NCBI GenBank assembly: GCA_949358305.1
Contig: CASHSZ010000010.1
Location: forward strand, 62,001 to 126,000
DNA: 64,000 nt
From: Strigamia acuminata
Taxonomy: Eukaryota; Arthropoda; Chilopoda; Geophilomorpha; Linotaeniidae
Direction: 5' to 3'
This document shows, piece after piece, positions 1 to 64,000 of the stretch (within the stretch, counting starts at the first letter, position 1; every line of letters starts with the position of its first letter). The position numbers and the translations under genes were made by a program. The notes beneath the pieces were generated by a model. The model ran no database searches. It was not told where the DNA came from and saw nothing but the letters and a program-made list of their open reading frames with translations.

Positions 1-3000
1 AATCATTGGTTGGATGTTTCTAAAACTTACATTGGAGCCTTCTACTAAGGTTTAAACACTATTTCTGAACATTCAGAGACATTGGTCTTGTGGTGTTTGT
101 GCTAAGTCAACTGTGATGAGATCAAAAGTCTATTCTCCTAAATCAATGGTTGAATGTTTCTAAAACTTACATTGGAGCCTTCTACTAAGGTTTAAACACT
201 ATTTCTGAACATTCAGAGACATTGGACTTGTGGTGTTTCTGCTAAGTCAACTGTGATGAGATCAAAAGTCTATTCTCCCAAATCATTGGTTGGATGTTTC
301 TAAAACTTACATTGGAGCCTTCTACTAAGGTTTAAACACTATTTCTGAACATTCAGAGACATTGGTCTTGTGGTGTTTGTGCTAAGTCAACTGTGATGAG
401 ATCAAAAGTCTATTCTCCCAAATCATTGGTTGGATGTTTCTAAAACTTACATTGGAGCCTTCTACTAAGGTTTAAACACTATTTCTGAACATTCAGAAAC
501 ATTGGTCTTGTGGTGTTTGTGCTAAGTCAACTGTGATGAGATCAAAAGTCTATTCTCCCAAATCATTGGTTGGATGTTTCTAAAACTTACATTGGAGCCT
601 TCTACTAAGGTGTAAACACTATTTCTGAACATTCAGAGACATTGGTCTTGTGGTGTTTGTGCTAAGTCAACTGTGATGAGATCAAAAGTCTATTCTCCCA
701 AATCATTGGTTGGATGTTTCTAAAACTTACATTGGAGCCTTCTACTAAGGTTTAAACACTATTTCTGAACATTCAGAGACATTGGTCTTGTGGTGTTTGT
801 GCTAAGTCAACTGTGATGAGATCAAAAGTCTATTCTCCCAAATCATTGGTTGGATGTTTCTAAAACTTACATTGGAGCCTTCTACTAAGGTTTAAACACT
901 ATTTCTGAACATTCAGAGACATTGGTCTTGTGGTGTTTGTGCTAAGTCAACTGTGATGAGATCAAAAGTCTATTCTCCTAAATCAATGGTTGAACGTTTC
1001 TAAAACTTACATTGGAGCCTTCTACTAAGGTTTAAACACTATTTCTGAACATTCAGAGACATTGGACTTGTGGTGTTTGTGCTAAGTCAACTGTGATGAG
1101 ATCAAAAGTCTATTCTCCCAAATCATTGGTTGGATGTTTCTAAAACTTACATTGGAGCCTTCTACTAAGGTTTAAACACTATTTCTGAACATTCAGAGAC
1201 ATTGGTCTTGTGGTGTTTGTGCTAAGTCAACTGTGATGAGATCAAAAGTCTATTCTCCTAAATCAATGGTTGAATGTTTCTAAAACTTACATTGGAGCCT
1301 TCTACTAAGGTTTAAACACTATTTCTGAACATTCAGAGACATTGGACTTGTGGTGTTTCTGCTAAGTCAACTGTGATGAGATCAAAAGTCTATTCTCCCA
1401 AATCATTGGTTGGATGTTTCTAAAACTTACATTGGAGCCTTCTACTAAGGTTTAAACACTATTTCTGAACATTCAGAGACATTGGTCTTGTGGTGTTTGT
1501 GCTAAGTCAACTGTGATGAGATCAAAAGTCTATTCTCCCAAATCATTGGTTGGATGTTTCTAAAACTTACATTGGAGCCTTCTACTAAGGTTTAAACACT
1601 ATTTCTGAACATTCAGAAACATTGGTCTTGTGGTGTTTGTGCTAAGTCAACTGTGATGAGATCAAAAGTCTATTCTCCCAAATCATTGGTTGGATGTTTC
1701 TGAAACTTACATTGGAGCCTTCTACTAAGGTGTAAACACTATTTCTGAACATTCAGAGACATTGGTCTTGTGGTGTTTGTGCTAAGTCAACTGTGATGAG
1801 ATCAAAAGTCTATTCTCCCAAATCATTGGTTGGATGTTTCTAAAACTTACATTGGAGCCTTCTACTAAGGTTTAAACACTATTTCTGAACATTCAGAGAC
1901 ATTGGTCTTGTGGTGTTTGTGCTAAGTCAACTGTGATGAGATCAAAAGTCTATTCTCCCAAATCATTGGTTGGATGTTTCTAAAACTTACATTGGAGCCT
2001 TCTACTAAGGTTTAAACACTATTTCTGAACATTCAGAGACATTGGTCTTGTGGTGTTTGTGCTAAGTCAACTGTGATGAGATCAAAAGTCTATTCTCCTA
2101 AATCAATGGTTGAACGTTTCTAAAACTTACATTGGAGCCTTCTACTAAGGTTTAAACACTATTTCTGAACATTCAGAGACATTGGACTTGTGGTGTTTGT
2201 GCTAAGTCAACTGTGATGAGATCAAAAGTCTATTCTCCCAAATCATTGGTTGGATGTTTCTAAAACTTACATTGGAGCCTTCTACTAAGGTTTAAACACT
2301 ATTTCTGAACATTCAGAGACATTGGTCTTGTGGTGTTTGTGCTAAGTCAACTGTGATGAGATCAAAAGTCTATTCTCCTAAATCAATGGTTGAATGTTTC
2401 TAAAACTTACATTGGAGCCTTCTACTAAGGTTTAAACACTATTTCTGAACATTCAGAGACATTGGACTTGTGGTGTTTCTGCTAAGTCAACTGTGATGAG
2501 ATCAAAAGTCTATTCTCCCAAATCATTGGTTGGATGTTTCTAAAACTTACATTGGAGCCTTCTACTAAGGTTTAAACACTATTTCTGAACATTCAGAGAC
2601 ATTGGTCTTGTGGTGTTTGTGCTAAGTCAACTGTGATGAGATCAAAAGTCTATTCTCCCAAATCATTGGTTGGATGTTTCTAAAACTTACATTGGAGCCT
2701 TCTACTAAGGTTTAAACACTATTTCTGAACATTCAGAAACATTGGTCTTGTGGTGTTTGTGCTAAGTCAACTGTGATGAGATCAAAAGTCTATTCTCCCA
2801 AATCATTGGTTGGATGTTTCTGAAACTTACATTGGAGCCTTCTACTAAGGTGTAAACACTATTTCTGAACATTCAGAGACATTGGTCTTGTGGTGTTTGT
2901 GCTAAGTCAACTGTGATGAGATCAAAAGTCTATTCTCCCAAATCATTGGTTGGATGTTTCTAAAACTTACATTGGAGCCTTCTACTAAGGTTTAAACACT

Positions 3001-6000
3001 ATTTCTGAACATTCAGAGACATTGGTCTTGTGGTGTTTGTGCTAAGTCAACTGTGATGAGATCAAAAGTCTATTCTCCCAAATCATTGGTTGGATGTTTC
3101 TAAAACTTACATTGGAGCCTTCTACTAAGGTTTAAACACTATTTCTGAACATTCAGAGACATTGGTCTTGTGGTGTTTGTGCTAAGTCAACTGTGATGAG
3201 ATCAAAAGTCTATTCTCCTAAATCAATGGTTGAACGTTTCTAAAACTTACATTGGAGCCTTCTACTAAGGTTTAAACACTATTTCTGAACATTCAGAGAC
3301 ATTGGACTTGTGGTGTTTGTGCTAAGTCAACTGTGATGAGATCAAAAGTCTATTCTCCCAAATCATTGGTTGGATGTTTCTAAAACTTACATTGGAGCCT
3401 TCTACTAAGGTTTAAACACTATTTCTGAACATTCAGAGACATTGGACTTGTGGTGTTTGTGCTAAGTCAACTGTGATGAGATCAAAAGTCTATTCTCCCA
3501 AATCATTGGTTGGATGTTTCTAAACCTTACATTGGAGCCTTCTACTAAGGTTTAAACACTATTTCTGAACATTCAGAGACATTGGTGTTTGTGCTAAGTC
3601 AACTGCGATCTGAAATGAGCTCAAAATTTTTTTTTCAAAATTTATTGCTTGGGTGTTGCTAAAACTTACATTTAAGGCTTCTACAAAGGTTTAAACACTA
3701 TTTATAAACATTCAGACACATTGGACTTGTGGTGTTTGTGCTAAGTCAACTGTGATGAGATCAAAAGTCTATTCTCCCAAATCATTGGTTGGATGTTTCT
3801 AAAACTTACATTGGATCCTTCTACTAAGGTTTAAACACTATTTCTGAACATTCAGAGACATTGGTCTTGTGGTGTTTGTGCTAAGTCAACTGTGATGAGA
3901 TCAAAAGTCTATTCTCCTAAATCAATGGTTGAATGTTTCTAAAACTTACATTGGAGCCTTCTACTAAGGTTTAAACACTATTTCTGAACATTCAGAGACA
4001 TTGGACTTGTGGTGTTTGTGCTAAGTCAACTGTGATGAGATCAAAAGTCTATTCTCCCAAATCATTGGTTGGATGTTTCTAAAACTTACATTGGAGCCTT
4101 CTACTAAGGTTTAAACACTATTTCTGAACATTCAGAGACATTGGACTTGTGGTGTTTGTGCTAAGTCAACTGTGATGAGATCAAAAGTCTATTCTCCCAA
4201 ATCATTGGTTGGATGTTTCTAAAACTTACATTGGAGCCTTCTACTAAGGTTTAAACACTATTTCTGAACATTCAGAGACATTGGTCTTGTGGCGTTTGTT
4301 CTAAGTCAACTGTGATGAGATCAAAAGTCTATTCTCCCAAATCATTGGTTGGATGTTTCTAAAACTTACATTGGAGCCTTCTACTAAGGTTTAAACACTA
4401 TTTCTGAACATTCAGAGACATTGGTCTTGTGGTGTTTGTTCTAAGTCAACTGTGATGAGATCAAAAGTCTATTCTCCCAAATCATTGGTTGGATGTTTCT
4501 AAAACTTACATTGGAGCCTTCTACTAAGGTTTAAACACTATTTCTGAACATTCAGAGACATTGGTCTTGTGGTGTTTGTGCTAAGTCAACTGTGATGAGA
4601 TCAAAAGTCTATTCTCCCAAATCATTGGTTGGATGTTTCTAAAACTTACATTGGAGCCTTCTACTAAGGTTTAAACACTATTTCTGAACATTCAGAGACA
4701 TTGGTCTTGTGGTGTTTGTGCTAAGTCAACTGCGATGTGAAATGAACTCAAAATTTTTTTTTCAAAATTTATTGCTTGGGTGTTGCTAAAACTTATATTG
4801 AAGGCTTCTACTAAGGTTTAAACACTATTTCTGAACATTCAGAGACATTGGACTTGTGGTGTTTGTGCTAAGTCAACTGTGATGAGATCAAAAGTCTATT
4901 CTCCCAAATCATTGGTTGGATGTTTCTAAAACTTACATTAGAGCCTTCTACTAAGGTTTAAACACTAATTCTGAACATTCAGAGACATTGGTCTTGTGGT
5001 GTTTGTGCTAAGTCAACTGTGATGAGATCAAAAGTCTATTCTCCCAAATCATTGGTTGGATGTTTCTAAAACTTACATTGGAGCCTTCTACTAAGGTTTA
5101 AACACTATTTCTGAACATTCAGAGACATTGGATTGTGGTGTTTGTGCTAAGTCAACTGTGATGAGATCAAAAGTCTATTCTCCTAAATCAATGGTTGAAT
5201 GTTTCTAAAACTTACATTGGAGCCTTCTACTAAGGTTTAAACACTATTTCTGAACATTCAGAGACATTGGACTTGTGGTGTTTCTGCTAAGTCAACTGTG
5301 ATGAGATCAAAAGTCTATTCTCCCAAATCATTGGTTGGATGTTTCTAAAACTTACATTGGAGCCTTCTACTAAGGTTTAAACACTATTTCTGAACATTCA
5401 GAGACATTGGTCTTGTGGTGTTTGTGCTAAGTCAACTGTGATGAGATCAAAAGTCTATTCTCCCAAATCATTGGTTGGATGTTTCTAAAACTTACATTGG
5501 AGCCTTCTACTAAGGTTTAAACACTATTTCTGAACATTCAGAGACATTGGTCTTGTGGTGTTTGTGCTAAGTCAACTGTGATGAGATCAAAAGTCTATTC
5601 TCCCAAATCATTGGTTGGATGTTTCTAAAACTTACATTGGAGCCTTCTACTAAGGTTTAAACACTATTTCTGAACATTCAGAGACATTGGTCTTGTGGTG
5701 TTTGTGCTAAGTCAACTGTGATGAGATCAAAAGTCTATTCTCCTAAATCAATGGTTGAATGTTTCTAAAACTTACATTGGAGCCTTCTACTAAGGTTTAA
5801 ACACTATTTCTGAACATTCAGAGACATTGGACTTGTGGTGTTTGTGCTAAGTCAACTGTGATGAGATCAAAAGTCTATTCTCCCAAATCATTGGTTGGAT
5901 GTTTGTAAAACTTACATTGGAGCCTTCTACTAAGGTTTAAACACTATTTCTGAACATTCAGAGACATTGGACTTGTGGTGTTTGTGCTAAGTCAACTGTG

Positions 6001-6312
6001 ATGAGATCAAAAGTCTATTCTCCCAAATCATTGGTTGGATGTTTCTAAAACTTACATTGGAGCCTTCTACTAAGGTTTAAACACTATTTCTGAACATTCA
6101 GAGACATTGGTGTTTGTGCTAAGTCAACTGCGATCTGAAATGAGCTCAAAATTTTTTTTTCAAAATTTATTGCTTGGGTGTTGCTAAAACTTACATTTAA
6201 GGCTTCTACAAAGGTTTAAACACTATTTATAAACATTCAGACACATTGGACTTGTGGTGTTTGTGCTAAGTCAACTGTGATGAGATCAAAAGTCTATTCT
6301 CCCAAATCATTG
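1..6312 (+). repeat. 140-bp satellite array, segment 1 (forward)
   Basis: Tandem copies of a 140-bp monomer that begins AATCATTGGTTGGATG and ends CTATTCTCCCA. The phase is exact from 1 to 3500 (25 monomers). Variants recur: CAATGG/TGAATG, CAATGG/TGAACG, CAGAAAC, GGTGTAAAC, and TTTCTG for TTTGTG. A clearly divergent monomer type (CTGCGATCTGAAATGAGCTC, then a T-run and GCTTGGGTGTTGC) starts near 3603, 4730 and 6128. The array holds no coding potential. It stops at 6312 where element A inserted and resumes in the same monomer at 12902. Confidence 0.98.
141..3500 (+). repeat. 8-monomer higher-order repeat, 1120 bp, three units
   Basis: Units 141-1260, 1261-2380 and 2381-3500 carry the same ordered series of monomer variants. 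Monomer 1 has TGAATG with TTTCTG, monomer 3 has CAGAAAC, monomer 4 has GGTGTAAAC, and monomer 7 has TGAACG with GGACTTG. The units differ by only a few bases (for example TGAAACTTAC in monomer 4 of units 2 and 3 only). This is a recently homogenised higher-order repeat. Confidence 0.93.
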
Positions 6313-7670
6313 TGTTTCTGGCAAGGTCGCAGGCGACAACCAGGCCAGAAGGAGGGGCGGCAATACTTGACTGCTGCTTGGCTAAAATTGATACACAGAA
6401 GTTGGCCAAAGACTTGAAGAAATGCAAACACTGGACTTGAACTTGCTGCTTCACATGATGATCTGCCACTGGTGAGTTCAAGGAGGAGGAAGGAGGATTT
6501 TTCTACTCACTGCACATTGCTTTCTGGTTGTATAGAGAAATGAGACTTGGAGAGAAATAAAAAGCAACCATTTTATTCTCTAAATTCTTAACAAGACTAC
6601 TACAATTGAATCACGAGGATATTACAAAGAAGTCACACTTTAACAATAATAAGAAACAACAAGTGTAACTATCTCCACATTGTATAAGGACACTTGCACT
6701 TAAAGTTACAGAGGTCTCTAAGTGCTTGTAAAGAGAAATAAGTACTGCTGGCACAACAAAACTACCGTAGAAGTTAATAGTTGAAAACACATAAGCCTAA
6801 CAGCAAGTATTTGACATTAAATGCAAAAGTATACATTAACAACAGTCTCTAACCACAATGCTCGTTGAGAACTAAATTATTCACTCTAAAACACACTGAA
6901 CAACTCATAAAATAGAGAAAAGAATAAGTAAAGACATTTTAGACCAATGAGCTGGCAACTTTACAGTAAGTGCAGAAGTTAAGTTATAAATCAACACAGA
7001 TAAATCTTAAACTTAACACTTTTACATTGCATAATAATTAAGTGATTAATTATTAATCAGAACCCACAAAAACTCTTTGGGATTAAACATTTTCTCCTCT
7101 CTTTACAGATACAAGTAGACCACTCCCACAGTAATGGCCGACAATGTAAACAGAGATCACTTGCAGGAAGATAGAAAGGCTTGAAATTAGCTCACTAGAC
7201 AGGCTACACACAATCTAAGTTAACAAAACGCTTAATTGGTTAGTAATATACAGAAAACAAACAGAAATTGATTGAAACAGCTTAAAACTGATAATAACAT
7301 ACATTTCTCATTCTAGTACCCTTTTGCTGTCTGAGAGCATCATTACACCTTGTCACTACATTGACAATAGTGGACTGGAAACAGGAAAACACTTGGAAAC
7401 ATCAAAACATGCATAACACAGGTAAACAAGATAGAAAATAAATTCTAAGTGGATAAATAACTAATGTAAAAACTCTTTTCTTCCCAGATTTATCCGGTCA
7501 GATCAACCAGTACTGAGAAATTCACTCAAACTAACTCAAAGAAGACTTATATTCAAATAAGTGTCTAATTAAATTCCCAATCTAAGATAAATATTAAAAA
7601 CCCTTTTTAATAATTCCAGATGACTAATTTTTAAGACGTTTAGCAGCTTTCCTTTATGTTGCTAGCAACA
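6313..7670 (-). repeat. Element A 3' LTR
   Basis: This is the same 1358-bp sequence as 11544-12901. In element orientation it begins with the perfect 14-bp palindrome TGTTGCTAGCAACA (7657-7670) and ends CCAGAAACA. On the minus strand an AATAAA lies at 6572-6577, followed by the GTGAGTAG box at 6503-6510. Confidence 0.95.
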
Positions 7671-7705
7671 TAGATTGCCGGCGAAAAGAAAGTGCGAACA
7701 ACCCA
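7671..7705 (-). other. Element A 3' junction: pyrimidine tract and GCCGGCAA box
   Basis: The 35 bases between the stop codon and the 3' LTR read, in coding sense, CTTTCTTTTCGCCGGCAA and then five bases to the LTR. A polypurine tract is expected here to prime plus-strand synthesis. The block is pyrimidine-rich instead, and it is shared with the other four elements. Confidence 0.6.
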
Positions 7706-10700
7706 TCATTTAGTTCGATTACTTCTGGTCTTTGATGATAATATTTGGGAGACCTCTTTCACCTTTTCGTATTCCACTCTGGGTGGCATGATTCTTTGAC
7801 GGATCAAATTTGGTATCCACGGAGGTATTCTTCGGTTGACAATCATACAACTAAGTCGAATAATTCCGTTGATGATTTTCCTTTTCGTCTCTAGGGACTT
7901 CATGGGCTTTGAGAAACATACTCGACAGGTTGGTTTGTATTTGTCGATCCCTCCTATCATCTTGACTCGGGTTTCGTGCGAAATTCGTCTTGAAAATTCA
8001 GCTTTATCTCCGCAAAAATAACATTTTGCTTGTAGTTTCACAACAGACTCGGCTAGTGGAACTAACTCGGATATCTGATCAAATGGCTTCCTCTTGAAGT
8101 CGACGTCTAATGCGGCGACTATTACCTTTTTCTTTTGCTCAGCCATTTCATTTGAAAAAGTAAAAATGTCGGGAAAAAACTGTCCTTCGTCAATTCCGAT
8201 TGTCTTCACTAATTTCGTTTTTTCCACAGCATTGGTTAGGCTACTGGTCGCGATTGCTTCTCGTCGATGACCGTCGTGGGTCACGACTTCGGTTTTACTG
8301 TAACGATCGTCATTGGAGTGTTTAATTAGCAGGGACGACGTCTTCTCTTCCTTTTCTAAAAGCTTCAATAACTTGGTCGTTTTCCCCGCATACATTGGAC
8401 CAATGATGAGATGAATTCCCTTTTGATTGGTTGACAAATCAATTTTCTTTTTCCAGAAATTCAGAATCACGTTTCCACTCCATCTCACGATTGCACACAA
8501 TTTGGGTAAACTGGGCACTTGGTTTGTAAGTAATTCGACGTTCTTTCTCCCTGACTCTAACTGATTTCGCCCTCGTAATTCCGGCTTCATGTCCGAGCTT
8601 GGAGTTCTGTTGACCAATCCTCCATCCTTGAACGACTTTTTCGTTTTTTGGAGGGTGGTGTCCAGTTCCTCTTTCTCCAGACCACTGGAGAGGCTCGCGG
8701 CAAAACAAGAAGGTGTGACGTCTGTCTGTTTATTCACACCGGGTTCGCCATTCATGTTGGGCAGTGATTTCGGAATTAATTGGACTATTTTGTTTTCGTC
8801 ATTTTCAGGTTGATTTGAGATCACTTCTTCTTTGGACTCGACCGCCATGCAAGAAATGTTGCACGCTGCCATGTTTTCTTCAAGCGGGTTGTTTGGTTTC
8901 AGTCGACCGTTTAGAATCCACCCAAAAATTGTCTCCATTAATCCCAACTCGTCGTTGATTTTTCGGCTTCCACCTTGACAAATCTTCCACCATGCGTTGC
9001 TTCCTAATAAGACGTCAATGTCTTCCGATTCTGACGGATGTATCTCAGCCATCTCAAGTCCGAGTGATTGGACTTGCTTTATGGCTTCTGCTCCAATTAT
9101 CCCTTTGACTTTCGGGAGTGTGTCGGTTTCTAATGCAAGGATTGATGTCTTTTTTGTTCCGTGTCTTGATTGTAGTTCGAATCTAAAGACATCATGTGTC
9201 GTCGGAACTGGCTTTTTGTTGAGCAGACACTGTGTCATCGTGTGTAGTGTCTCGATCTTTTGCATCCGGAATTTATTTACTAGTCTCTTCGTGACGTAGG
9301 AGCGATGGCTTCCTGGATCTAGTAATCCGCGGACGGGGTACATGTCTCCATTTTTCTTCACAAAAAGAGCAGTGAAGACCATCAGTTGAATCTCCACCGA
9401 CTCGGTAAGCGATACATTAGTAGACACGTTTTCTTCTTTTGGTGTAATCGCTTTTTCTTTGTTGTTTTTGTTGCAGATCGATGTGTGATGTCTTCCACCA
9501 CACAAGCGACAACAAAACTTCACGGTACATTCTTTGGCTGTGTGGTTATATCTCAAGCAGTTGAAACAAAGTCGTTTCTTCTTCACTATTTCGATCCTCG
9601 CTGGTACATCGAGATCCGCATCACAATTTGCGTGTGCGTGATCACCATCACAATAAGCGCAGGCGGGTTTGCGGTTTGGATTTGACTTGGAATTCATACT
9701 CAATTTTCCATTCTCGGAAGTCACGAATGAGGACATGGTTCCAGTTGGTCTTTCTCTTGTTTCCTTTGAAGTTTTCTCAAATTTTTCTGACTTCTTCAGA
9801 TGAGCGCGCTTAAGGAGAACGCTTTCTTCCGACAATTCAGCCAGTTGTATCTCGGTTGCTACGAAGTCCAGAAAAACGTTAACATCATCAACTTTTCCTT
9901 GATGCTTTCGGTAAAAACGTTGGGAGATCTCCGGTGGAAATTTTCTAAGTAGTTCTGGAATAAGGTACGTTCCAGTAGTGTCAACTGACACAGACAGTTG
10001 CGCCATGGTCCGGACAGCAGATGCCAATGACGTGAATAGAGCTTTGAGTGGCTCGATTGGGTAGAGATCGAAAACGGGTTTCGACTCCCTAATCATCTTT
10101 GAAATAGCATTTCTCTGCGTGTTTTCAGAACCGAATAGACTCTCCAATGTGTTTTTCGCTAATGGGTAGGCGTCATCAGTTATTGGGTACGACTTGATTG
10201 CGGATTCTGCAGCCCCAGTGCAGCATGACCTCAGATATATAAGCTTTTCCACGTTCGAAAGCTCCGTGTTCTGATCAACTGCTGATTCGAATAAATTCGC
10301 AAAACCTCTATATTCAGTTGCATCGCCACTAAATTTGGCAATGTCGGTTTTCGGCAATCTCGTGTTTCTCCTAGATGAAGCGGACGTCTGGTTTAAACTG
10401 GAATTCTGTCCCGGATGGGAACCAAATTGCCCTGCCATTTTTCCAGACACTTTTGCTCTTTGCTTCAATAAATTTACTCTGGTTCTAATGTCTTCAATTC
10501 GTTGAAGCCCCGCTAAATAGTCCTCTCTTTTTGACTCGTCTTTAAGAGCTTTCAATTCGTCGGCGAGATCACTCAATTGCTGGTCAACCGTTATTTGCAT
10601 GGCTTCCAGCTCTCCTCCGTCTAGAATGTTGACTGAAGATCCCAGCAGATCCTCGGCTCCTTGAGCCTTTGCTTTCCAAATGACCTCCTTTTCCTCGAGA

Positions 10701-10723
10701 TCAGCAGCGGATAATGTAGCCAT
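7706..10723 (-). CDS. Gag-protease-thymidine kinase fusion polyprotein of element A
   Basis: A single open frame of 1005 residues if translation begins at the ATG at 10723 (protein start MATLSAADLEEK); the three codons upstream start with GTG. Residue numbers here count from that upstream GTG, so subtract 3 for the ATG. Residues 1-340 are BEL-type Gag, with RLPKTDIAKFSGDATEYRGF near 125. Three zinc-knuckle-like motifs follow: C358/C361/H365/C370, C389/C392/H397/C402 and C408/C411/H415/C420. Residues 445-615 match the DUF1758/retropepsin-like region of C, D and E, including LLDPGSHRSY with D472. A 120-150-residue linker that I do not recognise leads into a TK1-type kinase at about 772-945 and a 63-residue tail of unknown origin. 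No reverse transcriptase, RNase H or integrase motif is present. Gag could package the RNA and carry the kinase into particles; that role is inferred. If the protease works, the kinase might be released. Confidence 0.93.
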   Translation of the reverse strand: MATLSAADLEEKEVIWKAKAQGAEDLLGSSVNILDGGELEAMQITVDQQLSDLADELKALKDESKREDYLAGLQRIEDIRTRVNLLKQRAKVSGKMAGQFGSHPGQNSSLNQTSASSRRNTRLPKTDIAKFSGDATEYRGFANLFESAVDQNTELSNVEKLIYLRSCCTGAAESAIKSYPITDDAYPLAKNTLESLFGSENTQRNAISKMIRESKPVFDLYPIEPLKALFTSLASAVRTMAQLSVSVDTTGTYLIPELLRKFPPEISQRFYRKHQGKVDDVNVFLDFVATEIQLAELSEESVLLKRAHLKKSEKFEKTSKETRERPTGTMSSFVTSENGKLSMNSKSNPNRKPACAYCDGDHAHANCDADLDVPARIEIVKKKRLCFNCLRYNHTAKECTVKFCCRLCGGRHHTSICNKNNKEKAITPKEENVSTNVSLTESVEIQLMVFTALFVKKNGDMYPVRGLLDPGSHRSYVTKRLVNKFRMQKIETLHTMTQCLLNKKPVPTTHDVFRFELQSRHGTKKTSILALETDTLPKVKGIIGAEAIKQVQSLGLEMAEIHPSESEDIDVLLGSNAWWKICQGGSRKINDELGLMETIFGWILNGRLKPNNPLEENMAACNISCMAVESKEEVISNQPENDENKIVQLIPKSLPNMNGEPGVNKQTDVTPSCFAASLSSGLEKEELDTTLQKTKKSFKDGGLVNRTPSSDMKPELRGRNQLESGRKNVELLTNQVPSLPKLCAIVRWSGNVILNFWKKKIDLSTNQKGIHLIIGPMYAGKTTKLLKLLEKEEKTSSLLIKHSNDDRYSKTEVVTHDGHRREAIATSSLTNAVEKTKLVKTIGIDEGQFFPDIFTFSNEMAEQKKKVIVAALDVDFKRKPFDQISELVPLAESVVKLQAKCYFCGDKAEFSRRISHETRVKMIGGIDKYKPTCRVCFSKPMKSLETKRKIINGIIRLSCMIVNRRIPPWIPNLIRQRIMPPRVEYEKVKEVSQILSSKTRSNRTK
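7898..8419 (-). other. TK1-type thymidine kinase domain inside the element A polyprotein
   Basis: About 174 residues contain every hallmark of the type II (TK1-like) thymidine kinase family in the right order. The P-loop is GPMYAGKTTKLL (residues 778-789, with K784 and T785). Next comes THDGHRREA near 818. The Walker-B/catalytic segment is IGIDEGQFFPDI (845-856), with E849 as the likely general base. AALDVDFKRKPF (873-884) and LVPLAESVVKL (890-900) follow. The two zinc-binding Cys pairs are C904/C907 and C936/C939, and IGGIDKYKPTC lies before the second pair. Known family chemistry is ATP-dependent phosphorylation of thymidine to dTMP. No intron, stop or frameshift interrupts it. The fold looks complete against the cellular enzyme core; human TK1 is longer only by flexible ends. 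The source could be a host gene or a viral one, and the sequence alone does not decide. Confidence 0.95.
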
Positions 10724-11543
10724 AATCCTCACCGAGAAATGAAGAATTCAAGGATCAGTTCAGGACTCAAACTCAACTTAACTGACTAAATTGGTTAACA
10801 AGAAATTGTCTAATTCTTTTACACTCTAGGATTTACTGAACACACAAAAGCAGGATGGATATCCACAAGCTGTTAACAGGATTGAAACACACGGGATGTT
10901 AACAGGATTGGCAAATTAACCCCCAAAATTCAATAATTAAAGGTAATTGACAATTCTCTTATTTTCACAATTGAGTTTCTGACTAGATACTCGTTTTAAA
11001 TTGGGATACCAACACTAAAGCTTGGTATTATTCACTAATTCACTGGATATTCTCTAAATTCCACAAACTGGAATCGAGAATTTATTCAAACTGTTAAGAC
11101 TTAAACTTCTTCTCCCCCCAACTACACCAGTTTCTAATCAAAAACTCCTTTGAAATGATTACAGCAGCAAATTCGGATATTATTCTATTTAAATAATAAT
11201 TCTTAATAATTATTTCTTCAAATCTTCTTGTAGGATGTACATTGCGTTGTGTTTGGAATTGATTGTCGTGCAGGATCGCTCGTACTCTCGAAGCCTTGCT
11301 TGATCCAAGTTGAAAAACATCTTGACCATCTTGACAATTTGAGAATCCAACTTGAAAAACCCACTTTTTTGCCTGTGAAAGGCGGACGAGAGCATACACT
11401 TCACTGTAGTGGCACAACTTCAATGGCACTTTACACATAAAAGCTTTGCACAGCTTGAGAACAAAACCCACTGATGAATTTTGCAGCACACATGAAGGTC
11501 CACTGAGATAACTGGAAGAAATCCTTGGTTCACGGTACCAAAT
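10724..11543 (-). other. Element A 5' leader
   Basis: An AT-rich leader of 820 bases between the 5' LTR and the gag ATG. I see no convincing protein in it; the short open frames here are not conserved in the other elements. The primer site lies at its LTR end. A weak splice-acceptor-like stretch (CTTCATTTCTCGGTGAG) sits directly before the ATG. Confidence 0.7.
11518..11540 (-). other. Element A primer-binding site (tRNA-His-like)
   Basis: In element sense the LTR end is followed, after three bases, by TGGTACCGTGAACCAAGGAT. TGG is the complement of a tRNA CCA end. The remainder resembles the complement of the tRNA-His 3' end (TGGTGCCGTGACCAGGAT, from memory) with small differences, so the tRNA identity is inferred. 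Confidence 0.6.
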
Positions 11544-12901
11544 TGTTTCTGGCAAGGTCGCAGGCGACAACCAGGCCAGAAGGAGGGGCGGCAATACTTG
11601 ACTGCTGCTTGGCTAAAATTGATACACAGAAGTTGGCCAAAGACTTGAAGAAATGCAAACACTGGACTTGAACTTGCTGCTTCACATGATGATCTGCCAC
11701 TGGTGAGTTCAAGGAGGAGGAAGGAGGATTTTTCTACTCACTGCACATTGCTTTCTGGTTGTATAGAGAAATGAGACTTGGAGAGAAATAAAAAGCAACC
11801 ATTTTATTCTCTAAATTCTTAACAAGACTACTACAATTGAATCACGAGGATATTACAAAGAAGTCACACTTTAACAATAATAAGAAACAACAAGTGTAAC
11901 TATCTCCACATTGTATAAGGACACTTGCACTTAAAGTTACAGAGGTCTCTAAGTGCTTGTAAAGAGAAATAAGTACTGCTGGCACAACAAAACTACCGTA
12001 GAAGTTAATAGTTGAAAACACATAAGCCTAACAGCAAGTATTTGACATTAAATGCAAAAGTATACATTAACAACAGTCTCTAACCACAATGCTCGTTGAG
12101 AACTAAATTATTCACTCTAAAACACACTGAACAACTCATAAAATAGAGAAAAGAATAAGTAAAGACATTTTAGACCAATGAGCTGGCAACTTTACAGTAA
12201 GTGCAGAAGTTAAGTTATAAATCAACACAGATAAATCTTAAACTTAACACTTTTACATTGCATAATAATTAAGTGATTAATTATTAATCAGAACCCACAA
12301 AAACTCTTTGGGATTAAACATTTTCTCCTCTCTTTACAGATACAAGTAGACCACTCCCACAGTAATGGCCGACAATGTAAACAGAGATCACTTGCAGGAA
12401 GATAGAAAGGCTTGAAATTAGCTCACTAGACAGGCTACACACAATCTAAGTTAACAAAACGCTTAATTGGTTAGTAATATACAGAAAACAAACAGAAATT
12501 GATTGAAACAGCTTAAAACTGATAATAACATACATTTCTCATTCTAGTACCCTTTTGCTGTCTGAGAGCATCATTACACCTTGTCACTACATTGACAATA
12601 GTGGACTGGAAACAGGAAAACACTTGGAAACATCAAAACATGCATAACACAGGTAAACAAGATAGAAAATAAATTCTAAGTGGATAAATAACTAATGTAA
12701 AAACTCTTTTCTTCCCAGATTTATCCGGTCAGATCAACCAGTACTGAGAAATTCACTCAAACTAACTCAAAGAAGACTTATATTCAAATAAGTGTCTAAT
12801 TAAATTCCCAATCTAAGATAAATATTAAAAACCCTTTTTAATAATTCCAGATGACTAATTTTTAAGACGTTTAGCAGCTTTCCTTTATGTTGCTAGCAAC
12901 A
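11544..12901 (-). repeat. Element A 5' LTR
   Basis: This is a 1358-bp copy of 6313-7670. On the minus strand it holds AATAAA at 11803-11808 and the GTGAGTAG box at 11734-11741. The outer end is TGCTAGCAACA at 12891-12901, followed by the ATTG duplication. The promoter must lie in the U3 part (the higher-coordinate side); I could not place a TATA box with confidence. Confidence 0.95.
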
Positions 12902-15900
12902 ATTGGTTGGATGTTTCTAAAACTTACATTGGAGCCTTCTACTAAGGTTTAAACACTATTTCTGAACATTCAGAGACATTGGTCTTGTGGTGTTTGTGCT
13001 AAGTCAACTGTGATGAGATCAAAAGTCTATTCTCCTAAATCAATGGTTGAATGTTTCTAAAACTTACATTGGAGCCTTCTACTAAGGTTTAAACACTATT
13101 TCTGAACATTCAGAGACATTGGTCTTGTGGTGTTTGTGCTAAGTCAACTGTGATGAGATCAAAAGTCTATTCTCCCAAATCATTGGTTGGATGTTTCTAA
13201 AACTTACATTGGAGCCTTCTACTAAGGTTTAAACACTATTTCTGAACATTCAGAGACATTGGTCTTGTGGTGTTTGTGCTAAGTCAACTGTGATTAGATC
13301 AAAAGTCTATTCTCCCAAATCATTGGTTGGATGTCTCTAAAACTTACATTGGAGCCTTCTACTAAGGTTTAAACACTATTTCTGAACATTCAGAGACATT
13401 GGTCTTGTGGTGTTTGTGCTAAGTCAACTGTGATGAGATCAAAAGTCTATTCTCCCAAATCATTGGTTGGATGTTTCTAAAATTTACATTGGAGCCTTCT
13501 ACTAAGGTTTAAACACTATTTCTGAACATTCAGAGACATTGGTCTTGTGGTGTTTGTGCTAAGTCAACTGTGATGAGATCAAAAGTCTATTCTCCTAAAT
13601 CAATGGTTGAATGTTTCTAAAACTTACATTGGAGCCTTCTACTAAGGTTTAAACACTATTTCTGAACATTCAGAGACATTGGACTTGTGGTGTTTGTGCT
13701 AAGTCAACTGTGATGAGATCAAAAGTCTATTCTCCCAAATCATTGGTTGGATGTTTCTAAAACTTACATTGGAGCCTTCTACTAAGGTTTAAACACTATT
13801 TCTGAACATTCAGAGACATTGGACTTGTGGTGTTTGTGCTAAGTCAACTGTGATGAGATCAAAAGTCTATTCTCCCAAATCATTGGTTGGATGTTTCTAA
13901 AACTTACATTGGAGCCTTCTACTAAGGTTTAAACACTAATTCTGAACATTCAGAGACATTGGTCTTGTGGTGTTTGTGCTAAGTCAACTGTGATTAGATC
14001 AAAAGTCTATTCTCCCAAATCATTGGTTGGATGTTTCTAAAACTTACATTGGAGCCTTCTACTAAGGTTTAAACACTATTTCTGAACATTCAGAGACATT
14101 GGTCTTGTGGTGTTTGTTCTAAGTCAACTGTGATGAGATCAAAAGTCTATTCTCCCAAATCATTGGTTGGATGTTTCTAAAACTTACATTGGAGCTTTCT
14201 ACTAAGGTTTAAACACTAATTCTGAACATTCAGAGACATTGGTCTTGTAGTGTTTGTGCTAAGTCAACTGTGATGAGATCAAAAGTCTATTCTCCCAAAT
14301 CATTGGTTGGATGTTTCTAAAACTTACATTGGAGCCTTCTACTAAGGTTTAAACACTAATTCTGAACATTCAGAGACATTGGTCTTGTGGTGTTTGTGCT
14401 AAGTCAACTGTGATTAGATCAAAAGTCTATTCTCCTAAATCATTGGTTGAATGTTTCTAAAACTTACATTGGAGCCTTCTACTAAGGTTTAAACACTATT
14501 TCTGAACATTCAGAGACATTGGTCTTGTGGTGTTTGTTCTAAGTCAACTGTGATGAGATCAAAAGTCTATTCTCCCAAATCATTGGTTGGATGTTTCTAA
14601 AACTTACATTGGAGCTTTCTACTAAGGTTTAAACACTAATTCTGAACATTCAGAGACATTGGTCTTGTGGTGTTTGTGCTAAGTCAACTGTGATGAGATC
14701 AAAAGTCTATTCTCTTAAATCATTGGTTGAATGTTTCTAAAACTTACATTGGAGCCTTCTACTAAGGTTTAAACACTATTTCTGAACATTCAGAGACATT
14801 GGACTTGTGGTGTTTGTGCTAAGTCAACTGTGATGAGATCAAAAGTCTATTCTCCCAAATCATTGGTTGGATGTTTCTAAAACTTACATTGGAGCCTTCT
14901 ACTAAGGTTTAAACACTAATTCTGAACATTCAGAGACATTGGTCTTGTGGTGTTTGTGCTAAGTCAACTGTGATTAGATCAAAAGTCTATTCTCCCAAAT
15001 CATTGGTTGGATGTTTCTAAAACTTACATTGGAGCCTTCTACTAAGGTTTAAACACTATTTCTGAACATTCAGAGACATTGGTCTTGTGGTGTTTGTTCT
15101 AAGTCAACTGTGATGAGATCAAAAGTCTATTCTCCCAAATCATTGGTTGGATGTTTCTAAAACTTACATTGGAGCTTTCTACTAAGGTTTAAACACTAAT
15201 TCTGAACATTCAGAGACATTGGTCTTGTGGTGTTTGTGCTAAGTCAACTGTGATGAGATCAAAAGTCTATTCTCCCAAATCATTGGTTGGATGTTTCTAA
15301 AACTTACATTGGAGCCTTCTACTAAGGTTTAAACACTAATTCTGAACATTCAGAGACATTGGTCTTGTGGTGTTTGTGCTAAGTCAACTGTGATTAGATC
15401 AAAAGTCTATTCTCCTAAATCATTGGTTGAATGTTTCTAAAACTTACATTGGAGCCTTCTACTAAGGTTTAAACACTATTTCTGAACATTCAGAGACATT
15501 GGTCTTGTGGTGTTTGTTCTAAGTCAACTGTGATGAGATCAAAAGTCTATTCTCCCAAATCATTGGTTGGATGTTTCTAAAACTTACATTGGAGCTTTCT
15601 ACTAAGGTTTAAACACTAATTCTGAACATTCAGAGACATTGGTCTTGTGGTGTTTGTGCTAAGTCAACTGTGATGAGATCAAAAGTCTATTCTCTTAAAT
15701 CATTGGTTGAATGTTTCTAAAACTTACATTGGAGCCTTCTACTAAGGTTTAAACACTATTTTTGAACATTCAGAGACATTGGTCTTGTGGTGTTTGTGCT
15801 AAGTCAACTGCAATGTGAAATGAACTCAAAATTTTTTTTTCAAAATTTATTGCTTGGGTGTTGCTAAAACTTATATTGAAGGCTTCTACTAAGGTTTAAA

Positions 15901-18900
15901 CACTATTTCTGAACATTCAGAGACATTGGACTTGTGGTGTTTGTGCTAAGTCAACTGTGATGAGATCAAAAGTCTATTCTCCCAAATCATTAATTGGATG
16001 TTTCTAAAACTTACATTGGAGCCTTCTACTAAGGTTTAAACACTATTTCTGAACATTCAGAGACATTGGTCTTGTGGTGTTTGTGCTAAGTCAACTGTGA
16101 TTAGATCAAAAGTCTATTCTCCCAAATCATTGGTTGGATGTTTCTAAAACTTACATTGGAGCCTTCTACTAAGGTTTAAACACTATTTCTGAACATTCAG
16201 AGACATTGGTCTTGTGGTGTTTGTGCTAAGTCAACTGTGATGAGATCAAAAGTCTATTCTCCCAAATCATTGGTTGGATGTTTCTAAAATTTACATTGGA
16301 GCCTTCTACTAAGGTTTAAACACTATTTCTGAACATTCAGAGACATTGGTCTTGTGGTGTTTGTGCTAAGTCAACTGTGATGAGATCAAAAGTCTATTCT
16401 CCTAAATCAATGGTTGAATGTTTCTAAAACTTACATTGGAGCCTTCTACTAAGGTTTAAACACTATTTCTGAACATTCAGAGACATTGGACTTGTGGTGT
16501 TTATGCTAAGTCAACTGTGATGAGATCAAAAGTCTATTCTTCCAAATCATTGGTTAGATGTTTCTAAAACTTACATTGGAGATTTCTACTAAGGTTTAAA
16601 CACTATTTCTGAACATTCAGAGACATTGGACTTGTGGTGTTTGTGCTAAGTCAACTGTGATGAGATCAAAAGTCTATTCTCCCAAATCATTGGTTGGATG
16701 TTTCTAAAACTTACATTGGAGCCTTCTACTAAGGTTTAAACACTATTTCTGAACATTCAGAGACATTGGTCTTGTGGCGTTTGTTCTAAGTCAACTGTGA
16801 TGAGATCAAAAGTCTATTCTCCCAAATCATTGGTTGGATGTTTCTAAAACTTACATTGGAGCCTTCTACTAAGGTTTAAACACTATTTCTGAACATTCAG
16901 AGACATTGGTCTTGTGGTGTCTGTTCTAAGTCAACTGTGATGAGATCAAAAATCTACTCTCCCAAATCATTGGTTGGATGTTTCTAAAACTTACATTGGA
17001 GCCTTCTACTAAGGTTTAAACACTATTTCTGAACATTCAGAGACATTGGTCTTGTGGTGTTTGTGCTAAGTCAACTGTGATGAGATCAAAAGTCTATTCT
17101 CCCAAATCATTGGTTGGATGTTTCTAAAACTTACATTGGAGCCTTCTACTAAGGTTTAAACACTATTTCTGAACATTCAGAGACATTGGTCTTGTGGTGT
17201 TTGTGCTAAGTCAACTGCGATGTGAAATGAACTCAAAATTTTTTTTTCAAAATTTATTGCTTGGGTGTTGCTAAAACTTATATTGAAGGCTTCTACTAAG
17301 GTTTAAACACTATTTCTGAACATTCAGAGACATTGGACTTGTGGTGTTTGTGCTAAGTCAACTGTGATGAGATCAAAAGTCTATTCTCCCAAATCATTGG
17401 TTGGATGTTTCTAAAACTTACATTAGAGCCTTCTACTAAGGTTTAAACACTAATTCTGAACATTCAGAGACATTGGTCTTGTGGTGTTTGTGCTAAGTCA
17501 ACTGTGATGAGATCAAAAGTCTATTCTCTTAAATCATTGGTTGAATGTTTCTAAAACTTACATTGGAGCCTTCTACTAAGGTTTAAACACTATTTCTGAA
17601 CATTCAGAGACATTGGTCTTGTGGTGTTTGTTCTAAGTCAACTGTGATGAGATCAAAAGTCTATTCTCCCAAATCATTGGTTGGATGTTTCTAAAACTTA
17701 CATTGGAGCCTTCTACTAAGGTTTAAACACTATTTCTGAACATTCAGAGACATTGGTCTTGTGGTGTTTGTGCTAAGTCAACTGTGATGAGATCAAAAGT
17801 CTATTCTCCTAAATCAATGGTTGAATGTTTCTAAAACTTACATTGGAGCCTTCTACTAAGGTTTAAACACTATTTCTGAACATTCAGAGACATTGGACTT
17901 GTGGTGTTTCTGCTAAGTCAACTGTGATGAGATCAAAAGTCTATTCTCCCAAATCATTGGTTGGATGTTTCTAAAACTTACATTGGAGCCTTCTACTAAG
18001 GTTTAAACACTATTTCTGAACATTCAGAGACATTGGTCTTGTGGTGTTTGTGCTAAGTCAACTGTGATGAGATCAAAAGTCTATTCTCCCAAATCATTGG
18101 TTGGATGTTTCTAAAACTTACATTGGAGCCTTCTACTAAGGTGTAAACACTATTTCTGAACATTCAGAGACATTGGTCTTGTGGTGTTTGTGCTAAGTCA
18201 ACTGTGATGAGATCAAAAGTCTATTCTCCCAAATCATTGGTTAGATGTTTCTAAAACTTACATTGGAGCCTTCTACTAAGGTTTAAACACTATTTCTGAA
18301 CATTCAGAGACATTGGTCTTGTGGTGTTTGTGCTAAGTCAACTGTGATGAGATCAAAAGTCTATTCTCCCAAATCATTGGTTGGATGTTTCTAAAACTTA
18401 CATTGGAGCCTTCTACTAAGGTTTAAACACTATTTCTGAACATTCAGAGACATTGGTCTTGTGGTGTTTGTGCTAAGTCAACTGTGATGAGATCAAAAGT
18501 CTATTCTCCTAAATCAATGGTTGAACGTTTCTAAAACTTACATTGGAGCCTTCTACTAAGGTTTAAACACTATTTCTGAACATTCAGAGACATTGGACTT
18601 GTGGTGTTTGTGCTAAGTCAACTGTGATGAGATCAAAAGTCTATTCTCCCAAATCATTGGTTGGATGTTTCTAAAACTTACATTGGAGCCTTCTACTAAG
18701 GTTTAAACACTATTTCTGAACATTCAGAGACATTGGTCTTGTGGTGTTTGTGCTAAGTCAACTGCGATGTGAAATGAACTCAAAATTTTTTTTTTAAAAT
18801 TTATTGCTTGGGTGTTGCTAAAACTTATATTGAAGGCTTCTACTAAGGTTTAAACACTATTTCTGAACATTCAGAGACATTGGACTTGTGGTGTTTGTGC

Positions 18901-21900
18901 TAAGTCAACTGTGATGAGATCAAAAGTCTATTCTCCCAAATCATTGGTTGGATGTTTCTAAAACTTACATTAGAGCCTTCTACTAAGGTTTAAACACTAA
19001 TTCTGAACATTCAGAGACATTGGTCTTGTGGTGTTTGTGCTAAGTCAACTGTGATGAGATCAAAAGTCTATTCTCCCAAATCATTGGTTGGATGTTTCTA
19101 AAACTTACATTGGAGCCTTCTACTAAGGTTTAAACACTATTTCTGAACATTCAGAGACATTGGTCTTGTGGTGTTTGTGCTAAGTCAACTGTGATGAGAT
19201 CAAAAGTCTATTCTCCTAAATCAATGGTTGAATGTTTCTAAAACTTACATTGGAGCCTTCTACTAAGGTTTAAACACTATTTCTGAACATTCAGAGACAT
19301 TGGACTTGTGGTGTTTCTGCTAAGTCAACTGTGATGAGATCAAAAGTCTATTCTCCCAAATCATTGGTTGGATGTTTCTAAAACTTACATTGGAGCCTTC
19401 TACTAAGGTTTAAACACTATTTCTGAACATTCAGAGACATTGGTCTTGTGGTGTTTGTGCTAAGTCAACTGTGATGAGATCAAAAGTCTATTCTCCCAAA
19501 TCATTGGTTGGATGTTTCTAAAACTTACATTGGAGCCTTCTACTAAGGTGTAAACACTATTTCTGAACATTCAGAGACATTGGTCTTGTGGTGTTTGTGC
19601 TAAGTCAACTGTGATGAGATCAAAAGTCTATTCTCCCAAATCATTGGTTAGATGTTTCTAAAACTTACATTGGAGCCTTCTACTAAGGTTTAAACACTAT
19701 TTCTGAACATTCAGAGACATTGGTCTTGTGGTGTTTGTGCTAAGTCAACTGTGATGAGATCAAAAGTCTATTCTCCCAAATCATTGGTTGGATGTTTCTA
19801 AAACTTACATTGGAGCCTTCTACTAAGGTTTAAACACTATTTCTGAACATTCAGAGACATTGGTCTTGTGGTGTTTGTGCTAAGTCAACTGTGATGAGAT
19901 CAAAAGTCTATTCTCCTAAATCAATGGTTGAACGTTTCTAAAACTTACATTGGAGCCTTCTACTAAGGTTTAAACACTATTTCTGAACATTCAGAGACAT
20001 TGGACTTGTGGTGTTTGTGCTAAGTCAACTGTGATGAGATCAAAAGTCTATTCTCCCAAATCATTGGTTGGATGTTTCTAAAACTTACATTGGAGCCTTC
20101 TACTAAGGTTTAAACACTATTTCTGAACATTCAGAGACATTGGTCTTGTGGTGTTTGTGCTAAGTCAACTGTGATGAGATCAAAAGTCTATTCTCCCAAA
20201 TCATTGGTTGGATGTTTCTAAAACTTACATTGGAGCCTTCTACTAAGGTGTAAACACTATTTCTGAACATTCAGAGACATTGGACTTGTGGTGTTTGTGC
20301 TAAGTCAACTGTGATGAGATCAAAAGTCTATTCTCCCAAATCATTGGTTGGATGTTTCTAAACCTTACATTGGAGCCTTCTACTAAGGTTTAAACACTAT
20401 TTCTGAACATTCAGAGACATTGGTGTTTGTGCTAAGTCAACTGCGATCTGAAAAGAGCTCAAAATTTTTTTTTCAAAATTTATTGCTTGGGTGTTGCTAA
20501 AACTTACATTTAAGGCTTCTACAAAGGTTTAAACACTTTTTATAAACATTCAGACACATTGGACTTGTGGTGTTTGTGCTAAGTCAACTGTGATGAGATC
20601 AAAAGTCTATTCTCCCAAATCATTGGTTGGATGTTTCTAAAACTTACATTGGAGCCTTCTACTAAGGTTTAAACACTATTTCTGAACATTCAGAGACATT
20701 GGTCTTGTGGTGTTTGTGCTAAGTCAACTGTGATGAGATCAAAAGTCTATTCTCCTAAATCAATGGTTGAATGTTTCTAAAACTTACATTGGAGCCTTCT
20801 ACTAAGGTTTAAACACTATTTCTGAACATTCAGAGACATTGGACTTGTGGTGTTTCTGCTAAGTCAACTGTGATGAGATCAAAAGTCTATTCTCCCAAAT
20901 CATTGGTTGGATGTTTCTAAAACTTACATTGGAGCCTTCTACTAAGGTTTAAACACTATTTCTGAACATTCAGAGACATTGGACTTGTGGTGTTTCTGCT
21001 AAGTCAACTGTGATGAGATCAAAAGTCTATTCTCCCAAATCATTGGTTGGATGTTTCTAAAACTTACATTGGAGCCTTCTACTAAGGTTTAAACACTATT
21101 TCTGAACATTCAGAGACATTGGACTTGTGGTGTTTCTGCTAAGTCAACTGTGATGAGATCAAAAGTCTATTCTCCTAAATCAATGGTTGAACGTTTCTAA
21201 AACTTACATTGGAGCCTTCTACTAAGGTTTAAACACTATTTCTGAACATTCAGAGACATTGGACTTGTGGTGTTTGTGCTAAGTCAACTGTGATGAGATC
21301 AAAAGTCTATTCTCCCAAATCATTGGTTGGATGTTTCTAAAACTTACATTGGAGCCTTCTACTAAGGTTTAAACACTATTTCTGAACATTCAGAGACATT
21401 GGTCTTGTGGTGTTTGTGCTAAGTCAACTGTGATGAGATCAAAAGTCTATTCTCCCAAATCATTGGTTGGATGTTTCTAAAACTTACATTGGAGCCTTCT
21501 ACTAAGGTGTAAACACTATTTCTGAACATTCAGAGACATTGGTCTTGTGGTGTTTGTGCTAAGTCAACTGTGATGAGATCAAAAGTCTATTCTCCTAAAT
21601 CAATGGTTGAACGTTTCTAAAACTTACATTGGAGCCTTCTACTAAGGTTTAAACACTATTTCTGAACATTCAGAGACATTGGACTTGTGGTGTTTGTGCT
21701 AAGTCAACTGTGATGAGATCAAAAGTCTATTCTCCCAAATCATTGGTTGGATGTTTCTAAAACTTACATTGGAGCCTTCTACTAAGGTTTAAACACTATT
21801 TCTGAACATTCAGAGACATTGGTCTTGTGGTGTTTGTGCTAAGTCAACTGTGATGAGATCAAAAGTCTATTCTCCCAAATCATTGGTTGGATGTTTCTAA

Positions 21901-22675
21901 AACTTACATTGGAGCCTTCTACTAAGGTGTAAACACTATTTCTGAACATTCAGAGACATTGGACTTGTGGTGTTTGTGCTAAGTCAACTGTGATGAGATC
22001 AAAAGTCTATTCTCCCAAATCATTGGTTGGATGTTTCTAAACCTTACATTGGAGCCTTCTACTAAGGTTTAAACACTATTTCTGAACATTCAGAGACATT
22101 GGTGTTTGTGCTAAGTCAACTGCGATCTGAAAAGAGCTCAAAATTTTTTTTTCAAAATTTATTGCTTGGGTGTTGCTAAAACTTACATTTAAGGCTTCTA
22201 CAAAGGTTTAAACACTTTTTATAAACATTCAGACACATTGGACTTGTGGTGTTTGTGCTAAGTCAACTGTGATGAGATCAAAAGTCTATTCTCCCAAATC
22301 ATTGGTTGGATGTTTCTAAAACTTACATTGGAGCCTTCTACTAAGGTTTAAACACTATTTCTGAACATTCAGAGACATTGGTCTTGTGGTGTTTGTGCTA
22401 AGTCAACTGTGATGAGATCAAAAGTCTATTCTCCTAAATCAATGGTTGAATGTTTCTAAAACTTACATTGGAGCCTTCTACTAAGGTTTAAACACTATTT
22501 CTGAACATTCAGAGACATTGGACTTGTGGTGTTTCTGCTAAGTCAACTGTGATGAGATCAAAAGTCTATTCTCCCAAATCATTGGTTGGATGTTTCTAAA
22601 ACTTACATTGGAGCCTTCTACTAAGGTTTAAACACTATTTCTGAACATTCAGAGACATTGGACTTGTGGTGTTTC
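12902..22675 (+). repeat. 140-bp satellite array, segment 2 (forward)
   Basis: About 70 monomers of the same satellite as segment 1, in the same orientation. The left part is rich in the variants TGATTAGATC, ACACTAATTC, TTTGTTCTAAG and GGAGCTTTCT. The divergent T-run monomer starts near 15808, 17216, 18762, 20441 and 22120, spaced about 1.4-1.68 kb. The 18762-20440 and 20441-22119 blocks have the same length (1679 bp). No genes are visible. Confidence 0.97.
13738..15697 (+). repeat. 7-monomer higher-order repeat, 980 bp, two units
   Basis: Units 13738-14717 and 14718-15697 share the same order of variants at a 980-bp spacing. TGATTAGATC falls in monomers 2 and 5, TTTGTTCTAAG in monomers 3 and 6, and GGAGCTTTCT in monomers 4 and 7. 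This differs in length and composition from the 1120-bp unit of segment 1, so homogenisation is local. Confidence 0.88.
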
Positions 22676-23435
22676 TGTTGCGAGCACGCGCAACATGGAT
22701 TTTTGCTATCGCAATAGCGGATTTGCTTTAATTGATCAATTATTTAAGTTTGTGTTTAGTTAAGAGTGCAGCTTAAGTTTTGGCTAAATGTTAAATGAAT
22801 TTCGTGTAGTTTGTGACGTGGGAGTTATGTTTTACCTGATTTAAGCTGTCTTTTTTTAGGTAATCTTGTATCTTTTCCTTGATTCTTTGGAGTTTTACTG
22901 CTTGGATTCGTCCAAAGAGTCGCTGCTGTTAGTTCCTAAGTTAGTTCGTTTATTTGAAACACTTTGTCTTAATGTATTACGGTTTTGTGCCTTTTGTAAT
23001 GATTTTATACTTGAAACTGTGTATTTTCTTGTATATGCTTTATCATTTTGTCACTAGAGGGACAATTCGCCTCTTGCGAATGATTGTTGCCACTCGTTGC
23101 TCTAATTGTTGTAGGTTGCGCAGCAACTACACTGTGACTGTTATGTAGATTTCTAGGGTTAAGATATGTAATTTTCTCCTCTCTTTTTCTGTGTATTTTG
23201 ATAGATGTTAACTTTACAATAAATTCGGTTTGTTCATGTGTTATTTAACACATTAGTGGTGAGTTCTTCCAGACACTTGTTAGGCCACTTTGCAGGGATT
23301 TCAAGCAGGATTTCTCCTGCTTTGCATCATCTTTTTTGGAGCTCATCACAAGTTTTAGTAAGTAGGTTTATTTGTTATAACCATTTCCGATTGTCTTCTA
23401 GAGTGCCACACGGCCACAAAGCACTGCTAGAAACA
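22676..23435 (+). repeat. Element B 5' LTR
   Basis: A 760-bp LTR starting TGTTGCGAGCACGCGCAACA, which can fold into a short hairpin, and ending GCTAGAAACA. AATAAA is at 23218-23223 and a GTGAGT at 23259-23264. It has the same length as 27842-28601 and no difference that I noticed. Confidence 0.94.
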
Positions 23436-26400
23436 TTTTTGGTACCGTTGACTCAGGATTTTCGAACGAAATTCCTCACACGTGTGTATAGAAAAATGGC
23501 CGCCATCGCCGCCATTTGTCTGAGCAGGCGGCCTGAAGTCTGCCTGAGTTTTGTGCCGTCCACCACGTCGAGAGCCGGTGTAGCGTGTGTGGTCATCACA
23601 CGGGACGAGAATCGCCCAACAGGATGGCGATATTTGTCTCGGGAGCATCCAGTGAGTTGTGTGCGAGTCTGTGGGTCGCCGACGCCGTCCATGCAGTTCG
23701 TACCTGGGTGCCGCCAGTCAAGTTGGCTGTTTTCGAGTTTGCCTTTTCCGGTGGCCACTCCGGGATCGATCGACGATCTCTCGCCAAGCAGAAGGAGGAA
23801 GCGCCACTTGTGCAACATGATAGGACTGTTCAATGCGCCCACCGGTCGATCAGTTGTGCCTCCAAATCAAGAATGGTTTCGTCTTGTCGTCGGTCGGGTG
23901 TTGTCGTGTCACGTGTCCAGATGGATCCGCCAAGCTGCAGCGCAACTTGCGAGCTTCGGATATTCAAGCGACAGTTACGCCGCCCGTAGTCCAGTTAAAC
24001 ACAACGCAATGTACAAGAGTCGGCAATGAAGATTTCGCTTTTTTTTGTCGATTATTTTCTTTATGTCAAATGTTAGATTTAAGGTTTTTGGGGGAAATTG
24101 TGAGTGTTTGGGTTTTAAAGGGCGCTAGCTTTCTAAAATATTTAAGTGTTGGTTTGAGCTCGTGCGTAAGAAGTTACGCGGCTTTCCCTGGTTTTTCTTA
24201 GCATGTTCGCGCCTTGAGGCGACAGTTTATCTTGTCAGGCTGTCCGCAAGGGCCCTTTAAGTTCCCTACTTCAGCTTTTGCCCTCCTCGCTTACGGTTAT
24301 GTTGTTATCGTCCTCAGTTCCTTGTTTAAGTGCCAAAGAATGGCTTTTACGAATTTATTGGCTTGCGGTGTCTGGATTTAAAAAGGGAGTCCAATTTTCT
24401 GATCGCATTTATGCCTGTGCTTGTTAATAGCTTTATTCTTTGCTTGCTCACGTTTTTGGTGAGAATTTTTGGTTTAGTATGTGAGAAGTGTGGCTATTTG
24501 TTTACAAGTTTTCCTTGCCAACCCCCTTTTTAAACGAGTTTGCCAATTTATCACGTTATTAGCTCTTTGGACTTGAGTTCTTTGATCTCCCGGGGTTTTT
24601 CCCTTTTACGTGCAGTCTTTTTAAGAAATTTTTAGGCTTAATGACAGGAGCGTCGTCACATTCACAGCTTATTAGTGGTGTTGGTTTTTTAGTCGCCGGT
24701 TCGAGGTCGATTAACCTCCGTTTTTAGATTTCTTACGCTGTGAATAAATTACTAACTATTGTGGACCAACCAGTTCCCTCTTCTCGTCCTTCCCGCCTTT
24801 CAGAGCGGCGGTCAGGGGGGTCCTTGAGTGATCTAGCTTCTTCTCGTCATGTGAGCCTGCTCTTGTGTTTGGGATGTGGACAACCTCTGGTCTTTACGTT
24901 TTGTGTCCAATGTTTTTCGTGTGCCGCACGAGTTTCCTCGTGAGCTCTGGTGTCGGTCATCTCTCCGCTTCGGGAGAGGGCACACCCGTTTGTATTCGTG
25001 TGTTTGTAGAACGTTTCTTGTTTTTAGAACGAGATTCGTTCTTTTGCTGCTCGAGTCTAGCAGAGCGAGCGCTGGCCCGCGAGGTCAGTCGGTTCTTACC
25101 TGTCCGTCAATCTCTGTTAGTTTAGGTTGTTATACAACTTGTTTGCAAGTGGGTTTGGATTTAGAAAGGCGTGTGACTTCTGTCGGTGCTGGAAGTTTAG
25201 AGCAGCCGATCCGCACCGCCCACTGGACAAGTCCAGTTTTTGTTGTTGACCGCTGCACCCAGTGTCTACCGCTGGTGATGTTACGTTCTGCATTTTCGCT
25301 GTCTCTTCATGGAAACGTCCGTAGCGTTTCATGAGTCTTCATTGGCTATTCTAATTCTTTGGGGCAACTTTAGAATCTGGACATTTTAGCTTATTCGTTT
25401 AGGAAATAGCTTGCTTGCTATTTTTTTGGTTGTGGCTAGCTAGCGTGGCGTTAGGGTATAGGTACTTGTTTTGGATGGTCGTTCTTGCTGTGCACGGCAA
25501 GGACTGCCATTCGATGTGTTTCAGAGGGCAGGTTTGTACTGCCATACTCTGTTAGATGTCGTGTCCGAGACAATGTCCCTGCGCCTCTTGGCGGCCCCTA
25601 TTTCTACGTTTGCTTCCCGCGACTGAGTAGTTGTTGTTAGTCTTTCATCCCTAGCTCTGCAATGAGGCAGACATGCACTAGGCAGGGAGCCCACTCTAGG
25701 ATGGGTCGAAGGACGTGTGTGTGCGGCCTTCTTGGCGCCGGCACTCGGCAACACGTTTTGGTCATTGGACAACACGTGCTTTCAGTAGAGTGGCGATTTC
25801 CGGAAGTCGGCTTGCTGATCGACGATGTGGTCAATGGGTATGTGAGCGAGTCAATTGTCGACTTGCAGTTGCTTACCGGTTCCAGTAATGCGGTTGGCAA
25901 CTGGCAAGTCCTTGTGCTCATGTCTATGTGTGACGCCCCTCGCAATCAGGGACGTCAAGCAACCCTCCCTCTTCTCTCGTTTCTCGGTTCAATCATATTG
26001 GTTCCGACTCGGGGTGGGCCAAGCGTTCATACGGTAGCCTCCTTATTGGAGCATGGGGTTTTAACTAGATCTAGTTTCTATTTCCCCCTCGGTTAAAGAA
26101 GTTTCAGTCTTCGTGGTAGTCTGCTCACAACAGGCTACACGGTGGCCCGAGTGCGGACGTGCAGTCCATCGGGTACCTCCTTGTTCAAGGCGCATTCGTA
26201 AAGCGCAGCTCGGTTGAAAGAAAGCCACCGGTTTTAATTTCTTTTCAACGACGTGATTAGTTTTTTGTGCAGGAAGTTTAGCTTCGCTTCATTTGGTTGC
26301 AGTTGCACTGCTTCCAACGTTTTTCAGTATCTTTTGACACCTGTTGATCTTCAAAAAGAAGCAGGCCCCTTTCCTTTCTTTTCTCGTGGGGAGGAAATGG

Positions 26401-27841
26401 ATTGATTATTTGGGTACAGACTTATTCCCTCTTCGAAAAAAAAAGCAGAAAGTTTAGTGTTTTGGAATTCTTGCTGGTTTTCACAGTTCCAGTTTGTTAG
26501 TTTCCCTTGTGAGGCCATACTTGGCCAATAGCTTTAGTGATAATATTGACGTTTTTGCCGGTATTTATTTGCACGGAACGTGCTCGTTTTTTTTTAGATA
26601 ATTGAACCGTTTTTCTTTTATTAGTTAGATAAAGTTGTGGTCGATGGGTCAGTGTGCGCGTGTTTCATTGTCACTGTGGACAAGAGGTCGCAGTTGGCTT
26701 GCACAGTCATCTGACTAAGTCTTTCCTTTTTTCTTTATTCTCTGCTCTTAGCGGTTTCGTGGGTTCATGTCAAGTCAGGGTGCGGTCAACGCCTTTGCGT
26801 GGCAGTTGCTGTGAATGGTTCGCATTGCCTGAGCTTCATGCTTTCTCGTTCTCTTTTTCCTTCTTCTGGCGTGATCATGTTAGCTAGGTGGTCATGGCTT
26901 TGGGTAAGTTGTTAGTTAGTCACTCTTTGCGAAAGAGTGGTGCCTAGGTCTTGACGGCATTTTCTAGTTCTTCGTACGAATGCTGGGTGGTTGGTCAGAC
27001 GATAGGTCTGGGTCAACGCATTCATTCCCTTAGTTTGCATTTTTCTTGTTTTCGAGAAAAGGGTCGTCTTTAATAAGTTTGAGTTCGCAGCTCGTGTTTT
27101 CGTGCGGACGGAGGTTTCCGTGGTACGTTGCCACTTGAGCGCTGGCTCGAGAACAACGAGGCGGTGAAGCCTGCCGTGTCTCAAGTTTGTTCCTTTTTGC
27201 GTTCCAAGTTTCTTCTAGTCTTCATGCATGTCTTGTTCCTTGCGAGACCATGCTCGATCAAGAGCTTTTGTGACAGTTTTCCTTCCTCTTTGACGAGGAT
27301 TCTCGTTTTCCTGTTTTTAGCTTTCATTAGTTTAAGCGTCTGTCTACGGGTTGACAGACTGAGCTTTCTGAGAAGCTCCCGCAATGTTCTCACGTTGTTC
27401 CGGTTAGAAAACCCGTTCAGTCGGATTTTCTAAAAGTATTTTGTGTGTGTGCCACGTGTCTATTGGCGACGTCGTAGCCCCTCGGTGTCTGGACTAGGTC
27501 ATCGTGGCACGGCCCTTCTCTTTCTTCTCTCGTGTTTTAAGTTTCTTTTAGTTTTTATTGGTTGATAGGAAGTGCGCCGCAACGCAACTTCTCTTTTCTT
27601 TCGTCTCTCCGGTGTTTTTGGGCCGCGATCCGACTTCGATGCCCTTGACCCTGGGACGTTCCTAGAGGTCTCGGATGTTTAGGTTACAGCTTTTTGCCTT
27701 CGTGTCTATGGTTTTGCCTTCGCGACTTTTACAAAGTCAAGCTTGGCTTCGATACTTTTTCTTCCCGTTCTCTTGGTTTTGATGGGGAATTCCTTCAACA
27801 GTTTTCTACCTTGCCTTTCCTTCTTCTTTGGCCGGCAACGC
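23436..27841 (+). other. Element B internal region, non-coding
   Basis: About 4.4 kb between the LTRs. No frame shows Gag, zinc-knuckle, protease, reverse transcriptase, RNase H or integrase motifs on either strand. The longest frame (23238-24029) begins inside the LTR, is Arg/Ser/Cys-rich and resembles no family I know; I treat it as chance. The right half is strongly T- and pyrimidine-rich on the plus strand. It ends CTTCTTCTTTGGCCGGCAA next to the 3' LTR, the counterpart of the block in the other elements. Confidence 0.75.
23440..23464 (+). other. Element B primer-binding site (tRNA-His-like)
   Basis: Four bases after the LTR the sequence reads TGGTACCGTTGACTCAGGAT, starting with the TGG that pairs with a tRNA CCA end. 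It aligns with the primer sites of A, C, D and E and with a tRNA-His 3' end apart from small indels. Confidence 0.6.
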
Positions 27842-28601
27842 TGTTGCGAGCACGCGCAACATGGATTTTTGCTATCGCAATAGCGGATTTGCTTTAATTG
27901 ATCAATTATTTAAGTTTGTGTTTAGTTAAGAGTGCAGCTTAAGTTTTGGCTAAATGTTAAATGAATTTCGTGTAGTTTGTGACGTGGGAGTTATGTTTTA
28001 CCTGATTTAAGCTGTCTTTTTTTAGGTAATCTTGTATCTTTTCCTTGATTCTTTGGAGTTTTACTGCTTGGATTCGTCCAAAGAGTCGCTGCTGTTAGTT
28101 CCTAAGTTAGTTCGTTTATTTGAAACACTTTGTCTTAATGTATTACGGTTTTGTGCCTTTTGTAATGATTTTATACTTGAAACTGTGTATTTTCTTGTAT
28201 ATGCTTTATCATTTTGTCACTAGAGGGACAATTCGCCTCTTGCGAATGATTGTTGCCACTCGTTGCTCTAATTGTTGTAGGTTGCGCAGCAACTACACTG
28301 TGACTGTTATGTAGATTTCTAGGGTTAAGATATGTAATTTTCTCCTCTCTTTTTCTGTGTATTTTGATAGATGTTAACTTTACAATAAATTCGGTTTGTT
28401 CATGTGTTATTTAACACATTAGTGGTGAGTTCTTCCAGACACTTGTTAGGCCACTTTGCAGGGATTTCAAGCAGGATTTCTCCTGCTTTGCATCATCTTT
28501 TTTGGAGCTCATCACAAGTTTTAGTAAGTAGGTTTATTTGTTATAACCATTTCCGATTGTCTTCTAGAGTGCCACACGGCCACAAAGCACTGCTAGAAAC
28601 A
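27842..28601 (+). repeat. Element B 3' LTR
   Basis: A 760-bp copy of 22676-23435. It is preceded by the pyrimidine-GCCGGCAA block at 27817-27838 and followed by the TTTC target duplication. Confidence 0.94.
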
Positions 28602-29447
28602 TTTCTGCTAAGTCAACTGTGATGAGATCAAAAGTCTATTCTCCCAAATCATTGGTTGGATGTTTCTAAAACTTACATTGGAGCCTTCTACTAAGGTTTA
28701 AACACTATTTCTGAACATTCAGAGACATTGGACTTGTGGTGTTTCTGCTAAGTCAACTGTGATGAGATCAAAAGTCTATTCTCCTAAATCAATGGTTGAA
28801 CGTTTCTAAAACTTACATTGGAGCCTTCTACTAAGGTTTAAACACTATTTCTGAACATTCAGAGACATTGGACTTGTGGTGTTTGTGCTAAGTCAACTGT
28901 GATGAGATCAAAAGTCTATTCTCCCAAATCATTGGTTGGATGTTTCTAAAACTTACATTGGAGCCTTCTACTAAGGTTTAAACACTATTTCTGAACATTC
29001 AGAGACATTGGTCTTGTGGTGTTTGTGCTAAGTCAACTGTGATGAGATCAAAAGTCTATTCTCCCAAATCATTGGTTGGATGTTTCTAAAACTTACATTG
29101 GAGCCTTCTACTAAGGTGTAAACACTATTTCTGAACATTCAGAGACATTGGACTTGTGGTGTTTGTGCTAAGTCAACTGTGATGAGATCAAAAGTCTATT
29201 CTCCCAAATCATTGGTTGGATGTTTCTAAACCTTACATTGGAGCCTTCTACTAAGGTTTAAACACTATTTCTGAACATTCAGAGACATTGGTGTTTGTGC
29301 TAAGTCAACTGCGATCTGAAAAGAGCTCAAAATTTTTTTTTCAAAATTTATTGCTTGGGTGTTGCTAAAACTTACATTTAAGGCTTCTACAAAGGTTTAA
29401 ACACTTTTTATAAACATTCAGACACATTGGACTTGTGGTGTTTGTGC
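28602..29447 (+). repeat. 140-bp satellite, segment 3 (forward)
   Basis: Six monomers between elements B and C, continuing the variant order of segment 2 (TTTCTG, TGAACG, GGTGTAAAC, then TAAACCTTAC). A divergent T-run monomer starts near 29309. No genes. Confidence 0.97.
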
Positions 29448-31009
29448 TGTTGCAGGTCAACAAGACAGATAGAAAGGAATGGCGATGCGTATCCAAATTC
29501 AAGACACTTGAGCTCGCCCAAGGTCGTATGGCGTGGCTAGTACGAAAATCGCACTGGAGAGCAATAAATCCGCAACAAATGGCATTGTTGTACCGCTGGA
29601 ACAATGTGGAGAACACCTGCACCAAGTATCCAATAGGTGGCGGAAACATAAGTTGGCCTGAGAATTTTTAAACTACTCACTACACATTGAATGTGTTTGA
29701 AAATAAACCTAAAACAAGAGCTAATAAAACACAACACATTTATTCAAAGGTTGGTTAATAACTGAAGAAATTACAGCAATTAGATTGGTTCTTAGAGAAC
29801 CGCACATGCGCAGTACCGAATATGGCACGCGCCAGGCCGATAGCGGCGAAATACAGATACACGAAAGATTCCGTTACCATGGTAACGGAGGAAACAAGAT
29901 CACGGCAAAGTTGGCATTTGCTTAAAAATGCACTAAAAATACATTGAAATACATTGAAATGACCACAAGAATGCGGTGAACAAAAAAGCTAATCACAACA
30001 ATGTCAAAAAACACGTTAAACAATGAGATATTAGCAATAAACCGATCTCGGAAAGAAAGGATTGACGATAGCCAATCACAGGCCAGGAAAATTACATAAC
30101 GATCACATTTGAATTTCGATCGGTACAAAAGCACAAAATTATCAAAGAATACATACTGAATAATAACGCAATGTAATAGTAAATGCAAATTATGTGATAT
30201 AAAATACAAAAATAACGGTTACATTGTGTAATCGTCGCTTGGGACAAACATGGCGACCGGCGAACATAACAAAGGTGTTGGATCAAACATGGCGTCCGGC
30301 GAACGTAACATCGGCGGCAAAATCACACGTAAAATGAATGTAAAAACACTAAATGTAAATAATCAATAAAGTATCGATTAAATAACAAGAATAATTATCA
30401 ATTCTCTTCACAAAACATCGGAATAAAATACACAGATTGAATAAATACGAATTTATCGGCCAAACGAACATTCCCGGCTGCTCTTTTATGGCAGATGGAA
30501 ACGAACGTTCAAACCAAACAAACGGAACTTCCAAAGCAGTTTTGATGCATCTAGATAGAAAGAGCATGCTTGAATTAGTCTAAACGAATGCTTAATAAAA
30601 TTCCAAGGGATTTGAAAAGTACTAAACAAAAGGTTAGAAGACGGAACCGTAACTTTACGGGAAACAGAAAAATGACGTCACTAGCATCGCAAATGTATAC
30701 CAGGGAACGAAATATGCACCAAAACAGTTCGGAATCAACACAAACTCTCTTAAAACAAGTGAATAAGTCAATAAATGCACGGAATAAGATATTTGAAATA
30801 AATACAAAGCATAAACACTACTAAATATTGAAAAGTATGAATAAAAATCAAGTCAAAACACTTATATAAGCAATAAAAATCTGAAAAGTGAAAAAATACC
30901 AATTAGGCAAAGGAAATAAAAACACTTAAAGATTTTAATCAACTCAAAGTAAATGGTAATAAATAATGACAATAAAATAGCACAACAATATCTACGCTGT
31001 CTTGCAACA
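29448..31009 (-). repeat. Element C 3' LTR
   Basis: A 1562-bp LTR; in element sense it begins TGTTGCAAGACAGCG and ends GTTGACCTGCAACA. A minus-strand AATAAA lies at 29739-29744 and the GTGAGTAG box at 29673-29680. Short open frames in it recur in both LTRs but show no known family. Confidence 0.95.
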
Positions 31010-31069
31010 GCGAATTGCCGGCGAGAGGACAGAGATGGAGAACCACGCAAAAAAATCACAAAAGAAAAA
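31010..31069 (-). other. Element C 3' junction: pyrimidine tract and GCCGGCAA box
   Basis: Between the stop codon and the 3' LTR the coding sense ends CTGTCCTCTCGCCGGCAA and then five bases to the LTR. There is no purine run, and the block matches those of the other elements. Confidence 0.6.
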
Positions 31070-34000
31070 TCACTCAAGTTCTAGGGCTCTCACATGCTTG
31101 ACTGACCTTTTCAACTCACGTCCATCGGGTAGCACAACTTTTATCACACGGATTTGACCATCCTCACCGGGAAAAATTTCTTTTATCCTAGCAAGGGGCC
31201 AAAAATAGGGATTTGTACCCATTTTCTCTAGCAACACGATTTGGTCTACTTTAGGGTTTTTGAAGAACTTATCACCTTTTGTTTCATAAAAATTCCTCAG
31301 TTGCATGAGGTAACTCTTTTTCCAAATTTTCCAGAACTCCCAAATAAATTGGCGTCGTTTAATGTCTAGTTTTCGCAAATCTGATTTTTTAATTGCACTC
31401 AATTGTTTGTTTATTACGTATTTTGGCATGCCTCCTGTTAGAAAGTTTTCAGGTGCCAAAATTCTACCACCATCAACACTGTCGGGGACATAACTTAAAG
31501 GTCGTGAATTTAGCACTGAACTAATTTCCAGAGCCAAAGTTTGGAGAGTTTCTAAGTCTACGGTGCTGCGCAACAATATCTTTCGAAGTTTATCTTTAAC
31601 TGAGCGGACTAGACGCTCCCACGCTCCGCCCATCCATGGAGACAGCGGTGGGATGAATGTCCAGAGCACCCTTTTCTCAGATAGGAATGTTTTCACGTCT
31701 TTTTGACCGATGAGTTTCCCCCATGATTGTAATTCGAGGCTTCCGCGCTCAAATGTCTTACTGTTGTCAGAGAAAATCTTCCCGGGGTATCCGTGGCGTG
31801 CCCCAAATCTTCTCATTGCAAGCAAAAACTTTGGCACAGAAAGGTCCTCTGATACTTCTAAATGTATGGAACGGGTCACCATACACGTGAAAAGCAAGAT
31901 GTAAACTTTTTTCTTTTCCTTCTTGTTGCTGCCGACATAAATGGGACCCAAGTGGTCCACTCCTGTGTTTTGGAATGGCGCCGCTGGTGTCACACGTTCA
32001 GCAGGAAGGTCACCCGTTGAAGGGTTGTTGCGTGCAAGTTTTCCTCGTCGGCAAATCTCACACTCTCGAATAACTGTTTGTATAGTTCGTCGTCCTCTTA
32101 TAATCCAAAATTGCTCTCGTAGGTGATACAAGGTTTCGCTTATGTCACCGTGAAGCAACTCCAAATGCACTTTTTTAATTAACAGTCTTGTTATCCAACT
32201 ATCATAATGCAAAATAATTGGATACACTTCATCAAATGTCAATAAAGATTTTTTCAAGCGGCTACGAAGTCGAAGTAATCCGTCCTCGTCAATGAAGAGC
32301 TCGAAATTGCGTAGGGTGGAATGTTTAGACAGTTCTCTTTTGTTTTTCACATCATCAATCTCCTCAGAAAAATGTAATTTCTGGGAAAATTGCAGGATCT
32401 TCAATTGGTTGTCCTCTAACTCGAGTGGCGAGAGAGGCTCACCGCGCAAAAGTTTGTTTTTCCATCGCAAAATATACGAAAAAACTCTCAAAAGTTTGTT
32501 GTAATTCCGGAAACGTTTGAAGAATTGTCCAATAAAACTTTCCTTAACTTGAATAGTCATCACTACGATTTTTCGTTCCTCTTCTGGAAGAATCTCTTGT
32601 ATAATTTCTGTTTTTTCTAGTTTCGAGACATCAACTCCAAACCACCAAAGTTTATTGTTCATCAATGTTTTTGAGTTATGTGGTCGAGTTAATAAATCTG
32701 CTGGGTTAAATTCCGTTGGTACATGAGACCATTGTTTGGGTTTGGTTGAAGAAGTAATTTCTTGCACACGGTTCGAGACGTATGGCTTCCACACGTTTTT
32801 GTCACTATTTATCCATGCTAGAGTTATGGTGGAGTCCGAGTAGTATCGCACTTCAGTGACTGGGTACCCGGGAAGAAAGTTTTCTAACAGGTACTTGGTC
32901 ATCCTAACTCCAACCACTGCTGCAGTTAATTCAAGTCGAGGAAGAGTCACTTTTTTCGTCGGCGCAATACGACATTTGCTCAACAATAAAGTTCTTTTGC
33001 CCTCCAGATTGACGACAAAAATTGAACAGCCAAATGCCTTTGTGCTTGCGTCACAGAAAACTTCTAAAGTGATGTCTTGACCGGAATAAGTCTGCAGCCA
33101 ACGTTGTACTTTCAATTCTTTCAATTTTTGTATGTCTTGACTCCATTCTTCGACTTCTTTTTTCTCTGAGTCAAGAATCTTTTCATCCCAGTTTTTTGTT
33201 CTAATCCAGATTGCTTGAACTAGCAGTTTCATTTGAAGCACAACAGGAGCAATGAGTCCCATTGGATCGAATATGGAAGCCATTAATGAAACAACTTCTC
33301 GCTTTGTATTCGGAATTTTTTCAATTGTCGGAATGTTAAACATCATGACATCTTCTGCCGTGTTCCACAATATTCCAAGCATTTTTATAATTCCTAAGTC
33401 CGAAAACTCCTCTCCTCGCATATGAAAACCTTCTTTTTTCAAATTGTTGAAGACGTCCTTGCTTGAGGTCGCCCACTTCACGAGGGGAAGCTTTCCGTCG
33501 TCTAATATCATTTTCAGTTTCTCGCAATGTGATGTTGTGTCGGCTGTAAAATCTCCTCCTGACGTCAAATCATCCATGAAGATTCCATCATCGAGTGCGT
33601 CGACTTCTTTTGCATGAGTTTCTTTGAATTGTTTCGCTTGTTTCCTAATCGTCGCACACAAGAGGAATGGAGAAGAAATGACGCCAAATGGCACGACAAT
33701 CATTCGCAGAACCATTAGATTATTCCACAAATTTTGCCATGAGTATGGCTCTTTGAAATAGTCACGAGCGACCCACAAAAAACGTAAAAAGTTTGTTTGA
33801 GTTGGGTTGATCATAACTTGGAGAAACGCTTGCTTAATGTCTGCTATTATTGGAATACAATAGAGACGGAATCTCACAATAACGAGTATCAAGTCTGGAT
33901 TAAGGGAAGGTCCCGGAAATAAACAGTCATTGAGGGAAAGTTTCCCCTTCTTGGATGAAGACGCGTTGAACACTACTCGAAATTTCGTCGTGTCTCGATC

Positions 34001-36310
34001 CTCCTTGATTACAGGGTGGTGAGGTATATTGTAGGTTCCTTTCTTCAGAAAACGCTCCTCTTTTGGGACTTCCTCCGCGTGATTTTCGTGAATATACTGC
34101 CACATGGACTCGTCGTAACGTTTTTTGTAATCCTCGTTGGCATCTATTCTTTTGAGTGTGTTGGCCAGTTGGTTCATGGCCAACTCCCAATTGGATTCCA
34201 AGTCGACTTCCTGTCCATTGAATGGCAGCATGACTTCATAACGTCCATCGTCTAGACGCTTCGTAGTTGATTCGAATCGATCGCGAATAAAGTCGGATTC
34301 TTTTTCTCCTGCATTTATTCCGATCGCTTCCAAGTTCCACAGTTTGTCCAATTTTTCTTGGATGTTTAAGTCGCATGTGTTGCAACATGTTGTCAATTCT
34401 TCCTCATCTTCGAATAAATTGGTGTTCCCCGCCGCTCCGGACAAAACCCAACCAAAAATTGTATTTATTAATCCAAGATCTGCGTTTACTTTTTTCTTGC
34501 CGTCCTTAACGACCTTCCACCACACGTCAACTCCTAAAAGCACATCGATTTGAGAAGTCTTAGCTGGTAGGTCTTCAGCAAGTTCAAGGTTTAACTTCTT
34601 CACCTTGTCTATTATTGATGAGTTAAGAATGCCCTGCACTCGTGGCAAATTTTCCACAGAAAGCATTGAAAGTTTCAAATCTTGAGTGTCATTTTTACTC
34701 TGCAGTGTGACATTAAACACATCATAGTCCGTGGCTGCTGGAGACGAGTCGTTGAATCTCTGTGTGGTGGCAGAGACACTGCCGCATTTTTTCAGTTTCA
34801 GTCTTTCAACAAATTCTTTTGTGATGAACGATCGATGGCTTCCCGGATCAATCATCCCTCGAATGCTGTGAGTTCCTCCTGATTTTGTTTTGAGGTCCGC
34901 GGTGAATATCATTAGTTGTAGAGTCGTCGAGATTGCGCATGAAACATGTGTTGTTACTTGTGGCTCCTTCGGCTTCTCCGCAGCGCTCGTTGAATTCTTC
35001 ACCTCGGATTTTTTGCATATTGTGGAATGGTGTCGCCCACCACAATGTTTACAAGAAAATTTGACCTTGCAGTCTCCCACTCTATGCCCAGTTCTGAAAC
35101 AATTAAAACACAGTCGGTTTTTCTTAACTATTTCGATTTTCGCGTTAATTTCGAAATCCTTTTTACAAGCGCCGTTTAAATGTTCATCTTCACAAAAAAT
35201 GCACTTGTTTGTCTTGAAAGGCGTATTCTTGCTTTCAGATTTCGGTTCACTCTTTGTTTTGGCACTAGTAGACTGCTTGGCGTCTTGAGTAGCTGCGCAC
35301 GTGGTCATTGAACCTTTCACTTTCGGTTTCTCCACTTCAGATTTTTCATTCTTGTCTTTTTTCGATTTTTCAGAAACGCTTTCAGTTCGTTCGGCCATCG
35401 CAACTTCATTCACAAAGAAATTGAGCAACGTAACAATGTTCTTATTTTGAATTCCGTGAACCTGGTAAAATCTTAATGCCATTGAAGTTGGAAACTTGCT
35501 AATTATGTCTGGCAATAAGAAGGCTCCGGAAGTCTGAATAGGAATTTTAAGTTGCTCTAAAAGTCTAATAGTCGCAGAAATCTTTGTCAAATTTGTTTTT
35601 ATCGCTTTAGTTGGATATACACTTGAAACAGCTTTTAATTCTCGAATTGATTTTATTAACGCAGTTTGTTGTGCATCCTCATCACCAAAATGTCTTTCGA
35701 GTTCTTCTCTTGCAAGGTCATATGATTCCTCGATCAAGGGAAAAGTTGAGATGAGAATTGCCGCTTCTCCAGTACACATAGTTTGTAAATACTGGAGTTT
35801 TTCAATGTTACTCAGGTCTGGATCCTTGTGTACGGAGGTCTCGAAGTTGCTTTTAAATGTTCTGTACTTCAAAATATCTCCGTCGAATTTTACGGAATCC
35901 AATTTGGGCAGCTTCGAATTTTTTCTAAACGTTGCTGTCGCGTTCAAGGTTGTGTTCTGATTTGAGCTTGTCGACGTATTTAATCTTCCTCCCAAAGTTG
36001 GAAGTGATCGCTTTGAGATTTCGTATCTCGTGCGAAGAAGATCCACTCTTGCTTGCATAGTCTCAAGCTTGTCAATGCATTCTAGATAATAGCCGTGGTC
36101 CGAATATTCCTGTAGATCATTCAGCGCACCGACTATTCTCGTTTCTTTTGGGTTCGCAGTTTGCACCAGCGCTTCCAGTTCTCCTGGATCTGCTGTCTTC
36201 TCCGATATAGACAACAGATGATTCATTGCAGTGACTTGCGACTCCCAACGTTGTTGTAGCACTTCGATTTGATCCTCAGTTAGAAGATCTCTCATTGTAG
36301 GTTCCGCCAT
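31070..36310 (-). CDS. BEL/Pao Gag-Pol polyprotein of element C
   Basis: One frame of 1746 residues from an ATG at 36310. Gag (DUF1759-like) fills 1-365, with zinc knuckles C370/C373/H377/C382, C401/C404/H409/C414 and C420/C423/H427/C432. The protease-like DUF1758 region has D488 in RGMIDPGSHRSF. Reverse transcriptase shows D824 in IADIKQAFLQ and FMDD at 911-914. RNase H has D1087 (FCDAS), E1127, D1159 and D1205. Integrase has the zinc motif H1382/H1387/C1417/C1420 and a catalytic triad D1452, D1515, E1565 (GGAWE). A DUF5641-type tail runs to the end. All catalytic residues I looked for are present and no stop or frameshift occurs. By family knowledge the product builds a particle, copies its RNA to DNA and integrates it. 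The protease triplet is DPG rather than the usual DTG or DSG. Confidence 0.96.
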   Translation of the reverse strand: MAEPTMRDLLTEDQIEVLQQRWESQVTAMNHLLSISEKTADPGELEALVQTANPKETRIVGALNDLQEYSDHGYYLECIDKLETMQARVDLLRTRYEISKRSLPTLGGRLNTSTSSNQNTTLNATATFRKNSKLPKLDSVKFDGDILKYRTFKSNFETSVHKDPDLSNIEKLQYLQTMCTGEAAILISTFPLIEESYDLAREELERHFGDEDAQQTALIKSIRELKAVSSVYPTKAIKTNLTKISATIRLLEQLKIPIQTSGAFLLPDIISKFPTSMALRFYQVHGIQNKNIVTLLNFFVNEVAMAERTESVSEKSKKDKNEKSEVEKPKVKGSMTTCAATQDAKQSTSAKTKSEPKSESKNTPFKTNKCIFCEDEHLNGACKKDFEINAKIEIVKKNRLCFNCFRTGHRVGDCKVKFSCKHCGGRHHSTICKKSEVKNSTSAAEKPKEPQVTTHVSCAISTTLQLMIFTADLKTKSGGTHSIRGMIDPGSHRSFITKEFVERLKLKKCGSVSATTQRFNDSSPAATDYDVFNVTLQSKNDTQDLKLSMLSVENLPRVQGILNSSIIDKVKKLNLELAEDLPAKTSQIDVLLGVDVWWKVVKDGKKKVNADLGLINTIFGWVLSGAAGNTNLFEDEEELTTCCNTCDLNIQEKLDKLWNLEAIGINAGEKESDFIRDRFESTTKRLDDGRYEVMLPFNGQEVDLESNWELAMNQLANTLKRIDANEDYKKRYDESMWQYIHENHAEEVPKEERFLKKGTYNIPHHPVIKEDRDTTKFRVVFNASSSKKGKLSLNDCLFPGPSLNPDLILVIVRFRLYCIPIIADIKQAFLQVMINPTQTNFLRFLWVARDYFKEPYSWQNLWNNLMVLRMIVVPFGVISSPFLLCATIRKQAKQFKETHAKEVDALDDGIFMDDLTSGGDFTADTTSHCEKLKMILDDGKLPLVKWATSSKDVFNNLKKEGFHMRGEEFSDLGIIKMLGILWNTAEDVMMFNIPTIEKIPNTKREVVSLMASIFDPMGLIAPVVLQMKLLVQAIWIRTKNWDEKILDSEKKEVEEWSQDIQKLKELKVQRWLQTYSGQDITLEVFCDASTKAFGCSIFVVNLEGKRTLLLSKCRIAPTKKVTLPRLELTAAVVGVRMTKYLLENFLPGYPVTEVRYYSDSTITLAWINSDKNVWKPYVSNRVQEITSSTKPKQWSHVPTEFNPADLLTRPHNSKTLMNNKLWWFGVDVSKLEKTEIIQEILPEEERKIVVMTIQVKESFIGQFFKRFRNYNKLLRVFSYILRWKNKLLRGEPLSPLELEDNQLKILQFSQKLHFSEEIDDVKNKRELSKHSTLRNFELFIDEDGLLRLRSRLKKSLLTFDEVYPIILHYDSWITRLLIKKVHLELLHGDISETLYHLREQFWIIRGRRTIQTVIRECEICRRGKLARNNPSTGDLPAERVTPAAPFQNTGVDHLGPIYVGSNKKEKKKVYILLFTCMVTRSIHLEVSEDLSVPKFLLAMRRFGARHGYPGKIFSDNSKTFERGSLELQSWGKLIGQKDVKTFLSEKRVLWTFIPPLSPWMGGAWERLVRSVKDKLRKILLRSTVDLETLQTLALEISSVLNSRPLSYVPDSVDGGRILAPENFLTGGMPKYVINKQLSAIKKSDLRKLDIKRRQFIWEFWKIWKKSYLMQLRNFYETKGDKFFKNPKVDQIVLLEKMGTNPYFWPLARIKEIFPGEDGQIRVIKVVLPDGRELKRSVKHVRALELE

Positions 36311-36387
36311 TTTCTCTGTCCTCTCTCACAAAAAATTCGGCTGTGAAATTTGGAAAGAACAGATAAAAACGGGCATGACAATTCAAC

Positions 36388-36523
36388 TTTGTTTTAATTT
36401 TTAAGAGAATAAACCTTTTTATTTTATCCCCCAAAAATATCTCAACATTCACGGTTTTTGTTTTAACTTTAAAGAGAATAAACTTTTTAATTTTATCCCC
36501 CAAAAAGCACTCAATTTTCACGG
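36388..36523 (-). repeat. Tandem duplication in the element C leader, 69-bp period
   Basis: Two imperfect copies (about 36388-36455 and 36457-36523), each with GTTTTAA, AAGAGAATAAAC, TTTTATCCCCCAAAAA and CACGG in order. Leader repeats like these can be regulatory or packaging signals; no function is shown here. Confidence 0.85.
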
Positions 36524-36639
36524 TCCTTGGTGACACGTGAGAATTTTAGAATATCAAATGTTTGGCCAATCGAGGATGACCAAAAATTTGAGCGGTTTTG
36601 TGTACGTAAATAAAACGTGACACAATTACCCTGCACAGT

Positions 36640-36740
36640 TTGAAAATAATTGACGGTTTGTTTTGCAACAAAGCACGCCAATAAACTCTTTCGAAAACAA
36701 TTGACGGTTCGTTTTGCAACAAAACACGCCAATAACTCCT
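36640..36740 (-). repeat. Tandem duplication in the element C leader, 51-bp period
   Basis: Two copies (36640-36690 and 36691-36740) share AATTGACGGTT, GTTTTGCAACAAA and CACGCCAATAA. They differ at a handful of positions. Confidence 0.85.
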
Positions 36741-37269
36741 AACATTAAATTTAGATTCTACTGACAGCTCAATCAACTTGAAACTAGTCAGTTCTACTCG
36801 AAATAAATCTAATCTCCCCCGCTTATGGCGGTTATAGTGGAGAACTAAGCATGCAATGAAAAAACACTTCAAAAGTTGTAAAATAGACACTTTATCGAAA
36901 TTTTCCCGAAAACCAACAAATGCAACTACCAAAATCCCATAAAGACACTTGATACTGTTCCCCTTAATAACCAAAATCTCCAAAATTTCAATTTCAAAAG
37001 GCAAAACACTGTAAAATGCAATTATTCCAGGGGCGAATCCGCTTTCCAACACGACGCGTTGTGTTATCCAGTGTTGTGACCTTGAACTCCAACTGCATGC
37101 ACACTTTTGTTCGTTTTCGCCGCCAAAGCAGTCTCCGTCGTAACTTCTATCACGTTGAACGTTGACTCTTGACATGGGTGACGAAACACGAACGTATTGT
37201 TCCTCCGTCGCACCAAACACTTTTTCAAACGTATTGATGATGCACTGGAAAAACTCACGAATTGCAGAC

Positions 37270-37291
37270 GGAATCCTGGTCACGGCTACCA
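37270..37291 (-). other. Element C primer-binding site (tRNA-His-like)
   Basis: In element sense, beginning 16 bases after the LTR end, TGGTAGCCGTGACCAGGAT appears. Apart from one extra A after TGGT and a G/A-type difference it matches the complement of a tRNA-His 3' end. This is the longest such match of the five elements. Confidence 0.65.
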
Positions 37292-37306
37292 AATGCTTCG
37301 TATCTG

Positions 37307-38868
37307 TGTTGCAGGTCAACAAGACAGATAGAAAGGAATGGCGATGCGTATCCAAATTCAAGACACTTGAGCTCGCCCAAGGTCGTATGGCGTGGCTAGT
37401 ACGAAAATCGCACTGGAGAGCAATAAATCCGCAACAAATGGCATTGTTGTACCGCTGGAACAATGTGGAGAACACCTGCACCAAGTATCCAATAGGTGGC
37501 GGAAACATAAGTTGGCCTGAGAATTTTTAAACTACTCACTACACATTGAATGTGTTTGAAAATAAACCTAAAACAAGAGCTAATAAAACACAACACATTT
37601 ATTCAAAGGTTGGTTAATAACTGAAGAAATTACAGCAATTAGATTGGTTCTTAGAGAACCGCACATGCGCAGTACCGAATATGGCACGCGCCAGGCCGAT
37701 AGCGGCGAAATACAGATACACGAAAGATTCCGTTACCATGGTAACGGAGGAAACAAGATCACGGCAAAGTTGGCATTTGCTTAAAAATGCACTAAAAATA
37801 CATTGAAATACATTGAAATGACCACAAGAATGCGGTGAACAAAAAAGCTAATCACAACAATGTCAAAAAACACGTTAAACAATGAGATATTAGCAATAAA
37901 CCGATCTCGGAAAGAAAGGATTGACGATAGCCAATCACAGGCCAGGAAAATTACATAACGATCACATTTGAATTTCGATCGGTACAAAAGCACAAAATTA
38001 TCAAAGAATACATACTGAATAATAACGCAATGTAATAGTAAATGCAAATTATGTGATATAAAATACAAAAATAACGGTTACATTGTGTAATCGTCGCTTG
38101 GGACAAACATGGCGACCGGCGAACATAACAAAGGTGTTGGATCAAACATGGCGTCCGGCGAACGTAACATCGGCGGCAAAATCACACGTAAAATGAATGT
38201 AAAAACACTAAATGTAAATAATCAATAAAGTATCGATTAAATAACAAGAATAATTATCAATTCTCTTCACAAAACATCGGAATAAAATACACAGATTGAA
38301 TAAATACGAATTTATCGGCCAAACGAACATTCCCGGCTGCTCTTTTATGGCAGATGGAAACGAACGTTCAAACCAAACAAACGGAACTTCCAAAGCAGTT
38401 TTGATGCATCTAGATAGAAAGAGCATGCTTGAATTAGTCTAAACGAATGCTTAATAAAATTCCAAGGGATTTGAAAAGTACTAAACAAAAGGTTAGAAGA
38501 CGGAACCGTAACTTTACGGGAAACAGAAAAATGACGTCACTAGCATCGCAAATGTATACCAGGGAACGAAATATGCACCAAAACAGTTCGGAATCAACAC
38601 AAACTCTCTTAAAACAAGTGAATAAGTCAATAAATGCACGGAATAAGATATTTGAAATAAATACAAAGCATAAACACTACTAAATATTGAAAAGTATGAA
38701 TAAAAATCAAGTCAAAACACTTATATAAGCAATAAAAATCTGAAAAGTGAAAAAATACCAATTAGGCAAAGGAAATAAAAACACTTAAAGATTTTAATCA
38801 ACTCAAAGTAAATGGTAATAAATAATGACAATAAAATAGCACAACAATATCTACGCTGTCTTGCAACA
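37307..38868 (-). repeat. Element C 5' LTR
   Basis: A 1562-bp copy of 29448-31009 with no difference that I noticed. Its outer end is followed by the GTGC duplication and satellite. Confidence 0.95.
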
Positions 38869-39849
38869 GTGCTAAGTCAACTGTGATGAGATCAAAAGTC
38901 TATTCTCCCAAATCATTGGTTGGATGTTTCTAAAACTTACATTGGAGCCTTCTACTAAGGTTTAAACACTATTTCTGAACATTCAGAGACATTGGTCTTG
39001 TGGTGTTTGTGCTAAGTCAACTGTGATGAGATCAAAAGTCTATTCTCCTAAATCAATGGTTGAATGTTTCTAAAACTTACATTGGAGCCTTCTACTAAGG
39101 TTTAAACACTATTTCTGAACATTCAGAGACATTGGACTTGTGGTGTTTCTGCTAAGTCAACTGTGATGAGATCAAAAGTCTATTCTCCCAAATCATTGGT
39201 TGGATGTTTCTAAAACTTACATTGGAGCCTTCTACTAAGGTTTAAACACTATTTCTGAACATTCAGAGACATTGGACTTGTGGTGTTTCTGCTAAGTCAA
39301 CTGTGATGAGATCAAAAGTCTATTCTCCCAAATCATTGGTTGGATGTTTTTAAAACTTACATTGGAGCCTTCTACTAAGGTTTAAACACTATTTCTGAAC
39401 ATTCAGAGACATTGGTCTTGTGGTGTTTGTGCTAAGTCAACTGTGATGAGATCAAAAGTCTATTCTCCCAAATCATTGGTTGGATGTTTCTAAAACTTAC
39501 ATTGGAGCCTTCTACTAAGGTTTAAACACTATTTCTGAACATTCAGAGACATTGGTCTTGTGGTGTTTGTGCTAAGTCAACTGTGATTAGATCAAAAGTC
39601 TATTCTCCCAAATCATTGGTTGGATGTCTCTAAAACTTACATTGGAGCCTTCTACTAAGGTTTAAACACTATTTCTGAACATTCAGAGACATTGGTCTTG
39701 TGGTGTTTGTGCTAAGTCAACTGTGATGAGATCAAAAGTCTATTCTCCCAAATCATTGGTTGGATGTTTCTAAAATTTACATTGGAGCCTTCTACTAAGG
39801 TTTAAACACTATTTCTGAACATTCAGAGACATTGGTCTTGTGGTGTTTG
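38869..39849 (+). repeat. 140-bp satellite, segment 4 (forward)
   Basis: Seven monomers between elements C and D, in the forward orientation. They include TTTCTG and TGATTAGATC variants. This segment ends at monomer position 99 (GGTGTTTG), where element D begins. No genes. Confidence 0.97.
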
Positions 39850-41403
39850 TGTAGCAAACAACCTTGGCTCTCACAAGGAATACTGGCGAATTGGTCTGTA
39901 AACTCTGGAGACCGCCCGAGACTGTATAGTGGTTGATGAAACAAGTTGACCTCTCAGCCCAAACTCTAGGCCTAACTGCATCATGAGAAATCAGGCCTAA
40001 CTGCATTCAGTTGAAAATGATAAAGGAAGCTCTCTGGATACTGGGGAAAACCTTGTGCCTCCAGTGAGGAGGAGAGCATGCAAAGCTTTCTACTCACTCA
40101 TTTGCATATTTCCCTGAGTAGGAAATAAGATCAGAAAAGAATGTTCAAAGCAGGAGTGAAAACACATCAACTTTTTAATCTTAACAACAAGTAACAACTG
40201 ATTGCTTCTTTAGCAACCACACAACAACTGGTCACCTGCTTACAATAAATATCAGTGACCAAACAATACAGATTTGCATAATAACAATAGTGCCAACAAG
40301 GTTTCCGTATTCCTACAACAGATGTCAAACTTAACATAAGTAAAGGCAAAACTTAACCTAACACCTTGATAACATTATGACCTGTGCAAACAGCACTTCA
40401 CTTAAACTTAACAGATAATTCAAAGGCTAAAACTAACATTAATTACACTCAAAACACAATGCTTAGCCCAAACCCAATCACCACCAACAGAGGGCGCAAC
40501 GTGTCACAGTTTTAACCCCTTTACAACCATGCAATAACAAAGGTAAAGGCTTAGATTAATAACTCTTAATATTGGTAATTTATACAAACAATAACTAGTA
40601 TATATTCCCTATGTCCAGGTTTCATTAAAACCCCAAACTAAATAATAACAGGGCACCAGTGCAGCACCAAATCCAAGATGGCGACCATGCAACTGCTAAA
40701 ATGACGTGAATGGAGCCAAACAAGGTCGCAAGCGACTCACAGGCCTTCTCAACGATGGATCTGCGTCCTAGAACGGTCAGTACAACTTTCCCAGTGCTTG
40801 GACATTGAAACCCGACCAATTCAACTCATTTGCAGGACCCACACGACCACGAGAGGCGTCGCAAGGCGTGCGCTCACGCCCGACGCTCCCGAACGCTCAC
40901 AAACGATGTCCAACGTTCATCCAGCGACCCAGGACACCTGGGGAGTTCCTTAAACACCAATACAAGTTAGTATAAATTAAATCACAAGCAAAACAAGCAC
41001 TAAAACTGCAATTGTGCTTATTTCAGGTTCTTCCCGTCTCCCAGTTCACTTGCGCTATGGCGGCCATCTTGCCGGTGCACGACTATCTCCCTCGCAAGTG
41101 AACTGGAAACGGGAGAGAACTTACAAATACTAGAAACAACACCTAAAAGTGAAAAAGACACATAAAACAATTACAAAAGACTAAAAACACAACTTTCAAA
41201 CATTCCAGGTGTGGCAGGCGAAGTGGCAACCCCCTTGAACTTCCAGGATCGTGTCAACAAAGCAGCAAACCAACTGGACATGTCAGATATGTGTTAAAAA
41301 TCTATTCAAACTTGACAACAAAATTAAAAAAGCCTTTTCTTCCTTTCAGAAGATAAACAACGTGAAATCTCCAGATCTTTTTGTTGCGTTCTTGCTCGCA
41401 ACA
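39850..41403 (-). repeat. Element D 3' LTR
   Basis: A 1554-bp LTR; in element sense it starts TGTTGCGAGCAAGAACGC and ends GTTTGCTACA. The minus strand has a variant poly(A) signal ATTAAA at 40174-40179 and the GTGAGTAG box at 40090-40097. Confidence 0.94.
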
Positions 41404-41455
41404 TCGCTGCCAGCCGAAAAAGAAGCAGACAGCCGGCTCAAACAAATCGACCACG
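41404..41455 (-). other. Element D 3' junction: pyrimidine tract and GCTGGCA box
   Basis: In coding sense the bases before the LTR read GCTTCTTTTTCGGCTGGCA and then GCGA. This is the D version of the pyrimidine-GCCGGCAA block, with one C-to-T change in the GCCGGC core. Confidence 0.55.
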
Positions 41456-44400
41456 CTAATCCAGCTCCAAGGCCCTCACGTGTTTGACCGAGCGGCGGTA
41501 TTCCTTTCCATTGGCTGTAACTACTCTCACGACGCGCACAAACCCATCTTCGCCGGGTAGGACCTCGATGACCCGTGCCAGCGGCCAGAAGTACGGATTG
41601 CAGCCGACCTTTTCCAGCAATACTATCTGGTTGACCTCCGGATTCTTGAAACGTGAGTCGCCCTTAACTTCATGAAAATTTCTTAGTTGTTTCAGGTAAC
41701 TCTCGCGCCAAATCCGCCAGAACTCCCAAATGAAAAGTCGTCTCTTTCTATCCAATCGCCGTAGGTCTTTTTTCTGTATCGCGTGCAGCGGACGGTTGAT
41801 TACCCACTTGGGCATTCCTCCAGTGAGGAAATTCTCAGGGCTGAGAATTCTCCCGCCGTCAACCTCCTCATGCACGTAGGACAGTGGCCTTGAGTTAAGC
41901 ACGGAACCTATCTCGGCGGCTAGCGTCTGTAGCGTCTCCAAATCTACGGTCCTGCGCAGCAGCATCTTACGCAATTTATCTTTCACCGACCGCACAAGCC
42001 TCTCCCAGGCTCCTCCGGCCCATGGTGACAATGGTGGAATGAACGACCAAACCACTCGCTTCTCCGAAAGGAACGTCCGGATCCCATCCTTGGTCAGCAA
42101 TTTACCCCACGACTGTATCTCCTGGCTTCCTCGCTCGAAAGTTTTGGAGTTATCGGAGAACACTTTCGCCGGATACCCAAATCTTGCGCCGAAACGACGG
42201 AAGGCCAGAAGAAACTTTTCCACTGAAAGATTCTCGGAAACTTCCAAATGTATCGCTCGCGTTACTAGGCAAGTAAATAATAGAATATAGACTTTCCTTC
42301 CTTTCTCCTTATGCCTGACTGTGAGAGGACCGAGGTGGTCAATTCCTGTATGCTGGAACGGGGCTGCCGGCGTGACGCGCTCCATCGGCGGGTCACCAGT
42401 GGATGGGTTATTGCGGTCCAACCGTTCTCGTTTGCAGACCAAGCAACTCCGGATCACAGCCTTGACCGTTCGGCGTCCTCTTACAATCCAATACTTGTCT
42501 CTCAACCGATAAAACGTCTCACTCAGCTCACCATGCAGGAGCTGCAAGTGAACCTTCTTGATGATTAGCCTTGTTACCCAACTATCCGGGTGTAACAAGA
42601 TGGGAAACGTCTCGTCGAAGGGAAGCTCTGACTTCCCTAGACGGCTCCTTAGTCGTAGTAAATCTCTCTCATCCAGAAATATGTCGAAATTTTTCAGGAT
42701 GGAGCCCTTTGCCACCTTCTCCTTCACCATCGCGGCTTGTCTTTCGTCTGGAAAACTCAAGACCTGAGCCAAGCGGATGACTCTTTCCTCGGCAACTTCT
42801 ATCTCGAGAACCTCGAGGTCCCTCCCGCGGGCGGAAAAAGGAAGCCAGCGCCGCATGAATGCGAAAACTCGTACGAGGCGATTAAAACTGCTAAACCGCT
42901 TGAAAACCTCGCATATATGCGCTTCTCCATCTGACGCAACTAAAGCTACCTTTTCCTTCTTTGCCTCTTCCATTGGGAGGTCAACGTCTTCGGGTTCGTC
43001 CACGAGGTCTTCCAACTGACCAGGCCCGTCCCACCAGAGACGGTTGGCCAAAAGGCTCTTTGCCTCGCATGGGCGTGTCAATACGTCCGCCGGATTTCGA
43101 TCCGTCGGGACGTATGCCCACTGACTCGGACTTGACTTCTCAAGAACTTCTGCCACTCTGTTGGAGACATATGGCTTCCACCTGTTCTTATTAGACTTCA
43201 ACCACCCGAGCGCGACCATTGAGTCCGAGTAATACCTTATCTTCCCAATCGGATAACCCGGTAAGAAATCTTCTAAGATGTACTCCACCATCCGGACTCC
43301 AACAACCGTTGCTGTCAACTCAAGGCGAGGTAAAGTCAACTTAGTGGTGGGGGCAATTCTGCTTTTGCTCAAGAGCAGTTGGGTTGCGCCTGACGCAGCT
43401 CGAACGTAGATTGCGCACCCGTACGCCTGTGGACTTGCGTCGCAAAAAACGTCAATGTCCATCTCTTGGCCCGAGTACGTCCCCATCCAACGCTTCACCC
43501 GGGCTTCGGTGAGGCGCTGAAGATCGGCGTACCATTTGGCCACTATCTCTCGGTTCTCTTCTGAGATAATGTCGTCCCATCTGATGTCGTGACCCCACAT
43601 ACTCTGCAAGAGTATCTTCATCCTCAAAATGACTGGAGCTATCAACCCCAAGGGGTCGAAGACTGATGCCAATAATGACAGAATGCCCCTCCTGGACCGG
43701 GGGATCTCAACACCGGTGGGGATCCTGAACATAAGCGTGTCGTCTTGGACACTCCAAAGGATGCCCAGCATTTTGACAATGCCTAAATCTTCAAACTTGT
43801 CTGCACGCATGTGGAAATCTTTGTCTTTGAGTGCGTCAAAGACCTCTGCCTTTGATGTTGCCCACTTGACGAGAGGCAGCTTTCCCTCGTCAAGGATTCT
43901 GCGTAGATTGACACAGTGTTTTACTGTCTCTTTGGTTCCATCGGCACCGGACGTCAAGTCGTCCATGTAGATGCCCTTGTCTAGGGCATCTGCCTCTTTG
44001 GGGAAAAGCACCAAATACAATCGCCCTTGCGCGCGGATCACAGCGCACAACAAGAATGGCGACGAATTCACCCCGAATGGTACGACTATCATTCTTAAAA
44101 CGACCAGATGATCCCACAAATTCTGCCAAGAATATCCTTCTTGGAAGTATTCTTCTGAAACCCAAAGGAATCGCAAAAAATCGCAATGGTCCGGATTAAT
44201 CAGCACTTGCAGGAAAGCCTGCTTAATGTCTGCTATCGCCACTACACAGAAAAGGCGAAAACGGATCATAACTGGGACAATATCCGGATTTAAAGAGGGG
44301 CCAGGATACAGGCAGTCGTTCAGCGAAGGTAGCCCCTTCTTCGCCGACGACGCGTTGAAAACGACACGGAACTTGGTCGTTTCCCGGTCCTCCTTGATCA

Positions 44401-45642
44401 CTGGATGGTGCGGAATAACATAAACGCTAGTCTTCTTGTATCTCTCTGCCAGAGGTACTACTTCCGCGTGCTCTTCTTTGACGTAGTCCCACATGGCTTT
44501 GTTATAACGTTCCTTGTGGTCGCTGTTACTATCAATTCGCCTAAGCGTATGTGATAGTTGATTCAGAGCCAACTCCCAGTTCGACTCCAAAGCCCCAATC
44601 TTATCGTTGAAGGGCAAGCAAACCTGGTAGCGACCATCCTCCATTCGCTTGTGCGACTTCTCAAAGCGATCTCGAACAAAATCTGAATCGCGTTCGCCTG
44701 CTGTAATTCCAACAGCCTCCAGACTCCAAAGCTTTTCCAAGTCACGGTCAGTCTTAATCTCACAGGTGTTGCAGCAAGAAACGTCACGCGAGCTCTCGGA
44801 GAAGACATCTGTCGACCCAGCGGCTCCTGACAACACCCACCCAAAAATGGTATTGACCAAACCCAAGCGGTTATCCAATCGCTTCCGTCCGTCAAGGCAG
44901 ATTTCCCACCAAACATCAACCCCAAGCAAGATATCAACATTGCCTGCAGTCGAAGGTAAGTCTTCAGCCAATTCGAACCCCAAATCTTTAACCTTCTGAA
45001 TGGTATCAGGGCTGGCTATCCCATACACATGCGGTAGGCTTCTTGCACTTAAAGCCGTCACCTTGAGCTCTCTGGCTCCGTGTCTAGACTGAAGGAGTAT
45101 CCTATAAACGTCATAAGACGCCGATCCAGCTTTCTCCTCATTGAGGCGTTGTGCGGTGGCTTCGATCGACCCACAACTCTTCAACCGTATCCGGTCGGCT
45201 ACACTCTTTAAAATGTAGGACCGATGGCTGCCCGGATCTAACATGCCACGTATCGTGTGCGAACCTCCAGACTTTGTTTTTAACTCCGCTGTGAATATCA
45301 TCAACTGAAGCGTTGATGAGATCGCCAAGGAGACGTTTGCACTCACGTCCTTGGGCTTCTCTACACCACCTCTACTCTGGGCATTCAATTTCCTGCAGAT
45401 GGACGAGTGATGTCGTCCGCCGCAAGTCCTGCAGCTGGTTTTAACCTGACATCGCATTGCTCTGTGTCCTTCTTGCAGGCAATTGAAGCAAAGTCTGTTT
45501 TGTTGGGCTATGGTGGACTTCTCTGCCACGCTCATTTCTTTTTTACAGAAGGTGTTGGCATGGCCTTCTTTGCAAAAAATGCAAATTGCGCTTTCCACGG
45601 TCAGCTTTGGGCTAGAAGACTCTTTGGCTCTTTTGGATGTAG
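41456..45642 (-). pseudogene. Element D gag-pol, 3' part (zinc knuckles to integrase), split by element E
   Basis: About 1395 codons from the zinc knuckles to the stop, without internal stops. The open frame runs on into E's LTR up to 45823, but those roughly 60 codons are LTR sequence and not D protein. Visible parts are three zinc knuckles (CIFCKEGHANTFC and the next two), the protease-like LDPGSHRSY, reverse transcriptase with IADIKQAFLQ and YMDD, RNase H (FCDAS), integrase with HHCC zinc motif and D, D, E (GGAWE) residues, and a DUF5641-type tail. The catalytic motifs I inspected are intact. The protein is broken only by the insertion of E. It is closest to C and E but clearly a separate family. 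Confidence 0.93.
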
Positions 45643-46560
45643 TGTTGCTAGCACTGGCAACAGACCAGGACGGGGAAACGGTCAGCGACGATGGCGGAAG
45701 AAATCCCAGGAGAAAAGTGAAAGTATAGTGGGTGTGTGGACGTGCGCATGCGCAACCAGACAAGGTCGGGCCCAACCACGGCAATTTAGGGTTAACGATC
45801 TCAGGCACAAACAATCGAATCAACTCACAAAGTGGCGGCCAGTAGGAGGAGAAAGCGCGCCCGGTTCTCTACTCACTACACATCATGTAGGCAGAAGCAA
45901 TAGACTGGTTTGGGGAAGAAAACAGTAGTTTTATTCCAAAGTGAGAGAGAGGAAAATAAAACTCAACCGTTAGGGTTAAGTTTCAACAACACAAGAAGCA
46001 CGCACTCATTGTTGGAATGCGTGACTATAGAAACAGGCAAAATGAGGAAATGCATCAGTTACATTACAAAATGTACAAAACCAAGAGAATAAAAGCTTAT
46101 AACTAACAGATGCATTGAAACAAGCAATCCTTTGTCTTAAAAGGCTTAACACTAACATCAGACACAGCTCAGAGCTTTGACAGGCATGAGCAGTGTCACT
46201 TAAATCAAATAACACTTTAACACTTGTCAATAAGGCATATCAACAACAATCACTAATTACCAAGCAGAACAAGAGATGGCGCTCAAACACGGGAGGCCTA
46301 AAAACTTATACAAACATAGGAGAAAATGCTCTAAGCTCTACTAAAACTTAAATCTAAAGCAGCGACGAGTTGGCATGGCAATGCAGCTCGTCCAGACGGT
46401 CAAGACCAAGAAATCAGTGCAGGTAAGTGCTCCAAATTCCTGGCGATCAGGCTAGAAAATACTAAATGAAGACAAAAAGATTATTGAAAATCTAAAGACA
46501 CTTTCTGTCCAAAAACCAAAAGTTGAACCGCTAACGATTCCATCGCGGTTGCTAGCAACA
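45643..46560 (-). repeat. Element E 3' LTR
   Basis: A 918-bp LTR. Both ends carry the same 11-base motif in inverted orientation: TGTTGCTAGCA at 45643 and TGCTAGCAACA at 46550-46560. The minus strand has AATAAA at 45930-45935 and the GTGAGTAG box at 45869-45876. Confidence 0.95.
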
Positions 46561-46614
46561 GCGTCTTGCCGGCGGGAAGAAGACAACGCCGGAAGAACTG
46601 CGACTTCTCAAACG
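46561..46614 (-). other. Element E 3' junction: pyrimidine tract and GCCGGCAA box
   Basis: The coding sense reads GTCTTCTTCCCGCCGGCAA and then GACGC to the LTR, again pyrimidine-rich where a polypurine tract is expected. Confidence 0.6.
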
Positions 46615-49600
46615 TCAATCTAACTCAAGCACACGGATGTGCTTGACCGAACGGAGAAATTGTTTCCCTTCAGCAGACGTGACTCGCACGACACGGATTA
46701 TCCCGTCGTCGCCGGGATACACAACGTCAACTCGCGCTAAGGGCCAGAAGTATGGGTTTGACCCCACCTTTTCCAGTAAAACAATTTGTCCCACTTCGGG
46801 GTTGCGGGGATGTCGATCTCCTTTGACTTCATGAAAATTACGTAATTGCTTAAGATAACTTTCTTTCCACAAACGCCAGAACTCCCATAAGGCGAGTCTG
46901 CGCTTGTGGTCAAGTCGTCTCAAATCTTTCTGACGAATCGCGTGAACGGGACGATTGATGACGTATTTAGTCGTACCGCCGGTAAGGAAGTTCTCCGGGC
47001 TCAGGATACGACCACCGTCCACCTCCTCGTGTACATAAGATAGCGGACGCGAGTTAAGTACTGAACTTATCTCGGCCACTAGAGTCTGCAAGGACTCCAA
47101 GTCGATGGTTTGACGCAATAAAGTCTTGCGTAGCTTGTCTTTGACGGACCGTACTAAGCGCTCCCAAGCTCCTCCTGCCCAGGGGGACAAGGGGGGAATA
47201 AATGTCCATAAGACTCGCTTCTCAGACAAGAGCGTACGCATCCCTTCCTTGGCGACCAACTTCCCCCAAGATTGAATCTCTTGGGCACCGCGAGAAAAAG
47301 TCTTCGAGTTATCGGAGAAGACTTTAGCTGGATAGCCAAAGCGGGCTGCGAAACGTCTAAACGCAAGCAAGAATTTCTCCACCGAGAGATCCTCGGACAC
47401 CTCAAGGTGTACGCTACGCGTAACCAAACAGGTAAACAACAGGATGTAGGCTTTAGAAGCCTTGCGCCCACTCCCCAGCACCACCGGACCCAAATGGTCG
47501 ATCCCGGTGTGTTGGAACGGAGCCGCAGGTGTAACACGCTCGGACGGCGGATCACCGGTAGGCGGGTCTTCACGGATCAGCTTTCCTCTCTTGCAGACAA
47601 GACAGCTGCGTATGACCGACTGCACTGTTCGGCGACCGCGTATTATCCAAAAACGGTTTCTCATATGGTAGAGAGTCTCACTTAAGTCGCCGTGTAAGAG
47701 CAATGCGTGCTCACGACGGATAAGTAACCGGGTCACCCAACTACTCGGGTGTAGCAAAATCGGATAGACCTCATCAAACGGAAGAAACGATTTGGCAAGA
47801 CGACTTCGGAGCCGTAGCAAACCGGTTTCGTCCAGGAATATGTCGAAATTTCTGAGGGGGGATGACTTCTCAACCTCCTCTTTGCGTTCAACGGCAACAC
47901 ATTCTTCTAAAAAATGCATGCGCTGTGACCAGTAGATCAGCTTCCGTTCCGCCTCCTCCAACTCATACACATTCAATTCCTTCCCGGGCGCGGGAAAGCG
48001 CCACCGGCGAATGAAAGCGAGTACGCGAGTCAAGCGATTGAACGAGCGGAATCGCTTAAAAAACTGATCGAGAAAATCATCGTACAACGTCACTGCAGAA
48101 GAGACCAGCTTCTCTTCTTCTTTGGGAAGGACCACCGGAGGGGCGTCGACCTGGTCGAACTCCTTCGGGTCTGGACCATTCCACCAAAGGTGACTTGAAA
48201 TCAAGGTCGGTACGTCGCAAGGACGTGTCAAAATGTCGGCAGGATTTTTTGCGGTTGGGACGTAAGACCATTGGTCAACCCTTGACTTGTCGAGGACCTC
48301 AGCCACTCGATTCGAAACATAGGGTTTCCAACGGTTCTTTTCCGATCGGATCCAACCCAACGCGACCATAGAGTCGGTAAAAAATCTTACACTCGAGATA
48401 GGGAAGTCAGGTAAAAAATCGGTCTGAATGTATTCGAGCATGCGAACACCAATCACCATGGCGGTCAGCTCAAGGCGCGGAAGCGTAAGCTTGTCTAACG
48501 GAGCGATCCTGCTCTTTCCGACGAGAAGCTTGCTTACACCGGAAGAGTTCCGGATGTAAACTGCGCAGCCATAAGCTCGGGGACTCGCATCGCAATACAC
48601 TTCTAAACTTAGACCTTCACCCGAATACGTGCCCACCCATCTCTGCACCTTTACTTCTTTCAGATGTTGAAGGTCGGCATACCAACGAGCAACCTGAGCA
48701 CGGTCGTCGTCCGGTAACACCTGGTCCCAGGCGAAAGCTCGGCCCCAGAAGCTCTGCATCAGCAGCTTCATCGGCAAAACGATCGCGGCCAGGAAACCTA
48801 ACGGGTCAAACAGGGACGCGACGAGCGAGAGGACTCCCCGCCTAGTGCTAGGGACCTCATCAAACTCGGGAACTCGAAAAAGAATCGCGTCTTGCTGGAC
48901 GTCCCAGAGAATTCCCAGCATTTTAGTAACACCGAGATTCTCGAACGAATCAGCTCTCATATGGAACCCTTCCTCTTTCAGGGAACCAAAGACTTCACCA
49001 TTCGACGCTGCCCACTTAACGAGCGGTAACTTCGCGGCGTCGAGAATGTTGCGTAAATTCAAACAATGAGCAACAGCTGCTGGCGGACGATCAGCGCCAG
49101 ACGTAAGGTCGTCCATGAAGATACCCTTGTCGAGAGCATCCGCCTCTTTCGGGTGTGAGGCAGCATGAAGTTGCCCTTGCGCACGTATTGTTGCGCAAAG
49201 TAAAAATGGTGATGAGTTTACACCAAATGGAACCACCGTCATCCGTAGGACAACCAAGTTGTCCCACAGGTTTCGCCACGAATACACGTCGGCGAAATAT
49301 CCATCCGCCACCCAAAGAAAGCGCAAGAAATTGCGATGCTTCGGATCGATCGATACTTGCAGAAATGCCTGCTTGATGTCGGCAATGATAGCAATGCACA
49401 TCAAACGAAACCTAATCAAAACCCGGATGATATCGGGATTGAGAGACGGCCCCGGGTATAAACAGTCATTGAGCGACCGCGCGCCCTTCTTTGAAGAAGA
49501 GGCGTTAAAAACGACCCTGAACTTCGTGGTCTCACGGTCCTCCTTAATAACAGGGTGATGTGGGATATTGTAAACCCCTTCTGTCCAGAAACGTTCGGCC

Positions 49601-50440
49601 GGAGGAACCACTTCGGCATGATCCTCGCGAACATATGCCCACATCGCGTCATGATAGCGTTTCTTGTGGTCAGTACTCGCATCTATGCGCTTCAGCGTAT
49701 TGGAAAGCTGCGTGACTGCCAGCTCCCAATTGGACTCAAGTCCGGTAACATGCTCATTAAAAGGTAAGCGTACCTGGTAACGACCGTCTTCGAGGCGAAC
49801 AGTGGACTGTTCGAATCGATCTCGAACGAAATCAGAATCGCGCTCCCCTGCACGAATACCCACAGCTTCAAGTGACCATAGGCGTTCCAGCTCTTTGTCA
49901 GGAGAAACGTCGCACGTCGCACAGCAAGCTACTGAAGACGTGTCATCGAGAAGCAAATCCGCGGAACCCGCTGCACCCGACAAAATCCATCCGAATATGG
50001 TGTTAATCAACCCGGACGACTGGTCGAGTCGTTTGCGACCGTTTAGACAAACCTGCCACCAAACATCAATCCCTAACAGGACGTCAATGTGCTGGGCGGT
50101 CGACGGTAAGTCCTCGGCCAACTCAAGACCTAGGGCTTTGACCTTCTCAATGGTCTCGGCGTGAACGATTCCCGACACCTGCGGAAGATGTTCCACACTC
50201 AGAGCGGACACTGTGATGTTTTTCGCGCTATGGCGAGACTTCAGACGTATGGAGAAAACGTCGTAATCTGTCGGCACTGGATCACGCTCATTAAAGCGCT
50301 GAGTAGAAGCGTGCACGACACCACATCGTCGCAACTTAATGCGGTCGGCCAAGCTCTTCAGAATGTATGAGCGATGGCTTCCTGGGTCCAGCATGCCTCG
50401 AATGCGATGCGACCCACCTGACTTAGTGGTCAGTTCTGCT
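46615..50440 (-). pseudogene. Element E pol: protease, reverse transcriptase, RNase H, integrase
   Basis: An open frame of about 1275 codons ending at 46615. The Met at 50394 lies inside the protease motif (MLDPGSHRSY), so it is not a natural start; the frame was continuous with gag. Counting from that Met: reverse transcriptase has D339 (IADIKQAFLQ) and FMDD at 426-429. RNase H has D602, E642 and D674. The integrase zinc motif is H896/H901/C931/C934, with triad D966, D1028 and E1078. A DUF5641-type tail follows. All catalytic motifs survive. The frame is cut off from gag by a deletion near 50440 that also removes the conserved LMIFT stretch, so normal Gag-Pol could not be made from this copy. 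Confidence 0.92.
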
Positions 50441-51869
50441 GCAAAGATGAAGCAACGGACAATGTAACGTTCGTAACGACCTGCAATTCCTTGGGTCTGT
50501 CTTGAAGAACAGGAGATTTGTCTTTAGCACCCCGACAAATTGCGGTATGGTGACGACCACCGCACGACCGGCAGGCAAAACGACTCGGACACTGCTTGAA
50601 TGAGTGACCGCTGCGAAGACAATTGAAACAGAGCCTGTCACGGCGAACTATTTCAGTTCTTGCCTCTACCTCTACAACCTTTGTACAATCTTGAGCCAAA
50701 TGATCAGCCTTACAGAACGGACAAGCGGGCTTGGTTGGCCCCTGTCTTGGACTTAACGGCCCTTTCGGACTCTGAGCAGCGACCAAAGACGCCATGGCAC
50801 CTTTACGCTCTTTCTCAGACCGGTCAGCCTTTTCGGAAACCTGCTTCAAGGACGGCAGGTGTGTGAACCCGATAACCTCTTCAATGCGCTCAAGAATCTT
50901 AAGTTCTTCCGCAAAGAAGTCCAACATGTTCACCAAATTCTGTGACTTGGTTCCCTTAACCTCGTAATATCGAAGAACCATTCGGTACGGGAACTTCCTG
51001 AGAACGTCGTCAGCTAGCACGTACCCAGCAGTCTGAACCGGAACTTGCAGTTGTTCCAGCATGCGAACTGTCGTGGAGACACGGGCAAGCTGCGACTTGA
51101 GCACCTTGGTAGGATGCACGTCAAGAATCGGCTTCATATCTTTTATACTCTTCATGAGAGCCGTTCTTTGAGCCTCATCACCTCCGTAACTGCGGATGAG
51201 CTCTTCTCTAGCAAGAATGTATGACCCATCAACCAACTGATAGGAAGAGATGAGCGTTGCAGCATCACCTTCACACATAGACTGTAAGTATTGCAACTTC
51301 TCTGTCTCGGACAACTCCGAGTTTGTGTGCACTGATGTGTCAAAGCTACTCAAGAAAGAGCGGAATTTGACCACATCTCCAGTGAACTTCACTGTCTGCA
51401 GCGTAGGCAACTTTGTATTAGGAGGCCGGCGGGTATTAACCGTCGTTCCAGCCCCTGAAATGCCAGACAACATACTCGTATTAATCGTTTGGTTCAACTG
51501 CGACGTTGACCAATGCGCGACCATCCTCTGAGACACCTGATGTCTGTTACGCAGATGATCCACCTGAGAAGACAATTCTTCTATCTGAGCTATTCCTTGC
51601 AAATATGTTGCACGGGTCCAATAAGCCTGCAACGTATTCGCATCGTTCAACAGACGACGCTCTTGCTGCTCCGCAGACAAGAGAGCTGCTTCCACTTCCC
51701 CGGGATCGGTCAAGATACGCGACCTCGTCAGGAATTGATCCAATGCTTGGACCAGCGAATTGTAGCGAGCCTCCACCAAGTCCATTTGCTCTGGCGTCGG
51801 AGCTCGCGGAGAGATTGGAGTTCCACCCGGAGTGGTGGGTCTGGAACCCGTTCCCGTCTGAGTTGCCAT
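50430..51869 (-). pseudogene. Element E gag with zinc knuckles, frameshifted at its 3' end
   Basis: A frame of 479 codons from the ATG at 51869 (MATQTGTGSRPTTPGG) to a stop at 50430. An upstream in-frame TTG at 51905 is less likely as start, because a good splice-acceptor-like sequence sits between it and the ATG. The protein has the BEL Gag core (KLPTLQTVKFTGDVVKFRSF) and three zinc knuckles (CPFCKADHLAQDC, then CFNCLRSGHSFKQC, then CRSCGGRHHTAIC). It ends 12 residues after VTNVTLSV where C and D continue into LMIFTA. The break is a loss of about 16 bases, out of frame, compared with D. A shorter Gag could still be made and form particles. Confidence 0.88.
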
Positions 51870-52544
51870 GCCAACTGTCCTCTGCAAGTAGGAAAGCAAA
51901 GACAATTAGATAGCACGGTAACTTTTAACGCACGGCAAGACACCAAGGCGACACAACTGCCACTGGCGTAAGCAAGAAAACAACACCACGGTTTGATAGC
52001 AACCAATGGCGCGTGAGCTTCACTGAGAAACACACAACTAACAAGACGGTCAGACGTCTAGAAACTTTCTACTTAAAGCGACTTAAACTCCCCTGCTTTG
52101 TCCAGCAGTTATATGGAGCTAACACGATAAGATACTCTTTACACGAAAAGACACACTCTTTCCCCGAATCTGATACACACACTAAGCTAATTGACTCGAA
52201 AAAACCCCCAAAAAGCCAAGAAAAGACACAAGAAATGTCATCTTCCAGAATGGAAAGCACAAATGCACGCTGCGTTGTGATCACACGACGAAATTCGGAC
52301 GCCAACTGGACGATCCACTCGACACGACGGCGTAAACTGGATGCGGCTTCTCTGCAGCTCGATTGCCTACAAGGAACCACACGCTGGACACACACGACAG
52401 CGACGACTGGACTAAACACTGGCGCAAACTCAGGCAGGAAACAGACGGTCGAAGCTCGCAGTCGCACGCGATGATCAGGCGCACACAACTGGCGAAAACG
52501 GTCATCTATCCTGGTCAAGCAAAACGGCACCACGAAGTGAATTC
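51870..52544 (-). other. Element E 5' leader
   Basis: A leader of 675 bases between the gag ATG and the 5' LTR. A strong splice-acceptor-like sequence CTTTCCTACTTGCAG ends at 51882, 13 bases before the ATG. I see no coding potential. Confidence 0.7.
52508..52532 (-). other. Element E primer-binding site (tRNA-His-like)
   Basis: Twelve bases after the LTR the element sense reads TGGTGCCGTTTTGCTTGACC and then AGGAT. The first nine bases match a tRNA-His 3' complement exactly. The TGACCAGGAT that would follow in the tRNA appears after a 6-base insertion. Confidence 0.6.
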
Positions 52545-53462
52545 TGTTGCTAGCACTGGCAACAGACCAGGACGGGGAAACGGTCAGCGACGATGGCGGA
52601 AGAAATCCCAGGAGAAAAGTGAAAGTATAGTGGGTGTGTGGACGTGCGCATGCGCAACCAGACAAGGTCGGGCCCAACCACGGCAATTTAGGGTTAACGA
52701 TCTCAGGCACAAACAATCGAATCAACTCACAAAGTGGCGGCCAGTAGGAGGAGAAAGCGCGCCCGGTTCTCTACTCACTACACATCATGTAGGCAGAAGC
52801 AATAGACTGGTTTGGGGAAGAAAACAGTAGTTTTATTCCAAAGTGAGAGAGAGGAAAATAAAACTCAACCGTTAGGGTTAAGTTTCAACAACACAAGAAG
52901 CACGCACTCATTGTTGGAATGCGTGACTATAGAAACAGGCAAAATGAGGAAATGCATCAGTTACATTACAAAATGTACAAAACCAAGAGAATAAAAGCTT
53001 ATAACTAACAGATGCATTGAAACAAGCAATCCTTTGTCTTAAAAGGCTTAACACTAACATCAGACACAGCTCAGAGCTTTGACAGGCATGAGCAGTGTCA
53101 CTTAAATCAAATAACACTTTAACACTTGTCAATAAGGCATATCAACAACAATCACTAATTACCAAGCAGAACAAGAGATGGCGCTCAAACACGGGAGGCC
53201 TAAAAACTTATACAAACATAGGAGAAAATGCTCTAAGCTCTACTAAAACTTAAATCTAAAGCAGCGACGAGTTGGCATGGCAATGCAGCTCGTCCAGACG
53301 GTCAAGACCAAGAAATCAGTGCAGGTAAGTGCTCCAAATTCCTGGCGATCAGGCTAGAAAATACTAAATGAAGACAAAAAGATTATTGAAAATCTAAAGA
53401 CACTTTCTGTCCAAAAACCAAAAGTTGAACCGCTAACGATTCCATCGCGGTTGCTAGCAACA
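52545..53462 (-). repeat. Element E 5' LTR
   Basis: A 918-bp copy of 45643-46560, with no difference that I noticed. The GTGAGT on the minus strand starts at 52778. The outer end joins D's gag through the GTAG duplication. Confidence 0.95.
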
Positions 53463-54553
53463 GTAGCGCATGTAGACATTGTGCCCTTGCGTTGATCTTT
53501 ATCCTTGTCGGAACTTCCAGACTTGTCTTTCTTTGTTGCGAGACCTCCTGTTCCCATGACGTCTTCCATTTGCTCTAAGAGCTGAACTTCAGCCGCAAAG
53601 AAATTCAAAATTGTCACTAAATTTGAGGTCTTAGCTCCTTGCTGCTGGTAAAACCTCATTACCATGGCAGGTGGAAATTTTCTCAGCACGTCTGGTGCCA
53701 GAAGCAGACCAGCAGTCTGTACTGGAACGCTCAACTGTTCCAGCAAGCGGATAGCAGTGGACACCTTGGTCAATTGTGTCCTGACAGCTTTGACCGGATG
53801 CAACTCAGCAACCTGTCTCATGTCCCTTATGGACTTGACCAGAGCCACTCTCTGGGCTTCATCGTCCCCATAGGAACGGACCAACTCTTCTCTTGCTAAA
53901 TTGTAATTACCATCCACTAAAGGGAATGCAGAGATCAGCATGGCGGCTTCTCCTGTACACAGCGACTGCAAGTATTGCAACTTCTCAATTTCTGATAAAT
54001 CAGGGTTGCTGTGGACCGCCGAGTCAAAGCTGCTTAGGAAGGGACGGAATGTCGTCACATCTCCATTAAATTTCTGCATTTCCAACTTAGGAAGCTTTGC
54101 ATTATTATGCCTTCTTGTCGACTGTGACAAGGTCTGGTTCAAAATCGAACCCTGGGACGTATTGGTCATTGACGCTGAAGCATTTGCCGGGTTAGCTGAC
54201 CAATGAGTCACGTGCTTCTTGGACATCTGTGTTCTGCTTTTAAGAACTGAAATCGGTGTCTCTAACTCTTCGATTTCCCTTAGATATCCTAAATACTGCT
54301 CCCTTGTCAGCTTTGGCTGCATAGTGTTCAGGTCGTTAATCATTTTCATGATCTTTTCATCGGCGACCATTTCTATGGCTTCCAACTCTCCTGTGTCTTT
54401 TAAGGTCAAAGACCTTCTCAAAACCGCATCCAAGGAGATTCCAATCGTCGTGAATCTACCAGCCAACACGTCCATTTCTTCTGGCGGTTGTTGCTCAACC
54501 GTTGTTGGCGTCGTTCTCCCTGATCCTGACCTTGATCCACCTCCTGTAGCCAT
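53463..54553 (-). pseudogene. Element D gag, 5' part, split by element E
   Basis: About 363 codons from the ATG at 54553 (MATGGGSRSGSGRTTPTT) to the insertion point of E. An upstream in-frame TTG at 54589 is not a likely start, because a splice-acceptor-like CACTTTCTGCCATTCCAG lies between it and the ATG. The Gag core (KLPKLEMQKFNGDVTTFRPF and EIEKLQYLQSLCTGEAA) is clear. The sequence stops just after RKGTMSTCA, in the region before the zinc knuckles, which lie across E at 45642. Translation of this copy would run into E's LTR and end at 53354. Confidence 0.92.
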
Positions 54554-55233
54554 GTCAGACCTGGAATGGCAGAAAGTGAAGACAATCAATCAGCCAAAAA
54601 CCAAAGACACACACCAGACAAAACACAAGTACCAGTTGGCCAAACAGTGACCAAATACACTAACTGCTAAACTAAAGAACTGAGTGACACAACACTCAAA
54701 AATTCTCTTAACTGGTGCTAAACTTTTCTATGCTGAGGAAATTGAGTGATGCAACACCCAAAAATTCCCTGAACTCTAAAGTAGACTATTTCCTGTTAAC
54801 TACTTCTAAACTGTGCTCTCCTGCTTGTGCAGTTATCTAGAGCGAGACAAACTTAAATTGCTACTTAAATGCAAAAAAACACACTTCCCCTCCCCCCTGA
54901 GAGGGCACATCAAGTAATCCCAATAAAAACCCAACCAAAACCACTTTAATCAACTAAATAATCTTCTTCTTTCAGGTGGCAGCAACTGATCAACTTGCAC
55001 ATTGCGTTGTGAATTACTTGGCAGACTCAGGATGTCCATGGCCGCTCTCACGTGACTCTCTGGCGTGCGCACTTGATGCCGGACGCTCGCGGAACCAGCC
55101 GCACAAGACGAACCAACTGGCGCGCACCAAACCACTTGAGCCACTTGCTGAACGCCCAAATGACCACTGAAACGCACACGCTGCGCAAACGTGCACGAAA
55201 TCCTGGAATCACGGTACCAAAAACTCAGCTCCC
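54554..55233 (-). other. Element D 5' leader
   Basis: A 680-base leader with the primer site near the LTR. It contains two copies of a short ACTGAGTGATGCAACAC-like string (near 54680 and 54745) and a C-run. No coding potential. Confidence 0.65.
55196..55219 (-). other. Element D primer-binding site (tRNA-His-like)
   Basis: In element sense TGGTACCGTGATTCCAGGAT lies about 14 bases after the LTR. It shares TGGT, CCGTGA and CCAGGAT with the tRNA-His complement but has TT inserted between the last two blocks. Confidence 0.55.
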
Positions 55234-56787
55234 TGTAGCAAACAACCTTGGCTCTCACAAGGAATACTGGCGAATTGGTCTGTAAACTCTGGAGACCGCC
55301 CGAGACTGTATAGTGGTTGATGAAACAAGTTGACCTCTCAGCCCAAACTCTAGGCCTAACTGCATCATGAGAAATCAGGCCTAACTGCATTCAGTTGAAA
55401 ATGATAAAGGAAGCTCTCTGGATACTGGGGAAAACCTTGTGCCTCCAGTGAGGAGGAGAGCATGCAAAGCTTTCTACTCACTCATTTGCATATTTCCCTG
55501 AGTAGGAAATAAGATCAGAAAAGAATGTTCAAAGCAGGAGTGAAAACACATCAACTTTTTAATCTTAACAACAAGTAACAACTGATTGCTTCTTTAGCAA
55601 CCACACAACAACTGGTCACCTGCTTACAATAAATATCAGTGACCAAACAATACAGATTTGCATAATAACAATAGTGCCAACAAGGTTTCCGTATTCCTAC
55701 AACAGATGTCAAACTTAACATAAGTAAAGGCAAAACTTAACCTAACACCTTGATAACATTATGACCTGTGCAAACAGCACTTCACTTAAACTTAACAGAT
55801 AATTCAAAGGCTAAAACTAACATTAATTACACTCAAAACACAATGCTTAGCCCAAACCCAATCACCACCAACAGAGGGCGCAACGTGTCACAGTTTTAAC
55901 CCCTTTACAACCATGCAATAACAAAGGTAAAGGCTTAGATTAATAACTCTTAATATTGGTAATTTATACAAACAATAACTAGTATATATTCCCTATGTCC
56001 AGGTTTCATTAAAACCCCAAACTAAATAATAACAGGGCACCAGTGCAGCACCAAATCCAAGATGGCGACCATGCAACTGCTAAAATGACGTGAATGGAGC
56101 CAAACAAGGTCGCAAGCGACTCACAGGCCTTCTCAACAATGGATCTGCGTCCTAGAACGGTCAGTACAACTTTCCCAGTGCTTGGACATTGAAACCCGAC
56201 CAATTCAACTCATTTGCAGGACCCACACGACCACGAGAGGCGTCGCAAGGCGTGCGCTCACGCCCGACGCTCCCGAACGCTCACAAACGATGTCCAACGT
56301 TCATCCAGCGACCCAGGACACCTGGGGAGTTCCTTAAACACCAATACAAGTTAGTATAAATTAAATCACAAGCAAAACAAGCACTAAAACTGCAATTGTG
56401 CTTATTTCAGGTTCTTCCCGTCTCCCAGTTCACTTGCGCTATGGCGGCCATCTTGCCGGTGCACGACTATCTCCCTCGCAAGTGAACTGGAAACGGGAGA
56501 GAACTTACAAATACTAGAAACAACACCTAAAAGTGAAAAAGACACATAAAACAATTACAAAAGACTAAAAACACAACTTTCAAACATTCCAGGTGTGGCA
56601 GGCGAAGTGGCAACCCCCTTGAACTTCCAGGATCGTGTCAACAAAGCAGCAAACCAACTGGACATGTCAGATATGTGTTAAAAATCTATTCAAACTTGAC
56701 AACAAAATTAAAAAAGCCTTTTCTTCCTTTCAGAAGATAAACAACGTGAAATCTCCAGATCTTTTTGTTGCGTTCTTGCTCGCAACA
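55234..56787 (-). repeat. Element D 5' LTR
   Basis: A 1554-bp LTR matching 39850-41403 except for at least one base. The satellite directly after its CA end (56788) is inverted relative to the satellite before element D. Confidence 0.94.
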
Positions 56788-59700
56788 AGACCAATGTCTC
56801 TGAATGTTCAGAAATAGTGTTTAAACCTTAGTAGAAGGCTCCAATGTAAGTTTTAGAAACATCCAACCAATGATTTGGGAGAATAGACTTTTGATCTCAT
56901 CACAGTTGACTTAGCACAAACACCACAAGACCAATGTCTCTGAATGTTCAGAAATAGTGTTTAAACCTTAGTAGAAGGCTCCAATGTAAGTTTTAGAGAC
57001 ATCCAACCAATGATTTGGGAGAATAGACTTTTGATCTAATCACAGTTGACTTAGCACAAACACCACAAGACCAATGTCTCTGAATGTTCAGAAATAGTGT
57101 TTAAACCTTAGTAGAAGGCTCCAATGTAAGTTTTAGAAACATCCAACCAATGATTTGGGAGAATAGACTTTTGATCTCATCACAGTTGACTTAGCACAAA
57201 CACCACAAGACCAATGTCTCTGAATGTTCAGAAATAGTGTTTAAACCTTAGTAGAAGGCTCCAATGTAAGTTTTAGAAACATCCAACCAATGATTTGGGA
57301 GAATAGACTTTTGATCTCATCACAGTTGACTTAGCAGAAACACCACAAGTCCAATGTCTCTGAATGTTCAGAAATAGTGTTTAAACCTTAGTAGAAGGCT
57401 CCAATGTAAGTTTTAGAAACATTCAACCATTGATTTAGGAGAATAGACTTTTGATCTCATCACAGTTGACTTAGCACAAACACCACAAGACCAATGTCTC
57501 TGAATGTTCAGAAATAGTGTTTAAACCTTAGTAGAAGGCTCCAATGTAAGTTTTAGAAACATCCAACCAATGATTTGGGAGAATAGACTTTTGATCTCAT
57601 CACAGTTGACTTAGCACAAACACCACAAGTCCAATGTGTCTGAATGTTTATAAATAGTGTTTAAACCTTTGTAGAAGCCTTAAATGTAAGTTTTAGCAAC
57701 ACCCAAGCAATAAATTTTGAAAAAAAAATTTTGAGCTCATTTCAGATCGCAGTTGACTTAGCACAAACACCAATGTCTCTGAATGTTCAGAAATAGTGTT
57801 TAAACCTTAGTAGAAGGCTCCAATGTAAGTTTTAGAAACATCCAACCAATGATTTGGGAGAATAGACTTTTGATCTCATCACAGTTGACTTAGCACAAAC
57901 ACCACAAGTCCAATGTCTCTGAATGTTCAGAAATAGTGTTTAAACCTTAGTAGAAAGCTCCAATGTAAGTTTTAGAAACATCCAACCAGTGATTTGGGAG
58001 AATAGACTTTTGATCTCATCACAGTTGACTTAGCACAAACACCACAAGTCCAATGTCTCTGAATGTTCAGAAATAGTGTTTAAACCTTAGTAGAAGGCTC
58101 CAATGTAAGTTTTAGAAACATTCAACCATTGATTTAGGAGAATAGACTTTTGATCTCATCACAGTTGACTTAGCACAAACACCACAAGACTAATGTCTCT
58201 GAATGTTCAGAAATAGTGTTTAAACCTTAGTAGAAGGCTCCAATGTAAGTTTTAGAAACATCCAACCAATGATTTGGGAGAATAGACTTTTGATCTCATC
58301 ACAGTTGACTTAGCACAAACACCACAAGACCAATGTCTCTGAATGTTCAGAAATAGTGTTTAAACCTTAGTAGAAGGCTCCAATGTAAGTTTTAGAGACA
58401 TCCAACCAATGATTTGGGAGAATAGACTTTTGATCTAATCACAGTTGACTTAGCACAAACACCACAAGACCAATGTCTCTGAATGTTTAGAAATAGTGTT
58501 TAAACCTTAGTAGAAGGCTCTAATGTAAGTTTTAGAAACATCCAACCAATGATTTGGGAGAATAGACTTTTGATCTCATCACAGTTGACTTAGCACAAAC
58601 ACCACAAGTCCAATGTGTCTGAATGTTTATAAGTAGTGTTTAAACCTTTGTAGATGTAAGTTTTAGCAACACCCAAGCAATAAATTTTGAAAAAAAAATT
58701 TTGAGCTCATTTCAGATCGCAGTTGACTTAGCACAAACACCAATGTCTCTGAATGTTCAGAAATAGTGTTTAAACCTTAGTAGAAGGCTCCAATGTAAGT
58801 TTTAGAAACATCCAACCAATGATTTGGGAGAATAGACTTTTGATCTCATCACAGTTGACTTAGCACAAACACCACAAGTCCAATGTCTCTGAATGTTCAG
58901 AAATAGTGTTTAAACCTTAGTAGAAAGCTCCAATGTAAGTTTTAGAAACATCCAACCAATGATTTGGGAGAATAGACTTTTGATCTCATCACAGTTGACT
59001 TAGCACAAACACCACAAGTCCAATGTCTCTGAATGTTCAGAAATAGTGTTTAAACCTTAGTAGAAGGCTCCAATGTAAGTTTTAGAAACATTCAACCATT
59101 GATTTAGGAGAATAGACTTTTGATCTCATCACAGTTGACTTAGCACAAACACCACAAGACCAATGTCTCTGAATGTTCAGAAATAGTGTTTAAACCTTAG
59201 TAGAAGGCTCCAATGTAAATTTTAGAAACATCCAACCAATGATTTGGGAGAATAGACTTTTGATCTCATCACAGTTGACTTAGCACAAACACCACAAGAC
59301 CAATGTCTCTGAATGTTCAGAAATAGTGTTTAAACCTTAGTAGAAGGCTCCAATGTAAGTTTTAGAGACATCCAACCAATGATTTGGGAGAATAGACTTT
59401 TGATCTAATCACAGTTGACTTAGCACAAACACCACAAGACCAATGTCTCTGAATGTTCAGAAATAGTGTTTAAACCTTAGTAGAAGGCTCCAATGTAAGT
59501 TTTAGAAACATCCAACCAATGATTTGGGAGAATAGACTTTTGATCTCATCACAGTTGACTTAGCACAAACACCACAAGACCAATATCTCTGAATGTTCAG
59601 AAATAGTGTTTAAACCTTAGTAGAAGGCTCCAATGTAAGTTTTAGAAACATCCAACCAATGATTTGGGAGAATAGACTTTTGATCTCATCACAGTTGACT

Positions 59701-62700
59701 TAGCAGAAACACCACAAGTCCAATGTCTCTGAATGTTCAGAAATAGTGTTTAAACCTTAGTAGAAGGCTCCAATGTAAGTTTTAGAAACATTCAACCATT
59801 GATTTAGGAGAATAGACTTTTGATCTCATCACAGTTGACTTAGCACAAACACCACAAGACCAATGTCTCTGAATGTTCAGAAATAGTGTTTAAACCTTAG
59901 TAGAAGGCTCCAATGTAAGTTTTAGAAACATCCAACCAATGATCTGGGAGAATAGACTTTTGATCTCATCACAGTTGACTTAGCACAAGCACCACAAGTC
60001 CAATGTGTCTGAATGTTTATAAATAGTGTTTAAACCTTTGTAGAAGCCTTAAATGTAAGTTTTAGCAACACCCAAGCAATAAATTTTGAAAAAAAAATTT
60101 TGAGCTCATTTCAGATCGCAGTTGACTTAGCACAAACACCAATGTCTCTGAATGTTCAGAAATAGTGTTTAAACCTTAGTAGAAGGCTCCAATGTAAGTT
60201 TTAGAAACATCCAACCAATGATTTGGGAGAATAGACTTTTGATCTCATCACAGTTGACTTAGCACAAACACCACAAGTCCAATGTCTCTGAATGTTCAGA
60301 AATAGTGTTTAAACCTTAGTAGAAAGCTCCAATGTAAGTTTTAGAAACATCCAACCAATGATTTGGGAGAATAGACTTTTGATCTCATCACAGTTGACTT
60401 AGCACAAACACCACAAGTCCAATGTCTCTGAATGTTCAGAAATAGTGTTTAAACCTTAGTAGAAGGCTCCAATGTAAGTTTTAGAAACATCCAACCAATG
60501 ATTTGGGAGAATAGACTTTTGATCTCATCACAGTTGACTTAGCACAAACACCACAAGTCCAATGTCTCTGAATGTTCAGAAATAGTGTTTAAACCTTAGT
60601 AGAAAGCTCCAATGTAAGTTTTAGAAACATCCAACCAATGATTTGGGAGAATAGACTTTTGATCTCATCACAGTTGACTTAGCACAAACACCACAAGTCC
60701 AATGTCTCTGAATGTTCAGAAATAGTGTTTAAACCTTAGTAGAAGGCTCCAATGTAAGTTTTAGAAACATTCAATCATTGATTTAGGAGAATAGACTTTT
60801 GATCTCATCACAGTTGACTTAGCACAAACACCACAAGACCAATGTCTCTAAATGTTCAGAAATAGTGTTTAAACCTTAGTAGAAGGCTCCAATGTAAGTT
60901 TTAGAAACATCCAACCAATGATTTGGGAGAATAGACTTTTGATCTCATCACAGTTGACTTAGCACAAACACCACAAGACCAATGTCTCTGAATGTTCAGA
61001 AATAGTGTTTAAACCTTAGTAGAAGGCTCCAATGTAAGTTTTAGAGACATCCAACCAATGATTTGGGAGAATAGACTTTTGATCTAATCACAGTTGACTT
61101 AGCACAAACACCACAAGACCAATGTCTCTGAATGTTTAGAAATAGTGTTTAAACCTTAGTAGAAGGCTCTAATGTAAGTTTTAGAAACATCCAACCAATG
61201 ATTTGGGAGAATAGACTTTTGATCTCATCACAGTTGACTTAGCACAAACACCACAAGTCCAATGTGTCTGAATGTTTATAAATAGTGTTTAAACCTTTGT
61301 AGATGTAAGTTTTAGCAACACCCAAGCAATAAATTTTGAAAAAAAAATTTTGAGCTCATTTCAGATCGCAGTTGACTTAGCACAAACACCAATGTCTCTG
61401 AATGTTCAGAAATAGTGTTTAAACCTTAGTAGAAGGCTCCAATGTAAGTTTTAGAAACATCCAACCAATGATTTGGGAGAATAGACTTTTGATCTCATCA
61501 CAGTTGACTTAGCACAAACACCACAAGTCCAATGTCTCTGAATGTTCAGAAATAGTGTTTAAACCTTAGTAGAAGGCTCCAATGTAAGTTTTAGAGACAT
61601 CCAACCAATGATTTGGGAGAATAGACTTTTGATCTCATCACAGTTGACTTAGCACAAACACCACAAGTCCAATGTCTCTGAATGTTCAGAAATAGTGTTT
61701 AAACCTTAGTAGAAGGCTCCAATGTAAGTTTTAGAAACATTCAACCATTGATTTAGGAGAATAGACTTTTGATCTCATCACAGTTGACTTAGCACAAACA
61801 CCACAAGACCAATGTCTCTGAATGTTCAGAAATAGTGTTTAAACCTTAGTAGAAGGCTCCAATGTAAATTTTAGAAACATCCAACCAATGATTTGGGAGA
61901 ATAGACTTTTGATCTCATCACAGTTGACTTAGCACAAACACCACAAGACCAATGTCTCTGAATGTTCAGAAATAGTGTTTAAACCTTAGTAGAAGGCTCC
62001 AATGTAAGTTTTAGAGACATCCAACCAATGATTTGGGAGAATAGACTTTTGATCTAATCACAGTTGACTTAGCACAAACACCACAAGACCAATGTCTCTG
62101 AATGTTCAGAAATAGTGTTTAAACCTTAGTAGAAGGCTCCAATGTAAGTTTTAGAAACATCCAACCAATGATTTGGGAGAATAGACTTTTGATCTCATCA
62201 CAGTTGACTTAGCACAAACACCACAAGACCAATGTCTCTGAATGTTCAGAAATAGTGTTTAAACCTTAGTAGAAGGCTCCAATGTAAGTTTTAGAAACAT
62301 CCAACCAATGATTTGGGAGAATAGACTTTTGATCTCATCACAGTTGACTTAGCAGAAACACCACAAGTCCAATGTCTCTGAATGTTCAGAAATAGTGTTT
62401 AAACCTTAGTAGAAGGCTCCAATGTAAGTTTTAGAAACATTCAACCATTGATTTAGGAGAATAGACTTTTGATCTCATCACAGTTGACTTAGCACAAACA
62501 CCACAAGACCAATGTCTCTGAATGTTCAGAAATAGTGTTTAAACCTTAGTAGAAGGCTCCAATGTAAGTTTTAGAAACATCCAACCAATGATTTGGGAGA
62601 ATAGACTTTTGATCTCATCACAGTTGACTTAGCACAAACACCACAAGTCCAATGTGTCTGAATGTTTATAAATAGTGTTTAAACCTTTGTAGAAGCCTTA

Positions 62701-64000
62701 AATGTAAGTTTTAGCAACACCCAAGCAATAAATTTTGAAAAAAAAATTTTGAGCTCATTTCAGATCGCAGTTGACTTAGCACAAACACCAATGTCTCTGA
62801 ATGTTCAGAAATAGTGTTTAAACCTTAGTAGAAGGCTCCAATGTAAGTTTTAGAAACATCCAACCAATGATTTGGGAGAATAGACTTTTGATCTCATCAC
62901 AGTTGACTTAGCACAAACACCACAAGTCCAATGTCTCTGAATGTTCAGAAATAGTGTTTAAACCTTAGTAGAAAGCTCCAATGTAAGTTTTAGAAACATC
63001 CAACCAATGATTTGGGAGAATAGACTTTTGATCTGATCACAGTTGACTTAGCACAAACACCACAAGTCCAATGTCTCTGAATGTTCAGAAATAGTGTTTA
63101 AACCTTAGTAGAAGGCTCCAATGTAAGTTTTAGAAACATCCAACCAATGATTTGGGAGAATAGACTTTTGATCTCATCACAGTTGACTTAGCACAAACAC
63201 CACAAGTCCAATGTCTCTGAATGTTCAGAAATAGTGTTTAAACCTTAGTAGAAAGCTCCAATGTAAGTTTTAGAAACATCCAACCAATGATTTGGGAGAA
63301 TAGACTTTTGATCTCATCACAGTTGACTTAGCACAAACACCACAAGTCCAATGTCTCTGAATGTTCAGAAATAGTGTTTAAACCTTAGTAGAAGGCTCCA
63401 ATGTAAGTTTTAGAAACATTCAATCATTGATTTAGGAGAATAGACTTTTGATCTCATCACAGTTGACTTAGCACAAACACCACAAGACCAATGTCTCTGA
63501 ATGTTCAGAAATAGTGTTTAAACCTTAGTAGAAGGCTCCAATGTAAGTTTTAGAGACATCCAACCAATGATTTGGGAGAATAGACTTTTGATCTAATCAC
63601 AGTTGACTTAGCACAAACACCACAAGACCAATGTCTCTGAATGTTTAGAAATAGTGTTTAAACCTTAGTAGAAGGCTCTAATGTAAGTTTTAGAAACATC
63701 CAACCAATGATTTGGGAGAATAGACTTTTGATCTCATCACAGTTGACTTAGCACAAACACCACAAGTCCAATGTGTCTGAATGTTTATAAATAGTGTTTA
63801 AACCTTTGTAGATGTAAGTTTTAGCAACACCCAAGCAATAAATTTTGAAAAAAAAATTTTGAGCTCCTTTCAGATCGCAGTTGACTTAGCACAAACACCA
63901 ATGTCTCTGAATGTTCAGAAATAGTGTTTAAACCTTAGTAGAAGGCTCCAATGTAAGTTTTAGAAACATCCAACCAATGATTTGGGAGAATAGACTTTTG
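56788..64000 (-). repeat. 140-bp satellite array, segment 5 (inverted)
   Basis: About 51 monomers of the same satellite read in reverse complement, running off the end of the window. Divergent T-run monomers end near 57752, 58712, 60121, 61371, 62770 and 63880. Two subtypes alternate strictly: a long form with AGAAGCCTTAAATGTAAG and a short form with TTTGTAGATGTAAG that lacks 10 or so bases. This gives a compound higher-order period of about 2.4-2.65 kb. No genes. Confidence 0.97.

What the first reader, a model, noticed from the sequence alone, without database searches (positions are those of the whole stretch)
7898..8419. Thymidine kinase captured inside a retrotransposon Gag polyprotein
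Seen: element A's single frame runs from BEL Gag and zinc knuckles through a protease-like region into a full TK1-type thymidine kinase with P-loop, IDEGQFFPDI, LVPLAESVVKL and two Cys pairs. Known: several retroviruses carry dUTPase in their polyprotein, and large DNA viruses carry thymidine kinase, both to improve nucleotide supply. I know of no BEL/Pao or other LTR element with thymidine kinase. Inference: the kinase may raise dTTP in non-dividing or germline cells, or inside particles, to help reverse transcription of this element and its helpers.
Basis: partly seen in the sequence, partly recalled or inferred. Interest (0 to 1): 0.93.

Follow-up and report, generated by a model that had tools for sequence, protein, structure and literature searches.

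The report
Jumping gene carrying a thymidine kinase
A family of mobile elements in an animal genome lacks its own copying enzymes and carries instead an intact-looking enzyme for making a DNA building block, which natural selection has kept in many copies.

Summary
Confirmed. Window 6313-12901 (minus strand) is a complete LTR element: identical 1358-bp LTRs, 4-bp target duplication, one open frame of BEL/Pao Gag, zinc knuckles, protease-like region, linker, full TK1-type thymidine kinase (7913-8416) and tail. No reverse transcriptase or integrase was found. It is not a lone copy: of 150 TK matches listed (205 candidates), 92 are of this type, 84 of the 92 in frames of 995-1013 aa. Lineages A1 and A2 are colinear at about 51% identity, so the kinase was probably gained before they split; A3 is one copy lacking the start of Gag. 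TK codons are under purifying selection (A2-A3 omega 0.10, 0.055-0.169; A1 variants P=3e-5); the adjoining linker is much less constrained. LTR ends, 4-bp duplications and a pre-3'LTR core are shared with gag-pol BELs of the window, and the primer site with another: plausible helpers. In trees the kinase groups with other multicopy TKs of this genome. No such architecture appeared in one protein search or in ten literature listings. Best reading: a helper-dependent BEL family that traded pol for a kinase raising dTTP supply for reverse transcription. Selection is shown; helper use and the dTTP role are inferred.

The parts
6313..12901 (-). Element A (lineage A1), complete BEL-type LTR element without pol, inserted in a 140-bp satellite array
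11544..12901 (-). 5' LTR, 1358 bp, TGTTGC...AAACA
   Evidence: 0 mismatches to the 3' LTR
6313..7670 (-). 3' LTR, 1358 bp
6309..6312 (.). target-site duplication ATTG, left
   Evidence: interrupts a satellite unit
12902..12905 (.). target-site duplication ATTG, right
11523..11540 (-). putative primer-binding site TGGTACCGTGAACC...; tRNA not identified
   Evidence: nearly the same in A2 and in the interrupted BEL 39850-56500
7706..10723 (-). single ORF, 1005 aa from the first ATG: Gag, protease-like, linker, TK, tail
9908..10333 (-). Gag domain DUF1759 (PF03564)
9470..9670 (-). three CCHC-type zinc knuckles (bounds approximate)
   Evidence: read from the translation
8828..9355 (-). protease-like region with DPGSHRS motif
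8438..8827 (-). fast-evolving linker, used as an internal comparison
7913..8416 (-). TK1-type thymidine kinase domain
7709..7912 (-). C-terminal tail; its first ~36 aa recognisably conserved in A1, A2, A3
7671..7685 (-). TTCGCCGGCAATCTA before the 3' LTR; core CGGCAA shared with A2 and two gag-pol BELs of the window
29448..38869 (-). gag-pol BEL element (1746-aa frame), LTRs identical over 1563 bp: candidate helper type

Best explanation
Element A belongs to a helper-dependent BEL/Pao family that lacks RT, RNase H and integrase and carries a TK1-type thymidine kinase at the end of its Gag-protease polyprotein. Its RNA is packaged, copied and integrated by enzymes of gag-pol BEL elements with similar LTR ends, duplication length and primer site (inferred). 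The kinase, made in Gag-like amounts, phosphorylates thymidine and raises dTMP/dTTP in the cell or near particles where host TK1 is low, helping reverse transcription (inferred). The kinase came from the host lineage's own TK before the A1/A2 split (likely) and has been kept by selection since (shown).
For: Domains and order. Of 150 listed TK matches 92 are of this type, 84 of the 92 in frames of 995-1013 aa (counted by hand). 49 of 52 A1-type Gag matches pair with a listed TK. A1 and A2 are colinear at ~51% over ~1000 aa including TK. TK omega 0.103 (0.055-0.169) for A2-A3 against linker 0.473 (0.287-0.818); nine A1 copies: TK 17 synonymous and 13 nonsynonymous variants, P 3.2e-5, linker 12 and 27, P 0.11; three A2 copies: TK 5 and 4, P 0.03. 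Catalytic motifs kept. No pol: the latter with a positive control. Shared cis signals. LTR pairs identical in 4 of 4 elements compared, two with one LTR cut by the locus end. TK clade of this genome 100/88, SH-aLRT 98 without family C.
Against: No enzyme, RNA or particle data. TK makes only dTMP; dTTP needs two more host kinases (recalled). TK against linker is only P 0.049 in A1 and 0.56 in A2 by Fisher; two pairs within the 1009-aa group have TK omega 0.37 and 0.69 on few changes. Of nine A1 copies read, two carry a change just before the catalytic motif and one in the P-loop proline. No close gag-pol partner was found: Gag of other BELs read is 34-38% identical, the protease stretch up to 43%. 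A1 LTRs show no BLASTN similarity to those of A2 or two window BELs. Without D and E, C no longer groups firmly with A and long branches meet.
Confidence: 0.62

Rival explanations
1. The kinase is a structural or packaging module: the TK fold oligomerises and helps particle assembly or localisation, with catalysis irrelevant.
For: Fusion to Gag-protease; TK1 enzymes form tetramers (recalled); conserved tail not seen in the other TKs aligned.
Against: P-loop lysine, DEGQFF and Zn cysteines are kept across lineages ~50% divergent, which a scaffold would not need.
Confidence: 0.15
2. Passive transduction: a host TK was picked up once and rides along without benefit; intactness only reflects youth.
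For: Copies are young: LTR pairs identical in 4 of 4 compared; many A1 copies nearly identical in Gag.
Against: A2-A3 differ by dS ~1 in TK with omega 0.10, while the adjoining linker is at 0.47.
Confidence: 0.06
3. The element is a host-serving TK gene family using retroelement parts, not a selfish element.
For: TK is also multiplied outside LTR elements in the same genome (families C, D, E).
Against: Identical LTRs, target duplication, primer site and dozens of copies, many in satellite.
Confidence: 0.08
4. The nucleotide effect is not for the element's own cDNA but acts on the cell, for example on salvage in the germ line, to the benefit of all retroelements.
For: No RT was found in the element, so any dTTP rise is shared with helpers (inference).
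Against: No direct data either way.
Confidence: 0.09

Closest known systems
Retroviral and LTR-retrotransposon dUTPases (beta-retroviruses, non-primate lentiviruses, ERVs; bdelloid rotifer, fungal and planarian LTR elements)
   Same: A nucleotide-metabolism enzyme inside an LTR-element polyprotein; [quoted passage not shown] abstract of PMC5408684; passages of PMC6431247)
   Different: dUTPase clears dUTP and sits in elements with pol; here a thymidine-salvage kinase follows Gag-protease and no pol was found
BEL/Pao LTR elements (Belpaoviridae)
   Same: Gag type, zinc knuckles, protease-like region, LTRs, primer-site-like sequence, short duplication
   Different: No RT/RH/IN, no polypurine tract seen, TK added; the ICTV profile (whole text, PMC8742986) names no such domain, and the word kinase does not occur in the main text of the BEL/Pao survey PMC3118150 (term search)
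Non-autonomous gag-only LTR elements (recalled)
   Same: Gag without pol, mobilised in trans
   Different: Carries a selected enzyme of cellular type
Cytosolic TK1 and viral type-II thymidine kinases
   Same: Complete domain and motifs; TK-like genes also occur in small DNA viruses (bidna-class parvovirus segments, passage of PMC11071296)
   Different: Fused to Gag-protease, with an extra conserved tail
Bdelloid rotifer LTR elements with GDSL esterase or DEDDy exonuclease ORF3
   Same: Captured enzyme in LTR elements
   Different: Those are separate ORF3s beside gag and pol, and their authors report no significant departure from neutrality (abstract and Discussion of PMC5408684)

Membership tests
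BEL/Pao (Belpaoviridae) | BEL-type Gag | tested here: met
   DUF1759 E 2e-17; 36% to BEL gag-pol of the window
BEL/Pao (Belpaoviridae) | LTRs with short target duplication | tested here: met
   1358 bp identical, ATTG; LTR slightly over the 0.2-1.2 kb of the ICTV profile
BEL/Pao (Belpaoviridae) | tRNA primer-binding site | tested here: inconclusive
   TGG-start site shared with A2 and one BEL; tRNA not identified
BEL/Pao (Belpaoviridae) | polypurine tract before 3' LTR | tested here: not met
   pyrimidine-rich stretch and CGGCAA core instead; the same in A2 and two gag-pol BELs of the window
BEL/Pao (Belpaoviridae) | aspartic protease | tested here: inconclusive
   homologous region with DPGS as in window BELs; no Pfam protease match for A1, Asp_protease_2 below its cut-off for A2
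BEL/Pao (Belpaoviridae) | RT, RNase H, integrase | tested here: not met
   no Pfam match; pol of a window BEL gives only E>3 matches in element A, control positive: a BEL-derived element, not an autonomous BEL
TK1-type thymidine kinase | P-loop, DEGQF, Zn cysteines | tested here: met
TK1-type thymidine kinase | thymidine phosphorylation | not testable with these tools
   needs an enzyme assay
TK1-type thymidine kinase | tetramer | not tested
Retroelements with nucleotide-metabolism enzymes | enzyme under selection in the element | tested here: met
Retroelements with nucleotide-metabolism enzymes | benefit to reverse transcription | not testable with these tools
   needs experiments

The most novel reading that the evidence does not exclude
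A new life style for a retroelement: a helper-dependent LTR family that gave up pol altogether and instead supplies the cell or particle with a thymidine-salvage kinase, so that it may feed, rather than only exploit, the elements whose polymerase it uses. It persisted long enough to split into lineages at ~50% protein identity.
Probability: 0.3. Interest if true: 0.92.

Novelty: new variant of a known kind. Interest (0 to 1): 0.82.

Why it matters
Retroviral dUTPases suggest that thymidine-nucleotide supply limits reverse transcription in resting cells. A retroelement lineage that kept a thymidine kinase under selection while lacking its own polymerase gives an independent, natural test of that idea, and a case where a helper-dependent element may provide a shared good. 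It also suggests that an LTR family can last long without pol.

Tried and rejected
Considered: pseudogene or chance frame (rejected: 84 of 92 listed copies in full frames; selection). Assembly accident (rejected: many separate sites). TK from a DNA virus (not favoured: the tree groups it with TKs of the same genome; one distant IMG/VR hit at 32%; but the tree held one named virus, a poxvirus, and 67 of the 120 hits listed). Free-standing TK families C, D, E: four of five C copies were read and share a BAF-TK stretch with varying breakpoints, so a bounded element is not seen; D and E remain unexplained: in 7 ORFs from these families no Pfam match but TK passed its cut-off, and no ends were found. 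Closest gag-pol partner by Gag search: the list (70 scored of 1313 candidates) was filled by A1 and A2 copies, so not found. Literature: ten searches (one search failed); no listed title or abstract opening described an LTR element with thymidine kinase. Only top rows were listed and most papers were not opened; passages or sections were read of PMC5408684, PMC3118150, PMC2427051, PMC6431247, PMC11071296, PMC12440569, PMC6338049, PMC4531489, and the whole of PMC8742986. Protein search for Gag-TK-size proteins: 4 hits among 1050 candidates, none with a Gag domain listed; it sees only relatives sharing 5-residue words. Repbase was not searched. Facts marked recalled come from no call.

Full report
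What is there. The finding lies in genome G000 (237.5 Mb in 157 contigs; window = C21:62001-126000). BAF genes, 54 cuticle-protein domains (PF00379) and a single marginal odorant-receptor match (PF02949) point, by what I recall of these families, to an arthropod, perhaps not an insect; the species is not known to me. Much of the window is a 140-bp satellite. Element A spans 6313-12901 on the minus strand. Its LTRs, 6313-7670 and 11544-12901, are 1358 bp with no mismatch. ATTG stands on both sides, and the flanks read as one satellite unit without the insert.

One frame, 7706-10723 minus, 1005 aa from the first ATG, holds BEL-type Gag (DUF1759), zinc knuckles, a protease-like region, a linker, a complete TK1 domain and a tail. 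TK matches Pfam at E 2.6e-54, NCBIfam PRK04296 at 1.5e-42, though below that model's cut-off (145.9 against 183 bits), and solved cytosolic thymidine kinases at 7e-43. Pol was not found: no Pfam match, and RT-to-integrase of a window gag-pol element gives only matches of E>3 in element A, while it finds a 62% match in another BEL of the window.

Copies. PF00265 gave 205 candidates in the genome, 150 scored and listed. I sorted the 150 rows by hand by open-frame size and by the loci read: A1 51, A2 40, A3 1, C 5, D 13, E 40. Of the 92 A-type rows, 84 lie in frames of 995, 1002, 1009 or 1013 aa (34 + 13 A1; 32 + 5 A2), and one has a stop inside TK. Assignment of copies that were not fetched rests on frame size and score. 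A3 is one 814-aa frame that matches A2 from residue 228 on and has no DUF1759 match. The A1 Gag search gave 70 scored rows of 1313 candidates: 52 A1-type (87-100% identity), 47 of them in full frames, and 18 A2 at 58%. 49 of the 52 pair with a TK row; three do not appear in that capped list. By hand count 68 of the 92 A-type rows lie on five contigs (C1, C5, C8, C9, C13). In 5 of 8 A-type loci examined, satellite adjoins the element; in one (L027) it lies further off; in two (L022, L025) none was found. The LTR search listed 40 of 122 candidates, identity 99-100%.

Selection. Nei-Gojobori counts on nine A1, three A2 and one A3 sequences. A2 against A3: TK dS 1.02, dN 0.105, omega 0.103 (bootstrap 0.055-0.169); Gag-protease 0.134 (0.090-0.182); linker 0.473 (0.287-0.818); tail 0.363 (0.071-0.817). 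Among nine A1 copies: TK 17 synonymous and 13 nonsynonymous variants (P 3.2e-5 against neutrality), linker 12 and 27 (P 0.11), tail 3 and 6 (P 0.32), Gag-protease 36 and 5. Three A2 copies: TK 5 and 4 (P 0.03). Weaker results: TK against linker P 0.049 (A1) and 0.56 (A2); two pairs within the 1009-aa group have TK omega 0.37 and 0.69 on few changes. A1-A2 dS is saturated. Six of the nine A1 copies were chosen to span TK scores, which should raise, not lower, nonsynonymous variation.

Active site. The A copies aligned keep the P-loop lysine, DEGQFF and the four cysteines, with copy-specific changes in three of nine A1 copies (L029 in the P-loop proline; L026 and L032 just before DEGQFF). About 36 aa after TK are recognisably conserved in A1, A2 and A3 and not in the other TKs aligned.

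Origin. A tree of 74 TK proteins (67 of the 120 hits listed, plus 7 of this genome) puts A1, A2, A3, C, D and E in one clade (100/88). They share a 2-residue gap in the first helix, larger in D and E. Without C the A+D+E group stays (SH-aLRT 98); without D and E, C no longer falls firmly with A, and long branches meet. A host-lineage origin is likely; which TK was the donor is open. A-type TKs are one clade (100/96), and A1 and A2 are colinear: one acquisition before their split is the simplest reading.

Replication. A1, A2 and two window BELs (29448-38869; 45643-53463) share TGTT..ACA ends, 4-bp duplications (read off after moving one base for the two BELs) and a core before the 3' LTR (CGCCGGCAA in A1 and the two BELs, CGGCGGCAA in A2). 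The primer-like site TTTGGTACCGTGA is shared by A1, A2 and the interrupted BEL at 39850-56500; the other two BELs differ more. The ends of that interrupted BEL were not resolved, and it does not show the core at the ends used. No polypurine tract is visible. A1 LTRs otherwise show no BLASTN match to those of A2 or the two BELs. LTR pairs were identical in 4 of 4 comparisons (window full length; L024 1212 bp and L026 1170 bp, cut; L027 965 bp). L033 is identical to the window copy in Gag-protease yet has 13 TK differences, as expected if packaged RNAs recombine, though gene conversion would do the same.

Mechanism. Shown: an intact, selected TK fused to Gag-protease in LTR elements without pol and with young copies. 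Inferred: mobilisation by BEL pol in trans; enzyme activity; benefit through dTTP. In non-proliferating cells nucleotide pools are low and dUTP high, and lentiviral dUTPase matters there (passages of PMC2427051). TK adds dTMP by salvage and could act to the same end. A scaffold role and passive carriage are the main rivals.

Known or not. Whole-length search with the TK region found four proteins among 1050 candidates, none with a Gag domain listed; the Gag region found four BEL-type proteins at 22-25% identity, with only the 7999 candidates sharing most words scored. Ten literature searches listed none (see Tried and rejected). The closest precedents are dUTPases in retroviruses and in LTR elements of rotifers, fungi and planarians and captured enzymes in rotifer elements, for which the authors report no significant departure from neutrality. 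A review of accessory domains in retrotransposon polyproteins has no occurrence of 'kinase' or 'thymid' in its main text (term search, PMC6338049). The libraries are open-access PMC and a protein set of limited sensitivity; Repbase was not searched.

Noticed in passing
L014:2003-2330 and 2501-3163; also L009, L037, L038: Five dispersed copies pair a two-exon BAF (barrier-to-autointegration factor) gene with an intronless TK; a sixth BAF on C1 has no listed TK near it.
   Followed up: partly
L017, L019, L035, L036 (family E); L010-L013, L015, L016, L018, L020 (family D): Free-standing TK ORFs multiplied outside LTR elements: 40 (E) and 13 (D) of 150 TK rows, in large dispersed repeats of unknown kind.
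   Followed up: partly
window 39850-56500: Nested BELs: an element with repeats of at least 1267 bp (outer end not resolved) is split by another at 45643-53463, whose LTRs are identical over 919 bp.
   Followed up: partly
window 7671-7685; before the 3' LTR of L027, and from 31011 and 46562 in the window: CGGCAA core before the 3' LTR and no polypurine tract in four BEL-type elements.
   Followed up: partly
L028:549-8501: A 2986-bp identical direct repeat holding two A2 units head to tail, as from LTR recombination.
   Followed up: no
L033: Gag-protease identical to the window copy but 13 differences in TK: mosaic copy.
   Followed up: no
window 7805-7912: Tail after TK recognisably conserved in A1, A2, A3, function unknown.
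   Followed up: no
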